64,000 nucleotides of DNA from contig NZ_CP011789.1 of assembly GCF_001636055.1 (NCBI RefSeq), forward strand, positions 5,394,001-5,458,000. Reading direction: 5' to 3'. The notes under the pieces are model-generated. The model was not told the origin of the DNA. It saw only the letters and a program-made list of their open reading frames with translations, and made no database searches. Positions 1-64,000 of this stretch are shown piece by piece. A program made the translations under genes and the position numbers. Source of the DNA: Pseudomonas putida (GTDB taxonomy: Bacteria; Pseudomonadota; Gammaproteobacteria; Pseudomonadales; Pseudomonadaceae). Numbering within the stretch: position 1 is the stretch's first letter; each line of letters begins with the position of its first letter.

Positions 1-2723
1 GTCGAGGTCTCAGCCATTGAAGCGAGTCAGATGCGCAAGCTCCTGCAAGGCAGGATGATCAACGCGTATTCCAAGACAGACCGGACGTTGCTGCTCAATT
101 GGGGCGAAACCTGCCTGGGACGCAATGTGGTCGAGCACTTCGAAAGCGTCGAAATGAACGACTTCGGTCACACAGATTACTGGGAGCGACTCCCCCAGGT
201 GTTGACCGAAACACGCTTCAAAGCAATTACGCCGAACGCTCCTGAGCCACCCCTCGTTCATGCTGATGCTTTCCCGCCAACCCAGGCGCCCGAAAAACCC
301 ACCGAAGAACCCTACATGACTCTCGAACTGAACAGCCCCCGCGAGGTTTACCAGCAAATCAACGATGAGTTGGCCCTCATTATCGGGGAGCTGAGGCACT
401 CTTCGGACGACGAAGCCTTGAACCTGGCCAGGAAGGAAGCGCTGCGGCGGCTCACCGAACATCGTACCGCGCTGTTCGATCGGTTGGCGGAACTGGAGAA
501 GAACGCCGAGTGGAACACCTTCACCATCGCCTTCTATGGTGAAACCGGGGCAGGCAAGTCGACACTCATCGAGACGTTGCGGATTCTGCTGCAGGAGCCA
601 GGCAAGCGGGCGAGCCAGGAGGCCTTCCGCAAGCTGCACGAACAGTACGAACTGACTGAAGAAAACCTCCAGCGCTTGCAACAAAGCATTGAGGAGACCG
701 AAGCGCGACTTGATGAACTCACGCGGCAGTTGACCGCCGCAGTGCAGCAGTACGAGCAACCCTACCAGCAGGCTCGCGAAGCGTTGGATCGGGCCAATGC
801 CCAGTCCAGCGAGCTGACACAGAGGTTGGACAACACGCTCCAGCAACACGAGCACGCACACAAAGATGCTCTAGCTGCCGTTACCCGTTTGCACAGCCTT
901 CTCGCCGAACGTAAAAGCACGGCTTCGCTCTGGCAGAGGCTGCTGAACCTGTTCAGAAAAATGCCGGAAGAACTACAGCTCAACGATGCCACTGCCCGGT
1001 TGGCCACCGCCACGGCAGCACGCGAAAGCGCTGCGGTGACACTGGAAACCGAACGGCAGAAAGCCGAGCACGCCCGCACTGAACTCGAGCAGAAGTTAGC
1101 CGAAGTCACCCGTGCACGCGACGATGCTTGTACGGCGCTTACCGCTCAACAGGCAGCGACTACTGAGCAGCAACGGACGCTCGTACAACAGCGCCTGGAA
1201 GTTGAAACTCAGTTGGTGCAACTGGTGACCGAGCTGAAGGTCCATGCCGACGGGCAGATCATCGGTGACGGTAGTGCCGACTTCACGCGCAAAACACAGC
1301 GTTATGACCTCGAACTGGACGGCCACCCCTTCGCCTTGCTGGATGTACCGGGTATCGAAGGCAAGGAAGGGTTGGTAGTGGAGGAAATCGAGCGCGCCGT
1401 ACAAATTGCTCACGCCGTATTCTACGTCACCAACCAGGCAGCACCTCCGCAGACGGGCGATGGGCAGAACTTGGGCACACTGGAGAAGATCAAGAAGCAT
1501 CTCTCTGCACAAACCGAAGTCTGGACAATCTTCAACAAGAAGATCACCAGCCCCAAGAACTCCCTGAACGGCCGACCACTGGTTTCCGAAGACGAAAACA
1601 CGAGTCTTGCTGGCTTGGATCAGAAGATGGCCGACCAGCTTGGCAAACACTACCGGGAGGTGTTCGCGCTGACCGCATTGCCAGCATTCCTTGCCTCGAC
1701 CCATCACTTCGCGCCGGGTTCATCGAACGCCAATCGTCGGGCCAAGGTGCTCGCGGACTTTGGTGCCGACGAACTCCTGGAGAAGTCTCGCCTGCGAGGC
1801 TTCCTGCAGTTGCTCGACGAGAAATTGATCCGTGACGGCCAGTCCAAGATCATTCGGGCCAACTTCAATAAGGCTAATGAAGCACTCACCGACACCACCG
1901 GCACGCTCTCAGGTGTTCAACAAACGCTTTCGGCGCTGGCGGCCAAGCTCAACGAAGAAGAGCAAAGCGCCAAGAGTCAGTTGAACAGCAGCTTCAGTGC
2001 GCTGAAGAAGCGCCTTGAATCATCAGGCGAGACCTTGATCCACAGCTTCGCCAGCAAGGTGCGAAACAGCGTCTATGCGAAGATCGAAGGAGACATCAGC
2101 AACGATGCCTTCAAGGCAGCCCTGAGCGAACAGCTTGAGGAACAGCAACACGCGTTGGGCAAGCAGTTACCCAAGGTCATCAACGTTGAAGTGAGCACCT
2201 TCCAGAAGGCTGCCGAAGATATTCTCAAGCGATTCGAAAAGCATGCTCAGGAACTGACCGCGAGCTATGGAAAGCTCGGCAGCATGAAGTTCAATCAGCC
2301 GTTCAAACTCAATATCAAAATCGACAATGGCATCAAGGTTGCCGGACTGATCGCCAGCCTTCTGGGAATCGCAGCAGCCCCCTTCACCGGCGGTGCCAGC
2401 CTGTGGTTCGTGGGGGCTTCGGTACTGACCGCTTTGATCTCGGTTGGCAAAGCGATCTGGGGCGCATTCGATTCCGACTTCAAGAAATCTCAGCAACGCC
2501 AGGCAACCGATAAAAACCTGCTCAGCGCTACCGAACAACTGCGCAGTGCGCTACGTGAAAATCTGGAAAGCGCACTGAACGAAATGCAGAAGACGATCGA
2601 GCAACTTGATCGGGCGCTGGAAGCGCCTGCCAAGCAAGCTTCCAGCCAGGTTGAAACGCTGGCGCGCTCCACCAAACGCCTGAAAGTGCTCTCCCGCCAA
2701 ATCGAAATCGCAGGAAAACTGTA

Positions 2724-2724
<1 letters not shown>
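1..2724 (+). CDS. leoBC: LeoBC-like dynamin-family GTPase of an Eleos-type defence module (5' end outside window)
   Basis: The frame is open from base 1 without a stop, so the N-terminus lies outside the window. The first in-frame ATG is at 31, and 897 residues are counted from there. Residues 8-65 (INAYSKTDR, FGHTDYW) resemble the C-terminal end of DUF726-type alpha/beta hydrolases, and an ATG at 316 (MTLELNSP) marks where the dynamin part begins. The P-loop GETGAGKST is at residues 170-178. A long Gln/Glu-rich coiled coil follows (about 200-410), then the switch motif DVPGIEG (about 437), FNKK as the likely G4 (about 500), and a hydrophobic Gly/Ala-rich segment (about 770-814) like the membrane paddle of bacterial dynamins. 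The stop overlaps the leoA start, so the two are translationally coupled. In known Eleos systems LeoBC works with LeoA against phage; reading the N-terminal part as a fused LeoC-like hydrolase is my inference. Confidence 0.8.
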
Positions 2725-4735
<2,011 letters not shown>

Positions 4736-4944
4736 GTTATCGCTTCGCTGCCCTGCGCAGTGGTCAAATCTGCCAGGACATATTCAACGCCCTCGGTAGG
4801 GTCCTTGATCATGCGTGCAGCTGTGACAACACGGGCTCCGCCTGCGAGGAAGCGCTAAACCGTGGCGCGACCCAGACCCTTGGTGCCGCCGCTAATGAGG
4901 ACGCGCTTGCCAGCGAACTCTTTGGGATCTGCCTGGATGCTCAT
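4736..4944 (-). pseudogene. Truncated short-chain dehydrogenase/reductase gene
   Basis: Read leftward from the ATG at 4944, the frame gives MSIQADPKEFAGKRVLISGG followed by TKGLGRATV, the Rossmann nucleotide-binding start of an SDR enzyme (GxxxGxG form, GTKGLGR). Codon 30 is TAG (4857-4855), and beyond it the frame continues as SDR sequence (FLAGGARVVTAAR). The gene is then cut off at the IS terminal repeat, so only about 70 codons remain. Its ATG overlaps the stop of the SnoaL-like gene by four bases (ATGA), so the two were once one operon. The substrate cannot be inferred. Confidence 0.75.
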
Positions 4945-5276
4945 ACCGTGATCTGCAGGGTCTTGATGGCGTCGTTCACAAGCGTGAAGCGATAGGTGAA
5001 GCGGAGCGGACTGCCCGGAAAATCACCATGCGCGGGACCTTCGACGATAACATCCCCACCTTCTTCCCGAACAGTATCGGGCACGAAGATGGCCTTCACC
5101 GGGATCACTTCCTCTTCGAACAGTTGCCGGATTGCCGGTTGCCCCTCGAAATGCTTGCCGTTGTCGATTAAGACGGCGTCGCGCAGGAAGGGCTTCATCA
5201 TGCCGTCGATATCGAGATGGGCGTTTGCCTCGACATAGTCGGCGATTGGCTTGGGTAGGTTCATTGACATGTTCAT
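4941..5276 (-). CDS. NTF2/SnoaL-like fold protein
   Basis: This 111-residue protein has the layout of the NTF2/SnoaL superfamily: an N-terminal helix region (IADYVEANAHLDIDGMMKPF), then DAVLIDNGKHFEGQPAIRQL, then a beta-rich half ending in RFTYRFTLVNDAIKTLQITV. Such proteins are small hydrolases, isomerases or binding proteins, often next to SDR enzymes. The start is supported by an AAGGAGAT Shine-Dalgarno sequence just upstream. It overlaps the broken SDR gene, its former partner, and faces the dead LysR gene across about 90 bases. The reading frame is intact, but with its partner broken its present function is uncertain. Confidence 0.7.
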   Translation of the reverse strand: MNMSMNLPKPIADYVEANAHLDIDGMMKPFLRDAVLIDNGKHFEGQPAIRQLFEEEVIPVKAIFVPDTVREEGGDVIVEGPAHGDFPGSPLRFTYRFTLVNDAIKTLQITV

Positions 5277-5366
5277 CTCCTTGATCGTGATGAGGCTAAG
5301 TTAGCAATAGCCTTTTCTCCTGATAAGCCAGATAAACCGGCATTACGTATTACGGAAATCGGGACA
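5277..5366. promoter_or_regulatory. Intergenic region between divergent SnoaL-like gene and LysR remnant
   Basis: These 90 bases separate the leftward SnoaL-like/SDR pair from the rightward LysR remnant. This arrangement usually holds a LysR-controlled divergent promoter. The only ribosome-binding site seen is that of the SnoaL-like gene; no operator is clear enough to call. Confidence 0.4.
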
Positions 5367-5850
5367 ATGGCTCGCCATTCGCTAATCGAACTTTAAGCAG
5401 TTATCGCCATCGTTCGGTGTGGCTCGTTTCGAGCGGCGGCGCTTGATCTCGGCATGTCGACTACCACCATCAGCAATGCGGTCGGCAAACTCGAGCGAGG
5501 TAGTGGCGACAGGCTTCGATCTGGGAGTTCGCAGCGCGGATCTGGTGCCCAGTGACGCGATTGCCATACCCTTGGGCAAGATGCGCCCCATGGCGGTTGC
5601 CGCATCCCCCTCCTTTTTGGAAGACAGGGCTGTCACCACGTGCCGCAGGACCTGCTCTCGTGCCCCTGCCTTCGCGGGCGACTTCCCAATGGCGGATTGT
5701 TCCGGTGACGATTCGAGAAGGACGGTGAAGAAGTGCAACTCGACGTCGAGGGGCTAATCACCCTCGACGAGGTCTCCTTGACCCGGATCGCGGTGATAAA
5801 CGGCGTGGGAATCTGCCTGACCAGCCTGCGCTTGGCCAAGCTCGTGTCTT
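5367..5850 (+). pseudogene. Degenerate LysR-family regulator
   Basis: From the ATG at 5367 the frame reads MARHSLIEL, a TAA, then [19 protein letters not shown] and [13 protein letters not shown], which is a LysR winged-helix domain. About 100 codons are then missing. A second frame resumes with [20 protein letters not shown], and a third with FEKDGEEVQLDVEGLITLDE and RIAVINGVGICL, matching the effector domain of LysR proteins of the PA14/SDR-controlling type. One nonsense codon, an internal deletion and at least two frameshifts leave no product. It probably once controlled the divergent SnoaL-like/SDR pair. The 145 bases to the next gene hold nothing I can identify. Confidence 0.75.
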
Positions 5851-5995
5851 AAATCTGACACACTCTGGAAGCTCAATACATCATGTGTCTCACGCCATTA
5901 GCAGCTTAGGTTACTCGCACGCGACTCATACTTACCCGAGTGGTTGAAGTGAAGCGTGCAGATCAGTACTAATTACACCCCGCTCAACATGAACT

Positions 5996-6283
5996 TCATT
6001 CCTGATAGGCGGTGAGCGTCATAACTGACGCCTCTTGACGAAGTGGAATCAACGCCTGATACATCGCAGACGCATTCCAGTTATTCAGAGCTTCAATATC
6101 TGGAAACTTAATCACTACAACGCCTTCCTCTGAACACCCGCCCGCCAAGTCGCGCACCTTTTCCCCACGGAAGACGATCATTCCACCAAACGCATCTATA
6201 GTGGCTGGAACTTGGGCGCGATATGCTTCCCATTTCCTTTCGTCTTTTACTGAAAAATGACCGACAACATATGCGCAACCCAT
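5996..6283 (-). CDS. DUF1330 family protein
   Basis: This 95-residue protein has the DUF1330 pattern of a ferredoxin-like dimeric alpha/beta-barrel fold: YVVGHFSVKDERKWEAYRAQ, then FGGMIVFRGEK, then VVVIKFPDIEALNNWNAS. The last stretch matches the usual (V)IEFPSxExAxxWYxS region, with Asn-Trp-Asn in place of the common Trp-Tyr. No function is established for the family. It is a lone leftward gene within the IS-bounded module. The 182 bases to the LysR gene on its right show no gene. Confidence 0.75.
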   Translation of the reverse strand: MGCAYVVGHFSVKDERKWEAYRAQVPATIDAFGGMIVFRGEKVRDLAGGCSEEGVVVIKFPDIEALNNWNASAMYQALIPLRQEASVMTLTAYQE

Positions 6284-6465
6284 TGCAGCTACACCCCGTA
6301 GTAAAATTAACTAGCTTCAAGCAGAGAGTATATCGGTATCAAACTGTCGCGATCCCAGGGCGCCCACGTGATGGCTTTCACGCGTCGGAATCAAAGCGGC
6401 AAAGGCCATCGGTCTGGAGGCATCTTCGCCGTCCTGTTCACGAATCCGGATCACAGGGCTATTAC

Positions 6466-7392
6466 CTACTCAGGTGTGAGATAGATGCCGAACGACGATT
6501 CGGTGATAGCACTGCGCAGGAATTCGACAAAGGCGCTAACGCGTTTTGGACGGAAGCGTCCTTGCGGAAACGCAATGCACAACCGCAGGTTTTCCGGTCG
6601 CCAGCGCGGACACTGGACGATCAGGCTGCCCTGTCGCAAATGCTCCGCAATCAGCCAGCGCGGTAGCAGCGAATAGCCGATGCCACGGGTGGTCGCTTGC
6701 AGTGCCGCGAACAGGTTGTCGGTCGCGAAGGCCGCAACCGGCTTGACTTTGCGTGCCTCTTCGCCGGGGCTGGTCAAGGTAAACTCTCGCCCATCATAAG
6801 ACGACAGCAACACCGCCGGAAGGCTGTCCAGCTCAGCCGGACCGGTACATGGATCCTCAAGCCCGCCTAGGCCAGGCACTGATACCACCAGCCTTTCGAC
6901 GCTCCCCAGCGTACGCATGACCAGAGACTCGTTCCGTACTGGCCCGACCCGTATCCACAGATCAAAGCCCCCAGTCGCCAGATCGCACGGGTCGTCGCAT
7001 ACACGCCAGTCAAGCCGAACGCGCGGATGTAGGCGCAGGAAGTCACAGGCAATATCCGCGAACAGCGACTGCCCCAGGGCCGACGGGACCGCCAGTTTCA
7101 TGGGGCCTGACAATTCGCCCTGCTCCCCTTTCAGAGCCTCCGCACTACGCTGCCAATCGGTCAGCATGCGCCGGGCATCTTCTAGGAACATGCAGCCATC
7201 CTCGGTCAGCGAGAGCTGTTGTGTGGTGCGCATGAGCAGCCGTACGCCCAGCATGTCCTCGAGCATGCGCAACCGGCGACTGGCCGCCGGCTGGGACAAG
7301 CCCATCAGGCGCCCCGCAGCAGAGATCGACTGGGTGTCAACGATGCGCACGAAGAGTTGCATCAAGTCGTGGCGGTCCAGAGTCTTCGGCAT
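6466..7392 (-). CDS. LysR-family transcriptional regulator
   Basis: I place the start at the ATG at 7392 (MPKTLDRHDLMQLF), which has GAAGGG in front of it, rather than at the frame's first start codon 57 bases upstream. The product is 308 residues. The winged helix lies in residues 8-66 (SISAAGRLMGLSQPAASRRL, then MLEDMLGVRLLMRTTQ), followed by a full effector domain (GPMKLAVPSALGQ, GGFDLWIRVG, ATDNLFAALQATTRGIGYSL). It resembles the LysR subgroup that controls neighbouring oxidoreductase or exporter genes. It is divergent from the broken peroxiredoxin gene and the MFS exporter, its likely targets. The effector is unknown. Confidence 0.82.
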   Translation of the reverse strand: MPKTLDRHDLMQLFVRIVDTQSISAAGRLMGLSQPAASRRLRMLEDMLGVRLLMRTTQQLSLTEDGCMFLEDARRMLTDWQRSAEALKGEQGELSGPMKLAVPSALGQSLFADIACDFLRLHPRVRLDWRVCDDPCDLATGGFDLWIRVGPVRNESLVMRTLGSVERLVVSVPGLGGLEDPCTGPAELDSLPAVLLSSYDGREFTLTSPGEEARKVKPVAAFATDNLFAALQATTRGIGYSLLPRWLIAEHLRQGSLIVQCPRWRPENLRLCIAFPQGRFRPKRVSAFVEFLRSAITESSFGIYLTPE

Positions 7393-7526
7393 GGCAAACC
7401 CTTCATTCGCAATGCGCATGAACCTAATCCAGTTTGGCCCCCTACGCAACTGACTCTAGTTTGCGGCAATGTTGCTACCACGACGCCAGCCGGTCCCGAA
7501 CTTGCCAACCCAGCCAGGAGCATTCG

Positions 7527-8064
7527 ATGTCTGAACATCTTGAAGCCGTCGCACTCGATGTCACCGTCAACAGAGCAGGTCCCCATGTCACTGGCGTCCC
7601 TGCTAGCCGGCGGCCCGCTGGTGATCACCCTCTGGCGCGGCGCTTGATGTCCTTACTGCACGATTGAGCTGTAGGCGCTCGAAGAGCGTCGCGCCGCACT
7701 GGAGGACCTCGGCGCGACCCTGGTTGCGTTCTCGCCGCAGACGGTCACTCACAACCTCAAGTCCGTTCGCGATTACGGCCTGGGCTTCAACCTGCTCAGC
7801 GACGCGGGCAACGCACTGGCCGACAGGCTCGGTATCGCCTGCCGCGCGGGAGAGAACCTGACCAAGGCCGTGATCGCCCCCGCGGCGTCTGACGGTAGCA
7901 ATACAACGGCGCCACTTCTGGCGAATGCTGCTGTCGGCGCGCTATGCCATCGGTACCGGCGGCAAGATCGTGATGGCACAGGCGAACCCCGATTACGGGG
8001 CCGCCCTGAGTCGACTACGACGCTTGCGACCATCGTTTCACTTAACGTGCCCGGCAACGGCTGA
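7527..8064 (+). pseudogene. Broken peroxiredoxin (AhpC/TSA-like) gene
   Basis: There is an AGGAG and ATG at 7527, but the peroxiredoxin sequence is spread over frames. GGPLVITLWRGA is followed by TGA at 7645, then CPYCTIEL, TAG at 7672, then ALEERRAALEDLGATLVAFS, SVRDYGLGFNLLSDAGN and ADRLGIACR. A third frame carries ARYAIGTGGKIVMAQANPDY, the family's C-terminal part. The TGA sits where family members have Trp in the active-site motif W-CPYC. Two nonsense codons and at least two frameshifts make it non-functional. It is divergent from the LysR gene and directly upstream of the MFS gene. Confidence 0.75.
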
Positions 8065-8090
8065 ATTACAGACCACCAAAAGGAGCTTTC

Positions 8091-9350
8091 ATGATGGATA
8101 CAGTGAATCAACCAGACGGCGTAGCTCTATCTGCGCCCGCCGTCGGGCCCGACCAGAGCTTGGGCTGGCGCAAGCTATTGATTCTGGCGGCGGGGGCGTT
8201 CGCTGTGGGCACCTCCGAATTTCTGATGATGGGAACGCTGCCCGCCGTTGCTGCAGACCTTGGTGTCTCAGTAGCGGCTGCCGGCCAGCTGGTTTCAGCA
8301 TTCGCGATAGGCATTGCGGTGGGAGGCCCGCTGCTGGCGGGCGCCGTGAGCCGCTATGACCGGCGAAAGGTGCTGGTCGGCGCGCTGCTGGCCTTTATGG
8401 CGGCCAATGCTGTGGGAGTCATCGCGCCTGTATACAGCCTGGCGATCGTGATGCGCTTCGTGGCGGGGGCTTTCGGCGGCCTGTTCTATGGGATCGCCTT
8501 TTCCACCGCGGCCACGACAGCGGCGCCGAACCGCCAAGGCGCGGCGATGGCGATTGTGATGGGCGGGGTCACGATGGCCACCGTACTGGGCACGCCGCTG
8601 GGCGCTTGGATTGGCCAACACTTGGGTTGGCGCACGCCATACGGCCTCATCTCGGCTCTGACATTCGGAGTCGCCGCCGCGGTCCACTTGCTGTTACCGC
8701 GCATTCCCGGACAGGCCAATTTAGGTTCGGGAGTCAAGGGCGCTATCGACGGGATCCGCTCGCTGTTCTCGGTATTCGACAACCGCCCTCTAACGCTTCT
8801 GTACCTGGCGATCATCCTTGTAAACACTGGCTGGTTCGCCTTATACACTTATATAGCGCCATTTTGGACCGAAGTTAGCGGTGTATCCGCCGCCACGGTG
8901 CCGACCGCGCTGCTCGCATATGGCATCTTTTCCGCTATCGGCGGGGCAGCGGGTGGCAAACTCGCGAACGGTCATGCGACCACTACCATGCTGGGATCGG
9001 TAGGGGCGCAAGCTATCCTGCTTGGTGCGATGATGTTCAGCACGACCGCTACGGTGTCGCTCGTGATCGCCATGCTGTGGGGCTTCGCAGCATGGGTGTT
9101 CGTCACGGCCGTACAAGTGCGCGTGGTTGCACTCGCTAGGGCGCAGTCCGATGTCGCCTCGTCGGTCGCAGTCTCCGCCTTCAACGTCGGTAATGCGGCC
9201 GGCGCATTGGCCGGGGGCGCTGTTGTTGCCCATTACGGCCTTGTCGCAACCCCGGCTGCTGCCGCGGGATTCGTGCTTGCGGGCCTGGCGATAGCACTGT
9301 TCTCCGGGCGGCGCCCCGCGGCTGCCGAGCGCCTTGAGCAAGGTTCTTAA
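8091..9350 (+). CDS. MFS transporter, DHA1 (AraJ/YdhP-like) family
   Basis: This 419-residue protein has twelve predicted membrane segments. The first is AAGAFAVGTSEFLMMGTLPA, the GxxExxxxGxLP signature of the AraJ/YdhP/Cml sugar- and drug-efflux group. The loop motif SRYDRRKVL (motif A) follows helix 2, and the antiporter-like motif GVTMATVLGTPLGAWIGQ lies in helix 5. AAGGAG stands just before the ATG at 8091. The gene is intact, unlike its upstream peroxiredoxin neighbour, and may be the part of this module still under selection. The exported compound cannot be told from sequence. The 100 bases after it hold no gene before the IS end at 9455. Confidence 0.85.
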   Translation: MMDTVNQPDGVALSAPAVGPDQSLGWRKLLILAAGAFAVGTSEFLMMGTLPAVAADLGVSVAAAGQLVSAFAIGIAVGGPLLAGAVSRYDRRKVLVGALLAFMAANAVGVIAPVYSLAIVMRFVAGAFGGLFYGIAFSTAATTAAPNRQGAAMAIVMGGVTMATVLGTPLGAWIGQHLGWRTPYGLISALTFGVAAAVHLLLPRIPGQANLGSGVKGAIDGIRSLFSVFDNRPLTLLYLAIILVNTGWFALYTYIAPFWTEVSGVSAATVPTALLAYGIFSAIGGAAGGKLANGHATTTMLGSVGAQAILLGAMMFSTTATVSLVIAMLWGFAAWVFVTAVQVRVVALARAQSDVASSVAVSAFNVGNAAGALAGGAVVAHYGLVATPAAAAGFVLAGLAIALFSGRRPAAAERLEQGS

Positions 9351-9454
9351 AGCACCGCTGCGAAATTGAGTCGGGCACGGTCCTTCTGCTGGCCTCAGGA
9401 TCCAAGCTTGGATGCCCCGGTGTGGTGTTTGACCATTTCTCGATGGCAACACCT

Positions 9455-9744
<290 letters not shown>

Positions 9745-9792
9745 TCACCGTCACTACGCAACGATCGGTGAAGTTCACAAGATCCAGTCCCG

Positions 9793-9895
9793 GCAGCCAG
9801 GGGCTGGATTGGCACGGCAGTTGGCCATCAGCACTTGGCCGAGTTCAAGACGTGGCTGGAAGACTGAATGTCCGCGCGCGCCGACACAGAATGCC
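9793..9895 (+). repeat. Imperfect direct repeat A flanking the GMC oxidoreductase gene
   Basis: About 100 bases here match 11672-11774 in the same orientation at roughly three positions in four, including gccgacacag near the end. One frame of each copy ends alike (HLAEFKTWLED and NLAELKPWLYD, each followed by TGA). Both may therefore be the tail of the same lost gene. No other gene is seen in 9743-9944. Confidence 0.55.
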
Positions 9896-9944
9896 AACAG
9901 CGCACGCCCCCCGTCCCCTCGAAAGCTGCGTATCAGCAGACCCC

Positions 9945-11498
9945 TTACAACACCGCTCGACTGCCCATCAAAAGGTCCGCCCCGCGCTCTCCAATCACCA
10001 CACAAGCCGCCATCGTATTCCCCACGGTGATCCGCGGCATCACCGAAGCATCCACCACTCGCAACCCGCTCACCCCGTAAACCCTCAACGCGCGATCCAC
10101 CACCGCCCTCTCATCCCGGCCCATCTTCGCCGTCCCGCACTGGTGCCAGAAACTCACCGCCGAGTTGCGCAAGAATCGCTCCATTCCCTGCTTATCCCGC
10201 GGTCCAGGTACGACCTCTCCGCTCACCAACCCGGCAAACGCACGGTGGTTCCCCAACTCCCTGCACAACTCGACCGAAGCCAACGCGGCGGCCATGTCCT
10301 CCGGCGCACTCAAGGTGTTCGGCTCGATCAGCATCCTGTCCAGCACACCAGCGCCCGAAAGCCGCAACTGCCCGCGGCTGACGGGCCTGGCCAAGCCGGC
10401 GAACATCGTCCACCCCTGCGCGGGCGCAGCGATGCCGACCTCGGGGGGTGAAGGTACGGCGAATTCCAGTTGGCAGTGCAGCAAGTCCGGTGCGTCCAGG
10501 CGGGCGTCGCTCTTCCAGTACAGGGTCGCCTCGCAACCTCCGCCGCCGACTGGCTGCGGCTGCGAGTACGCCCAGGTGCAGCCGAAGGCGACGTGGTCCT
10601 GGTGGTTCTGCCCCACGCCTGGCAATGGGTTGAGCAACGGGATGCCGTGCGCGCGTAGCTCGTCTTCCGGGCCGATGCCGGACTGCATCAACACCTTGGG
10701 GGTGTTCACCGCGCCCATCGACAGGATCACTTCACCCGTCACGTAGAAACGCTGCAGTTGGCCTTCGACCACGACCTCGACACCTATCGCCTTACGGCCA
10801 TCGAACAACACGCGAGCCACCAGCGCCTGCGTGAGGATGTGCAGGTTCGGGTTGTGCAGCCGTGGCACGATATAAGCGTCGTACACCGAGTCACGCTTGC
10901 CTTCCTTGATGCGCAGGTCAGCGATGGCGACGCCGCCGGGGCCTTCCATCATCTCACCGTTGGGGCTGTCGAAACGGGGGATGCCCAGTTGGCTGGCGGC
11001 CTCCAGGGTGGCCAAGGCGAGGGGCTGGGGCGCGCGAGGTTGAGCGACGTGCACGGGGCCGGTCGAGCCGCGACGCAGGCCGTCGGGCTGGCCTTGCCAG
11101 CTTTCGATGCGGCGGTAGTAGCCGAGCACCGATTCGTAGCCCCAGCCGGAGTCGCCGCTTTCCTCGGCGAAGTGGTCCCAGTCAGTGCGGTGTCCGCGCG
11201 CCCACACCATCACGTTGATGCTGGAGCCGCCCCCGAGCCCCTTGCCCATGTTCAACCCCATGCGGCGGCCGTTCAAGGCGGGGTTGGGTTGGGCCTCGAA
11301 CCCCCAGTCGCGCTCGGAACCGAGGTTCGCCGGCCATTGCGCGGGGTCGGTGACCTGCGGGCCGGTGTAGGCACTGCCGGCTTCGATTAGCAGGACCCGG
11401 GCGCCGGGCTGGTCGGCAAGGCGGGCGGCGACCACGCACCCCGAGGTGCCGGCGCCACAGACGATGAAATCGTAAGTGTGATCAGTCAGTTGCTGCAT
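9945..11498 (-). CDS. GMC-family FAD-dependent oxidoreductase (choline dehydrogenase-like)
   Basis: This 517-residue enzyme belongs to the glucose-methanol-choline family. The FAD-binding Rossmann motif GAGTSGC is at residues 15-21, with the adenine-ribose Glu in LLIEAGS. The first family signature GKGLGGGSSINVMVWARG is near residue 86, and the second lies in GAVNTPKVLMQSGIGP. The C-terminal active site has the conserved His in FWHQCGTAKMG and Asn in TVGNTMAACV. Members oxidise alcohols with FAD. The substrate is not evident, since there is no betaine gene or transporter beside it. It is a single leftward gene flanked by the imperfect direct repeats, with the CAG tract about 125 bases upstream of its start. 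Confidence 0.87.
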   Translation of the reverse strand: MQQLTDHTYDFIVCGAGTSGCVVAARLADQPGARVLLIEAGSAYTGPQVTDPAQWPANLGSERDWGFEAQPNPALNGRRMGLNMGKGLGGGSSINVMVWARGHRTDWDHFAEESGDSGWGYESVLGYYRRIESWQGQPDGLRRGSTGPVHVAQPRAPQPLALATLEAASQLGIPRFDSPNGEMMEGPGGVAIADLRIKEGKRDSVYDAYIVPRLHNPNLHILTQALVARVLFDGRKAIGVEVVVEGQLQRFYVTGEVILSMGAVNTPKVLMQSGIGPEDELRAHGIPLLNPLPGVGQNHQDHVAFGCTWAYSQPQPVGGGGCEATLYWKSDARLDAPDLLHCQLEFAVPSPPEVGIAAPAQGWTMFAGLARPVSRGQLRLSGAGVLDRMLIEPNTLSAPEDMAAALASVELCRELGNHRAFAGLVSGEVVPGPRDKQGMERFLRNSAVSFWHQCGTAKMGRDERAVVDRALRVYGVSGLRVVDASVMPRITVGNTMAACVVIGERGADLLMGSRAVL

Positions 11499-11621
11499 GC
11501 GTTCAGTGCCTGAGTGTCAGTAGGGACCGAAGATTCTGCTGCGCAGCATGCCGCACCGGTATCGGTCGATTATCCGACCCGGCGCAGGGCGCGCCGGCAA
11601 AAAGAAAGGCACGTAGGTCAT

Positions 11622-11668
<47 letters not shown>

Positions 11669-11671
11669 TGA

Positions 11672-11774
11672 CAGCCACGGAGTGAATTGGTACAGCAGGT
11701 GGTCATCAGCAACCTGGCCGAGCTCAAGCCGTGGCTGTATGACTGAATGCTGCTCCCCTGCCGACACAGGGTGC
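11672..11774 (+). repeat. Imperfect direct repeat B flanking the GMC oxidoreductase gene
   Basis: This is the second copy of the repeat at 9793-9895 and starts five bases after the CAG tract. Shared stretches include ctggccgagctcaagccgtgg against cttggccgagttcaagacg, and gactgaatg in both. The rest of the gap, 11775-12022, contains no gene that I can recognise. Confidence 0.55.
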
Positions 11775-12022
11775 TGGCTTTGTGAATGCTCGTAGCCGAC
11801 TCAATCCAAATGCAAACAAAAGCGCTGAATATAGAAGCCCTACAGGCCACCAGCAACTGACAAGTCTGCCAGTTGCCGGCCCTGTTATTCCTCACCCAAC
11901 ATGGACCCCAAGCCTGTAGGGCGGGTAGGTCTCCTTCTTGTTTGGCCTGGCATACAACCGGCCCTCATGCGTTCGTCGTTATCCAAACCGAAACTCAGAG
12001 GTTCGCCCCTCAGGAGCACAAG

Positions 12023-12508
12023 ATGACCAAGATGAATGAGCTTTATGAGAGCCGCAAGATCTCCTACATCACTGATTCTTTTAAAGACCTGAAACCCGGC
12101 AGTACACTCGAAGGTGAAGTGCAAAGGCCGGGATACACGCTCACGCTGAATCCCAATACCAGCGATGCCACGTTCATGGTGATCGACCGCGACGGTAATA
12201 ACAGCCTTGTGGTCTTCGGAAATAACGGGCATTGGCCGGTTGAGGCGTCCTTTGAACTGACCTTCGACAATCCCACAAACTATGTAGCGCTGGAATGCTT
12301 CTCTTCTTCCTGGGGCTATAGCCGTGTGGTCATCTATGACAAAGACGGCAACCCGCTGCACGATGCCCCTGTCAATGTCGGAACCGTTGTGAAGTATTCC
12401 GGCCCCGGTATCTATCGAGCAGTCTACGAAGGCACCGTGGAAGAGTTCGGACTGACGATGCGTTTGATCTCCGTCACCCATGGACTCGCCCAGATCAAGG
12501 GCTCCTGA
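12023..12508 (+). CDS. Hypothetical 161-residue protein
   Basis: I place the start at the ATG at 12023, which has AGGAG seven bases upstream, not at the frame's earlier ATG. The protein has no signal peptide or membrane segment. It looks beta-rich, with many Gly, Asn, Thr and aromatic residues (PGYTLTLNPNTSDATFMVID, SSSWGYSRVVIYDKDG, GPGIYRAVYEG). This suggests a small beta-sandwich, perhaps a lectin-like or toxin-accessory fold, but I do not recognise a family. Its base composition is clearly less GC-rich than the TRAP genes beside it, which hints at transfer. A strong hairpin follows the stop. Confidence 0.6.
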   Translation: MTKMNELYESRKISYITDSFKDLKPGSTLEGEVQRPGYTLTLNPNTSDATFMVIDRDGNNSLVVFGNNGHWPVEASFELTFDNPTNYVALECFSSSWGYSRVVIYDKDGNPLHDAPVNVGTVVKYSGPGIYRAVYEGTVEEFGLTMRLISVTHGLAQIKGS

Positions 12509-12514
12509 GTGCTG

Positions 12515-12553
12515 CGGCCCGAAGGCGCTGACATCGCCAGCGCCTTCGGGCCG
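12515..12553. terminator. Bidirectional hairpin between convergent genes
   Basis: A perfect 16-bp stem (cggcccgaaggcgctg with its complement) and a 7-base loop lie between the rightward hypothetical gene and the leftward dctM. No long T run follows on either side, so termination strength is uncertain. Confidence 0.7.
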
Positions 12554-12567
12554 AGAAGCCACCTCCC

Positions 12568-13851
12568 CTACGGCATCCCCAACCACTCCGGCAACGCCAG
12601 CGAAATAAACGGCACATACGTCACCAGCACCAGGAACAACAACAGAATCGACAGCCACGGCAACGCCGCACGAATCGTCTGCCCCAGCGTCAACCCAGTC
12701 ACCGCGCTGGTCACGAACAGGTTCAACCCCACCGGCGGATGCACCAGGCCGATCTCCATGTTCACCACCATCACGATCCCCAGGTGAATCGGGTCGATGC
12801 CCAGCTTCATCGCGATCGGGAAGAAGATCGGCGCCAGGATCAGGATGATCGCCGAGGGCTCCATGAAGCTCCCCGCCACCAGCAGCACCACGTTGACCAT
12901 GATCAGGAAGCCGATCGGCGTCAGGCCTTCGGAGAGCACCCACTGGGTGATCTGCTGGGGAATCTGCTCGGTAGTCAGCACGTGGGCGAAGAGCATGGCG
13001 TTGGCGATGATGAACAGCAGCATGATGGTCAGGCGGCCGGACTCGAGCAGCACCTTGGGGCAATCACTCAGGCGCATGTCCTTGTAGACGAACAGCGCGA
13101 TGAACGCCGAGTACACCGCCGCCACGGCCGCGGCTTCGGTGGGGGTGAACATGCCGCTGTAGATGCCGCCGAGGATGATCACCAGCAGCAACAGGCCCCA
13201 GAACGCCCGACGTGCGGTGCGCAGCCATTCGGCGAAGCTGGCACGCGGCTGGGCGGGGAGTTTCTTGATGCGGGCGACGATGTAGATGGTCACCATCAGG
13301 AAGACGCCCAGCAGGATCCCGGGTATCACACCGGCCATGAACAGCTTGCCGACCGAGGTTTCGGTGGCGGCCGAGTACACCACCATGACGATCGATGGCG
13401 GAATGAGGATGCCGAGGGTGCCGGCGTTGCAGATGATCCCGGCGCCGAACTCCTTCGGATAGCCCGAGCGCACCATGCCGGCCACGGCGATGGAGCCGAC
13501 TGCGGCGACGGTGGCGGGCGAGGAGCCGGACAGCGCGGCGAACAGCATGCATGCCAGCACTGCGGCAATGGCCAGGCCGCCGCGGATGTGGCCGACGCAG
13601 GCGTTGGCGAAGTCGATCAGACGTTGAGCAACGCCGCCGGTGGTCATGAACGCGCCCGACAGCAGGAAGAACGGGATCGCCAGGAAGGTGTAGCTGTCGG
13701 AGGTTTCGAACAGCTTGATCGCCAGCGAGCTGAGCGAGTCCTGGCTGAACAGCAGGATCGACACCGCGCCCGACAGGCCAAGGGAAATGGCGATCGGCAC
13801 GCCGAGAAACATGAACACGAACAGCAGCAGGAACAGGCAGATAACGGTCAT
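12568..13851 (-). CDS. dctM: TRAP transporter large permease (itaconate cluster)
   Basis: This 427-residue inner-membrane protein is a DctM-type permease of a tripartite ATP-independent transporter, with about 12 membrane segments. It begins MTVICLFLLLFVFMFLGVPI and contains the conserved LSGSSPATVAAVGSIA and NMEIGLVHPPVGLNLFV regions. It forms the ion-driven channel with DctQ and is fed by DctP. It starts on the stop codon of dctQ, so they are coupled. Being at the end of the itaconate gene cluster, as in P. aeruginosa PA0884-PA0886, it most likely imports itaconate or a related C4/C5 dicarboxylate. Confidence 0.92.
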   Translation of the reverse strand: MTVICLFLLLFVFMFLGVPIAISLGLSGAVSILLFSQDSLSSLAIKLFETSDSYTFLAIPFFLLSGAFMTTGGVAQRLIDFANACVGHIRGGLAIAAVLACMLFAALSGSSPATVAAVGSIAVAGMVRSGYPKEFGAGIICNAGTLGILIPPSIVMVVYSAATETSVGKLFMAGVIPGILLGVFLMVTIYIVARIKKLPAQPRASFAEWLRTARRAFWGLLLLVIILGGIYSGMFTPTEAAAVAAVYSAFIALFVYKDMRLSDCPKVLLESGRLTIMLLFIIANAMLFAHVLTTEQIPQQITQWVLSEGLTPIGFLIMVNVVLLVAGSFMEPSAIILILAPIFFPIAMKLGIDPIHLGIVMVVNMEIGLVHPPVGLNLFVTSAVTGLTLGQTIRAALPWLSILLLFLVLVTYVPFISLALPEWLGMP

Positions 13852-14483
13852 CAGTGTGACTCCTCGCCCGGGTTGGCCAGTTTGCTCGCTTCCGCTGCTT
13901 CATCCGCGAGGCCCAGACTGGTCTGGCGGTGGGTGAAGATGCGGTAGAGGATTTCCAGGTAGCGCACGATGATCAGGGCGAAGCCGAACGGCACGATCAG
14001 CGCGATATGGCCGATCTTGATGCCGTAGCGGTCGAGGTCTTCGGCACCGATACCGGCGACGAACACCGCGTTCACCCACTTGATGCTGGCGACCAGGAAC
14101 AACCCGGCGTAGGCCAGGCAGCAGGCGCAGGCGATCATCGCCAGGATGCGTTGCACCGGCTTGCGCGCGCGCCGCACCAGCACATCGACGCCAAGGTGGC
14201 CGGCGGTGCGCACGCCGTAGGCAATACCGAAGAAGATCAGCCAGCCGAACAGCGCCTTGGTCAGGGCGATGCTCCAGGTCATTTCCTGGGCGTAGCCCAT
14301 GAGGTGGTCGCCGATGCCGAGCATCAGCTCGCTGGCGAAGCTCCAGTGGTCGCTGAGGGTATAGAACAGGGTGTAGAGGTTGTTCAGCGCCACATAGATG
14401 AAGGTGATCAAGGTCATGGCTGCCAGGAGGAAGGCGATCATGCCCTCCTCGAAGTGCTCCCAGACGCGTCTGATCCTGTGCAT
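13851..14483 (-). CDS. dctQ: TRAP transporter small permease
   Basis: This 210-residue DctQ-type protein has four membrane segments (AFLLAAMTLITFIYVALNN; the helix before FGWLIFFGIAYGVRTAGHLG; AMIACACCLAYAGLFLVASI; IALIVPFGFALIIVRYLEIL). The DctQ signature is in VRTAGHLGVDVLVRR. I use the ATG at 14483 (MHRIRRVWEHFEEG) because a GGAGA sequence lies seven bases away. The ATG six bases earlier is too close to it. It pairs with DctM in the membrane and overlaps its start. Confidence 0.88.
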   Translation of the reverse strand: MHRIRRVWEHFEEGMIAFLLAAMTLITFIYVALNNLYTLFYTLSDHWSFASELMLGIGDHLMGYAQEMTWSIALTKALFGWLIFFGIAYGVRTAGHLGVDVLVRRARKPVQRILAMIACACCLAYAGLFLVASIKWVNAVFVAGIGAEDLDRYGIKIGHIALIVPFGFALIIVRYLEILYRIFTHRQTSLGLADEAAEASKLANPGEESH

Positions 14484-14553
14484 GGGCATTCTCCGGACAG
14501 AAGGAAGCCGGGCCACCTGCGCTGCAGGTGGCCATGGGTGATGGGGGCGACGA

Positions 14554-15564
<1,011 letters not shown>

Positions 15565-15695
15565 TTATTGTTGTTGGAAGGGGTCAGCAGGGAAGCGTTG
15601 CCAAGGGTACGATGGCCCAATCGGGCGTGTTTCGAGAATCAGCTTTTGTGTAAGCCCGCGTTTGGCTGGGGTGAACGCTCCTGGATGGGTGGGGG

Positions 15696-15922
15696 ATGGC
15701 ACCGGCTATGCCGGTGATCGCGGGACGAGCCCGCTCCCACAGATACATCAGTGGGTATGGCACCGGCTTTGCCGGTATTCGCGGGCAAGCCCGCTCCTAC
15801 AGATGCATCAGTGGGGATGGCACCGGCTTGGCCGGTGTTCGCGGGCAAGCCCGCTCCTACAGATACATCAGTGGGTATGGCACCGGCTTTGCCGGTATTC
15901 GCGGGCAAGCCCGCTCCTACAG
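15696..15922. repeat. 60-bp tandem REP array, about 4 units
   Basis: Units begin at 15696, 15757, 15817 and 15877 (the last partial). Each carries caccggctttgccggt, the REP palindrome gcgggcaagcccgc, ctcctacag and an atacatcagtggg linker. Units 2, 3 and 4 are exactly in register at 60 bases. The array lies between dctP and ccl, with no gene in 15553-16170. Confidence 0.9.
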
Positions 15923-15957
15923 GTACAGCGTTGAGCCCAGAGTCAGCGCTGTAGCTG

Positions 15958-16120
15958 CCACTGTCTTGTTCAAAGTCTTAAACCAGCCCAGCTCCTGTGG
16001 GAGCGGGCTTGCCCGCGAAAAGGACACCGCGGTGTCGGGCACCGGCTTTGCCGGTGTTTGCGGGACGAGCCCGCTCCTACAGGGATTGGGCTGGCTTTTA
16101 GATTTTGATCAAGACAGTTG
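15958..16120. repeat. REP doublet with extended flanking motif
   Basis: A pair of inverted REPs (cores at 15998-16016 and 16054-16082) is bordered on both sides by inverted copies of the aactgtcttg-ttcaaaatctaaa-gccagccca motif. That motif recurs beside other REPs in this window. It lies just downstream of the leftward ccl gene and may stabilise or end its transcript. Confidence 0.75.
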
Positions 16121-16170
16121 CACCCACAAATGCATCGGTGGGGATGCCGCCGGTTTGCCCCGCGAAAGGC

Positions 16171-16998
16171 CTAGGTGCTTTCGGCCAATGCCAATAGCCG
16201 CTGCGCCCGCAACAGCACCGGCGCATCGATCATCTGCCCATCGAGCTGGAACGCCCCGGCCCCCTTGGCCGCCACACTGGCGTCCACCACCCGCCGTGCC
16301 CAGGCCAGCTCTTCGCTGCTCGGCGCCAGCACGCCATGAATCAACGGCACCTGGCTGGGATGGATGCACAGCGCCCCGCCATAGCCCATGTCATAGGCAT
16401 GGCGCATGGCCCGCTGCTGCCCTTGCGGGTCGCCAATGGCCGGAAACACGCCGTCCAGCGGCGGCGCCAGGTCGGCGCCGCGTGAATGCAGTTGCACCGC
16501 CATGCGCGCCTGGTCAAGAAAGCGCTGGGCCGAGGCGCTGTCGGTGTTGAGGTTCAGGTCCAGCGCCAGGTCCAGGCTGCCGAACGACAAACGCTCGACC
16601 CCCTCGGCACCGGCAATGCGCTCCAGTGCCAGCAAGCCCTTGGCCGTCTCGATGATCGGCAGCACCGGTTTGCCAGTGCGCGCAGCGACTGCGACCTGGG
16701 CGGCATTTTCCACCTTGGGCAGTAGCACGGCGCTGACGCCGGACTGCTGCGCACAGAACGCCAGGTCATCGGCATGCCCGGCATGCTCCGGGGCGTTGAC
16801 CCTGACCCACACCCGCGCCTGCGGATGGGCTGCAAGAAAGGCCGCGAGATTATCACGCGCCTGAAGCTTGAGCGGCTCCTCGACGGCATCCTCGAAATCG
16901 ACGATAACGGCATCGGCGCCCGCAGCCAGGGCCTTGCCAAAACGCTCGGGACGGCTGCCCGGCACGAACAGCGCCGAACGGACGATGGTTTGCGGCAT
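16171..16998 (-). CDS. ccl: (S)-citramalyl-CoA lyase (CitE-like, HpcH/HpaI family)
   Basis: This 275-residue TIM-barrel lyase of the CitE/HpcH family has SALFVPGSRPERFGKAL near the start, VDFEDAVE, the metal-site region LPIIETAKGL and SFGSLDLALDL, and CIHPSQVPLI near the end. In P. aeruginosa the equivalent enzyme cleaves (S)-citramalyl-CoA to acetyl-CoA and pyruvate, the last step of itaconate breakdown. The ATG at 16998 has AAGGAG about nine bases upstream and is preferred to an in-frame TTG six bases earlier. It is the last enzyme gene of the cluster, 19 bases after ict. Confidence 0.88.
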   Translation of the reverse strand: MPQTIVRSALFVPGSRPERFGKALAAGADAVIVDFEDAVEEPLKLQARDNLAAFLAAHPQARVWVRVNAPEHAGHADDLAFCAQQSGVSAVLLPKVENAAQVAVAARTGKPVLPIIETAKGLLALERIAGAEGVERLSFGSLDLALDLNLNTDSASAQRFLDQARMAVQLHSRGADLAPPLDGVFPAIGDPQGQQRAMRHAYDMGYGGALCIHPSQVPLIHGVLAPSSEELAWARRVVDASVAAKGAGAFQLDGQMIDAPVLLRAQRLLALAEST

Positions 16999-17017
16999 CA
17001 GCAATCACTCCTTGTCA

Positions 17018-18217
17018 TCAAACGACACCAGCAGCCGCCAGTCGGGCCTGGTCGTCGGCCGAGAAACCCAGCTCCTCGAGGATCGCCGCGCTGTGCTGCC
17101 CCAATCCCGGCACCGGGTCCATGCGCGGGGTAAAGGCGGCATTGCGCCCCGGCGGCAGCAACGACGGCAGCTTGCCAGCCGGGCTGTCGACCTCGCGCCA
17201 GCAGTCGCGGGCCTTGAGCTGCGGGTGCTGCCAGACGCCCTGCATGTCGTTGACCCGGGCGTTGGCGATCTGCGCGTCTTCGAGACGTGCCACCACCTCA
17301 TCCAGCGACAGTTCGGCGAAGCCGTCGATGATGATCTGGCGCAGCACCTCGCGGTTCTCCGAGCGCCGGAAGTTCGCGGAGAAACGCGCATCGCTGGCCA
17401 GCGCCGGGTCGAGCAGGACCTTTTCACAGAACAACTGCCATTCCCGCTCATTCTGCAGCCCGAGCATGATGGTGCCGCCACCGCCGGTGGGGAACGGCCC
17501 GTACGGATAGATGGTCGAGTGCGAAGCGCCGGCCCGCGGTGGTGGCGGCGCGCCGTTGTAGGCGTAGTACATCGGGTAGCCCATCCATTCCACCAGGCTC
17601 TCCAGCATCGATACGTCGATGCGGCTGCCGATACCAGTCTTGTCACGCAGCAGCAGCGCCGACAGCACGCCGGTGTAGGCATACATACCGGCAGCGATAT
17701 CGGCGACGGAGCATCCGGCCTTGGCCATCTGCTCGTCGCCCGGCCCGCCGGTCACCGAGAGGAAGCCGCCCTCGCTCTGGATCAGCAGGTCGTAGGCCTT
17801 CTTCTTCTCGTACGGGCCACCTTCGCCGTAGCCGGAAATATCACAGACGATCAGCCGCGGAAAACGCGCGTGCAGGGCCTCGAACGACAACCCCATGCGC
17901 GCCGCCGCACCTGGTGCGAGGTTCTGCACCAGCACATCGGCCTTGGCCAGCAATGCCTGGAGGATGTCGTCGGCCTCGTCCTGCTTGAGGTCCAGGGTCA
18001 GGCTCTGCTTGGAGCGGTTGGTCCAGACGAAGTGCGAGGCCAGGCCATCGACACGCTGGTCGTAGCCACGGGCGAAGTCGCCGCTGCCGGGGCGCTCGAT
18101 CTTGATCACGCGCGCGCCCAGGTCCGCGAGTTGGCGGGTGCAGAACGGCGCGGCGATGGCATGTTCCAGGCTGACGACAGTGATGCCGTCCAAGGGGCGG
18201 GGAGCGGATTGGGTCAT
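17018..18217 (-). CDS. ict: Itaconate CoA-transferase (CaiB/BaiF, class III)
   Basis: This 399-residue protein belongs to the class III CoA transferases: LDGITVVSLEHAIAAPFCTR at the start, LGARVIKIERPGSGDFARG, and the catalytic Asp in KAYDLLIQSEGG (Asp143 from this start). By cluster position it transfers CoA from succinyl-CoA to itaconate, giving itaconyl-CoA. I use the ATG at 18217 (MTQSAPRPL), preceded by AGGAATTT, rather than the one eight codons earlier. It lies 20 bases after the MmgE/PrpD gene. Confidence 0.88.
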   Translation of the reverse strand: MTQSAPRPLDGITVVSLEHAIAAPFCTRQLADLGARVIKIERPGSGDFARGYDQRVDGLASHFVWTNRSKQSLTLDLKQDEADDILQALLAKADVLVQNLAPGAAARMGLSFEALHARFPRLIVCDISGYGEGGPYEKKKAYDLLIQSEGGFLSVTGGPGDEQMAKAGCSVADIAAGMYAYTGVLSALLLRDKTGIGSRIDVSMLESLVEWMGYPMYYAYNGAPPPPRAGASHSTIYPYGPFPTGGGGTIMLGLQNEREWQLFCEKVLLDPALASDARFSANFRRSENREVLRQIIIDGFAELSLDEVVARLEDAQIANARVNDMQGVWQHPQLKARDCWREVDSPAGKLPSLLPPGRNAAFTPRMDPVPGLGQHSAAILEELGFSADDQARLAAAGVV

Positions 18218-18237
18218 GGCAAATTCCTGTTCGGTGT

Positions 18238-19587
18238 TCAATGCAGGTCCGCCAGCGACTGCGCGTCACGCAGTTGCCAGACGCGCTCGATCAGCGCACG
18301 GCCCTCGGCCTCGCTGCGCTGCCCGGCATAGGCCAGCAGGCGCTGGAACTTGGCCTCCAGCTCCGGGCGCGACAGGGTATTGCCGGGGTCGCCCTTGGGG
18401 TCGTCGATGGCCGCGCTGAACTGCCGGCCATCGACGCAGCGCACCTCGACCCGCCCCAGCCAGCGCGCTGGATAGGCACCGTCCACTTCGGGGTCCAGTT
18501 GCATGCGCACCTTGTCGCGGAACGTGGCGATGCGCGGGTCGGTCAGTGCCAGGTCGCGGAACTCCAGCAACTGCGCGCTGCCGTGCACGGCGATCAGGCC
18601 CAGCACCGTGCCCATGGAGAACTTGGCCTGGTGCACGGTGCTCGGCGTGGTCACCCGCCCCAGCACATCGATGGCGCCCTGGTGCACGCGGGTGATGACT
18701 TCAGCGATCTGCTCATGGCCCAGCCCCTCGCGCTGCATCAGGTGCAGCAGCGCGTCAGCCGCCGGGTGGGTGTGACGGCACGAGGCGTGGAACTTGAACG
18801 AGGTTTCCGCCAGCGCCCAGCGCGTGCCGAGCCGGTCGGAGAGCCGCGCAGGGTCGGCGTCACTGGACATGCCCGCAGCCATGCCCTGGTCACCTTCGAG
18901 AATGTTGCGCGCCCCGCTCAGGCCATCGGCGGTGAGGTAGGCGGCAAGCAGGCCGTCGGCGGCGGCCTTGGCAGTGTGCAGTTGCTTGGAATCGGCGGCG
19001 TCGCGCAGAAACTCCCACAGCCCTGCAGCCTGGGTACCGGCGCTGCCGAGCAGGTTGATGAACTGCTCCTGGTTGAAGTCCAGCAGCTTGCCCACGCCCA
19101 CAGCGGCAGCCAGGGTGCCGACCGTGGCGGTGGTGTGGAAGATCCGATAGTGCGAACGGCCAAGGAATTCGCCGATGCGAATGCCGGCTTCGTAGCCAGC
19201 CACCGAGGCCAGCAGCAGGTCCTGGCCGGACTTGCCCAGGTCTTGCCCGGCCGCCAGCACGGCGGAGAACACTACGGTGGCCGGGTGCAGCACGGAGCTG
19301 TTGTGCAGATCGTCCTGCTCGACCAGGTGCGAGGCGGCGCCGTTGACCAGCGCGGCGAAATAGGCCGAGGTGCGCCGGCCATTGGTCAGCACCCGCGCAC
19401 GGCCTGACGAGGGCCCCATGCGCTCGGCGTAACGCTCGAACAGCGGGATCGGGTGCGATCCCTGGCTGGCCAGGGCCGAGCCGAGCCAGTCGAGGAACAG
19501 GTCTTCGGTGCGGTCCAGCACGCTGCCGGGGATGGCCTCATAGCGCAGGTCGGCCAGGAAGCTGGCCAGGGCTTGGGTATCACGCAT
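18238..19587 (-). CDS. MmgE/PrpD family protein
   Basis: This 449-residue protein belongs to the MmgE/PrpD fold, which includes 2-methylcitrate dehydratase and cis-aconitate decarboxylase. Recognisable parts are the N-terminal SFLADLRYEAIP, the helical core (GAASHLVEQDDLHNSSVLHP, AVLAAGQDLGKSGQDLLLAS, GYEAGIRIGEF) and FKFHASCRHTHPAADALLHL. A homologue (PA0881) lies in the P. aeruginosa itaconate cluster, but its role there is not settled; a dehydratase or isomerase acting on itaconate-related acids is plausible. It is ten bases from the upstream acyl-CoA dehydrogenase gene. Confidence 0.85.
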   Translation of the reverse strand: MRDTQALASFLADLRYEAIPGSVLDRTEDLFLDWLGSALASQGSHPIPLFERYAERMGPSSGRARVLTNGRRTSAYFAALVNGAASHLVEQDDLHNSSVLHPATVVFSAVLAAGQDLGKSGQDLLLASVAGYEAGIRIGEFLGRSHYRIFHTTATVGTLAAAVGVGKLLDFNQEQFINLLGSAGTQAAGLWEFLRDAADSKQLHTAKAAADGLLAAYLTADGLSGARNILEGDQGMAAGMSSDADPARLSDRLGTRWALAETSFKFHASCRHTHPAADALLHLMQREGLGHEQIAEVITRVHQGAIDVLGRVTTPSTVHQAKFSMGTVLGLIAVHGSAQLLEFRDLALTDPRIATFRDKVRMQLDPEVDGAYPARWLGRVEVRCVDGRQFSAAIDDPKGDPGNTLSRPELEAKFQRLLAYAGQRSEAEGRALIERVWQLRDAQSLADLH

Positions 19588-19597
19588 GGTCGGCTCC

Positions 19598-20761
19598 TCA
19601 GAAGCTGCGCGGCAGCTCGAGCAAATGCTCGGCCACGTACGACAGGATCAGGTTGGTGGAGATCGGCGCCACCTGGTACAGGCGGGTCTCGCGGAACTTG
19701 CGCTCGACGTCGTATTCGTTGGCAAAGCCGAAGCCGCCGTGGGTCTGCAGACAGGCATTGGCCGCTTCCCACGAGGCCTTGGCCGCGAGGTACTTGGCCA
19801 TGTTCGCCCCCGCCCCGGCGTTGGCGCCGCTGTCGTATTCGGCGCAGGCGCGCCAGCGCATCAGGTCGGCGGCCTCGATCTCGATATGGGCTTCGGCGAT
19901 GGGGAACTGCACCCCCTGGTTCTGCCCGATCGGGCGACCGAACACCACGCGGTCGCGGGCGTACTGGCTGGCCTTTTCGACGAACCAGCGCCCATCGCCG
20001 ATGCACTCGGCGGCAATCAGCGTGCGCTCGGCGTTCAGGCCGTCGAGGATGTAGCGGAAGCCTTTGCCTTCCTCGCCAATCAGGCTGGTGGCCGGGATTT
20101 CCAGGTTGTCGAAGAACAGCTCGTTGGTCTCGTGGTTGACCATGTTGGCGATCGGCTGCACGGTCAGGCCGTTGCCGATCGCTTCACGCAGGTCGACCAG
20201 GAAAATCGACATGCCTTCGGATTTCTTCTTCACCTCCGGCAGCGGCGTGGTGCGCGCCAGCAGGATCATCAGGTCCGAATGCTGCACGCGCGAGATCCAC
20301 ACTTTCTGCCCATTGATCACGTACTTGTCGCCCTGGCGCACGGCAGTGGTCTTGATCTTGGTGGTGTCGGTGCCGGTGGTCGGCTCGGTCACGCCCATCG
20401 ACTGCAAGCGCAGCTCGCCACTGGCAAGCTTGGGCAGGTAGAACCGCTTCTGCTCGTCGCTGCCGTTTCGCAGCAAGGTGAACATGTTGTACATCTGCCC
20501 GTGGATGGTGCCGGAGTTGCCGCCGCAGCGGTTGACCTCCTCGAGAATCACCGACGCCTCGGCCAGGCCCAGGCCTGATCCGCCGTACTCCTCGGGGATC
20601 ATCGCCGACAGCCAGCCGGCATCGGTCATGGCCTTGACGAAGGCTTCCGGAAAACCTTTTTCTTCATCGATCCGGCGCCAGTATTCGGCGGGGAATTCGG
20701 CGCACAGGGCGCGCACGCCCTCGCGGATGGCATTGAGGTCATCGCTGTCGTAGCTGTGCAT
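19598..20761 (-). CDS. Acyl-CoA dehydrogenase family protein
   Basis: This 387-residue flavoprotein has the acyl-CoA dehydrogenase layout: an N-terminal helical domain, the flavin-contact stretch MGVTEPTTGTDTTKIKTTAV (with the FAD-stacking region INGQKVWISRVQHSD), and a C-terminal helical domain with LQTHGGFGFANEYDVERKFR. The position of the usual catalytic Glu in the YEGT motif is YQVAPIST here, so Gln stands in its place. The base must come from elsewhere, or the reaction is not a standard dehydrogenation. A homologue is present in the P. aeruginosa itaconate cluster (PA0879) without a clear role in the three-step pathway. Confidence 0.87.
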   Translation of the reverse strand: MHSYDSDDLNAIREGVRALCAEFPAEYWRRIDEEKGFPEAFVKAMTDAGWLSAMIPEEYGGSGLGLAEASVILEEVNRCGGNSGTIHGQMYNMFTLLRNGSDEQKRFYLPKLASGELRLQSMGVTEPTTGTDTTKIKTTAVRQGDKYVINGQKVWISRVQHSDLMILLARTTPLPEVKKKSEGMSIFLVDLREAIGNGLTVQPIANMVNHETNELFFDNLEIPATSLIGEEGKGFRYILDGLNAERTLIAAECIGDGRWFVEKASQYARDRVVFGRPIGQNQGVQFPIAEAHIEIEAADLMRWRACAEYDSGANAGAGANMAKYLAAKASWEAANACLQTHGGFGFANEYDVERKFRETRLYQVAPISTNLILSYVAEHLLELPRSF

Positions 20762-20791
20762 GTGTGGACTCTCTGCGAAGGCTTGAGGAAG

Positions 20792-21631
20792 TCAGTCGAA
20801 GGTCACTTCGGCGCTCTGTGCAGTGCCGTCGGCGTTGCCGGCCCACAGCCGCGCCTTGCCAGGTGCTTCGATGCAGCCACTGACCTGGAACGCTGCAGGC
20901 AGGGTCAGCGGCCGCACACCGCGGTAGGCGAAGTGGCGCACGGGCTTGTCGGGGTGGGCCCGCACGAAGGCGCGCAGGTTGAGGGTGGCGATCATCGGGC
21001 CATGCACCACCAGGCCGGGGTAGCCTTCGGTCTCGGTGACGTAGGGGTGGTCGTAGTGGATGCGGTGGCCGTTGAAGGTGATCGCCGAGTAGCGGAACAG
21101 CAACGTCGGCGTCGGGGTGATGGTTTCGCTCCACTCACCCACCTCGCTCGGCGTGCCGCTGCCGCGCTTGGGCGGGTTGGGCTCGCGGTAGACGATGTCC
21201 TGCTCCTCGCGGATGCACAGGCGGCCGTCCTGGGAGTAGTCGTGGCGCACGGTGACGAACAACAGTGCGCCGGTGCGTCCGTGCTTTTCTTCGATGTGCA
21301 GGATGGTCGACAGGCGGTGGGCTTCACCGCCGACTTTCAGCGGCGCGATGAACTCGACCCGCCCGCCAGCCCACATGCGGTTGCGGTTGTCGGCCGGTGG
21401 CAGGAAGCCGCCACGGGCAGGATGACCGTCGCTGCCCAGTTGCGGCTCTGGCAGCGGCTCCTGGAAGAAGCACCAGGTCCACAGGTGCGGCAGCGCGTCG
21501 CCATGGCCTGGCGCGGCCTCGCCGAAGGTCGCGGCAATGCGCTTGACCAGGTTGCGGCTGAGCACATCCCAGGCCTCTTCGGTGCGGCCGATCCAGGCAC
21601 TGAAGTCGGTGGGCGAAGTCGAAGCAGTCAT
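20792..21631 (-). CDS. ich: Itaconyl-CoA hydratase (MaoC/HTD2-like hot-dog protein)
   Basis: This 279-residue double hot-dog protein has an N-terminal FAS1-type dehydratase domain and a C-terminal MaoC-like half. The hydratase region NGHRIHYDHPYVTETEGYPG, followed by LVVHGPMIATLNL, carries the usual Asp and His. In P. aeruginosa Ich hydrates itaconyl-CoA to citramalyl-CoA. Three ATGs lie close together; I choose 21631 (MTASTSPTDF), since AGAGG is about nine bases before it. It is the first gene of the leftward cluster, divergent from the LysR gene. Confidence 0.88.
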   Translation of the reverse strand: MTASTSPTDFSAWIGRTEEAWDVLSRNLVKRIAATFGEAAPGHGDALPHLWTWCFFQEPLPEPQLGSDGHPARGGFLPPADNRNRMWAGGRVEFIAPLKVGGEAHRLSTILHIEEKHGRTGALLFVTVRHDYSQDGRLCIREEQDIVYREPNPPKRGSGTPSEVGEWSETITPTPTLLFRYSAITFNGHRIHYDHPYVTETEGYPGLVVHGPMIATLNLRAFVRAHPDKPVRHFAYRGVRPLTLPAAFQVSGCIEAPGKARLWAGNADGTAQSAEVTFD

Positions 21632-21757
21632 GAGCATGGGCCTCTGCATTTGTTGTTATGGGCCGATCATGCGAGGCGCCCGGCATTCTGTGAATTTGCA
21701 TTTGCGTAAACCAGCGTTCATAAATGCCGAACGCCTCTGCTACGACAGGACTCCCCC
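21632..21757. promoter_or_regulatory. Divergent promoter/operator region of the itaconate cluster
   Basis: These 126 bases separate ich (leftward) from the LysR regulator (rightward). An AT-rich part, 21686-21727, contains an inverted repeat gcattt (21698-21703) and aaatgc (21722-21727), 18 bases apart. This could be the LysR-type binding site. No experimental support can be drawn from the sequence. Confidence 0.6.
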
Positions 21758-22675
21758 ATGCACTTCGACCTGGCTGACTTGCGGCTCTTCATCCACATCG
21801 GCGAATCGCCGAGCCTCACCCAAGGTGCGCGCCGTGCGTTTCTCTCCCCCGCCGCAGCCAGCGCGCGGATCAAGGCCCTCGAGGCGCAGCTCGACACCCG
21901 CCTGCTGTACCGCGACAGCCGTGGCGTGGAGCTGACGCCCGCCGGTCAGAAACTGCTGACCCATGCGCGCCTGATCATGCGTCAGGTGGAGTACCTCAAG
22001 GCCGAGTTCACCCAGTTCGGCACCGATTCGGCCGGGCACATCCGCATCTTCGCCAACACCACTGCGGTGACCGAGTTCCTGCCCGAAGTGCTGGCCGGGT
22101 TTCTCGCCCAGCGGCCGGGTGTGACGGTCGACCTGCAGGAGCGGCTGTCACGCGATATCGTGCGCGGGGTGCTCGATGGCAGCAGCGACATGGGCATCAT
22201 CGCCGGGCCCGTGGAGGCGGCCGGGCTGCAGGTGATGCGCTTCAGTACCGACCGGCTGGTGCTGATCGTGCCGGCCGGTCACGAGCTGGCGGGCCGCAAG
22301 CAGGTGACGCTCAAGCAGACCCTGGCCTACCAGCACATCGGCCTGCATGACGGCAGCACCTTGCTGACCTTCTTGCGCGATCACGTCGAGCGTATTGGCC
22401 AGAGCCTGGCGCTGCGGATCCAGATGTCGAGCTTCGAGGCGATCTGCCGGATGGTCGAGGCCGGCGTGGGGATCGGGATCATCCCCGAGTCTTCGGCGAT
22501 GCGGCACAGCCACACCATGAACCTGTTGACCATCGAGCTGGATGAGCCGTGGGCAGTGCGTGAGCGCAGCATCCTGGTGCGCGAGCTGGATGCATTGCCG
22601 GGGACGGTACGGGCGTTGATCGCGACCTTGATGCCGCAAGCGGATGGCACCGACGCTGACGGTGTTCGCGGGTGA
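21758..22675 (+). CDS. itcR: LysR-family regulator of itaconate catabolism
   Basis: This 305-residue LysR protein has an N-terminal winged helix (HFDLADLRLFIHIGESPSLT, then AARIKALEAQLDTRLLYRD within residues 1-60) and a full effector domain with GVLDGSSDMGIIAGPVEAAG and MVEAGVGIGIIPES. It is divergent from ich in the same way as PA0877 in P. aeruginosa, whose product (called ItcR or RipR) activates the itaconate genes in response to the substrate. AGGA lies before the ATG. The symbol rests on position and family, not on a sequence comparison. Confidence 0.82.
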   Translation: MHFDLADLRLFIHIGESPSLTQGARRAFLSPAAASARIKALEAQLDTRLLYRDSRGVELTPAGQKLLTHARLIMRQVEYLKAEFTQFGTDSAGHIRIFANTTAVTEFLPEVLAGFLAQRPGVTVDLQERLSRDIVRGVLDGSSDMGIIAGPVEAAGLQVMRFSTDRLVLIVPAGHELAGRKQVTLKQTLAYQHIGLHDGSTLLTFLRDHVERIGQSLALRIQMSSFEAICRMVEAGVGIGIIPESSAMRHSHTMNLLTIELDEPWAVRERSILVRELDALPGTVRALIATLMPQADGTDADGVRG

Positions 22676-22680
22676 CCCTG

Positions 22681-22870
22681 TGCGATTGGACTGACCTTTG
22701 GATTTTGAACAAGACAGTTGCCTTCACAGCTGCGGGGGGCTTTTGTGGGAGCGGGCTTGCCCGCGAAAAGGACACCGCGCTGCCTGGCACGGGCTACGCC
22801 CGTGTTCGCGGGCAAGCCCGCGCCTACAGGGATTGGGCAGGCTTTGGGGTCTTGAACAAGACAGTTGTTC
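22681..22870. repeat. REP doublet (BIME) with extended motif on both sides
   Basis: Two inverted REPs (near 22745-22766 and 22806-22830) enclose gacaccgcgctgcctggcac-gggctacgcccgtg. Copies of the ttgaacaagacagttg motif lie at 22681-22722 and 22828-22870. The same doublet core occurs at 26464-26552 and 27757-27818 in the other orientation. It lies between convergent genes. Confidence 0.8.
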
Positions 22871-22889
22871 CCCCAAAGCTCCCTCAAGA

Positions 22890-23516
22890 TCACATCCCCA
22901 ACTGCCCCAGCGTGCGCCGCGCCTGGGCTGCTTCCATGCAGACATACAGCCGGTCGGTCAGCGCCTGCAGATCGACGCGCCGCCCGTTCACCACCGGCGT
23001 GCACACCCACAACTTCACCCGCAAGCCACCGGCCACTGGCCACGCATCCGGCGCCACCAGTGACTTGAAGCAGGCCGGCGCGAGCTGCGGTGCACGGCTG
23101 ATGGCTGCCAGCGAAAACACCAGCGTCATGCTCAGATGACGCTGGTAGATTTCGAACCCATCGAAACAGTACAAGGGCGTCGGCGCGTGCGAGTTGGCGA
23201 ACAGCACAGAGTCGTCAGTCACACTCAACACACACTTGCCATGTCTTCGGCGCAGCCCCTCGGCGAGCGCCAGCCCAGCCACGCCGGCAACCAGCAGCAG
23301 CACGCCAGGCCCCCACAGCAACCAGTGCCCGGATTGCATCTGCCACTGCGCAGGCAAACTGGCCAGCCAGCCGCCGACCACCACCAGCGAAAACGCCAGC
23401 AACCCACAGGCCAGCGCCTTGCCACGCGAGGATTCGTGCAGCGCCCATGGCTTGCAGGACTCCTCCGCGTGAGCCCTGAGCCAGGCCAGCAAGGTTTCCC
23501 GGTCGGTGTCAGCCAT
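22890..23516 (-). CDS. Two-helix membrane protein of unknown function
   Basis: I use the ATG at 23516 (MADTDRETLLAWLRAHAEES), giving 208 residues; it overlaps the end of the upstream gene by eight bases. Two membrane segments are clear: ALACGLLAFSLVVVGGWLAS and LLWGPGVLLLVAGVAGLALA. A soluble C-terminal part with LSVTDDSVLFANSHAPTPLY and a helical end follows. The layout, with helices followed by a beta-rich domain, resembles its upstream neighbour. I recognise no family. It is the last gene of a three-gene leftward operon. Confidence 0.7.
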   Translation of the reverse strand: MADTDRETLLAWLRAHAEESCKPWALHESSRGKALACGLLAFSLVVVGGWLASLPAQWQMQSGHWLLWGPGVLLLVAGVAGLALAEGLRRRHGKCVLSVTDDSVLFANSHAPTPLYCFDGFEIYQRHLSMTLVFSLAAISRAPQLAPACFKSLVAPDAWPVAGGLRVKLWVCTPVVNGRRVDLQALTDRLYVCMEAAQARRTLGQLGM

Positions 23517-24159
23517 GAACCTGCAGGGCATCCAGTTGCTGCTGTGCACAGGCGGCGTCGCGGTAGGCACCCAGCAGCGCGGCGATTTCATCGCAGTCCA
23601 GCTTGCGCCCACCGGTCATCAGCCCGGCAGAGTGGATGCGTACATGCGGCTCGGGTTTGTTCAGCGCCATGGCCTGGTTGCCGAATACCTGCAACCTCGC
23701 CACATGGTGCGTGGGCAGATGGGCGTGAGAGTCGAGCGTGAGTTTCTGCAGGGTCAGCAGCCCTTCGTCCTTGACCAGGATGTCCTGCACCTCGGCCATT
23801 TCGATCGGCGCATCGAGCGTATCGACGAACAGCTGGCGACGGGTCAGGCGCATGAACACCTGCTTGCCCGCGTCCCGGTGCTGCCAGGTGACGAGCAGGG
23901 AAAACACGACCAGGAAGCCAGCGCATACCGTCAGCCCGGTTCGCCCCATGTTGATGGCCATCGCCAGCATGCCCAGCGATACCAGCAACATGATCGGGCC
24001 CCACAGCTTGTAGCGTCGGGAGTTGGTGAATTCGGTCTGCTCAGGAACTCGCTCGATCATCAGACGCAGTTCGGCGATCACGCGGTCGCGCTGGGCCGCT
24101 CGGGACTGGCCGTACTCATCGGGAGAAAGGGAGGGATCAGGGTGTTGTGGCGTGTTCAT
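23509..24159 (-). CDS. Membrane protein of unknown function
   Basis: This 216-residue protein has a soluble N-terminal region (residues 1-48), two membrane segments (LWGPIMLLVSLGMLAMAINM and GLTVCAGFLVVFSLLVTW), and a beta-rich C-terminal domain (VFMRLTRRQLFVDTLDAPIE, MAEVQDILVKDEG). It resembles the downstream gene product in plan, and the two may form one complex. It starts three bases after the stop of the secreted protein gene. The function is unknown. Confidence 0.72.
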   Translation of the reverse strand: MNTPQHPDPSLSPDEYGQSRAAQRDRVIAELRLMIERVPEQTEFTNSRRYKLWGPIMLLVSLGMLAMAINMGRTGLTVCAGFLVVFSLLVTWQHRDAGKQVFMRLTRRQLFVDTLDAPIEMAEVQDILVKDEGLLTLQKLTLDSHAHLPTHHVARLQVFGNQAMALNKPEPHVRIHSAGLMTGGRKLDCDEIAALLGAYRDAACAQQQLDALQVHG

Positions 24160-24162
24160 GGC

Positions 24163-24609
24163 TTACTCGTTACGGGCATTGAGGTAATCGGTCAGGAACG
24201 CCTGGGCGTTGCCCTGTTCGGACAGGGCCTGCGAGTAGCCGATCTTCAGCGCCTGGGCTTCGCCCGGCAGGTACAGTTCGCTGGCGCTCCAGCTGTCCGA
24301 ACCCTGGATCACCAATGCAGCGAACTTCTGGCCGTCGACCGTGGTGTAGTAGCGGGTCAGCTTGTCGGTCTTCTCGACTTTCATCTTCTGGATGCGCATG
24401 TTCCAGTCGTGGTCGACGCCCTCGACCTGCACCAGCGCCTCGTTGGCGCTGCGCTCACCGATACGCAGGGTCCAGACCTTCACGCCCTGCTCGCCGGCAT
24501 ACGCCACGACCTTTTCGGCCACCGATGGACGCTCCTCGGCCTGGGCCATGGCGCCCACAAGCGCCAGCGCTGCGACCATGCCGGCCGCCCATCTGCGATG
24601 AATCGACAT
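24163..24609 (-). CDS. Small exported protein of unknown function
   Basis: The ATG at 24609 has GAGGAG upstream and opens a 148-residue protein. Its signal peptide (MSIHRRWAAGMVAALALVGA) is probably cleaved after AQA. The mature part (EERPSVAEKVVAYAGEQGVK, VWTLRIGERSANEALVQVEG, SEQGNAQAFLTDYLNARNE) is about 125 residues, with alternating charged and hydrophobic residues and no Cys. It is the first gene of the operon with the two membrane proteins and probably acts with them in the envelope. I recognise no family. Confidence 0.7.
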   Translation of the reverse strand: MSIHRRWAAGMVAALALVGAMAQAEERPSVAEKVVAYAGEQGVKVWTLRIGERSANEALVQVEGVDHDWNMRIQKMKVEKTDKLTRYYTTVDGQKFAALVIQGSDSWSASELYLPGEAQALKIGYSQALSEQGNAQAFLTDYLNARNE

Positions 24610-24786
24610 ACTGCTTGCTCCTCGAAATTCTGGGGCCTTGTATTGAAAGGGGCATGGGCCAGCCTGCCAACCGGCCTGGCCGCTGCGCACAACAAACAGG
24701 CCGTCGCGCACAATGGCTGACGCCCGAGGCGTGTTCGCGTTAACATTCCGCCACCCGCCACGACACCCTATGGACAGGCTTGGCAG
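24610..24786. promoter_or_regulatory. Divergent promoter region with paired half-sites
   Basis: The 177 bases between the leftward three-gene operon and the rightward AraC gene contain gcgcacaa twice in direct orientation, at 24685-24692 and 24706-24713. The starts are 21 bases apart, two helix turns, as expected of an AraC-type operator. Confidence 0.5.
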
Positions 24787-25731
24787 ATGGAACACTGGAC
24801 CCCTTACCTGGACATGCAGTTCAGCTTCGACCGCCCAGGCTCGCTGGCCCAGGCGGGCGTCCTCGACAGCGCCGCCAGCCACGTCATGGGCAGTGCGATC
24901 GGTCATTACCGCGCCCACACCGTGCGTGCGCACCTGCAGTACTTCGACTGCGACCTGCAATTTCCCGAGCCGCTGCGCATCCACAAGGTGTTGCCCGACA
25001 GCCTGTGCCTGGTGCACATGCTCAGCGGCCAATGGCAGCACCGGGTCGACGGCCAGCTCAACCACTACCTCACCGGCAAGACCTATGCGCTGGGCCTGAG
25101 CGAGCACATGGAAGCCTTCGACCAGTTGCCCGCCGACAGCCACGCGCGCATGGCCGGGTTGCGCGTCGGTGCCGACTATCTGCGCGAACTGGCCGAGGAA
25201 GATCCGCACCTGCAATCCTTGATCGGGTTGCTCGACGACGGCATGAAATTCACCGATTTCGAGCGCTGCCCGGCGCTGGGTCGCCTGCTGCAGCAGCTCT
25301 ACCATTCGCCCTACCACGGCACGCTCAAGCGCCTGCATCAGGAAAGCCTGAGCCTGGCCGTGCTGGTGGAGCTGGCCACGCACCTCGGCAACCGCCCGCT
25401 GGCGCCTGCGCCGACGGTTCGCGGCCAGCGCGACCTGGCCCATGAGGCGCGACGCCTGCTCGACCTGAACCTGGTCGACCCGCCCGGCAGCCTGGCGCTG
25501 GCCCGACAGCTAGGGGTGGGCGAAACCACCCTGCGCCGCGCCTTCGCCAAGGTGTTCGGCCAGTCGATGCTGCAGTACCTGCGCCAGCAGCGCATGGAGC
25601 TGGCCCGCACATTGTTGCTGCAACGCAAATGGCAAGTGGCACAGATCGCCTATCGCCTGGGCTATGCCAACCCGGCCAATTTCAGCAACGCCTACAAGGC
25701 CTACCACGGGCATCCGCCGGGTATGGAGTGA
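24787..25731 (+). CDS. AraC-family transcriptional regulator
   Basis: This 314-residue protein has a sensor domain of about 210 residues and a C-terminal AraC DNA-binding domain with two helix-turn-helix units. The first is LARQLGVGETTLRRAFAKVF, and the second is in WQVAQIAYRLGYANPANFSN, followed by the family ending YKAYHGHPPG. The N-terminal half has VLPDSLCLVHMLSGQWQHRV, the cupin-like pattern of PchR-type regulators. That group often senses siderophores or other small molecules. It is divergent from the three-gene envelope operon, its most likely target. Confidence 0.85.
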   Translation: MEHWTPYLDMQFSFDRPGSLAQAGVLDSAASHVMGSAIGHYRAHTVRAHLQYFDCDLQFPEPLRIHKVLPDSLCLVHMLSGQWQHRVDGQLNHYLTGKTYALGLSEHMEAFDQLPADSHARMAGLRVGADYLRELAEEDPHLQSLIGLLDDGMKFTDFERCPALGRLLQQLYHSPYHGTLKRLHQESLSLAVLVELATHLGNRPLAPAPTVRGQRDLAHEARRLLDLNLVDPPGSLALARQLGVGETTLRRAFAKVFGQSMLQYLRQQRMELARTLLLQRKWQVAQIAYRLGYANPANFSNAYKAYHGHPPGME

Positions 25732-25863
25732 TCGCCTGCGCTGTGAAAGCTGTGAGCTGTTGTGAATCGTTGTGAAGCCTCACAATACTAGCCAATTGCC
25801 CATGCTACCGTCCGGAGCCGTCATCAAGACGACCCTTTCATTTCCGTTTCGGGAGCAGCGCCA

Positions 25864-26325
25864 ATGTCTACCATCACCCCCGCTGGTAGCGGGTCCAACA
25901 CTCCAAAAGCCTCGAGCTCGGCCTTCGACAACCGCCTGGACACCGCCAAGTCGAGCCAGGTAATCGCCGATTACATGCGCCAGACCGGCAAGTCGGCCAT
26001 CACCAAGGACGAACTCGACAAGCTGGCCGACAACAAGTCAGGCAACGTGCCGGCCAATGTGTCGGATGCGGCGAAATACATGCAGCGCCACCCGGATGTG
26101 TTCACTGCCATCGAAACCCATGACGTACCCGGCGCCGACAACCTGTCCGGGGTGTGGAACTTCGATTGGGCGGCCAAGGGCGGCCTGGCCGGCACCCCGA
26201 CCGACGCCATCGCCAAGATGCAGGACACCTTCGACCTGGCGATCGAGAAGTCGGCGAAGATCACTGAAGTGACCACAGGCAAGAAAGCCGAGCTGGATGC
26301 GACCAAGCAGCGGCCAAGCAACTGA
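25864..26325 (+). CDS. Small HrpF/NolX-like protein
   Basis: This 153-residue soluble protein has a Ser/Thr-rich N-terminal 25 residues. A region reading AAKYMQRHPDVFTAIETHDV, then PGADNLSGVWNFDWAAKGGL resembles the repeat found in HrpF/NolX-type proteins secreted by type III systems. The part ITKDELDKLADNKSGNVPAN may be an EF-hand-like calcium loop (D-N-K-S-G-N). The ATG has GGGAGCAGCGCCA before it. No type III genes lie nearby, so secretion is unproven. It follows the AraC gene by 132 bases, which contain no gene. Confidence 0.65.
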   Translation: MSTITPAGSGSNTPKASSSAFDNRLDTAKSSQVIADYMRQTGKSAITKDELDKLADNKSGNVPANVSDAAKYMQRHPDVFTAIETHDVPGADNLSGVWNFDWAAKGGLAGTPTDAIAKMQDTFDLAIEKSAKITEVTTGKKAELDATKQRPSN

Positions 26326-26370
26326 TTCAAGGCGGTATGCGGGTTATCCCCTGCTGCCGCTCAGTACCTT

Positions 26371-26552
26371 GTGGGGACAACTGTGTTGTTCACACTCTAA
26401 GGCCAACCCAATCCCTTGTGGGAGCAACTGTCTTGCTCAAAATCTAAAGACCAGCCCAATCCCCTGTGGGAGCGGGCTTGTCCCGCGAACACGGGCGTAG
26501 CCCGTGCCAGGCAGCGCGGTGTCTTTTTCGCGGGTAAACCCGCTCCCACACG
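26371..26552. repeat. Two extended REP-flank motifs followed by a REP doublet
   Basis: Two tandem copies of the extended motif (26376-26420 and 26425-26463, with aactgtcttg) lead into an inverted REP pair at 26464-26552, whose outer arms are gtgggagcggg and cccgctcccac. It lies between the HrpF-like gene and the IS110 element. Confidence 0.8.
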
Positions 26553-26555
26553 TAC

Positions 26556-27736
26556 GGCGTTCGGATTTACGCCGGTGTTGCGCTCTTGCACTGAGGCAAT
26601 TCCACATCCTGCCAGGGGGTGCCTGTTCTTAGCATCGCATTGAGTCGTACGATGAAAACTCTCATGCAGGCCACAATCGCGACCTTGGCTGCCTTGCCCC
26701 TTTCACGCAGTGCTTGGTACTTCGCCTTGAGCGAGGGGTTTTGCCTTACGGCCACCAAACACGACATGTACAACGCGCACCTTATCCCGAAACGGCCTCC
26801 CGAGATCGAGCGCTTGCCTACGGATGTTCCACTGTCGTGATTGAAAGGTGCCACCCCAACCAGCGAGGCTATTTCTCGGGCCTCCACATGGCCCAACTCC
26901 GGCAGCAGCGTCACAAGCTTCCCAGCCGTCACCAGCCCGATACCTTTGACCTGGACTAGTTGAGCAATTCGTTCATCACCCAGCCCTTCGGCATGCAGCT
27001 TGAGCTCATGCTCAATCTGTCTGATCTGAGACCTGAAGTGCTGGAGGTTGGACTTCAGGAAGCGAGCGACCACCTCAGACTGAGCCTGTTTCAGGCGCCG
27101 CCGGTCGTCGTCTCGCTGCTGGACCAGACGATCACGCTGCTGCAGCAGCTCGCGCAGCAACGCCCTCTGCGGACTGACCTGCAGAGTAGGTTTATCGGGG
27201 ATAACTTCGGCGAAATGCGCCAATACCGCTGCATCGATGGCGTCGGTCTTGGCTTTGATATTCATGGACTCGGCAAACGACCTGGCTCGCCTAGGGTTTA
27301 CGCGAATGACCTTGTAGCCAGCGCTCTGCAGAAAGCTCAGCACCTCACGCTCGTATCCGCCTGTCGCCTCCAGCAGGACACGCTTGACCTTGAGGCCTCG
27401 AAGGCTCTTCTCCAATACCTCGAACCCTGCCTGATCGTTGGTGACATTGATCTTGAGGCTCTGGGGACGCACCGCTATGTCCAGCGTGCGACTAGAAACA
27501 TCGATACCCACAAAGGAAACCATCACCAAAATCTCCTAGACTCAACAGAGTGAGAGGACTTTGGCTTGGCCCACGCTTGTGATTCGAGATCAAGGCCGCA
27601 TCCAACTGTTCGGGCTCTCGCCAAAGTGGAACGGTGAATGGCAGCTTGTGCTCCCACTCGTGCTCAAGGCACACGCGGCATTCAGCTTGCCATTCACCGC
27701 TCTCACTCCAGATTCTAATCCCCTATCAAGACACAA
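26556..27736 (-). mobile_element. IS110-family insertion sequence, ends approximate
   Basis: The element contains the transposase gene plus about 210 bases upstream of it (27524-27736) that hold no gene. This is comparable to the long leader of ISPpu9-type elements, where small RNAs have been described. IS110 elements lack clear terminal repeats, so I set the ends where the REP sequences begin. They may be off by tens of bases. Confidence 0.6.
26567..27523 (-). CDS. IS110-family transposase (DEDD type)
   Basis: This 318-residue protein is an IS110/IS1111-type transposase. The first catalytic Asp is in FVGIDVSSRTLDIAV, the Glu in LLEATGGYEREVL, and the two Asp in KTDAIDAAVLAHFAE. The C-terminal Transposase_20 domain reads VKGIGLVTAGKLVTLLPELG, then ASLVGVAPFNHDSGTSVGKR, with the catalytic Ser in SISGGRFGIRCALY. 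I use the ATG at 27523, with AGGAG upstream. Members of this group in P. putida (the ISPpu9 and ISPpu10 type) insert at REP sequences, and here REPs lie on both sides. The reading frame is intact. Confidence 0.9.
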   Translation of the reverse strand: MVSFVGIDVSSRTLDIAVRPQSLKINVTNDQAGFEVLEKSLRGLKVKRVLLEATGGYEREVLSFLQSAGYKVIRVNPRRARSFAESMNIKAKTDAIDAAVLAHFAEVIPDKPTLQVSPQRALLRELLQQRDRLVQQRDDDRRRLKQAQSEVVARFLKSNLQHFRSQIRQIEHELKLHAEGLGDERIAQLVQVKGIGLVTAGKLVTLLPELGHVEAREIASLVGVAPFNHDSGTSVGKRSISGGRFGIRCALYMSCLVAVRQNPSLKAKYQALRERGKAAKVAIVACMRVFIVRLNAMLRTGTPWQDVELPQCKSATPA

Positions 27737-27850
27737 GCGGCGGTTCGGCGCTCCGACTGGTCCCGCGAACACAAGCGTAGCCCGTGCCAGGCAGCGCGGT
27801 GTCTTTTTCGCGGGCAAGTCGGGACGCCGAACCGCCGCTCCTACAGGGAT
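27737..27850. repeat. REP doublet with altered outer arms
   Basis: The inner part (tcccgcgaacac to tttttcgcgggcaag) is like the doublet at 26464-26552. The outer arms are gcggcggttcggcgctccga (27737-27756) and its inverse with one mismatch (27819-27838), in place of the usual gtgggagcgggct. Together with the IS leader it fills 27524-27883; no gene is present. Confidence 0.75.
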
Positions 27851-27883
27851 TGGGCTAGCTCCCAGGGATGCCCCCAACGCCGA

Positions 27884-29308
27884 TCAGTGCTTGATCATCA
27901 CATGCCGAATGGCTGTGTAATCCTCCAGCCCATATATCGACATGTCCTTGCCATACCCGGACAACTTCACCCCGCCATGGGGCATTTCGCTGACCAGCAT
28001 GAAATGGGTGTTCACCCAGGTGCAGCCATACTGCAAGCGCGCCGCCAGCCGGTGCGCGCGGCCAACGTCCTGAGTCCACACCGACGACGCCAGCCCATAG
28101 TCCGAGTCGTTGGCCCACTCCAACGCCTGGGCCTCGTCGCTGAACTCGGTCACCGACACCACCGGCCCGAAGATCTCGCGCCGCACCACTTCATCGTCCT
28201 GCTGCGCGCCGGCCAATACCGTCGGCTCGAAGAAGAACCCCGCCCGGTCGGCTCGCTTGCCGCCAGTGGTGACCTGGATATGCGGCACCTGCCGCGCCCG
28301 CTCGACGAAACCGCTGACGCGCTCCAGGTGCTGCTGGGTGATCAACGGTCCCAGTTCGGTCTCGGGATCGTCCTGCTCGCCAAGGCGGATGCTCGCCACC
28401 GCCGCCGTGAGCTTGTCGACGAAGGCCTGGTACACACCCTTCTGCACATACAACCGGCAGGCCGCCGTGCAGTCCTGCCCGGCGTTGTAGAAGCCGAACG
28501 CACGGATACCTTCGACTGCGGCATCGATGTCGGCATCGTCGAAGATGATCACCGGCGCCTTGCCGCCCAACTCCATGTGCATGCGTTTCACGGTATCGGC
28601 AGTGCCGGCGATGATGCGGCTGCCGGTCGCCACGGAGCCTGTCAGCGAGACCATGCGCACCTTGGGATGGGTCGTCAGCGGCTCGCCCACGCTCGGGCCT
28701 CGGCCGAACACCAGGTTGACCACACCCGCCGGGAAGATGCCCGCGATCAGCTCGCCCAGGCGCAGGGCCGTCAGTGGCGTCTGCTCGGACGGCTTGAGCA
28801 CCACGGTATTGCCCGCCGCCAAGGCCGGGCCAAGCTTCCAGGCGGCCATCATCAACGGGTAGTTCCACGGTGCGATCGACGCCACCACACCCACCGGGTC
28901 GCGGCGGATCATCGAGGTGTGCCCCGGCAGGTACTCACCCGCCGCCGAGCCCTGCAGCACACGGCTGGCGCCGGCGAAGAAGCGGAACACATCGGCCACT
29001 GCCGGCAGTTCGTCGTTCAGCGCAGCCTGGTAGGGTTTGCCACAGTTGTTCGACTCCAGCCGCGCCAGCTCTTCGGCATGCGCATCGATGGCATCGGCCA
29101 GCTTGAGCAACAGCAGCGAGCGATCCTTGGGGGCGGTCTGGGACCAGCCTTCGAACGCCGCGTCGGCTGCGCGCACGGCGATGTCGACCTGGGCCGGCGT
29201 GGCTTCGGCAATTTCCACCAGGGTGGTGCCGAGCGCCGGGTTGAGCACGGCGAGCGACTCGCCTTCACCGGCGACCAGTTGGCCGTTGATCAGCAGTTTG
29301 GTTTGCAT
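27884..29308 (-). CDS. patD: Gamma-aminobutyraldehyde dehydrogenase
   Basis: This 474-residue aldehyde dehydrogenase has Glu246 in [10 protein letters not shown] and the catalytic Cys280 in [10 protein letters not shown], with the NAD-binding region [12 protein letters not shown]. The sequences [20 protein letters not shown] and [20 protein letters not shown] are characteristic of 4-aminobutyraldehyde dehydrogenases (E. coli YdcW/PatD), which oxidise the aldehyde from putrescine to GABA with NAD. It is the last gene of a leftward cluster with a polyamine-type ABC transporter, as in E. coli ydcSTUV-patD. A closely related second enzyme sits at the other end. Confidence 0.85.
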
Positions 29309-29343
29309 GAAGCGCTCCTTTTCTCAGGTTCTTGTTCGCGTGT

Positions 29344-30150
29344 TCACTTGCCGCTGCCGGCAACGCCTTCGCCACCCTTGGTCAGGTAGTAGGCGCCCAG
29401 GATCGGCAGCATGGTCACCAGCATGACCAGCATCGCCACCACATTGGTCACCGGCACATCGCGCGGGCGACCGAGCTGGTTGAGCAGCCAGATCGGCAAG
29501 GTGCGTTCATGACCGGCGGTGAAGGTGGTGACGATGATTTCGTCGAACGACAGGGCGAACGCCAGCATGCCGCCAGCCAGCAGCGCCGAGCCGAGGTTGG
29601 GCAGGATCACGTAGCGGAAGGTCTGCCAGCCGTCGGCGCCCAGGTCCATCGAGGCTTCGATCAGGCTGTGCGAGGTGCGCCTGAAGCGGGCGATGACGTT
29701 GTTGTAGACGATCACCACGCAAAAGGTCGCGTGCCCGACGACGATGGTCATGAAGCCGGGCTCGATGCCCAAGGTCTTGAATGCCGACAGCAACGCAATG
29801 CCGGTGATGATGCCGGGCAAGGCGATCGGCAGGATCAGCATCAGCGAGATGCTTTCCTTGCCGAAGAAATCACGCCGGTACAACGCAGCCGCCGCCAGCG
29901 TGCCCAGCACCATGGCGATCAGCGTGGCCAGGGCGGCGATCTTCACCGACAGGGTCACGGCATCGAGCACGTCCTGGCGGGCAAACGCCACACTGAACCA
30001 ATGCAGGGTGAAGCCCTGCGGTGGAAAGCTGAACGCGGCCTCTTCGGTGTTGAAGGCGTACAGGAAGATGATCAGGATCGGGAAGTGCAGGAACACCAGC
30101 CCTCCCCAGGCCGCAAGCTTCAGCCCCCAGGACGCTTTTTCAGAGTGCAT
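29344..30150 (-). CDS. ABC transporter permease (PotC/YdcV-like)
   Basis: This 268-residue inner-membrane protein has about six membrane segments and the permease EAA loop near [20 protein letters not shown]. It begins [20 protein letters not shown] and resembles the second permease of spermidine/putrescine-type transporters. It overlaps the end of the other permease gene by 11 bases, so it is translated with it. With YdcU-, YdcT- and YdcS-like partners it would import a polyamine or a related amine. Confidence 0.87.
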
Positions 30151-31090
30151 CGAAGGCCCCCAGGCGTTTGACGATGGACAGGTAGACGGCGATCAGCACG
30201 ATCGGCACCAGGGTGAAGGCCGCGGCCATGGGCATGTTGCCGATGGCGCCCTGCTGGGCGTAGACCATGCCGCCGATGAAGTAGCCCGGCGGCCCGACCA
30301 GCGACGGCACGATGAAGTCGCCGAGGGTGAGGCTGAAGGTGAAGATCGAGCCCGCGGCGATGCCTGGCACCGACAGCGGCAGGATCACCTGCATGAAGGT
30401 CTGGCGCGGTTGCGCCCCGAGGTCGGCCGAGGCCTGCAGCAGCGACGGCGGCAGGCGCTCCAGCGAGGCCTGGATCGGCAGGATCATGAACGGCAGCCAG
30501 ATGTAGACGAACACCAGGAAGCGCCCCAGGTTCGAGGTCGACAAGGTGTTGCCGCCCACACCGGGCACGCCCAGCAGCAGGTTCAGCAACGGCTCCAGGC
30601 CCAGGTGCTGGACGAACCACATGGCCACCCCGCCCTTGGCCAGCAGCAGGGTCCAGGCATAGGCCTTGACGATGTAGCTGGCCCACATCGGCAGCATCAC
30701 CGCGATGTAGAAGAACGCTTTGGTCTTGCCGCTGGTGTAGCGCGCCATGTAGTAGGCAATGGGAAACGCCAGCGCAGCACTGGCGATGGACACCGCCACG
30801 GCCATCAGCACGGTGCGCTGGATGATGTCGAAGTTGGCCGGGGTGAACAGCGCGGCGAAGTTGGCCCAGGTCAGGCTCGGCGTCACCGTCATGGTGAAAT
30901 CGTCGAAGGTGTAGAAGCCCTGCCACAACAACGTCAGCAACGAGCCCAGGTAGATCGCGCCGAACCACAGCAGCGGCGGCACCAGCAGCAGCGACAGGTA
31001 CAGCGCCGGCTTGCGGTACAGCAGGTTGGACAGCCCGCGCAGGGCGCCGTGGCGGACTACCGGCGCCGTGGCATCGAGGGTCAGGCTCAT
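30140..31090 (-). CDS. ABC transporter permease (PotB/YdcU-like)
   Basis: This 316-residue inner-membrane permease has six or more membrane segments, including [20 protein letters not shown], and an EAA loop at [20 protein letters not shown]. It fits the first permease of polyamine transporters. A variable N-terminal tail of about 30 residues precedes the first helix. The ATG at 31090 is immediately after the ATPase gene stop. Confidence 0.87.
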
Positions 31091-31091
31091 C

Positions 31092-32117
31092 TCACACGCC
31101 CTCGCTCAGCGCCACCATGGCCTCGCGCGCCCAGCGGGCGGTGACGCGCTGGCCCGGCTGGTGGCTGGCCGGGCCGTCGCCCCACTGGCTGTTGGCCTGG
31201 CTCAGGCTCAGGTGCTGGCCATTGTCCAGGCGGATCTCATAGCGCGTTGCGGCGCCCTGGTACTGGATATCGTGCAGCAGGCCGCTGACCTCCACGTCGC
31301 TGGCTCCCCGTTCGCCCAAGGCGAAGCGAATGTGCTCGGGGCGAATGGAGAACGGCCGGGCATCACCGACCAGTTGGCTGGCGAGTTCGCCACGCAACAC
31401 GTTGGAGGTGCCGACGAATTCGGCGACAAAGGCGGTGGCCGGTTTCATGTACAGGTTGCGTGGGGTGTCGACCTGTTCGATGCGCCCTTTGTTGAATACC
31501 GCGACGCGGTCGGATATCGACAGCGCTTCGCTCTGGTCGTGGGTGACGAAGATGAAGGTAATGCCCAGTTGGCGTTGCAGGCGCTTGAGTTCGCCCTGCA
31601 TCTGCTCGCGCAGCTTGAGGTCGAGCGCCCCCAGCGGCTCGTCGAGCAGCAGCACCCGCGGGCGGTTGACCAGCGCGCGGGCCAGGGCCACACGCTGGCG
31701 CTGCCCGCCGGAAAGCTGTACTGGCTTGCGCGTGCCATAACCGCCGAGGGCGACCATCTCCAGCGCCTGCTCGGCACGCTGCAAACGCTCGGTGCGGGCC
31801 ACACCCTTGACCTTCAGGCCATAGGCGACGTTGTCCAGCACGTTCATGTGCGGGAACAGCGCATAGTCCTGGAACACCGTGTTGACGTCACGCTGGTAGG
31901 GCGGCAGGCCGGCGGCTTCGAGGCCATGGATGCGGATGGAGCCTGCGCTGGGCTGCTCGAAACCTGCGATCAGGCGCAGGCAGGTGGTCTTGCCCGAGCC
32001 CGAGGGGCCGAGCATGGAAAAGAATTCGCCGTCCTGGATGTCGATCGACACCTGGTCGACGGCCTTCACCTCGCCGAACTGACGGGAGACCTGGGTGAAC
32101 TGGACGGCTGGGGGCAT
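31092..32117 (-). CDS. ABC transporter ATP-binding protein (PotA/YdcT-like)
   Basis: This 341-residue ATPase has Walker A GPSGSGKTT, the signature LSGGQRQRVALARALV, Walker B VLLLDEPLGALD and the switch His in IFVTHDQSEALSISDR. A C-terminal TOBE domain from about residue 270 is typical of the PotA/UgpC group. It energises the transporter formed with the two downstream permeases. A strong REP inverted repeat lies between it and the binding-protein gene. Confidence 0.9.
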   Translation of the reverse strand: MPPAVQFTQVSRQFGEVKAVDQVSIDIQDGEFFSMLGPSGSGKTTCLRLIAGFEQPSAGSIRIHGLEAAGLPPYQRDVNTVFQDYALFPHMNVLDNVAYGLKVKGVARTERLQRAEQALEMVALGGYGTRKPVQLSGGQRQRVALARALVNRPRVLLLDEPLGALDLKLREQMQGELKRLQRQLGITFIFVTHDQSEALSISDRVAVFNKGRIEQVDTPRNLYMKPATAFVAEFVGTSNVLRGELASQLVGDARPFSIRPEHIRFALGERGASDVEVSGLLHDIQYQGAATRYEIRLDNGQHLSLSQANSQWGDGPASHQPGQRVTARWAREAMVALSEGV

Positions 32118-32159
32118 GGTGGAGGCTCCGGGGTGAAGGGTGGTTTTGTGGTGTCGCTG

Positions 32160-32241
32160 CCGGCCTCATCGCGGGGCAAGCCCGCTCCCACAGGATACTT
32201 TGCAGCCCTGTGGGAGCGGGCTTGCCCCGCGATGAGGCCGG
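32160..32241. repeat. Perfect REP inverted repeat inside the ABC transporter operon
   Basis: Two perfect 34-base arms (32160-32193 and 32208-32241) with a 14-base loop sit between the binding-protein stop at 32260 and the ATPase start at 32117. Such a stem in an operon commonly protects the upstream mRNA or lowers downstream expression, giving more binding protein than channel. Confidence 0.9.
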
Positions 32242-32259
32242 CCCAGGCAAGCGCCCGGC

Positions 32260-33405
32260 CTAGCGCCCGCCCATGATCGCGATGTAGTCCTGGGTCCAGC
32301 GGCTATAGGGCACGAACTTGCCACCCTCGGCCTGCGGGGTCTTCCAGAAGGCGATCTTGTCGAACTGGTCGAAACCGTTGGTCTTGCAGCCCTCGGCGCC
32401 CAGCAATTCGCTGGCCTTGCAGCCCTGCGGCACCGCTGGCAACGAACCGAACCAGGCCGCCACGTCACCCTGCACCTTGTCCTGCAGCGACCAGTCCATC
32501 CACTTGTAGGCGCAGTTGGGATGCTTGGCCTCGACATGCAGCATGGTGGTGTCGGCCCACCCGGTGACGCCCTCCTTCGGGAACACCGTGGCGATCGGCT
32601 GGCCCTCGGCCTTGAGCGCGTTGGCCTGGTAAGGCCAGGCACTGGAAGCGGCGACGCCTTCGTTCTTGAAGTCGCTCATCTGCACCGTGGTGTCGTGCCA
32701 GTAACGGTGGATCAAGGCGTGCTGCTTGCGCAGCAGGTCGAGCACGGCGGCGTACTGCTTTTCATCGAGCTGGTACGGATCGCTGATGCCCAGCGCCGGC
32801 TGGGTCGCCTTGAGGTAGAGCGCGGCGTCGGCAATGTAGATCGGGCCGTCGTAGGCCTGCACACGGCCCTTGTTCGGTTTGCCATCGGGCAGGTTCTCGG
32901 CCTCGAATACGGCTTTCCAGCTATCCGGTGCGGCGGGGAACACCTTGGTGTTGTACATCAGCAGGTTCGGGCCCCACTGGTAGGGCGTGCCGTAGGTCTT
33001 GCCATCGACGGTGTACCAGGGCGCATCGTGTAGGCGCGGGTCCAGGTTCTTCCAGTTGGGGATCAGTTTCGGGTCGATCGGCTGTACACGCTTGCCATAG
33101 ATCAACCGCAGCGAGGCATCGCCCGAAGCGGTGACCAGGTCGTAGCCACCCTTGGCCATCAGGCTGACCATCTCGTCGGAGGTGGCAGCGGTCTTGACGT
33201 TGACCTTGCAGCCCGTGTCCTGCTCGAACTTGCTGACCCAGTCATAGGCCTTGTCCGACTCGCCACGTTCGATATAACCCGGCCAGGCGACGATATCGAG
33301 CTGGCCCTCGCCCTTGCCGACTTCCTTCAGGGCTTCGGCGGCCTGGAGGCTGCCACTGGCCAGGAGCGCGGTGGCGAGCCCGCTGAGCAACGCTGTCTTG
33401 TACAT
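32260..33405 (-). CDS. Periplasmic polyamine-type binding protein (YdcS/PotD-like)
   Basis: This 381-residue protein has a signal peptide (MYKTALLSGLATALLASGSL, cleaved after LQA). The mature start includes QLDIVAWPGYIERGESDKAY, then VSKFEQDTGCKVNVKTAATS and DEMVSLMAKGGYDLVTASGD, the PotD-like pattern. The order ydcS, T, U, V is kept. It is the first transporter gene, 84 bases after the second aldehyde dehydrogenase gene. A single disulphide may form between Cys in TGCKV and a C-terminal Cys (VPQGCKA or GAEGCKT). Confidence 0.88.
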   Translation of the reverse strand: MYKTALLSGLATALLASGSLQAAEALKEVGKGEGQLDIVAWPGYIERGESDKAYDWVSKFEQDTGCKVNVKTAATSDEMVSLMAKGGYDLVTASGDASLRLIYGKRVQPIDPKLIPNWKNLDPRLHDAPWYTVDGKTYGTPYQWGPNLLMYNTKVFPAAPDSWKAVFEAENLPDGKPNKGRVQAYDGPIYIADAALYLKATQPALGISDPYQLDEKQYAAVLDLLRKQHALIHRYWHDTTVQMSDFKNEGVAASSAWPYQANALKAEGQPIATVFPKEGVTGWADTTMLHVEAKHPNCAYKWMDWSLQDKVQGDVAAWFGSLPAVPQGCKASELLGAEGCKTNGFDQFDKIAFWKTPQAEGGKFVPYSRWTQDYIAIMGGR

Positions 33406-33489
33406 CGTTCATCTCCCAAATTGTTCTTTCTATTGTCGGGGGCAGTATCAAGCGAACAACGTCCCTGGCGGCGCCAGCGGATTCTTGTG

Positions 33490-34983
33490 TCAGTCGAGCA
33501 GCTCGCCGTGACGCGCCATGATGTGGCGCACCACGCTGTAGTCCTGCAGCGAGTCGCTGGACAAGTCCTTGCCGTAGCCGGAGCGCTTGAGCCCACCATG
33601 GGGCATCTCGCTGGCCAGCATGAAATGGGTGTTGATCCAGGTGCAGCCGTATTGCAGGCGGTTGGCGATCTGGAAGGCTTTGTCGAGGTTCTGCGTCCAC
33701 ACCGAGGAGGCCAGGCCGTATTCGGAGTCGTTGGCCCAGTCCAGCGCCTGGGACAGGTGTTCGAAGCGGGTCACGGTGACCACCGGCCCGAACACCTCGC
33801 GCTGGACGATCTCGTCCTGCTGGCGGCAGCCGGCCAGCAGCGTCGGCTGGTAGTAGAAGCCGGGGCCCGAATGCACTGCGGCACCGGTCACCCGCTCGAT
33901 GTGCGGCTGGCCCAGGGCGCGCTCGACGAAGCTGGCCACGCGGTCGCGCTGGCGGGCGCTGATCAGCGGGCCGATCTCGTTGTCGGCGTCTTTCTTGCGG
34001 GCGAAGCGGATATTGCCCACCGCGTCGCCCAGTGCGGCCACCAGCCGGTCGTGGATGCCAGCCTGGGCGTAGATGCGGCAGGCGGCGGTGCAGTCTTGCC
34101 CGGCGTTGTAGTAACCATGGGTGCGAATGCCCTGCACCACGGCCTCCAGGTCGGCATCGTCGCAGACGATCACCGGGGCCTTGCCGCCGAGTTCCAGGTG
34201 GGTGCGCTTGAGCGTGCGCGAAGCGGCCTGGAGGATCTTCTGGCCGGTGACGATATCGCCGGTCAGCGACACCATGCGCACCTTGGGATGGCCGACCAGA
34301 TGGCTGCCGACCGCCTCGCCGCCACCGCAAACAATGTTCAATACGCCAGGCGGCAGGATATCGACCAGCAGCGGCGCCAGAGCCAGGATCGACAGCGGCG
34401 TGTGTTCGGAGGGCTTGAACACCACGGTGTTGCCTACGGCCAGGGCGGGGGCGATCTTCCAGGCGGCCATCATGAGTGGGTAGTTCCACGGCGCGATCGA
34501 CGCCACCACGCCAACTGGGTCGCGGCGCACCATGCTGGTGTGCCCGGCGACGTACTCGCCAGTGAGCTGCCCCTGCTGACAGCGCACGGCCCCGGCAAAG
34601 AAGCGGAACACGTCGGCAGTGGCGGGAATATCATCCTGGCGCGCCAGGTGCAGGGGCTTGCCGCAATTCAGCGCCTCGAGACGGGCAAGCAGGTCAGCAT
34701 TGGCGTCGATGGCGTCGGCGATGGCGAGCAAAGTGGCAGCGCGTTGCGCAGGGGTCGTGCGCGACCAGCCGGCAAAGGCGCGCTGGGCCGCCTGCACTGC
34801 GCGCTCAAGCTGTTCGAGGGAGGCTTCGCCGACATTCAGCAGCAACTCGCCGGTCGCCGGGTTGACGATGGGCTCGACCAGCCCTTCCCCGGCAACCAGG
34901 TGGCCATCGATCAACTGCGCGCTGTACAGCGGAAGACTGGTGGGCATTTTCGGACTTCTTCTTTTTTTCGTGTCGTCGTGCAT
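33490..34983 (-). CDS. Aldehyde dehydrogenase, second gamma-aminobutyraldehyde dehydrogenase-like enzyme
   Basis: This 497-residue enzyme is closely similar to the product of the gene at 27884-29308. It shares [20 protein letters not shown], the Glu region [14 protein letters not shown], the Cys region [14 protein letters not shown] and WINTHFMLASEMPHGGLKRS. I use the ATG at 34983 because GGAGG lies about five bases before it; an ATG 12 codons downstream (MPTSLPLYS) has a poorer site. It probably acts on a different amino-aldehyde from its paralogue. It precedes the transporter and follows the LysR gene, all on the same strand. Confidence 0.83.
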   Translation of the reverse strand: MHDDTKKRRSPKMPTSLPLYSAQLIDGHLVAGEGLVEPIVNPATGELLLNVGEASLEQLERAVQAAQRAFAGWSRTTPAQRAATLLAIADAIDANADLLARLEALNCGKPLHLARQDDIPATADVFRFFAGAVRCQQGQLTGEYVAGHTSMVRRDPVGVVASIAPWNYPLMMAAWKIAPALAVGNTVVFKPSEHTPLSILALAPLLVDILPPGVLNIVCGGGEAVGSHLVGHPKVRMVSLTGDIVTGQKILQAASRTLKRTHLELGGKAPVIVCDDADLEAVVQGIRTHGYYNAGQDCTAACRIYAQAGIHDRLVAALGDAVGNIRFARKKDADNEIGPLISARQRDRVASFVERALGQPHIERVTGAAVHSGPGFYYQPTLLAGCRQQDEIVQREVFGPVVTVTRFEHLSQALDWANDSEYGLASSVWTQNLDKAFQIANRLQYGCTWINTHFMLASEMPHGGLKRSGYGKDLSSDSLQDYSVVRHIMARHGELLD

Positions 34984-35078
34984 GGCGCCTCCGCTGTGGG
35001 TCGGGCGCGTCCACTAGAAACGAGACTAGGGCCCGACAGGCAGCTTCACAAATTCTAAATATAGAAAGTCTCGTTCGA

Positions 35079-35990
35079 TTAAAGCGATACCTTGCGCTGG
35101 CTGCCCTGCCCCCTGGCCAATGTCAGGAATGGGTCCACCAGCGGCGTGCGCGCCGTGCCCCGGCGCCAGGCCAGGCCCACGTCGAGGGTCTCGTTGAGGT
35201 CGGCCAGCGGGCGGGCTTCGATGATGTCGCCTTCCAGCGACCACGGGCGGTAGGTCATGTCGGCCTGGATCGACAGCCCAAGCCCCGCCGCCACCAGGCT
35301 ACGCACCGCTTCCACCGACGCGGTGCGCAAGGTGACCTTGGGCGTAAGCCCGGCACGGCTCCAGATGCGCTGGGTGTGCAGGCCCATTTCATCGGCGTTG
35401 AGCTGGATCAGCGGCTCGCCCGCGACATCGGCCAGGCTGATGCTGTCGCGCTCGAGCAGCGGATGGCGCGGCGGCAGCCACAGGCGGTGTGGCGAGTGGG
35501 TGAGCACTTCGGTCTGCAGGGCGTGGCGATCTTCGAGATTGGACAGGATCAGCACGCCGACATCGATCTCGCCGGCCACCAGCAAATGCTCGATGTAGGG
35601 ACGCTCGTCCTCCACCACGCGGGTTTGGACGTTGGGATAGGCGTGCTGGAAGCGGGTGATCAGGTCGGCCAGGTAATAGCCGGCGACCAGGCTGGTGACG
35701 CCGATGGTGAGCAGGCCATCGACCTGGTCGGTGCTCTGCTGCAGGCTGCGCTTGGCGTTTTCCACGGTGGCCAGGATCAGGTGCGCCTGGCGCAGGAACT
35801 GGTGGCCCTGGTGAGTCAGGCTCATGCCCTTGGCATGGCGGGTGAACAGGGTCACGCCGATCTCGTCTTCCAGTTGCTGGATCGCCTGGGTGAGTGTCGA
35901 CTGGGAGATGAACACCGCCTGCGCGGCGGCGGAGATCGAGCCGGTTTCGGCGACGGCGATGAAGTGGCGAATCTGGCGCAGGGTCATCAT
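35079..35990 (-). CDS. LysR-family transcriptional regulator
   Basis: This LysR protein of about 303 residues begins MMTLRQIRHFIAVAETGSIS, with the recognition region AAAQAVFISQSTLTQAIQQL. The effector domain includes LLTIGVTSLVAGYYLADLIT and SVEAVRSLVAAGLGLSIQAD. The start is one of two adjacent ATGs (35990 or 35987). It lies 95 bases upstream of the amino-aldehyde dehydrogenase and polyamine-transport genes on the same strand, and probably regulates them. Confidence 0.83.
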   Translation of the reverse strand: MMTLRQIRHFIAVAETGSISAAAQAVFISQSTLTQAIQQLEDEIGVTLFTRHAKGMSLTHQGHQFLRQAHLILATVENAKRSLQQSTDQVDGLLTIGVTSLVAGYYLADLITRFQHAYPNVQTRVVEDERPYIEHLLVAGEIDVGVLILSNLEDRHALQTEVLTHSPHRLWLPPRHPLLERDSISLADVAGEPLIQLNADEMGLHTQRIWSRAGLTPKVTLRTASVEAVRSLVAAGLGLSIQADMTYRPWSLEGDIIEARPLADLNETLDVGLAWRRGTARTPLVDPFLTLARGQGSQRKVSL

Positions 35991-36084
35991 GCGGAAAAAC
36001 ACCTGTTGTTTTTTCCGCAGTATGGTTTATCGAATGTGTGATTGAGCGTTCTTTTTTATCGAACAGGGTTGAGGGCAGTGTTGG

Positions 36085-36148
36085 CCTTTTCGCGGGTAAA
36101 CCCGCTCCCACAGCAACCCCTGCAGGAGCGGGTTTACCCGCGAAAAGG
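36085..36148. repeat. REP inverted repeat downstream of the chemoreceptor gene
   Basis: Arms of 24 bases (36085-36108 and 36125-36148, ccttttcgcgggtaaacccg and its inverse) form a long hairpin. It lies just after the leftward chemoreceptor gene and ahead of the LysR gene, and may act as a terminator between them. Confidence 0.85.
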
Positions 36149-36163
36149 TCGGGCCTGGGGGAA

Positions 36164-37807
36164 CTACCCGGCAGTCTTGAAGAAGCCCATCCGGCTGCCC
36201 AGTGCATCCGCCAGCTCCAGCAACTCCTGGCTGTCTCCGGCCAGGCGCGTGGAACCTGCGTGGGCATCACGCGAGGAGGCGTGGATGCGATTGATGTCCT
36301 GGCTGAGCATGCTCGCCGCCACATCCTGCTGCGACGAAGCCGCGGCGATCTGGTTGTTCATCTGGCTGATCGCTGCCACCTCGCGACGGATCTCGTTCAG
36401 CGAACGCTGTGCGACCTGGGTACGCTCCACCGTGCCCTGCGCCAGCTCGCGGCTGTCGCCGACGATCTGCGCAGTCTTGCCGGCCCCCTCCTGCAGCTTG
36501 CCGATCATGCCGCGGATCTCGCGAGTCGACTCCTGGGTGCGGTTGGCCAGCGAGCGCACCTCGTCGGCGACCACCGCGAAGCCCCGGCCGAACTCGCCGG
36601 CACGCGCGGCTTCAATCGCGGCATTGAGCGCCAGCAGGTTGGTGCGCTCGGCGATGGAGTTGATCACCTCGATGATGCTCTCGATGGCCTGGCTGTCAGA
36701 GGCGACCTGCAACACCGCCTCGGTGGCCGACTCCAGCACCTGAGCCAGTTCGTGCATGGAGCTGGCGGTGCCTTCGACCACGGTCTTGCCAGCATCCACT
36801 TCCTGGTCGGCCGCCTCGGAGGCCCGCGCTGCCGCGGCGGCGTAACCGGCGATCTCGTTGATCGCGGCTACCAGCTGCGACACGGCGCTGGCCATGTGCT
36901 GAGTGTCGTCGCTCTGCTGCTGCATGCGCCCCTGGTTGGCGGCGGCGCCCTGACTCATGCGGCTGGACGAGGCGACCAGGTCGGTCGCCACCTGGTTGAC
37001 CTGGGCGATGATCTCGGTGAGGTGACGGTTGGTGGTGCCCAGCGCGCCCATCACGCTGTCCGGGTGCTGGCTGCGTACGCTCTGGTCGATCTCTCCACGG
37101 GCCAGGCCACGCAGCAGTTGCGCCACTTCCTCGGGCTCGGCGCCCAGGGTCGAGCGAATTCTGCGGATTATCAGCAGCGAGGCGCCGACGCTGAGCAGCG
37201 CAGCCAGGGCCGCGGCCCAGAGCATCAAACCGGCAAAGCCCGAAGCGCTGTCACGCACGATGCCGATGTCGCGCACTACATCCTTTTCCTGCAGGTCGAT
37301 GAAGGCGTTGATACTACGCAGCCATTCCTTGTACGCCGGCGCGACCTGGGCCAGTAGCAGCGCCTGGGCCTGCTCGAAGTCGCCCTTGTGGCGCAGTTCC
37401 AGCAGCTGTGCGGTGGCGGCCTGGGCGGTACGCTCGATACCCTGGATCTGCTGCTGCAGGCGTTGCTCGTCGGCACCGGCCTTGGGCTCGCCGAGCATCT
37501 TGGCCAGCGGCACCGCGGAGGTCTGGTAGAAGTCGTCCAGGCGCTTGATGTCCTGGAGGAAGCCAGAAAGCTGGCCGTCATCGTGGGTCAGCACGGCATC
37601 GCGGATGGCGATGGCGCGGTCATGCACGCTGCCGCGCAGGTTGATCGCATAGCGCTGCTTGACCGTGGTGTTGCCGCTGACCTCGGTGAGCAGCGCGTCG
37701 ATCCCGCCCACCCGGTGCACGCCGATGGCGGTGATGACCAGCATCAACCCAACGACCAATGCAAACCCCAGCGCCAACCTCATGGTGATGCTGATTCCTC
37801 TGAACAT
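36164..37807 (-). CDS. Methyl-accepting chemotaxis protein
   Basis: This 547-residue chemoreceptor has an N-terminal membrane helix ([20 protein letters not shown]), a periplasmic helical-bundle sensor of about 150 residues, a second helix ([20 protein letters not shown]), a HAMP region, and a long signalling coiled coil. The highly conserved hairpin tip reads [20 protein letters not shown], then [18 protein letters not shown]. The ATG at 37807 has GGGAGGACACC before it and is used in place of one seven codons upstream. The ligand is unknown; its place after the polyamine genes makes amines an option. It is a single gene. Confidence 0.9.
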
Positions 37808-37923
37808 GGTGTCCTCCCCCGAGTGCATAAAAGCTTTTTGCCATCATTTTTTGCATGCTTTATACCCAGAGAATGTGAAGCCTTCTAATCGCGTTGATTG
37901 ATAACGACCATGAAATTAAATCA

Positions 37924-39447
37924 TCAGGTCGGCTGCGTGACTGGCACGGGGAGTGGTCGGTTCAGCAGAAGCCCCACCACTACGGCGAACACCAGCGCCG
38001 CCACCCCGGCACTCGTCAGCACCGCTTCGAAACCGCCGACGAAGGCTTGGCGTGCCAGCGGCGCGAGGGTGTCGCGCAGACTCGGATCGACCACCGCCAG
38101 CGCCGCCGGCAGATCGCCCGCCGCGACCCGGGTCGCCATGTCGCCGACCTTGTCCAGTTGCCCCGGCGCCACGCCCGCCACCGCCTCACGCAACAACTGC
38201 CCGCTGCGGCTGGCCAGAATCCCGCCCAGCACACCGATGGCCAGCACGATCGCGCCGAAGCGGGTGGTGGTGCTCAATCCCGAGGCCATGCCGGTGCGCT
38301 CGCGCGGTACGCAGGCCATGATGTTCTTCTGCGTATCGCCGTTGAGCAGCCCGGCCCCGGCGCCAAGCACCAGGCTGGCCAGGGCGAAGCGGGTATAACC
38401 GCCGTACGCGGCTGCGGCCGAACACAAGAGGTTGCCCAGCCCCACCAGCAGCAACCCCAGGGCGAACACGCGCGCCGAGCCGAGCCGTGCCGACAGACGC
38501 ATGCCCAGGCGGGGTGTCAGCAGCATCGCCAGGGCGAACGGCAGCATGCCTGCACCTGCGGCCAGCGCTGGCAGTTGCAGGCCGTTCTGCAGGTACAGCG
38601 GCAGCAGGGTCATCATCACCTGGGCGCAGGCGGCGTAGGCGAACATGCCGAGCAGAGCGCCGATGAAGCGTCCGCTGCGCATCAGTTGCAGATCGATCAT
38701 CGGCCGCGACTGGTTGCGCTCGACCAACACGAAGAGGAAGAACAGGAACGCCGCGATCACCAGGCGCCCGAGGGTGGGGGCGCTGTCCCAGCCGACGCGG
38801 TTGGCATCGATCAGTGCCCAGATCAGGTAGCCCAGCGCACCCGCGAAGGTCAGGCTGCCGAACGGGTCGAGGCGCGCGGTGGCGCTGTCGCGCGATTCCT
38901 CGACGCTGCGCCGGACCATGATCGACAGCACCCCCACCAGCGGCAGGTTGATGTAGAAGATCCAGCGCCAGCCCAGGGTGCTGGCGATCAGGCCGCCAAG
39001 CAGCGGTGCGAAGGTGATGGTCGCGCCCATGCACGCGCCCCAGAACGCCCAGGCGCGCAGGCGTTCCTCGGGTTCGTGGAAGCGGTGACCGATGGCCGCC
39101 AGCGCGGCGGTGAGCAGCAGCGCCGCACCAAGGCCCTTGGCGGCCCGGGCCAGGTCGAGGAACACCAGTGTCGGCGCGGCGCCGCAGGCCAGCGAGGCCA
39201 GGCCGAACAGGCCCAGCCCCAGTTGCAGCATGCGCCGTCGGCCGAAACGATCGGCCAGGCTGCCGGCCGGTAGCAGGGCTGCGGCGAAGGCCAGCAGGTA
39301 GGCGCTGACCACCCATTCGATGTCGGCGAACGAGCCGGACAGGTCACGGGCGATGCTGGGCAGGCTGACCGCGACGATATTGGTGTCGAGGATGATCAGG
39401 GCGCACACCGCCGAGGCGGTGAACAGGGTGAAGCGGGCGGATGACAT
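37924..39447 (-). CDS. MFS transporter, DHA2 (EmrB/QacA) family
   Basis: This 507-residue protein has fourteen predicted membrane segments. It begins SSARFTLFTASAVCALIILD and has the family motif TNIVAVSLPSIARDL, the motif A loop LADRFGRRRML, and ACMGATITFAPLLGGLIAST as the antiporter motif. The ATG at 39447 has GGGAG upstream and defines the start; the longer frame only reads through REP sequence. Drug and solvent-like compounds are usual substrates. It is a single gene with no adjacent repressor, although a LysR gene lies 270 bases upstream. Confidence 0.86.
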   Translation of the reverse strand: MSSARFTLFTASAVCALIILDTNIVAVSLPSIARDLSGSFADIEWVVSAYLLAFAAALLPAGSLADRFGRRRMLQLGLGLFGLASLACGAAPTLVFLDLARAAKGLGAALLLTAALAAIGHRFHEPEERLRAWAFWGACMGATITFAPLLGGLIASTLGWRWIFYINLPLVGVLSIMVRRSVEESRDSATARLDPFGSLTFAGALGYLIWALIDANRVGWDSAPTLGRLVIAAFLFFLFVLVERNQSRPMIDLQLMRSGRFIGALLGMFAYAACAQVMMTLLPLYLQNGLQLPALAAGAGMLPFALAMLLTPRLGMRLSARLGSARVFALGLLLVGLGNLLCSAAAAYGGYTRFALASLVLGAGAGLLNGDTQKNIMACVPRERTGMASGLSTTTRFGAIVLAIGVLGGILASRSGQLLREAVAGVAPGQLDKVGDMATRVAAGDLPAALAVVDPSLRDTLAPLARQAFVGGFEAVLTSAGVAALVFAVVVGLLLNRPLPVPVTQPT

Positions 39448-39484
39448 GGTGAGGCTCCCGAAGGGGGGGTGATCTTCAGGGCCC

Positions 39485-39602
39485 CATCGCGGGACAAGCC
39501 CGCTCCCACAGAGGTAGTACAACATGTAGGAGCAACTGTCTTGTTCAAAATCTAAAGGCCAGCCCAATCCCTGTGGGAGCGGGCTTGTCCCGCGATGAGG
39601 CC
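39485..39602. repeat. Inverted REP pair with extended motif
   Basis: REPs at 39485-39511 and 39570-39602 are inverted. The sequence between them includes agcaactgtcttgttcaaaa and tctaaaggccagcccaatcc, the extended REP-flank motif. They lie in the 269-base gap 39448-39716, which contains no gene. Confidence 0.8.
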
Positions 39603-39716
39603 GGAACAGCCACCACAAGCCTGTCGGCCAAAATCGCTTCGCCACAGACTTTGCAGTGTTGCGACCACCCTACCCTCCCAGCGCCCCGGCCTTGTTAGCC
39701 AGGCGCCGCGTTGTCA

Positions 39717-40664
39717 TTAGCCTGTAGCTAACGCAGCACCACCGGCCTCCCGTCGTTCACGGCGCAACTCGCTGCCCAGCTCCCGCGCCAACGCCACAAA
39801 ATTCACCGCCTGCGGCGACGGGTTGTCCTGCCGGCACAGCAAGGTAATAGGCGCCGCCAGCCGTGGCCGGGCGTCGCGAATTGGCCGATAGGCCACGCTG
39901 TGCTCGTGAAAGCCGCGCATCGAGGTCGGCACCACCGACACCCCGGCACCTGCGGCCACCAGGCTGACGTTGGTCAGCATGCGCTCGACCTCGAACGCCA
40001 CCTTCGGCTCGAACCCGGCATTGCGACACGCCTGCAGCAAATTGGCGTACATCCCCGGCGCCCCCGGGCGGCGCACCAGGATGAACGGCTCGTCGGCCAG
40101 GTCCTTGAGGGCAATGGCCGCACCGCTGTCGAGCAGGCGATGGCCAACCGGCAGGGTCAGCACCAGTTCTTCGTTGAGCAACCGGTGATAGGCGATGCCG
40201 CGTGGACGATCGACCGGAGCGCGAAGGATGCCGATATCGACACTGTCGTCGCTCACCTCGTCGGTCAGCTCGCGGGCGTTGCCTTCGTGCAAGGCGATAT
40301 CGACGTCCGGGTACAAGTCGCGGTAGCGCCGGATGATGCGGGGGATCAGTGGATGGGACGCCGCCGAGCTGGTGAAGCCGACCTTGAGGTTGCCTTCGAT
40401 GCCCTTGGCCGTGCGCGCCGCCTTCTGCGCACCGTTCTCGACCCGTTGCAGGATGTCCAGTGCCTCTTGAAGGAACACCTCGCCGCCAGCGGTAAGGTCG
40501 ACACCCTTGGCATGGCGGATGAACAGGTCGAAGCCCAGTTCCTGTTCCAGTGCGCGGATCTGCTGGCTGAGTGGCGGTTGCTGCATGTTCAGCCGCGCGG
40601 CGGCACGGGTGAAGTGCTTTTCCTGGGCAACCATGACGAAGTAACGAAGGTGACGAAGTTCCAT
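39717..40664 (-). CDS. LysR-family transcriptional regulator
   Basis: I use the ATG at 40664 (MELRHLRYFVMVAQEKHFTR), preceded by CCGGAG, giving 315 residues. It has the LysR winged helix (AAARLNMQQPPLSQQIRALE) and an effector domain (LKVGFTSSAASHPLIPRIIR, DSVDIGILRAPVDRPRG, LVAAGAGVSVVPTSMRG), as in the BenM/CatR-like group. It is divergent from the symporter gene at 40766 and probably controls it; the gap of 101 bases would hold both promoters. Confidence 0.83.
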   Translation of the reverse strand: MELRHLRYFVMVAQEKHFTRAAARLNMQQPPLSQQIRALEQELGFDLFIRHAKGVDLTAGGEVFLQEALDILQRVENGAQKAARTAKGIEGNLKVGFTSSAASHPLIPRIIRRYRDLYPDVDIALHEGNARELTDEVSDDSVDIGILRAPVDRPRGIAYHRLLNEELVLTLPVGHRLLDSGAAIALKDLADEPFILVRRPGAPGMYANLLQACRNAGFEPKVAFEVERMLTNVSLVAAGAGVSVVPTSMRGFHEHSVAYRPIRDARPRLAAPITLLCRQDNPSPQAVNFVALARELGSELRRERREAGGAALATG

Positions 40665-40765
40665 GCAGGCTCCGGGGACGGGTGGCGAGGAGCATTGTGG
40701 CGCATGCGCAGTCCTCGCACCATTCACGCTAGAATCGGCAAACCGGAAAACAACAAAAAATCCCG

Positions 40766-41980
40766 ATGATCCCTAATCGCTCTCGCTCAGACCTTGCCCT
40801 GCTCCTGCTCGCCCTGCTGGCCGGTGCGCTGCTGGGCGTCTGGCAGCCGGACCTGGCGGTGCAGATGAAGCCGCTCAGTGACCTGTTCATTTCCATCATC
40901 GGCGTCTGTGCCCCGGTGGTGATGTTCATCCTGGTCTGCTCCAGCACCGCCGCCCTGAGCGACTACCGCGCCACCGCCCGCCTCGGCCTCAAGGCCATGG
41001 CCTACTGGCAACTGATGTCGTTGCTTTCGCTGCTGATTGGCCTGGTGGTGGCTTTGCTGCTGCGCCCTGGTGCGGGGTTGGAAAGCTCCAGCCATGTGTG
41101 GTCGGTGCCGCTGCTGGCCGGCGACGGTCCGATGCTCTCCCGCCTGCCGACCCTGCTGCTCGACTCGCTGGAAGAAAGCCCGATCCTCAAGGTGCTGCTG
41201 GCCGCGTTGGTGTGTGGCCTGCTGCTGGGGCGCAGCGGCGAAACCGGCCGGCGCCTGGCCCGCCAGCTCGACCGGACCATGGCCTGGATGTTCCGCATCA
41301 TGCGCCTGATCGTCAGCTTCGCGCCGCTGGCCGCGTTTGGTGCCATCGCCTTCATCATCGGCAAGTACGGCCTGGACGCCGCCATTCCCCTGGCCAAGTT
41401 CGTCGTTGCTGCCTACGCCGCGTGCCTGGCCTACCTGTTGCTGGTGCCGCTGCTGGTGATGCGTCTGCTCGGCTGTCGCCTGGCGCGGCTGGTGGGCTAC
41501 ATCAAGGAAGAATTGCTGCTGGTGATCTCGACCGGTTCGTCGGTGGCCGCCCTGCCGCGCCTGGTGGAAAAGCTCGAAGCGGCGGGTTGCGACAGCCAGA
41601 CCCTGCGCCTGACCCTCACTGCCGGCTACAGCTTCAACCTCAATGGCTCGAGCCTGTACCTGATCGTCGCGGTGCTGTTTCTCGCACAGCTTGGGCATAT
41701 CGACCTGACTCCCTCGCTGCTGGCGACCATCGTGCTGGTCAGCCTGTTCACCTCGCTCGGCTCGACCAGCGTGGCCGGCTCGGCCTTCGTCACCCTGGCG
41801 GCGACCTTGAGCGTGCTGGACATCGTGCCGCTGGAGAGCATCGGTTTGCTGATTGGCGTGGAGCGGCTGATGAAATGCCGGTCGGTGACCAATGTGGTGG
41901 GCAATTGTGTGGCGTGCCTGGCGATTGCCTGGTGGCACGGGAAGGTGGATCGAGGGCGGTTGCGCGAGGTGTTGGGTTAG
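40766..41980 (+). CDS. Dicarboxylate/amino acid:cation symporter (DAACS family)
   Basis: This 404-residue membrane protein is of the GltP/DctA/SstT group. It has eight helices and two re-entrant loops; the first hairpin is STGSSVAALPRLVEKLEAAG (family form SSxATLP), and the substrate and ion site lies in GYSFNLNGSSLYLIVAVLFL, the equivalent of NxDGT. The usual Asp in NxDG is replaced by Leu-Asn (NLNGSS). It would take up dicarboxylates or acidic or neutral amino acids with protons or sodium. It is divergent from the LysR gene. Confidence 0.83.
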   Translation: MIPNRSRSDLALLLLALLAGALLGVWQPDLAVQMKPLSDLFISIIGVCAPVVMFILVCSSTAALSDYRATARLGLKAMAYWQLMSLLSLLIGLVVALLLRPGAGLESSSHVWSVPLLAGDGPMLSRLPTLLLDSLEESPILKVLLAALVCGLLLGRSGETGRRLARQLDRTMAWMFRIMRLIVSFAPLAAFGAIAFIIGKYGLDAAIPLAKFVVAAYAACLAYLLLVPLLVMRLLGCRLARLVGYIKEELLLVISTGSSVAALPRLVEKLEAAGCDSQTLRLTLTAGYSFNLNGSSLYLIVAVLFLAQLGHIDLTPSLLATIVLVSLFTSLGSTSVAGSAFVTLAATLSVLDIVPLESIGLLIGVERLMKCRSVTNVVGNCVACLAIAWWHGKVDRGRLREVLG

Positions 41981-42082
41981 AACAAGCTCGCTCTCAAATG
42001 GGTGGCAGCCGTTGAAGTGCAGATGGATAGCGGGGTTCTCACACCCTTCTCTTTCAGGGGGTTCGCATGTCATTGCGTGAGG

Positions 42083-42190
42083 GCTGACAGGTGCTTGCCT
42101 GAAGCTTTTCAGCGCCTGTGAGATCGAGCGCCGCCCGCGCGGCGCTCGATCTCATAGGTGCTGAAAACCTTTCGGCAGGCACCTGCCAGC
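42083..42190. repeat. 108-base near-palindrome
   Basis: Two arms of about 51 bases are complementary with few mismatches. The innermost 16 bases (tgagatcgagcgccgc and its inverse) are perfect, with a 4-base loop; the outer parts pair gctgacaggtgcttgcc with ggcaggcacctgccagc. It lies in the 647-base gene-free region after the symporter gene. It may act as a terminator or be a small mobile palindrome. Confidence 0.8.
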
Positions 42191-42419
42191 CTCTACACAA
42201 ACACCTTGAAAGGCATAGCTCTCAAACCCGGCTCACCCTGTGGCGCCCCAGGGAAGTTAGTCCCGATGCTTATCTTCAACAACAGAGAAACGGCTGTGTG
42301 ACGCGCAGGATAATTCCCAAGCAACCTTGAACTGAAGGGATGTCGGCGAGATTCGGAGTTTTCTGAAGTATGAAGACACCGCCGCTCCACAGGCATCCAC
42401 CACATCTGTAGGAGCAACA

Positions 42420-42620
42420 GTCTTGCTCAAAATCTTAGAGCCAGCCCAATCCCTGTGGGAGCGGGCTGGTCCCGCGATCGGGCGCGAAGCGGCCGTAAAA
42501 TCAGGCGCTAAGGTGTATCTGGACGTCTCTCGGTTGCCTGGTTTGCGGCCGCTTCGCGCCCGATCGCGGGACCAGCCCGCTCCCACAGGGATTGGGCACG
42601 CCTTAGATTTTTGAGATTGC
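42420..42620. repeat. Perfect 50-bp inverted repeat with REP cores and flank motif
   Basis: Arms at 42445-42494 and 42547-42596 are identical inverse copies (50 of 50), each containing a REP core, a ggtcccgcgatcgggcgcga stretch and gcggcc. The loop is 52 bases. The extended flank motif stands outside the arms, better kept on the left (tcttgctcaaaatct) than on the right. It lies at the 3' end of the leftward lyase gene. Confidence 0.9.
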
Positions 42621-42627
42621 GATGCCG

Positions 42628-44220
42628 TTATTGCCCGGCGAGCTTGTCGAAGGCCTTGTCCAGCGCCGCATCGGCATCCACCAGCTTCTGCCGGTGCAGC
42701 TTCATCCAGTCCTGGTCCGCCGCCAGGCGCTTGCCCGCTTCCATCAGCATGCGCCGCACTTCGTTCGGCTGTGGCCCACCAGTGCCCTGGCGACTCTCGA
42801 CCATCGCCCGTGGCGACAGGCTGGCGCGGAAGGCGGTCTCGCTCAGCGGCAGCTGGTCGTCCTGCCATTTGTACTTCTTCGCGGCCTGGGTATAGAGCGC
42901 CTGGGCATCGGCGTAGGCGAAGTCCTTGGGCAGCGTGCCCTCGGCACGGGCCTTCTCGACGATCAGCGAGGCAAAGCTGTGGCCGATGCGGAACGGCACG
43001 TGGTGCTGGCGCTCCAGGGTGTCGGCCAGCTCCATCGACGTGGTCCAGTCTGCGTCCAGTTCCTCTTCGGCCCGAGCAGCGTTGATCTGCAGGGCATCGA
43101 GCACCAGGTCCATGCGCTCGAACATTTCGTTGGCCGACTTGAACAGCCCCAGATCGTCGAACGCGGCCTTGTAGTCGGTCATACCGGTAGTGACGTTATG
43201 CGCTCGCACGGTGGTGGCGTTGGCCAGCCCGACCACATCGGAGGCCGACTCGCGGGTGCGCATCAGCAAGCCCGGGTTGCGCTTCTGCGGCATGGCGCTG
43301 CTGGTGTAGGTCGAACCCTCGTCGAGCAGCAGCCACGGGCGGGTCTGGTGGTACTGGGTGTGGATATCGCCAATGATCGCGCCCACGCGAATGGCCGACG
43401 ACGAGGCAATGCTCGCAGCCTCCAGCGGAATGTCGTAGGTCGACACCTGGCTGGCATCCAGCGAGTTCTCACGCAGGCCATCGAAGCCCAAGAGCGTTGC
43501 CAGGCGCTCGCGGTTGAGCGGGTAACCGGAGTTGGCCAGCACCGCGGTGCCCATCGGGCTCAGGTTCAGGCGCGCATAGAGGTCATGGATGCGCTGGGCA
43601 TCGCGCTGGAACGACGCCTCGTAGGCCAGCAGGTAGTGGGCGTAGCTGATCGGCATGGCCTGCACGCCGTTGGTGTAGGCCGGCACCAGAGTGTCGACGT
43701 TGACCGAGGCCAGCTTGAGCAGACGCTGGCGGGTGGCGTTCAGGGCGTCGCTGTAGTCCAGCACTTCGGCGCGCAGCGAGGCCAGGCGATAGGTGGCGTA
43801 CATGTCCTGGCGGCTGCGCCCGGAGTGGATCAACGAAGCCTGCGGACCAATCTTGTCGATCATCACCTGCTCAAGCTGCAACACATCGCTGGGGCGCTTG
43901 CCGTCGGGCTGCTTGGCCTGGTCGATGGCATAGCGCACGCCGCCGGCGATCACCTTGCCCTGGTCGGCCGGCACGATGCCCTGCTCGGTAAGCATGACGA
44001 TGGAGGCCTTGTTGATGCGGTTGAGCCAGTCGAACTGGCTTTCCTGCTGGCCCCCCTTGAGCGCGGACTTGTCGACGGTGGCGCCGATCTTGCGCGCCTG
44101 CTCGGCGCATTCGGCGGTGGTCTTGCACGGCAGGTCGGCAGTGTTGGCGGCCTGGGCCGTGGCAGCGGCGAACAGGGCGTAGGTAATGGCCAGGTAGAGC
44201 GGGGTCTTTCTTGTTGTCAT
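42628..44220 (-). CDS. Exported argininosuccinate lyase-family protein
   Basis: This protein of about 530 residues belongs to the fumarase/aspartase superfamily and is closest to argininosuccinate lyase in layout: HSGRSRQDMYATYRLASLRA, and the signature SSAMPQKRNPGLL. Unlike cytoplasmic ArgH, it begins with a signal peptide (MTTRKTPLYLAITYALFAAA, ending AQA) and has Cys in LPCKTTAEC near the mature start. It should therefore act in the periplasm. The ATG at 44220 has CGGAACCGAAACC before it. The normal product pair would be arginine and fumarate, but no reaction can be assigned. It is divergent from the two-partner secretion operon. Confidence 0.8.
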   Translation of the reverse strand: MTTRKTPLYLAITYALFAAATAQAANTADLPCKTTAECAEQARKIGATVDKSALKGGQQESQFDWLNRINKASIVMLTEQGIVPADQGKVIAGGVRYAIDQAKQPDGKRPSDVLQLEQVMIDKIGPQASLIHSGRSRQDMYATYRLASLRAEVLDYSDALNATRQRLLKLASVNVDTLVPAYTNGVQAMPISYAHYLLAYEASFQRDAQRIHDLYARLNLSPMGTAVLANSGYPLNRERLATLLGFDGLRENSLDASQVSTYDIPLEAASIASSSAIRVGAIIGDIHTQYHQTRPWLLLDEGSTYTSSAMPQKRNPGLLMRTRESASDVVGLANATTVRAHNVTTGMTDYKAAFDDLGLFKSANEMFERMDLVLDALQINAARAEEELDADWTTSMELADTLERQHHVPFRIGHSFASLIVEKARAEGTLPKDFAYADAQALYTQAAKKYKWQDDQLPLSETAFRASLSPRAMVESRQGTGGPQPNEVRRMLMEAGKRLAADQDWMKLHRQKLVDADAALDKAFDKLAGQ

Positions 44221-44507
44221 GGTTTCGGTTCCGCGAGTGTGTCGCTCAGGAGGGGCGAACATGGCGGGATGCTAGCGGCGGGTTTGGAAGATTAAAAATA
44301 TATTAAAAATATCCAACCAATATCTCTCTAGTATGGAGAGCGGCGATGGCAACTTGATACTTTCAAGATATCAAGACACTCGATTCAAGATATTTTATCT
44401 CGGCAAAAACCGCTGCTAGGATCGGCGCCATAACTCCAATCAAACCGGCCGATCCCCACACACTGCCACGGGATACGACCGGCACCGCACTCTTACGAGG
44501 TGGTTAC
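44221..44507. promoter_or_regulatory. AT-rich divergent promoter region with repeats
   Basis: These 287 bases between the periplasmic lyase and the secretion operon are far more AT-rich than the genes on both sides. They contain cttgata (44353-44359) with its inverse tatcaag (44369-44375), and the direct repeat ttcaagata at 44362-44370 and 44384-44392 (22 bases apart). These are likely operator or promoter elements; no regulator gene lies beside it. Confidence 0.6.
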
Positions 44508-45524
44508 ATGCCGCATCACGCTCTGCGCACATTCGCCCGCTCCCTGCTGCTCCTGGCCGCCAGCCTGCTGGCCGTCCAGGCCGTCGCCGCCCCCCAGACC
44601 CTGCGCCTGGGCGACACTGCCCCCTACAACTTCCTTGCCTTCGCCAACAACGACCTGCAGCGTGCCAGCCTGCCCGTGCAGCGCGCCGTGGTGCTGCTGC
44701 ATGGTGTGCGCCGCAACGCCGACGACTATTACGACAGCGGCGAAAAGCTGCTGGAAAACGCGGGTTTCAGCGCCAGCGACACCTTGCTGCTGGCGCCCAA
44801 CTTCCTCACCCCCAGCGACCGCCGTGCCGGCGACGACATGCCGCTGTGGCCCAAGGACAAGTGGATGCACGGCACCGAGTCGCAGAGCGGGCGCGCCGGT
44901 ATCGCCGGTTTCACCGTGCTCGACGACCTGCTCACCTACCTCGGCAACCGCCAGCATTTCCCGGCACTGAAGGAAATCGTGCTCATCGGTCACTCCGCCG
45001 GTGGTCAGTTGATGCAGCGCTACACCCTGCTCGGCGACGGCGACCAACGCCTGCGCGCCAGCGGCATCCAGGTGCGCTACGTGGTGTCGAGCCCCTCGTC
45101 CTACCTCTACCTGGACGACAACCGCGTGCAGGACGGCGCCTTCAAGCCGGTGCTCACGGTCATGTGCCCAAGCTACAACCAATACCGCTATGGCCTGGAG
45201 CGGGCACCGGCGTACTTCACCCGCCAGGGCCTGAACGCCACCCAGGTGTTCCAGCGCTATGCCGCACGCAACCTGACCTACATGGTCGGCGAGCTCGACA
45301 ACAAACCGGACGACCGGGTCATGGACCGCGCCTGTGGCGCTGCCATGCAGGGCGCTACCCGTGTCGAGCGTCAGCTCAACTACCTGCGCTACGAAGCCTT
45401 CCTCGCGCAGAAATGGCACATCCCCATCGACCACCTGCAATTCCAGGTCAGTAAGGTCGGCCATAACGCCGCCCGCCTGTTCGCCGCGAAAAGCGTTGCC
45501 AGGACCCTGTTCCCGACCCGCTGA
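44508..45524 (+). CDS. Exported alpha/beta-hydrolase
   Basis: This 338-residue protein has a signal peptide (residues 1-28, SLLLLAASLLAVQAVAA). Its alpha/beta-hydrolase core has the nucleophile motif GHSAGG, with Ser at about residue 165, the oxyanion region VVLLHGVRRN, and a C-terminal His in KVGHNAARLFA. It resembles secreted esterases or PHB-depolymerase-like enzymes. It is the first gene of a rightward four-gene operon; the TpsB gene starts 42 bases later. A role in trimming or modifying the exoprotein or its environment is conceivable. It has GAGG before the ATG. Confidence 0.8.
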   Translation: MPHHALRTFARSLLLLAASLLAVQAVAAPQTLRLGDTAPYNFLAFANNDLQRASLPVQRAVVLLHGVRRNADDYYDSGEKLLENAGFSASDTLLLAPNFLTPSDRRAGDDMPLWPKDKWMHGTESQSGRAGIAGFTVLDDLLTYLGNRQHFPALKEIVLIGHSAGGQLMQRYTLLGDGDQRLRASGIQVRYVVSSPSSYLYLDDNRVQDGAFKPVLTVMCPSYNQYRYGLERAPAYFTRQGLNATQVFQRYAARNLTYMVGELDNKPDDRVMDRACGAAMQGATRVERQLNYLRYEAFLAQKWHIPIDHLQFQVSKVGHNAARLFAAKSVARTLFPTR

Positions 45525-45566
45525 CGCCGTTCGCACTTCCTACAAAAACAACAAAAAGAATCTGCC

Positions 45567-48500
45567 ATGACCCGGACTTATCTCGCCGCCTCCGTGCGCC
45601 GGGCGTTGCACCCGCGCGCCCTGACCTTCCTCACCGCCGCCGTGCTCGCCGGCCAGGCCCAGGGTGAAACCCTGCCCAGCGCCGGCTCACTGTTCGACAC
45701 CAACCGCGACAGCTTGCGCCCGGCGCAGCGCAGCCAGCAGCCCCAAGGCAACGTGCGCATCGAGGCCGAGGACGACCAGCGCCAGGCCCAGGGCACTACC
45801 CAGGCGGGCCCGTCGTTCAGCTTCAAGGTCACGGCCTTCAAGCTCACCGGCAACCGCGAGATCAGCGAATCGCGCCTGCAACAGGAATTGCAGAACGACC
45901 TCGGCCGCGAACTCGACCTCAACGGCTTGCGCGCCGCCGCCGACCGAGTCACCGCGCTGTACCGCAGCCGCGGTTACCTGGTGGCCCGCGCCTACCTGCC
46001 GCCGCAGGAAATCGAAGGCGGCGTGGTCACCCTTGAGGTGCGTGAGGGCAAGGTCGGCACGGTGCGCACCGAGCCGGGCCCGGGTGTGCGCCTGAATGCC
46101 GGCATGCAGCAGCGTTTCGTCGACGCACTGCCCAGCGGCAGCGTGATTCGCGAGCAGGACATGGAGCGCGTACTGCTGCGCCTCTCCGATATCGCCGGGG
46201 TTTCCGTGCGCGCGGTTCTGCAACCCTCGCGCCAGCCGGGCGCCGTCGACATCGTACTGAAGTTGAGCGAGATGACTGCCTGGACCGGCCGGGTCAGTTT
46301 CGACAACTACGGCAACTACTACACCGGCAGCAACCGGATGAGCACCAACGTCAGCCTCAACGACGCCTTCGGCTTCGGCGAGAGCCTGTACTTCAACAAC
46401 CAGGCCAGCTTCGAGGGCCTGGATATCAAGGGCGTGGGCATGCGCTTGCCGCTGGGTGCCAGCGGCATCAGCGTCGGCGCCAGCTACGCCGAGATGGACT
46501 ACAGCATCGGCAAGGGCCTGAAGACCGCCAACGCCAGCGGCAGCGCCGAGGTTTCGGCACTGTTCGTCGATGCCTCGCTGCTGCGCAGCCGCGACGCCAA
46601 CATCGGCCTGAACCTGGCGCAGGAACACCGTTACTTCGACGACGCCGCTGGCGCCTTCGAGGTGCGCAAGAGCGCCGTGTTCCGAGGCCTGACCCTGTAC
46701 GGCGACTGGCGTGACGGCTGGGCCGGCAGCAACCGCTGGAGCCTGGGCTATGGCATCGGCCACCTGGACAAGAACACCCCGCTCGACGCAGCCCTCGACG
46801 CGCTGACTGCCGAGGCCGCCGGCACCTACCACAAGGGCACCCTGTCGTTCAGCCGCCTGCAGGCGCTCGGCGGCGGTTACTCGCTGTATGCCGCCATCAG
46901 CGGTCAGTGGGCCGACAAGAACCTCGACAGCTCGGAGAAATTCACCCTCGGCGGCCCCAACGGCGTGCGCGCCTACGGGGTCGGCGAAGCGGCCGGTGAC
47001 GAAGGCCTGCTCGGCCGGGTCGAGCTGCGCAAGTACCTGGGCAACATCCATGGCGCCATCGCCGAAGGTGCGCTGTTCGCCGATGCGGGGCGGGTGAAGG
47101 TCAACAAGAAGCCCTGGGACGACAGCGAGAACAGCCTCAGCCGCCACGGCTACGGGGTGGGCCTGAACATCTATCACCGCGACCTGGTGATGAACGCCAG
47201 CCTGGCCTTCTCCAACGGCGACGGTCCGACCAGCGACGAGCGCGACGCCAAGCGTTTCTGGCTCTCGGTCAGCGGCTCGCCGCAGGCCTTCGCGGGCCTG
47301 GCCAAAGACCTCGGCACCCGCGAGGACTTTCGTGACAAGAGCACCGAGCTGACCCTCTACGGCTCGCTGGGCCTGGTGCCCGAGTACGTCGATCGGCGCG
47401 ACTCGACCCGCGCGGCCCCCGCCGACCAGAGCAAACTGGCCACGCCCAACGGGCGCAACATGAACAGCTACCTGCGTGCCCGCGACAACGTTTCTTATGT
47501 CGGTGCCCGTGCCGGTATCCCGATCAACGACACCTCGCGCTTCCTGTGGCAGCTCGAATACGGCATCTCGGTCAACTACACGCTGTCGGGCGACGAAACC
47601 GCGCCCAAGTCGATTTCGCCCAACACCCGCCTGCGCAACTCCGCCGTGGCCTTCGACGACGACCGCTACGGCACCCTGCTCTACGGGGTCTGGGACATGC
47701 CGCTCAAGGAGAGCACCACCAGCCTCGATCCGTTCAACGGCAAGACCGCTGGCGCCTACTACAACATCATCGGCTCGCCGGGCTTCAACGTCAGCATGGC
47801 CAGCAACGTCAACGGCCCGGCCAGCAGGGCCGACAGCAGCGAAAGCTCCGATGCCGCGTTCAACCGGCGCCAGTCCGGCATGGTCGCCTGGTGGTCGCCG
47901 GAGTGGAACGGCCTGACGCTCAAGCTGGCCTACTCCAACAACGGCACCCGAGCCGCCGAAGACGTCGACAACGGCTACCTCTATGGCGGCAGCCTGACGT
48001 ACCAGAACGGTGGCTTCACCGCGGTGGCTGCGGCCGAGCGCCATGTCGACTACTTCGGCATCGCCAGCCTTGGCCGCAACTCGCGTGGGGTCGGCAGCAA
48101 CACCCACGTCACCGACGGCACATCGTCCAACGACTACAGCTACCGCCTGGGCCTGGGCTACCAGATCGGCAACACCCAGCTGTCGCTGGTGGCAGACGAA
48201 CTGCACTACGCCGAGGATGGCGTGGTGAACAACAGCCTCAACGTCAGCGACCTGTCCGACTACAAGCGCCGCGCCTACATGCTCGGCGTCAGCCACCGCC
48301 TCGGCGCCTGGCGCCTGCGTGCCAGCTACGCCCGCGCCCTGGCCGGCGATTGCAAGATGATCTCGGCGGCCGGTTATCAGTGCGACACCAGTGGCATGGG
48401 TGCACGCCAGTACGCCCTGGGCGTGGGTTATCGCCTGAGCCGCAACAGCGAGATCTTCGCCCACTACGTGCTGCTGCAGAACGAGTCGCTGGCCAACTAC

Positions 48501-48599
48501 AACTTCGCCGTGGTCGGCGCCTTTGCCGCCAGCGGCTACTCGCCGGGCGTGGGCACCACGATCAACGCCATCGGCACCGGCTTCAACTATTCGTTCTGA
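45567..48599 (+). CDS. TpsB two-partner secretion transporter fused to a porin-like barrel
   Basis: This 1010-residue outer-membrane protein has a signal peptide (residues 1-34). POTRA-type domains lie around residues 85-230 (FKVTAFKLTGNREISESRLQ, YRSRGYLVARAYLPPQEIEG). The ShlB/FhaC barrel follows, with the VRGY-type motif GGPNGVRAYGVGEAAGDEG (about 462-480). A usual TpsB ends near residue 560-590. Here the frame goes on for about 415 residues that read like a Gram-negative porin (LTLYGSLGLVPEYVDRRD at about 596 and GTGFNYSF at the end). The C-terminal Phe is the usual last residue. The TpsA gene starts 10 bases after the stop. Confidence 0.85.
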   Translation: MTRTYLAASVRRALHPRALTFLTAAVLAGQAQGETLPSAGSLFDTNRDSLRPAQRSQQPQGNVRIEAEDDQRQAQGTTQAGPSFSFKVTAFKLTGNREISESRLQQELQNDLGRELDLNGLRAAADRVTALYRSRGYLVARAYLPPQEIEGGVVTLEVREGKVGTVRTEPGPGVRLNAGMQQRFVDALPSGSVIREQDMERVLLRLSDIAGVSVRAVLQPSRQPGAVDIVLKLSEMTAWTGRVSFDNYGNYYTGSNRMSTNVSLNDAFGFGESLYFNNQASFEGLDIKGVGMRLPLGASGISVGASYAEMDYSIGKGLKTANASGSAEVSALFVDASLLRSRDANIGLNLAQEHRYFDDAAGAFEVRKSAVFRGLTLYGDWRDGWAGSNRWSLGYGIGHLDKNTPLDAALDALTAEAAGTYHKGTLSFSRLQALGGGYSLYAAISGQWADKNLDSSEKFTLGGPNGVRAYGVGEAAGDEGLLGRVELRKYLGNIHGAIAEGALFADAGRVKVNKKPWDDSENSLSRHGYGVGLNIYHRDLVMNASLAFSNGDGPTSDERDAKRFWLSVSGSPQAFAGLAKDLGTREDFRDKSTELTLYGSLGLVPEYVDRRDSTRAAPADQSKLATPNGRNMNSYLRARDNVSYVGARAGIPINDTSRFLWQLEYGISVNYTLSGDETAPKSISPNTRLRNSAVAFDDDRYGTLLYGVWDMPLKESTTSLDPFNGKTAGAYYNIIGSPGFNVSMASNVNGPASRADSSESSDAAFNRRQSGMVAWWSPEWNGLTLKLAYSNNGTRAAEDVDNGYLYGGSLTYQNGGFTAVAAAERHVDYFGIASLGRNSRGVGSNTHVTDGTSSNDYSYRLGLGYQIGNTQLSLVADELHYAEDGVVNNSLNVSDLSDYKRRAYMLGVSHRLGAWRLRASYARALAGDCKMISAAGYQCDTSGMGARQYALGVGYRLSRNSEIFAHYVLLQNESLANYNFAVVGAFAASGYSPGVGTTINAIGTGFNYSF

Positions 48600-48609
48600 G
48601 GAGACGACC

Positions 48610-51600
48610 ATGCACGCCACCCTTTCCCGTCGTCGCCAACGACCGACACTCAAACCCCTGGCCCTCGCGGTACTTTGCGCCGTGCACGGCCTGATGCCGC
48701 AGCACGCCATGGCGCTGGACGCAGGCGCCCTGCCAACGAACGGCCAGATCACCTCCGGCAGCGGCGGCATCAGCCAGGCCGGCAATGTGCTGGACGTGAC
48801 CCAGAACAGCCAGCAGTTGATCGCCACCTGGGAGCGCTTCAACATCGGCAAGGACGCCCAGGTCAACTTCCACCAGCCCAACGCCTCGGCGGTCGCGCTG
48901 AACCGGGTGACCGCCAGCGACGCCTCGCAGATCCTCGGCCAGCTCAACGCCAACGGCCAGGTGTACCTGATCAACCCCAGCGGCGTGCTGTTCGGCAACG
49001 GTGCGTCCGTCAACGTCGGCGGCCTGGTCGCCAGTACCCTGGATATCAACGACGACGACTTCAAGGCCGGTCGCCTGCGCTTCCAGGGTGACGGCCAGCG
49101 CGGCGCGGTGATCAACCAGGGCACCCTGCGCGCCGCCGACGGTGGCAGCGTTGCCCTGCTCGGCGGCGAGGTGCGCAACGAAGGCGCGGTGATCGCGCGG
49201 ATGGGCTCGGTGGTGCTCGGCGGCGGCGAGAAGATTACCCTCGACTACAACGGCGACGGCCTGATCAACCTGCAGGTCGATGAAGCGGCAGTCGGTGCCA
49301 GCGTCGCCAACCGCGGCCTGCTGCAGGCCGACGGCGGCACCGTGCTGATGAGCGCGCGCACCAGCGATGCAATGGTCGGCAGCGTGGTCAACAACGAAGG
49401 CGTGATCGAGGCGCGCAGCCTGCAACAGCGCAACGGCCGGATCGTCCTGGACGGCGGCGACAATGGCATGGTCGCCAACAGCGGGGTGATCGACGCCTCC
49501 GGCCGTGGCGCAGGCGAGCATGGCGGCAACGTGACCCTGACCGGCGAATACGTCGGCCTGTTCGAGCAAGGCCGCATCGACACCTCCGGCAGCACCGGCG
49601 GCGGCACCGTACTGCTGGGCGGCGACTACCAGGGCAGCGGCCCGCTGCACCAGGCCACGGCGACCTACATGGGCGAGAATGCGCGCATCGAGGCCAACGC
49701 ACTGGGCGACGGCGACGGTGGCAAGGTCATCCTCTGGTCGCGTGACAGCACCCGCTTCGAAGGAGTGATCAGCGCCACGGGCGCCGGTGCCGGCAAGGGC
49801 GGGCTGGTCGAGACCTCCGGCAACGCGCTGGACGTCACCGGCCTGGTCAACCTGGCGGCAGCGTCCGGCCAGGGCGGCACCTGGCTGCTCGATCCGTTCA
49901 ACATCAACATCACCAGCGGTGCCAGCAATGGCACCTCCAGCAGCAGCCCATTCACCCCCAACGCCGGGCGCAGCTCCAACCTCAGCTCGGCGACGCTCAA
50001 CGCTTCGCTCAGCGAAGGCGCCAATATCATCGTGCAGACCTCTTCCGGGGCGGGCACCTCCGGCGACATCAACGTCCTGGACAACGTCAAGGCCCGAGGC
50101 AATGCCAGTCTGACGCTGATCGCCCACCGCAACGTCAACATGAACGGCACCAGCATCAGCAACGCCGACGGCAAGTCGCTGAACGTCTCGATGCTGTCGA
50201 ACTTCAACAACAGCGGCAACGGCTCCATCGCTCTGAACAACGCCACCATCAACACCAACGGCGGCAAGCTCACCCTCGGCAGCGCGGCCGACCCGGTCAA
50301 CGGCTACGCCAGCACCAACGTCAGCAACGGCACGGGCGTGGCCATCAGCAACGGCACGCGGATCACCACCAACGGTGGCGACATCAGCCTCCGTGGCGCG
50401 ACCTCGAGTACCCTGGCATCAGGCGCCAGCGCCACGGCGGTGAGCATCTCGGGCAGTACCCTGGATGCCGGTGGCGGCAACATAAACATCATTGCCCGCC
50501 AGGCCAGCACCAGCGGCACAGGCGATGCCTTCATCCTCACCGGCGGCAGCAACCTGCTCACCGACGGCGCAGGCTCCATCGCCATCAGCGCCGACAACCT
50601 CGGCGGCGGCAACGGCGCGCGGGTGTTCAGCACCAGCAACAACATCGCCGCCCGCGGCGCGGGCAATGTCACCCTCAGCGGCAATGCCGTTTCAGGTTTC
50701 GGCGTGCTGGTCTGCTCCACCGCAGCAGGCTCCACGCAGAATCTTTCGGTGGGCAGCGGTACGCTTACGGTCAAGGGCAGTAGCGCCAGCAACCGCGGCC
50801 TGTATGTAGCCGCCTCCGGCACCGGCGCGGTCAACCTGCGCGGCGACAACGGCGGGCGCATCGTGCTCGGTGGCGACAGCGGCGGCAGCTATGGCACCGC
50901 GCTCAACGTCACGGGCGCCAGCGCTTCGATCAACCTGACCAGCGCTGGCGACATCACCGTCGAAGGCAATACCACTGGCGGCAGCACCCCGGCCCTGGCG
51001 CTGATCGCGGCGGGCAACGGCAACGCCAACACACCGGGCTCACGCATCAACATCGCCAGCAGCGCAGGCGACGTGCGGCTCAGAGCCGACAACGCGGTGA
51101 TCAACACCGGCTCCGGCTCGTTCCGTGCGCTCTACCTGGATGCCAGCGGCGACTACTCGAACATCCGCGTCAACAGCGCCAGCGGCAACCTGGTGCTGGA
51201 AGGCACCAGCGCCTCGGGGCGCGGCGTCGACATCGCGCCATCCGGCCGTGGCGCCGCCATCGACCTGGGCAGCGACAGCGGCGATGTGCTGATCAGCGGC
51301 ACCAGCAGCAACAGCTGGGGCGGCTACGGCATCTTCCTCAACTCCACGGGCAGCTCGCGCGGCGTAGCCATCACCACAGGGACTGGCAACATCACCCTGC
51401 GTGGCGACTCGGTCGGCACCTCCGATGCCATCGCCCTGGGCGGCAGCGGCACCGCCTCGACCAACCGCATCAGTTCCAAAGGCGGCAACATCCTGCTCGA
51501 CGGCCACTTCCACTCGCCCAACAACGACGAACTGGACCACGGTATCGCCCTGCTCAGCGTCACCAACATCATCCAGACCACCGGCTCCGCCAATGTCAGC

Positions 51601-52443
51601 CTGGTCGGCCGCGCTACCGCCGCAGGTGATGCCATCGACTTCTACAGCAGTGGCATCAACCGCCTGAGCGTCGAAAACGGCACCCTCAGCCTCGACGGCA
51701 GCGCGGTCGCTGCCCATGGCATCAGCATGCTCACCGGGCAGACCGACCTGCGCGCCACCGGCAGCGGCTCGATCAGCCTCCAGGGCTATTCGCAGCAGGC
51801 CAACGGCATCCACTTCTACCCCTCAAGCGCCAGCAGCTCGGTCACCATCGCCACCCAGGATGGCGCCATCAGCCTGAACGGGCGCAGCGACGGCGGCGCC
51901 AACGGCAACGGCGTGTTCCTGCGCACCGGGCCCAATGGTGTGATGATCCAGTCGGCAGGTGGCGATATCAGCCTGAGCGGCACCGGCAGCAACGGCGCCA
52001 CCGGCATCACCTTCAACGGCTCGGGCAGCGGTGCCAACAGCCTGATCGCCGCTGGCCACGGCAACCTGACCCTCACCGCCCGCAGCGACAGTGGCACGGC
52101 GCTGAACTTCGCCAGCGGCAGCAACCTGCTGCAGGTCGACGACGGTGTGCTGCTGATCGATACCGACAGCGACAGCGGCGCCTATATCGTCCACGGCAGC
52201 GACAGCACCACCCTCACCGCCAACGGCGGCGCGGTGCTGCAGCGCCTGGGCGGGCTGGTCAACGCCACGCTGCTCGAGCGCAGCAGCGCCGATGTGCGGG
52301 GCTACCAGCAAAAACAGATGGCCAACGCCAACTGGAGTCAGGTGCTCTACCCTGACTACCGGCAAACGCCGTTGCAGCCGCAGCTCGACCAGATCCACCT
52401 GGACCTGGCCCTGCTCGGCGACGACACGCTCGCGCAAGACTGA
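48610..52443 (+). CDS. TpsA exoprotein (filamentous haemagglutinin-like adhesin)
   Basis: This 1277-residue secreted beta-helix protein has an N-terminal signal (MHATLSRRRQRPTLKPLALA onwards) and the two-partner secretion domain (QQLIATWERFNIGKDAQVNF, then NPSGVLFGNGASVNVGGLVA, the NPNGI-type motif). Gly/Asn/Ser/Thr-rich repeats follow, including GGTWLLDPFNINITSGASNG. About 13 N-x-S/T sequons lie in the 155 residues after that point, likely targets for the glycosyltransferase encoded next. The start at 48610 has GAGGAGACGACC before it. The C-terminus has no anchor or Cys pair that I can see. The TpsB gene is upstream and the glycosyltransferase gene begins 9 bases after the stop. Confidence 0.88.
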   Translation: MHATLSRRRQRPTLKPLALAVLCAVHGLMPQHAMALDAGALPTNGQITSGSGGISQAGNVLDVTQNSQQLIATWERFNIGKDAQVNFHQPNASAVALNRVTASDASQILGQLNANGQVYLINPSGVLFGNGASVNVGGLVASTLDINDDDFKAGRLRFQGDGQRGAVINQGTLRAADGGSVALLGGEVRNEGAVIARMGSVVLGGGEKITLDYNGDGLINLQVDEAAVGASVANRGLLQADGGTVLMSARTSDAMVGSVVNNEGVIEARSLQQRNGRIVLDGGDNGMVANSGVIDASGRGAGEHGGNVTLTGEYVGLFEQGRIDTSGSTGGGTVLLGGDYQGSGPLHQATATYMGENARIEANALGDGDGGKVILWSRDSTRFEGVISATGAGAGKGGLVETSGNALDVTGLVNLAAASGQGGTWLLDPFNINITSGASNGTSSSSPFTPNAGRSSNLSSATLNASLSEGANIIVQTSSGAGTSGDINVLDNVKARGNASLTLIAHRNVNMNGTSISNADGKSLNVSMLSNFNNSGNGSIALNNATINTNGGKLTLGSAADPVNGYASTNVSNGTGVAISNGTRITTNGGDISLRGATSSTLASGASATAVSISGSTLDAGGGNINIIARQASTSGTGDAFILTGGSNLLTDGAGSIAISADNLGGGNGARVFSTSNNIAARGAGNVTLSGNAVSGFGVLVCSTAAGSTQNLSVGSGTLTVKGSSASNRGLYVAASGTGAVNLRGDNGGRIVLGGDSGGSYGTALNVTGASASINLTSAGDITVEGNTTGGSTPALALIAAGNGNANTPGSRINIASSAGDVRLRADNAVINTGSGSFRALYLDASGDYSNIRVNSASGNLVLEGTSASGRGVDIAPSGRGAAIDLGSDSGDVLISGTSSNSWGGYGIFLNSTGSSRGVAITTGTGNITLRGDSVGTSDAIALGGSGTASTNRISSKGGNILLDGHFHSPNNDELDHGIALLSVTNIIQTTGSANVSLVGRATAAGDAIDFYSSGINRLSVENGTLSLDGSAVAAHGISMLTGQTDLRATGSGSISLQGYSQQANGIHFYPSSASSSVTIATQDGAISLNGRSDGGANGNGVFLRTGPNGVMIQSAGGDISLSGTGSNGATGITFNGSGSGANSLIAAGHGNLTLTARSDSGTALNFASGSNLLQVDDGVLLIDTDSDSGAYIVHGSDSTTLTANGGAVLQRLGGLVNATLLERSSADVRGYQQKQMANANWSQVLYPDYRQTPLQPQLDQIHLDLALLGDDTLAQD

Positions 52444-52451
52444 GGCCCGCC

Positions 52452-54293
52452 ATGAACCAGACCCCGTTCGCGCTGGAACACTTCGAACAGCTCTGCTACA
52501 CGCGCCAGCACGAGGAGGCGGCGCGCGAGCTGGTGCGCCTGCTGCTGATCATCGACCGCCACTACGGCAAGCTGTCCGGGGAGTTCAGGCTGTCGGTGTC
52601 GCCGGCAGTGCCCGAGGACGAACTCGAAGCCCACGTGCTGACGCGCCTGACCTGCGCGATCAGCGCACTGTTCAGCGATCCGCAGTTCCAGATCAGCCCC
52701 GGTGGCTTCGACCAGCTGATCAACTTCCAGCGCTGGCTGTCGGCGCTGTTCGCCGCCAGCGCCTTCATCAACGCCGACCACATCCTGCGCACCCTCAACC
52801 TGCACGGCCAGGACAGCCAGCGCTTCGAAGTGGCGCCGGAACAACAGGTGAAGTTCTGCATTCTCTACTCGCCGGAGTCGCAGTTGCCGCTGGATGTGGA
52901 ACTGTTGTGGACGCAGAACCCGCAACTGGCGATGGCGCTGTTCATGGCCCTGCTGTCGCCGCGCTTTCTCGGCACGCCTGCGGCGCACTCCAAGCGCGAG
53001 GTGCTGCTGGCCTGGCTGCCCGAACGGCTGGACAGCCTCGACAGCCTCGATCAGTTGCCGCTGGCGATCATCCACGACGTGTACATGCACTGCAGCTACG
53101 CTGACCTGCCGCAGCGTCACCGCATCAAGCGTTCGATCTGCCGCCTGATCGAGCGCAAGCTGGACGCCGAAGGCATCGCCTCGCTGCCTGCGCCAGCCAG
53201 CACGCGCCAAGGCAAGCCGCGCATGCTGGTGGTGCTGGAATGGTTTTCCGGTGCTCATTCGATCTACCGCACCCACTCGCGCACCCTGGAAGCGGCCCGT
53301 GAGCATTTCGAGCTGTGGGCAGTCGGCTATGCCAACAATGTCGACGAATTGGGGCGCAAGGTGTTCGACCGCTTCATCGAACTCAAGGCCCCGGACGACC
53401 TGCTCGCCTGCGTGCGCCAGGTGCGCAGCCTCGCCGAACAAGCGCGCCCGCAGGTGCTGTACATGCCCAGTGTCGGCATGTTCCCGCTCACCCTGTTCGT
53501 CGCCAACCTGCGCCTGGCGCCGTTGCAGGTGGCCGCGCTCGGGCACCCGGCGACCACCGGCTCGCGGCATGTGGACTACATCAGCGTCGAGGAGGACTTC
53601 GTCGGCGACCCTGCGTGCTTCAGCGAGCGCCTGCTGCTGTTGCCCAGCGACGGCCAGCCGTACCGCCCCTCGGCAATCGAAGTCAGGCTCGGTGCCCGCG
53701 AACGCCTCGACAGCCCCGAGGTGGCCATTGCCGTGGCGGCCACCACCATGAAGCTCAATCCGAAGTTTCTCCAGGCCTGCCAGCAGATCGTCGAGCGCAG
53801 CAGCGAGCGCCATGGCCGCCGCGTGCGCCTGCACTTTCTCATCGGCCAGGCGCAGGGGTTGCTCTATCCGCAGCTACAGCGCCTGATCCGCCGCTATGTC
53901 CCGGATGCCGTAGTGCACCCGCACCAGCCTTATGCGCAGTACCTGGACACCTTCGACCGTTGCGACCTGTTCCTCAGTCCGTTTCCGTTCGGCAACACCA
54001 ACGGCATCATCGACGCCTTCACCTTGGGGTTGCCGGGGGTGTGCAAGACCGGGCCGGAGGTGTTCGAGCATATCGACGAGGGGTTGTTCAGGCGGGCGGG
54101 GTTGCCTGGGTGGACCATTGCCGCGACGGTGGAGCAGTACATCGAGGCGGCAGTGCGCATGGTGAGCGAGCCGACGCAGCGTGGCGCGCTGTATGCGCAT
54201 CTGGGGAGTGGAAAGCCGTTACAGCGGTTGTTCGAGGGCAGGCCGGAGATTTTTGCCGAGCATTTGCTGGCATTACTGGCGTGCCGTAGCTGA
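52452..54293 (+). CDS. HMW1C-like N-glycosyltransferase (GT41)
   Basis: This 613-residue cytoplasmic enzyme resembles HMW1C of Haemophilus and the ApHMW1C of Actinobacillus, which attach hexoses to Asn in N-x-S/T sequons of TpsA adhesins before export. The conserved parts are GHPATTGSRHVDYISVEEDF and SPFPFGNTNGIIDAFTLGLP, then GVCKTGPEVFEHIDEGLFRR. The N-terminal 200 residues are helical. It is the last gene of the operon and has TGAGG ahead of its ATG, so it is coupled to TpsA translation. The donor is probably UDP-glucose or UDP-galactose, by family. Confidence 0.88.
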   Translation: MNQTPFALEHFEQLCYTRQHEEAARELVRLLLIIDRHYGKLSGEFRLSVSPAVPEDELEAHVLTRLTCAISALFSDPQFQISPGGFDQLINFQRWLSALFAASAFINADHILRTLNLHGQDSQRFEVAPEQQVKFCILYSPESQLPLDVELLWTQNPQLAMALFMALLSPRFLGTPAAHSKREVLLAWLPERLDSLDSLDQLPLAIIHDVYMHCSYADLPQRHRIKRSICRLIERKLDAEGIASLPAPASTRQGKPRMLVVLEWFSGAHSIYRTHSRTLEAAREHFELWAVGYANNVDELGRKVFDRFIELKAPDDLLACVRQVRSLAEQARPQVLYMPSVGMFPLTLFVANLRLAPLQVAALGHPATTGSRHVDYISVEEDFVGDPACFSERLLLLPSDGQPYRPSAIEVRLGARERLDSPEVAIAVAATTMKLNPKFLQACQQIVERSSERHGRRVRLHFLIGQAQGLLYPQLQRLIRRYVPDAVVHPHQPYAQYLDTFDRCDLFLSPFPFGNTNGIIDAFTLGLPGVCKTGPEVFEHIDEGLFRRAGLPGWTIAATVEQYIEAAVRMVSEPTQRGALYAHLGSGKPLQRLFEGRPEIFAEHLLALLACRS

Positions 54294-54316
54294 GTGTTGT
54301 GGTGGCCTGACCGGCC

Positions 54317-54425
54317 CTTTCGCGGGCAAGCCCGCTCCCACATGAGCTGCCCCCCAAAAGCGGACGGGTGTCCAACATTTGAGAGGCTGCTCATAAACCT
54401 GCAGGAGCGGGCTTGCCCGCGAAAG
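54317..54425. repeat. Inverted REP pair between convergent genes
   Basis: Arms ctttcgcgggcaagcccgct (54317-54338) and the inverse (54404-54425) lie between the rightward glycosyltransferase gene and the leftward dehydrogenase gene. They probably end both transcripts. Confidence 0.85.
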
Positions 54426-54442
54426 CGCCAGTCAGATCATCC

Positions 54443-55936
54443 TCAAAGGCTAGGGAACGCGAACTGCGACGCCTCGTGGCTCTTGCGCTGCGGCCAGCGC
54501 TGGGTAATCGCCTTGCGACGGGTATAGAAGCGCACGCCATCCGGCCCATAGGCATGCAGGTCGCCAAACAGCGAGCGCTTCCAGCCACCAAAGCTGTGGT
54601 AGCTCACCGGCACCGGCAACGGCACGTTCACACCCACCATGCCTACTTCGATCTCGTCGCAGAACAGCCGTGCGGCCTCGCCATCGCGGGTGAAGATGCA
54701 GGTGCCGTTGCCGTATTCGTGATCGTTGATCAGTTGCATGGCCTGCTCCAGGCTCTGCACGCGCACCACGCACAGCACTGGCCCGAAGATCTCCTCCTGG
54801 TAGATGCGCATCTGCGGCGTCACCCGGTCGAACAAGGTACCGCCAACGAAGTAGCCGTTCTCGTTGCCCGCCACCGAGAAACCGCGACCATCGACCACCA
54901 GCTCGGCCCCTGCCGCGACACCATCGTCGATATAGCCCAGCACCTTGTCGCGTGCAGCCGCCGTCACCAGAGGGCCCATGTCCAGACCACACTGGGTGCC
55001 GGCACCGATCTTCAGCGCCTTGATCTGCGGCTCCAGCTTGGCGATCAGCGCATCGGCAACCTGGTCGCCCACGCACACCGCCACCGAGATCGCCATGCAG
55101 CGCTCGCCGCACGAGCCGTAGGCGGCGCCCATCAACGCGTTGACCGCATTGTCCAGCTCGGCATCGGGCATCAGCACCGCATGGTTCTTCGCCCCGCCCA
55201 ACGCCTGCACACGTTTGCCGCGCTTGGTGCCTTCGGCATAGATGTATTCGGCGATCGGCGTCGAACCGACAAAGCTCAGCGCCTTGACTTCCGGAGCCTC
55301 GATCAGCGCGTCCACCGCCTCTTTGTCGCCATGCACCACGTTGAGAATGCCCTTGGGCAGGCCAGCCTCATGCAGCAGTTGGGCGATGAACAGGGTCGAG
55401 CTCGGATCGCGCTCCGAGGGTTTGAGGATGAAGGCGTTGCCGCAGACGATGGCCAGTGGGTACATCCACAGCGGCACCATCGCAGGGAAGTTGAACGGAG
55501 TAATCCCGGCCACCACGCCCAGCGGCTGGAAGTCGGACCAGGCGTCGATGTTCGGGCCGACGTTGCGGCTGTACTCGCCCTTGAGAATTTCGGGCGCAGC
55601 ACAGGCGAACTCGACGTTCTCGATACCGCGCTTCAACTCGCCGGCGGCATCCTCGATGGTCTTGCCGTGCTCTTCGCTGATCATCTGCGAAATGCGCGCC
55701 TCGTTCTGCTCCAGCAGTTGCTTGAAGCGGAACATCACCTGGGCGCGCTTGGCCGGTGGCGTGTTACGCCAGGCCGGGAACGCGGCCTTGGCCGAATCGA
55801 TGGCCGCCTGCACGGTGGCACGGTTGGCCAGTTCGAGTTGATGGATGACCTGGCCGGTGGCGGGGTTGAACACCTCGGCAGTGCGCCCGCCGCTGGCGAC
55901 CGATTCGCCGTGGATCAGATGCTTGATCGTCGCCAT
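54443..55936 (-). CDS. mmsA: Methylmalonate-semialdehyde dehydrogenase (CoA-acylating)
   Basis: This 497-residue enzyme of the aldehyde dehydrogenase superfamily has the CoA-acylating MmsA pattern: RAQVMFRFKQLLEQNE, PFNFPAMVPLWMYPLAIVCG, GGAKNHAVLMPDAELD (in place of ELGGK) and the catalytic Cys in YGSCGERCMAISVAV. Such enzymes convert methylmalonate semialdehyde or malonate semialdehyde to propionyl-CoA or acetyl-CoA with NAD. The ATG at 55936 has AAGGAG eight bases upstream. It is the last gene of a leftward group with RidA- and amine-oxidase-like genes, so a semialdehyde arising from an N-substituted beta-amino acid is a likely substrate. Confidence 0.88.
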   Translation of the reverse strand: MATIKHLIHGESVASGGRTAEVFNPATGQVIHQLELANRATVQAAIDSAKAAFPAWRNTPPAKRAQVMFRFKQLLEQNEARISQMISEEHGKTIEDAAGELKRGIENVEFACAAPEILKGEYSRNVGPNIDAWSDFQPLGVVAGITPFNFPAMVPLWMYPLAIVCGNAFILKPSERDPSSTLFIAQLLHEAGLPKGILNVVHGDKEAVDALIEAPEVKALSFVGSTPIAEYIYAEGTKRGKRVQALGGAKNHAVLMPDAELDNAVNALMGAAYGSCGERCMAISVAVCVGDQVADALIAKLEPQIKALKIGAGTQCGLDMGPLVTAAARDKVLGYIDDGVAAGAELVVDGRGFSVAGNENGYFVGGTLFDRVTPQMRIYQEEIFGPVLCVVRVQSLEQAMQLINDHEYGNGTCIFTRDGEAARLFCDEIEVGMVGVNVPLPVPVSYHSFGGWKRSLFGDLHAYGPDGVRFYTRRKAITQRWPQRKSHEASQFAFPSL

Positions 55937-55940
55937 GACC

Positions 55941-56300
55941 TTACTCCTTGACTGCGGCCTGAACGGCGATTTCAACGAGGATATTCTCGGCGGCAAGGTT
56001 GGCCTCGACGGTAGCGCGGGCTGGCAGTGCATCCTTCGGTACCCAGGCGTCCCAGGCGGCGTTCATTTCGGCGAAGTCCTGCACCGCGTGCTTGAGCCAC
56101 ACCTGGGCGAAGAGGATGTGCGACTTGTCGGAGCCGGCCTCGGCGAGCAGCTCGTCGATGCGCGCCAGCACCTGGGCGGTCTGGCCACGCACGTCCTGGG
56201 TACGGTCGGCCGGGACTTGGCCGGTGACATAGACGATGCCGTTGTGCACGAGGGCGTGGCTGAGGCGGTTGTTGTTGGGCTGGAAACGTTGGATGGACAT
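55941..56300 (-). CDS. RidA-family reactive imine deaminase-like protein
   Basis: This 119-residue protein has the YjgF/RidA fold: SHALVHNGIVYVTGQVPADR, then QTAQVLARIDELLAEAG, and the conserved C-terminal ARATVEANLAAENILVEIAV with the Arg and the Glu of the active site. The start at 56300 has GGAG upstream. RidA proteins hydrolyse 2-imino acids or enamines. Its place between the IclR gene and MmsA, near flavin amine-oxidase genes, suggests it removes the imine formed by those oxidases. It ends five bases before mmsA starts. A small hairpin (56350-56368) lies in the gap to the IclR gene. Confidence 0.85.
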   Translation of the reverse strand: MSIQRFQPNNNRLSHALVHNGIVYVTGQVPADRTQDVRGQTAQVLARIDELLAEAGSDKSHILFAQVWLKHAVQDFAEMNAAWDAWVPKDALPARATVEANLAAENILVEIAVQAAVKE

Positions 56301-56389
56301 GGTTGGCTCCTGGGGTTGGGCTGGTTTTTGGGCAAAGCGGTGCCGTGCAGGAGCGGATTCACCGCTCCCACAGGGCTTCACAGGTTTTT

Positions 56390-57181
56390 TCAGGTCAAAG
56401 GGCGCAGGCTGCGCACGGCACTGGCAATCGAACGCGCGGTGTTGATCACCTTCGGCGCCAGGTCCTTCCTGGCCTCCTCCAGGCTCCAACGCCCCAGCGG
56501 CACGGCGACGTTGACCGCGCCCAGCGGGTAGCCATCGGCATTGACCACCGCCGCCGCCACGCTGATGTCACCGACGTAGTACTGCTCGCTGGCGAAGGCA
56601 TGGCCGTCCTTGCGCGCATTGGCGATGATCTCGCGCAGGCGCTCGCGGTCGGTCACAGTGCTGGAGGTGTGCGCGATCAGCTGCGAGGCATCGAGGATGG
56701 CCTCGCTCTCGCGCTCCGGCAGCGCCGCCAGGTAGGCACGGCCGGCGGCGGTGCAGTACATCGGCAGGTGACGGCCCAGTGGCACGTGGATCGGGATCTG
56801 CTTGTGGCTGGGGAAGCGCGCCACATAGAGCATGTCCATGCCGCAGGGCTCGAGCAGGTTGCAGCTCTCGCCGGTGTCGCGGTTGAGCTCGTGCAGGTAG
56901 GGGTTGGCGCGCTCGACCAGCTCGCTGGTCTGCAGGTAGCCCGAGCCCAGGTCGAGCGAGCGCGGGGTCAGGCGATAGCGCTTGGTCACGGCATCCTTGG
57001 CCAGGTAGCCGAGGGTTTCGAGGGTGTACACCGAGCGCTGCACCGTGCTCTTGTTCAGGCCCGTGGCTTCGGCCAGCTCGACCAGGTTCATGCTCGGCCG
57101 GCCACTGCGAAACGCAGTGACGACCGCCAGCCCCTTGGACAGGGCGGTGACGAACAGGGGCGATTCTTCAGCGGCGCTCAT
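56390..57181 (-). CDS. IclR-family transcriptional regulator
   Basis: This 263-residue IclR-type protein has a winged helix at residues 10-75 (MNLVELAEATGLNKSTVQRS) and an effector domain of the IclR type (TAAGRAYLAALPERESEAIL, SVAAAVVNADGYPLGAVNVA). I use the ATG at 57181 (MSAAEESPLF) with AAGGA eight bases ahead. It lies between the oxidase genes and RidA/mmsA on the same strand and probably controls both sets. The inducer would be the imported amine or a product. Confidence 0.85.
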   Translation of the reverse strand: MSAAEESPLFVTALSKGLAVVTAFRSGRPSMNLVELAEATGLNKSTVQRSVYTLETLGYLAKDAVTKRYRLTPRSLDLGSGYLQTSELVERANPYLHELNRDTGESCNLLEPCGMDMLYVARFPSHKQIPIHVPLGRHLPMYCTAAGRAYLAALPERESEAILDASQLIAHTSSTVTDRERLREIIANARKDGHAFASEQYYVGDISVAAAVVNADGYPLGAVNVAVPLGRWSLEEARKDLAPKVINTARSIASAVRSLRPLT

Positions 57182-57270
57182 GGCGTTCGATCCTTTTTTG
57201 ACAGCTCTGAGGGAGGCAACCCGGACGGCCGGCTCGGCCGCCGCGAAAGGATGCTCCCATTCACGGTTGT

Positions 57271-58440
57271 TCATTCGAAATGACTCAGCACGATGCCCGG
57301 CTCGACCACCGGACGCCCTTGTACGAAGCGCTCGACAGCGAAGGGTTTCATGCGTTCGTCCACCGTCCCTTCGACGATGGCCCTGGCCAGCAGCTCGCCG
57401 GCCGCCGGCGCCCCGGCATGGCCGTAGCACCAGCCGGCACTGACGAACAGCCCCGGCAAGGCGGGATGCGCCCCCAGCAATGGCCCGAAATCGGGCGAAA
57501 TGTGGACCAGCCCGGCCCACTGGCGAAGGATACGCGCCTGGCCCAGTTGCGGGAACATCTCCATGTAGGCCTTGGCGGTCGCCGCCATCACCGGGACGTC
57601 GGCATTGAGGGTGTCCTGCGGGCGCTCGGCCACCTCGGCGCCGCCCACCACCTCGCCACGGGCGGTCTGGTGCATGTAGCAGAGCCGGTCGAGCAGGGCC
57701 ACGGCCGGGCCGATCAGCGGGCGAGTCGGCTCCAGGGCCATGGCTTCGAGGCGCATCGGGTAACCCTCCAGCGGCACGCCGGCCATCTGCGCCAGGCTAT
57801 TGCTGTTGGCGCCACCGGCCAGCACCACGACGTCGGCATCGATGCGTTGCTCCCCTACCCGCACGCCGCTGACGCGGCCCGCGCTGCGGTCGATGGCCGC
57901 GACCGGCGTGCGATAGCGCAGGGTCACGCCCAGGCGCTCGCAGGCCTTGTGATAGGCATGCATCGCCGCATGGTGCGGTGCCACGCCACTGCCCGGCAGA
58001 TGCAGGGCGGCGCTGACCCGTTCGTGGGCCAGGGCCGGCAGCACCCTGCGCAACTGTGCCGGGTCGAGCAGCTGCGAATCGATGCCGCATTCGCGGTGCA
58101 CTTCGCGGGTACGGTGCAGCAGTTCGGCGGTGGCCGTGCGCTCGCCGATCATGCTGTAGCCGCGCATCGAGTACATGACGTTCTCGCCCAGGCGCCGCGA
58201 CAGGCCATGCCAGAGCTGGTTGGAGTAGGCAAAGAAGCGCGTCCACTCCACCGAGCTGAAGGCACCACGGATCAGCGTGCCGTTGCGCCCCGACGCACCG
58301 CCCTGCCAGTAGCCGGCATCCAGCACGAGAATGTCACGCACGCCGCGCTCGGCCAGGTTGAACGCCAGCGACAGGCCTTGGATGCCGGCGCCGACGATGA
58401 GGATGCTGCAGCGCTTGGGCAGCGGGGCATTCAGGTTCAT
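57271..58440 (-). CDS. FAD-dependent amine oxidoreductase (DAO family, SoxB/opine-oxidase-like)
   Basis: This 389-residue flavoprotein has an N-terminal FAD dinucleotide motif (IVGAGIQGLSLAFNLAERGV, GxGxxG at residues 17-22) and the DAO-fold end with ISPDFGPLLGAHPALPGLFV, then SAGWCYGHAGAPAAGELLAR. It resembles the beta subunit of sarcosine or opine oxidases and HcnC. It starts on the stop of the upstream large-subunit-like gene (ATGA overlap) and pairs with it. Such enzymes oxidise secondary amines to imines. Confidence 0.85.
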   Translation of the reverse strand: MNLNAPLPKRCSILIVGAGIQGLSLAFNLAERGVRDILVLDAGYWQGGASGRNGTLIRGAFSSVEWTRFFAYSNQLWHGLSRRLGENVMYSMRGYSMIGERTATAELLHRTREVHRECGIDSQLLDPAQLRRVLPALAHERVSAALHLPGSGVAPHHAAMHAYHKACERLGVTLRYRTPVAAIDRSAGRVSGVRVGEQRIDADVVVLAGGANSNSLAQMAGVPLEGYPMRLEAMALEPTRPLIGPAVALLDRLCYMHQTARGEVVGGAEVAERPQDTLNADVPVMAATAKAYMEMFPQLGQARILRQWAGLVHISPDFGPLLGAHPALPGLFVSAGWCYGHAGAPAAGELLARAIVEGTVDERMKPFAVERFVQGRPVVEPGIVLSHFE

Positions 58441-59900
58441 TGCAGAGGCTCCACGACGTCGCAAAGACCGGCGGCCTGGGCCACGGTCAGGGCCCGGCGC
58501 GGCGGGCGCAGGGTCGGTCGGGCCAGTTGCAGCACGGGCACGCCGAGGCGTCCGGCGACGTAGGCTCGCAGCGAGTCCCAGCACGGTTGGCCCTGGCACG
58601 GGCCCATGCCGCAGGAGGTCAGGCGCTTGATCACCTCCAGGTCGTCGATGCCTTGCTCCAGCAGTTCATCGACCTCGCGTCCGGATACGTCGAAGCAGGG
58701 ACACAGCAACACAGCAGCATCCTGCGCGGGGGTCAGCGCCGGGTCCGGTTCGGCGGCGCTGCCTGCGCGGCGTAGCGAAGAACGCGAACCGACCAGTTGC
58801 AGACGCCCGCTGGCCGAGGCCTGGAAGCTCAGGCTGTCGTCGAACAGCCCGGGGCCGGCCAGCACCAGCGCATCGCAGGGCTGCAGGCGCTCGAGTTGTA
58901 CAGCCCTGACCCGGTTGTGCCCCACGACCCGCTGCAGCTCACTGACCTCGGCCACGGCCACCACCTGCACCCCCAACTGGCGCAGGCGGTTGGCCAAGGC
59001 CTGCTGTTGCCCGTCGCCAAGCACGACCACCGATTTGCCCGGCGCAATGCGGCGGTCGCTGGCCAGCGCCAGGGCCGTGCGCGCATCCATCACCCCGGGC
59101 AGCCAGGCACCGGCGACCAAGGTCGGCACCACCCTGCGCCCGGTGGCCAGGACCACCTCGCCGGCCTCCAGAGCCACGGCGCCGCGTGCAGAATCGATCG
59201 GTGCGCCGAGCAGCAGGCGACCTTCACGGTAGGCACCGAACACCTCCACCCCGAACAGGCAGCGCACCCGCGGATCGAGCGTCGGCAGCGCAGCACCGGC
59301 TTGCCGGGCATAGCGCGCGGGCGACTCGCCACGGGACACCAGCAGCACCTCGCGCCCCTCCTGCACAGCCCGGTTGGCCGCTGCGCAGCCAGCAGGCCCG
59401 GCACCGATCACCAACACCTCGGCTCGCAGCCGCTGGCCTGGCGGAGGTGGGCCGGCGAAGCCCTGGTCGGCGGGCTCGGCCACCCCGGCCAGGAACGCCA
59501 GCAACGCCTCCCAGTGCTGGAACAGTCGACCACCGCTGGGCACCAGGTTGCTCTGTTCGAAACCGCCCTTGATCCAGCCGGACGGCACCAGCCGCGCCAG
59601 GCGCAGCAGGTCGAAGCGTGGGCTCGGCCAGCTGTTCTGCCGACTGACCTGCATGCCTTCGCGCACCAGGCACTGGTCCAGGCGCACGTTGGGTACGCCA
59701 TCGACACGCGCCAGCACGCCCGTGGTGTAGAGCCCCGACAGGCCCATGGGCCGGTGCGTCTTGCGCGTCCAGGCCAGGCCGCGAATGCCGTTGGCCAGCA
59801 GTGCCTGGGCGACGCTGTCGCCAGCCAGGGCCTGCAGGCGGCGGCCGTTCCAGCTGAAGCTCAGCGGCGCGCCACTGGCGCCTGGCAGGCGCAGCCTCAT
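58437..59900 (-). CDS. Oxidase large-subunit-like protein (SoxA/OoxA/HcnAB-like) with BFD-like iron-sulphur domain
   Basis: This 487-residue protein has an N-terminal ferredoxin-like domain whose iron-sulphur cysteines are missing (MGLSGLYTTGVLARVDG), an FAD/NAD pyridine nucleotide-disulfide reductase domain (LVIGAGPAGCAAANRAVQEG) and a C-terminal BFD-type domain with four Cys (CPCFDV, SCGMGPCQGQPC). This layout is of sarcosine/opine oxidase large subunits and HcnA-HcnB fusions. It overlaps the permease gene before it and the DAO gene after it by four bases, so all are translated together. Confidence 0.83.
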   Translation of the reverse strand: MRLRLPGASGAPLSFSWNGRRLQALAGDSVAQALLANGIRGLAWTRKTHRPMGLSGLYTTGVLARVDGVPNVRLDQCLVREGMQVSRQNSWPSPRFDLLRLARLVPSGWIKGGFEQSNLVPSGGRLFQHWEALLAFLAGVAEPADQGFAGPPPPGQRLRAEVLVIGAGPAGCAAANRAVQEGREVLLVSRGESPARYARQAGAALPTLDPRVRCLFGVEVFGAYREGRLLLGAPIDSARGAVALEAGEVVLATGRRVVPTLVAGAWLPGVMDARTALALASDRRIAPGKSVVVLGDGQQQALANRLRQLGVQVVAVAEVSELQRVVGHNRVRAVQLERLQPCDALVLAGPGLFDDSLSFQASASGRLQLVGSRSSLRRAGSAAEPDPALTPAQDAAVLLCPCFDVSGREVDELLEQGIDDLEVIKRLTSCGMGPCQGQPCWDSLRAYVAGRLGVPVLQLARPTLRPPRRALTVAQAAGLCDVVEPLQ

Positions 59901-60718
59901 GACTCGCTCCGGCGCTGGGCGCGACGCTGCGCAGTGAGGCTGACCGCCAGCATGATGATCGACAACAGCGTCATCAAGGTGGCGACCACGGCGATCAGCG
60001 GATCGATCTCCGAACGCAGCGAGCTGAACATGCGCTTGGTCAGGGTCGCACTGTCGCCGCCGCTGATGAACAGCGAGATCACCGCCTCATCCAGCGACAC
60101 GGCGAATGCCAGCATGGCCGCAGACACCACCGAGAAGCGGATCTGCGGCAGGGTCACGTCGAAGAATGCACGCAGGCGGCTGGCGCCAAGAATGCAGGCG
60201 GCGTGCTCCTGGGTCATGTCGTAGCTCTTGAGCCCGGCGCCGACGTTGATGATCACGTAGGGCAGCGCCAACAACGTATGCGCCAGCACCAGCCCCGGAA
60301 TGCTGTTGTTCAGGTCGAGCCGCGCATAGACGAAGAACAGGCCGATGGCGATGAAGATCGACGGTACGATCATCGGCGCCATCATCAACCCGCGCAGCAC
60401 ACCCAGGTAGCGTTGCTGGCTGTTGTGCAGGGCGTAGGCCGCCGCGGTGCCCAGGGTGGTGGCCAGGATCATGGTCAGGGTCGCGGTGATCAGCGAAATG
60501 CGCGTTGCGCTCTGCCACTCGATCGAGGCGAAATAGCTGAAGAACGGCTGCAGGCTCAGCGACTTGGGCGGAAAGCTCAGGTAGCGCGCATCCGACAGCG
60601 ACATCGGCAGCACGATCAGGGTTGGCGTCAGCAGGAACACCATGATCGCCAGCACCAGCAAGTACAGCCAGGCGCGGCGGGCGGCCAGGCCCAGCCAGTG
60701 GTTCAGGGGTCGGTTCAT
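59897..60718 (-). CDS. ABC transporter permease
   Basis: This 273-residue inner-membrane permease has about six helices and the EAA loop around HAACILGASRLRAFFDVTLP. It resembles the PotC group (second permease of polyamine- and opine-type ABC transporters). Its end overlaps the next gene by four bases, which ties transport to the oxidase genes. Its start lies 4 bases after the other permease gene. Confidence 0.87.
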   Translation of the reverse strand: MNRPLNHWLGLAARRAWLYLLVLAIMVFLLTPTLIVLPMSLSDARYLSFPPKSLSLQPFFSYFASIEWQSATRISLITATLTMILATTLGTAAAYALHNSQQRYLGVLRGLMMAPMIVPSIFIAIGLFFVYARLDLNNSIPGLVLAHTLLALPYVIINVGAGLKSYDMTQEHAACILGASRLRAFFDVTLPQIRFSVVSAAMLAFAVSLDEAVISLFISGGDSATLTKRMFSSLRSEIDPLIAVVATLMTLLSIIMLAVSLTAQRRAQRRSES

Positions 60719-60722
60719 GGCT

Positions 60723-61607
60723 TCACTCGCTGCGCCGGCCCAGGCCGGCGATCTTCTTGACGATGAACAGGATCAGCAGGGTGGCCACCAGCAGCACCAC
60801 GCCCAGCGACGAGGCAGCGCCCCAGTTGGCGTACATCGACACATCGCTCTCGATGCGCATCGACAGCATCTGCACCTTGCCGCCACCGAGCAGCGCCGGG
60901 GTCACGTAGAAGCCCAGGCTGAGCACGAACACCAAGGTCGCGCCCGCGGCCAGGCCCGGCAGCGACAGCGGCAGGAACACATCGCGAAACGCCCGCACCG
61001 GCGATGCGCCGAAGGTCGAGGCGGCCTGCAGGTACAGCGGGTTGATGCTCTTCATCGCCGCATACAGCGGCAGCACCATGTAGGGCAGCATGATGTGGGT
61101 CATGCCGATCACCGTGCCGGTGAGGTTGTGCACCAGCGCCAGCGGCGCGTCGACGATGCCCAGCGAGGTCAGCACGTCGTTGACCAGGCCGCGCCGCTGC
61201 AGCAGCACCAGCCAGGCGTAGGTGCGCACCAGCAGCGAGGTCCACAGCGAGATCAGCAGCAGCGCCATCGCCAGGCCCGCCAGGCGGCGCGGTGCGTGGA
61301 CCATGAAGTAGGCGTAGGGATAGCCGAGCAACACGCAGACCACGGTGACGATCAGGGCGATCTTGAAGGTCTGGGTGAACGCCAGCACGTAGATCGGTTG
61401 CAGCAGGCGCGTGTAGTTCTCGGCGCTGAGGTTGCCGTCGGCATCGAACAGCGACAGGCCGAACAGCCAGCCGATTGGCAGCACGAAGGTCACCAGCACC
61501 AGCAGCAGTGCCGGCAGCATCGGCGAGAGCAGGAACCAGCCGTGGCGCTTGCCCGCGCGTTGCAGGGCCTGGCCATGCAGCGCGCCTTGCAGGTTGAGCG
61601 CAGTCAT
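60723..61607 (-). CDS. ABC transporter permease
   Basis: This 294-residue permease has six or more membrane helices (LPALLLVLVTFVLPIGWLFG) and the EAA-type loop QAASTFGASPVRAFRDVFLP, the PotB group pattern. It starts inside the ATPase gene (4-base overlap). It forms the channel with the next permease. Confidence 0.87.
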   Translation of the reverse strand: MTALNLQGALHGQALQRAGKRHGWFLLSPMLPALLLVLVTFVLPIGWLFGLSLFDADGNLSAENYTRLLQPIYVLAFTQTFKIALIVTVVCVLLGYPYAYFMVHAPRRLAGLAMALLLISLWTSLLVRTYAWLVLLQRRGLVNDVLTSLGIVDAPLALVHNLTGTVIGMTHIMLPYMVLPLYAAMKSINPLYLQAASTFGASPVRAFRDVFLPLSLPGLAAGATLVFVLSLGFYVTPALLGGGKVQMLSMRIESDVSMYANWGAASSLGVVLLVATLLILFIVKKIAGLGRRSE

Positions 61608-62686
61608 GCCGAGTCCCCCACGATCAGGCTGTCCTGCGGGTGCAGGCCGAGCACCACGCGATCGCCCCGCGTTGGCAGGCGGTCACCGGAGGAGCTGCGC
61701 GAGGGGCGGCGGATCGACACCTGCGTGCCCTCGCCCAGGTCCACTTGCAGCAACTGGCTTTCGCCCTGGTAGATGACGTCGTGGACCTGCCCACGGAACA
61801 GGTTCAGGCCCTGCTGGCCGTCATCGACGAAGCGCAGTTTCTCGGGGCGCAGGAGGATGCTCGGGTTGTTCAGGCAGCCTTCGCTGAACACCGCCTGCAA
61901 CGGCTGGTCGCGGAACCACGCCCTGCCCTCGCGCATGGCAACCGGCAGGAACGACGACTCGCCGACGAACTCGGCGATGAAGCGGTTAGCCGGGCGTTCA
62001 TAGAGGCTCTCGGGGGTGTCGATCTGCTGGATCCGGCCTTGGCTCATCACCGCGATGCGGTCGGACATGGTCAGTGCCTCGCGCTGGTCATGGGTGACAT
62101 AGACCACGGTCATGCCCAGGCGCTCGTGCAGGCGGCGGATCTCCAGCTGCATGGTTTCGCGCAGGCGTTTGTCCAGCGCCGACAGCGGCTCGTCCATCAG
62201 CAGGATCTTCGGCTCGAAGACGATCGCCCGGGCCAGGGCGATACGCTGGCGCTGGCCACCGGACATCTCGTCGATGCGCCGCCCGACCAGCTTGTCCAGC
62301 TCGACCATTTCCAGCGCCTCGCCAACCCGCTTGCGGATCTCGTCACGGCTGTAGCCGCGCAACTTCAGTGGGTAGGCGACGTTCTGGAACACGTTCATGT
62401 GCGGGAACAGTGCGTAGTTCTGGAACATCATGCCCAGGTCGCGTTTGTGCGGCGGCTCGAACACCATTTCCCGCCCGCCGAAGCGGATGCTGCCGGCGTC
62501 CGGGCGCACGAAGCCGGCCAGGGCCATCAGCAAGGTGGTCTTGCCCGAGCCGGACGAGCCCAGCAGCGACAGGAACTCGCCACTGCGGATGTTCAGGGAG
62601 ACGTCATCGAGCGCGGCAAAACTGCCGTAGGTCTTGGTGACATGCTCGATGTCGATGGAGGTCGAGAGCTTCGTATCTTCAGACAT
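61604..62686 (-). CDS. ABC transporter ATP-binding protein
   Basis: This 360-residue ATPase has Walker A GSSGSGKTT, signature MSGGQRQRIALARAIV, Walker B ILLMDEPLSALDKRLRE and the switch His in VVYVTHDQREALTMSD, with a TOBE end. It is of the PotA group. I use the ATG at 62686 (MSEDTKLSTSID); an in-frame GTG nine codons upstream has no ribosome-binding site. It drives the transporter and overlaps the permease gene. Confidence 0.88.
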   Translation of the reverse strand: MSEDTKLSTSIDIEHVTKTYGSFAALDDVSLNIRSGEFLSLLGSSGSGKTTLLMALAGFVRPDAGSIRFGGREMVFEPPHKRDLGMMFQNYALFPHMNVFQNVAYPLKLRGYSRDEIRKRVGEALEMVELDKLVGRRIDEMSGGQRQRIALARAIVFEPKILLMDEPLSALDKRLRETMQLEIRRLHERLGMTVVYVTHDQREALTMSDRIAVMSQGRIQQIDTPESLYERPANRFIAEFVGESSFLPVAMREGRAWFRDQPLQAVFSEGCLNNPSILLRPEKLRFVDDGQQGLNLFRGQVHDVIYQGESQLLQVDLGEGTQVSIRRPSRSSSGDRLPTRGDRVVLGLHPQDSLIVGDSA

Positions 62687-62755
62687 GGTCAGACTCGGGG
62701 CCGCAAGCGGCACGGAACACGGGTTATGACGCGGGCCAGCACGGCCCGCCTCGTC

Positions 62756-63787
62756 CTAGTGGGCGATGAACAACTCGAAACGCTGCTGCACCGCCTGCTG
62801 GTTCTGCACCCACCAATGCGGGTCGATCTTCGCCACCTTGGCAATGTTCTGCGGCGAGGTCGGCAGACGACTGGCCTGCTCGGCGCTGATCAGGCCGACC
62901 TCGTAGGCGCGGCTGTTGACCGGCGCGTAGGGGATCAAGGTCGCCAGCGTCGCCTGGCTGGTCGGCTGCATGATCTGGTTGATCACACGCATGGCCAGGT
63001 CCTTGTTCTGCGCACCGCGCGGCACGATCAGGCAGTCGTAGCTGAGGATGGCGCCATCGAAACTGTAGTCGACCGCATCGTCGGACTTGGCCACCTCGGC
63101 CACGCGCCCGTTCCAGATCGCCAGGAAGTCCACCTCGCGGCTGCGCAGCAATTGCGCCGAATCGGCACCGGCGCTCCACCAGTTGACGACCTGCGGCTTG
63201 ATCCGCTCCAGGGCCTTGAACGCGCGGTCGATGTCCAGGGGATACAGCTGCGCCGGGGCCACGCCATCGCCGATCAGCGCGGCCTCCAGCGTTTGCCAGG
63301 GCTTGGTGTACATGGCCCGTGCGCCTTTGACGTTGGGGTCGAAGAACGCCTGCCAGGTCTGGGCCACCGGCTTGCCGGTGTCTTTGGCCCAGGCCACCAC
63401 CGAGGCGTAGGCATGGCTGGCGATCCAGTTGCTGCCGACCACGGCCGGGTCGATGTCACGGGTATCGATCACGCTTTTGTCCAGCGGCTCGGACAGCCCT
63501 TCTTTCTCGGCCTGCACGCAGTCGGTGATGCCCAGCTCGACCAGGTCCCACTTCGGCTTGCCCGACATCACCTGGGCGCGCACGGCGGCCAGGCCGTTCA
63601 TGTTGTCTTCGCGGATGGCAATGTTCAGCGCCTTGGCGGCAGGTTCCAGGTACGCCTTGCGCTCGGCGTCCTGCAGGGCGCCACCCCAGCCGGCGAAGGT
63701 GATACCACCGTCGGCATGTGCCGTGGCAGCGAACAGCGCGCTGGCCAGCAGGCTGAACGCAGCGCCTTTGATCATGTGTTTGTGCAT
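62756..63787 (-). CDS. Periplasmic solute-binding protein (PotD-like)
   Basis: This 343-residue protein has a signal peptide (MHKHMIKGAAFSLLASALFA, cleaved after AHA) and mature start DGGITFAGWGGALQDAERKA, then DNMNGLAAVRAQVMSGKPKW, as in PotD/FbpA-type receptors. The ATG at 63787 has GGAG ahead. It shares a closely similar C-terminal end (LISAEQASRLPTSPQNIAKV and ending QQRFELFIAH) with the gene at the right edge, so the cluster has two related receptors. Confidence 0.87.
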   Translation of the reverse strand: MHKHMIKGAAFSLLASALFAATAHADGGITFAGWGGALQDAERKAYLEPAAKALNIAIREDNMNGLAAVRAQVMSGKPKWDLVELGITDCVQAEKEGLSEPLDKSVIDTRDIDPAVVGSNWIASHAYASVVAWAKDTGKPVAQTWQAFFDPNVKGARAMYTKPWQTLEAALIGDGVAPAQLYPLDIDRAFKALERIKPQVVNWWSAGADSAQLLRSREVDFLAIWNGRVAEVAKSDDAVDYSFDGAILSYDCLIVPRGAQNKDLAMRVINQIMQPTSQATLATLIPYAPVNSRAYEVGLISAEQASRLPTSPQNIAKVAKIDPHWWVQNQQAVQQRFELFIAH

Positions 63788-63837
63788 GTGCTTTTCTCCA
63801 GGTGCGCGCCCATTCGCAGCGGGCGCGGAAAGGTCGA

Positions 63838-64000
63838 TCAGTTCTGGATGAACAGGTCGAAACGTTGCTGGAGTTCGGCCTGGCGACCTTGCCACCAGGC
63901 CGGGTCGAAGAAGGCCACCTTGTCGACGTTGGCAGGTGCCGTGGGCAGCTTGCTGGCCAGCTCCGCCGGGATGATGCCGGTGTCGAAGGCCTTGCTGTTG
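63838..64000 (-). CDS. Periplasmic solute-binding protein, C-terminal part (cut by window edge)
   Basis: Only the last 54 codons are visible, read leftward: NSKAFDTGIIPAELASKLPT, then DKVAFFDPAWWQGRQ and AELQQRFDLFIQN. This is clearly a paralogue of the receptor just downstream. The remainder lies outside the window. Its stop is 50 bases before the start of the next receptor gene. Confidence 0.8.
   Translation of the reverse strand, partial: NSKAFDTGIIPAELASKLPTAPANVDKVAFFDPAWWQGRQAELQQRFDLFIQN

Follow-up and report, generated by a model that had tools for sequence, protein, structure and literature searches.

FhaC and CdiB, two-partner secretion transporters (TpsB proteins) of the Omp85 superfamily, have two POTRA domains and a 16-strand barrel whose motifs hold an arginine and an aspartate, and a TpsA gene lies beside theirs. 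Omp32, PorB and chitoporin are trimeric porins. In Haemophilus influenzae the genes for a TpsA (HMW1A), a TpsB (HMW1B) and a glucosyltransferase (HMW1C) stand together, and HMW1A is presumably retained at the cell surface by a pair of cysteines at its C-terminus. HMW1ABC-type operons are described in passages of PMC5422565. Can a TpsB carry more than its POTRA domains and barrel? Passages of a survey of the superfamily published in 2014 report TpsB-type barrels with no additional domain profiles (PMC4104836). Chains with several barrels are known from other barrel families: there are reports of two or three fused barrels in outer membrane proteins of alpha-proteobacteria, MnoP and relatives (PMC4827864), and two predicted barrels in GfcD (PMC11494523).

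The window analysed here, a 64,000-nucleotide stretch of Pseudomonas putida DNA, holds a gene that shares these features of FhaC and CdiB but runs 440 residues further, into a second barrel. A first-pass annotation had read it as a TpsB followed, in the same chain and in one stop-free frame reaching beyond the usual TpsB end, by a whole porin-type barrel. Sequence families, a profile search of the PDB, two structure predictions and structural alignment all support this interpretation. The gene (45567..48599, + strand) begins with ATG and encodes 1010 aa without an internal stop, and GC at third codon positions is alike in its two halves (0.90 and 0.91). Along the chain Pfam places POTRA_2, ShlB and Porin_4 in that order (hmmscan). 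A signal peptide, read by eye at about residues 1–33 and ending in AQG (45567..45665), is followed by a first POTRA domain at residues 86–161 (45822..46049; POTRA_2, 70.9 bits, above the curated cut-off) and a second at about residues 162–235 (46050..46271), recognised from the secondary structure of the model and from alignment to FhaC/CdiB. Next come the 16-strand TpsB barrel, placed at residues 239–570 (46281..47276) by the full-length model and structural alignment (ShlB at 225–534, 83.2 bits, above the curated cut-off), and a linker, residues 571–595 (47277..47351), with an invariant P572 in the alignment of fusions. The porin barrel, of Omp32/PorB type by profile, model and alignment, takes up residues 596–1010 (47352..48596; Porin_4 at 594–973, 62.0 bits against a cut-off of 27). 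Alignment and model put its constriction loop L3, with a conserved IIGSPGF, at about residues 711–767 (47697..47867).

Does the tail close into a barrel of its own? The full-length model has the 16 TpsB strands (239–570) and a second barrel (596–1009); at its moderate quality (pLDDT 69.6, pTM 0.50) it does not fix how the two barrels lie relative to each other. Modelled alone, the C-terminal part gives a closed 16-strand barrel with an L3 constriction loop (pLDDT 82.3, pTM 0.85), where residues 46–66 of the domain are counted as one broken strand. Its structural alignment spans 8–424, and the nearest folds are Omp32, PorB and chitoporin. A single-sequence phmmer search of the PDB found nothing for the porin half; a 13-row profile retrieved Omp32 (5e-19), PorB and chitoporins. 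The TpsB half matches the solved CdiB, TpsB4 and other POTRA-bearing proteins by sequence search, and its barrel can be aligned structurally to solved FhaC and CdiB. Both barrels begin and finish at the periplasmic side, and a linker of about 26 residues is therefore enough; its length varies between 22 and 28 residues among 50 aligned fusions. The predictions thus support one outer membrane chain in which both barrels are closed.

By prediction, then, the chain has the two or more barrels that characterise multi-barrel outer membrane proteins, a feature shared with GfcD, MnoP and relatives. Those belong to other barrel families, and among the examples given in the passages on them there is no TpsB linked to a solute porin. 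The earlier description called the arrangement non-standard and covered neither the surrounding operon nor the probable role in uptake; two barrels in one chain are as such already known from PMC4827864 and PMC11494523. Among the matches listed from titles and abstracts of the open-licence PMC literature none was a TpsB–porin fusion, and the multi-barrel survey of Solan et al. 2021 may contain one. In databases many of these proteins already carry ShlB and porin domains or names side by side, which makes the fusion apparent from annotation.

How widely is the fusion conserved? Residues 590–1010 match 56 protein clusters, of which 55 are chains of 1004–1031 aa, 40–99% identical, with Pseudomonas, Polaromonas and Herbaspirillum among the named organisms; the 56th (P0010, 626 aa) also has ShlB and Porin_4. 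A precomputed Pfam porin label is attached to only 36 of the 56, and locus L003 shows none; the unlabelled fusions nonetheless align across the entire porin half. As this search accepted only proteins of 0.55–1.75 times the query length, stand-alone porins were searched separately, giving eight matches: four fusion pieces and four full-length porins (P0060–P0063) with 28–33% identity. In two of these nearest stand-alone porins, P0061 and P0063, a coiled-coil-like stretch ahead of the barrel can be made out by eye. The full fusion is found in 8/398 sampled Pseudomonas genomes, the window's own included; in the window's own alone among 398 genomes sampled from the phylum; in 0/398 genomes of family f20; and in 2/399 of family f11, one of which has two copies 16 kb apart. 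Locus L001, from Pseudomonas wayambapalatensis, closely resembles that of the window, with 97% identity across the fusion. An assembly error or frameshift joining two adjacent genes is next to impossible given this record: the clusters are nearly all full-length fusions from several sources, the frame is free of internal stops in the eight Pseudomonas and two f11 genomes, and its conservation across clusters and genomes answers the question of a frameshift.

The tail is no general feature of TpsB proteins in the clade. The other five TpsB-like matches of this genome lie in open frames of 568–600 aa, and in each of the 42 unfused relatives examined the chain goes no further than the TpsB barrel. 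In a quick tree, 18 fusion TpsB domains fall on one side of a branch (SH-aLRT 100) with the 42 unfused and three own-genome rows on the other; this branch fits one fusion event behind the 18 sampled fusions. Two further candidates were discarded. A 933-aa open frame in genome G768, considered as a second fusion, matches over the TpsB part alone, and the ORF listed there has 650 aa and stops at the TpsB barrel. Spread on plasmids was also considered: a tblastn search with the porin half gave matches in 11 plasmid records, every one below 60% identity (24–28% among the matches listed), and no plasmid fusion of the family.

The fusions also depart from FhaC and CdiB at the end of the TpsB barrel, where a proline stands in place of the terminal Phe. 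All 42 unfused relatives examined, from a set of 67, finish on Phe, in most of them seven residues after a Trp in the last strand (a few have another residue at the Trp place). The fusions keep this Trp (W565, 50/50), but seven places on they have P572 (50/50 aligned), followed by QAF in nearly all, and thus lack the aromatic last-strand end usual for a single-barrel TpsB; the last residue of the porin, F1010, is Phe in 50/50. The comparison supports a move of the terminal Phe from the end of the TpsB barrel to that of the porin. The C-terminal signal of the porin would probably deliver the chain to BAM, which would read solely the end of the second barrel. R468, Y470 and D506 of the TpsB barrel are kept in 50/50 aligned fusions, and the transporter half therefore looks functional. 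Is the porin there for nothing but this signal? It could help the TpsB barrel to fold by supplying it, the fusion being a neutral accident that became fixed in a single lineage, and the lost internal Phe, the invariant C-terminal one and the single clade of 18 sampled fusions would all agree with that. A neutral tail would decay, however, whereas length is nearly constant in three genera and many porin residues, L3 included, are invariant; loss of the internal Phe is moreover expected after any following barrel. We regard this reading as improbable.

What would the second barrel do? Fold and genome context suggest that it acts as a pore, one that probably lets in a small acidic nutrient. Compared with Omp32-type anion-selective porins (PDB 1e54, 2fgq) and PorB, the fused porin is covalently joined to a TpsB and has a longer L3. 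We take R38, R75 and R133 to be the constriction arginines of Omp32. In a HMMER alignment read by hand two of the three have equivalents, R690 (46/50) and R768 (50/50), and the remaining one, unlike in Omp32, is a Tyr.

The genes around the fusion set it in an operon like that of HMW1A, HMW1B and HMW1C. tpsA (48610..52443, +), with a TPS secretion domain (PF05860, 149.5 bits), starts 10 nt downstream, and 8 nt after it comes an HMW1C-type N-glucosyltransferase gene (52452..54293, +) with HMW1C_N and HMw1_D2 domains, whose product reaches 644 bits against NF049992, under the 1000-bit cut-off. An alpha/beta hydrolase gene (44508..45524, +), whose product appears by eye to have a signal peptide, ends 42 nt upstream. 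TpsA has 28 NX(S/T) sequons where shuffling predicts 20.6 (2.6% of 500 shuffles reach as many). The locus differs from the HMW1 genes in the porin on its TpsB, in the extra hydrolase, lyase and symporter genes, and in a TpsA without the C-terminal cysteine pair, its cysteines being at 23 and 702 only. Hydrolase, fusion, TpsA and HMW1C, in this fixed order, make up what we call cassette A, complete in 15 loci (the window, L001–L006, L024–L030 and L101). A search around 16 loci of unfused TpsB relatives, some with short flanks (L031–L041, L104–L108), found no hydrolase, HMW1C, lyase or symporter. In L025, L027 and L028, where the locus has no lyase, the TpsA match is about 300 residues shorter than elsewhere. 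Beyond the cassette lie genes for a methylmalonate-semialdehyde dehydrogenase (54443–56032, −), an IclR regulator (56390–57520, −) and an FAD oxidoreductase (57271–58599, −). Of the fusion loci searched, only L001 and L006 have that dehydrogenase, so the genes on this side are probably unrelated to the fusion. Two + strand ORFs, 54413–55948 and 42622–44295, match no family above cut-off and were set aside, the likely genes being on the minus strand. PADLOC families matched none of four locus proteins, which removes membership of a defence system from consideration.

With the adjacent tpsA, the N-terminal half would export the neighbouring TpsA. Could the porin half then be a structural part of this secretion machine, trimerising three TpsB barrels or anchoring TpsA at the surface, with uptake incidental? 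Its closest folds are, as noted above, trimeric, and a TpsA without the cysteine pair that, we presume, holds HMW1A may need another anchor. In H. influenzae, moreover, glycosylation by HMW1C works against release, according to passages of PMC5422565. Other TpsB proteins, however, lack a porin half, and a structural role leaves unexplained both the conserved long L3 with its invariant residues and the genomic company of a dicarboxylate symporter and a lyase that appears to be exported. It seems to us an unlikely explanation, if one with real points in its favour.

The company of lyase and symporter is what leads us to prefer uptake. Upstream of the hydrolase, an argininosuccinate-lyase-like gene (42628..44262, −) of family PF00206, whose product likewise seems by eye to have a signal peptide, encodes TSSAMPQKRN, which we take to be the signature of the argininosuccinate-lyase superfamily; against NCBIfam argH it scores 210.3 bits and stays under the cut-off of 279.5. 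Enzymes of this superfamily typically release fumarate. Further out are a sodium:dicarboxylate symporter (SDF) gene (40766..41980, +; PF00375, 241.9 bits) and a LysR-type regulator gene (P0064; 39717..40727, −, true start probably 40664). The lyase is present in 15/15 cassette-A genomes, in varying position: divergent and upstream in four loci, between tpsA and HMW1C in eight, and away from the cassette in the remaining three genomes (G140, G321, G048), where it is next to a LysR gene and an SDF symporter. The symporter is at the locus itself in 8 of the 15; it was not seen in the stretches covered of four Herbaspirillum loci, of which only L113 was followed past HMW1C.

Does the lyase follow the fusion across genomes? 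It occurs in 28/298 Pseudomonas genomes (E up to 1e-80), among them five with the fusion (G000, G037, G044, G048, G140), a co-occurrence with a hypergeometric P of 5e-6 when kinship and shared ancestry are ignored. The other three fusion genomes (G301, G321, G327) also have the lyase and, being unlisted, lie outside the 298-genome sample. Five of the 23 fusion-free lyase genomes were opened. The lyase lies beside an OprD porin in L119 and L120, the former also with a LysR–SDF pair, and beside TRAP dicarboxylate genes in L116 (DctP and DctM scanned) and L117 (same start sequences). Among the genes scanned in L118, neither a porin nor a dicarboxylate transporter was recognised near the lyase. 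A bacteriorhodopsin-like gene (PF01036, scanned in L116) and a neighbour gene adjoin the lyase and TRAP genes in the two TRAP loci (L116:4949–6516, L117:9201–10729). It is above all because lyase, outer membrane porin and dicarboxylate transporter recur together that we read the fused porin as serving uptake for the lyase pathway. Prediction and comparison support both the operon and the link to the lyase.

A second type of cassette, in L102 (5531–15159) and L103 (1540–10352), has a diverged TpsB–porin, with fusion domains 40–42% identical, and a TpsA; HMW1C, lyase and the cassette-A hydrolase were not found in either. L102 has a gamma-glutamyltransferase and DLH-type hydrolases, which the genes of L103 resemble by start sequence alone. 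Cluster organism names point to Polaromonas for these two loci. With such different gene content the substrate need not be common to all fusions, and the second type is possibly the same design for another substrate.

Taken together, we propose a TpsB exporter of a glucosylated TpsA fused to an anion-uptake porin, a proposal whose chances we judge to be evenly poised. The HMW1C-type enzyme would probably N-glucosylate TpsA in the cytoplasm, after which TpsA would be exported by Sec and threaded outward through the TpsB barrel, to remain on or near the cell and bind material carrying the substrate. At the same spot the Omp32-like porin would most likely admit a small anionic, dicarboxylate-type compound to the periplasm. 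There the hydrolase and the argininosuccinate-lyase-like enzyme would break it down, and a C4-dicarboxylate product, for example fumarate, would be brought into the cell by the SDF symporter. The fusion would set the uptake pore beside the TpsA that binds the substrate source. The arrangement suggests export and uptake joined in a single molecule. More tentatively, and somewhat short of an even chance in our estimation, it would be a bidirectional device in which one barrel exports a substrate-capturing glycoprotein and the porin imports the anionic product, captured or released, for periplasmic lyase and symporter, two-partner secretion having been turned to nutrient acquisition.

If this is right, evolution can unite a protein exporter with a solute porin in a single chain, and the fusion would be a natural case of BAM folding two serial barrels with the terminal signal on the last only. 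The operon would come with a testable substrate class, and two-partner secretion would serve feeding, beyond adhesion, toxicity or competition.
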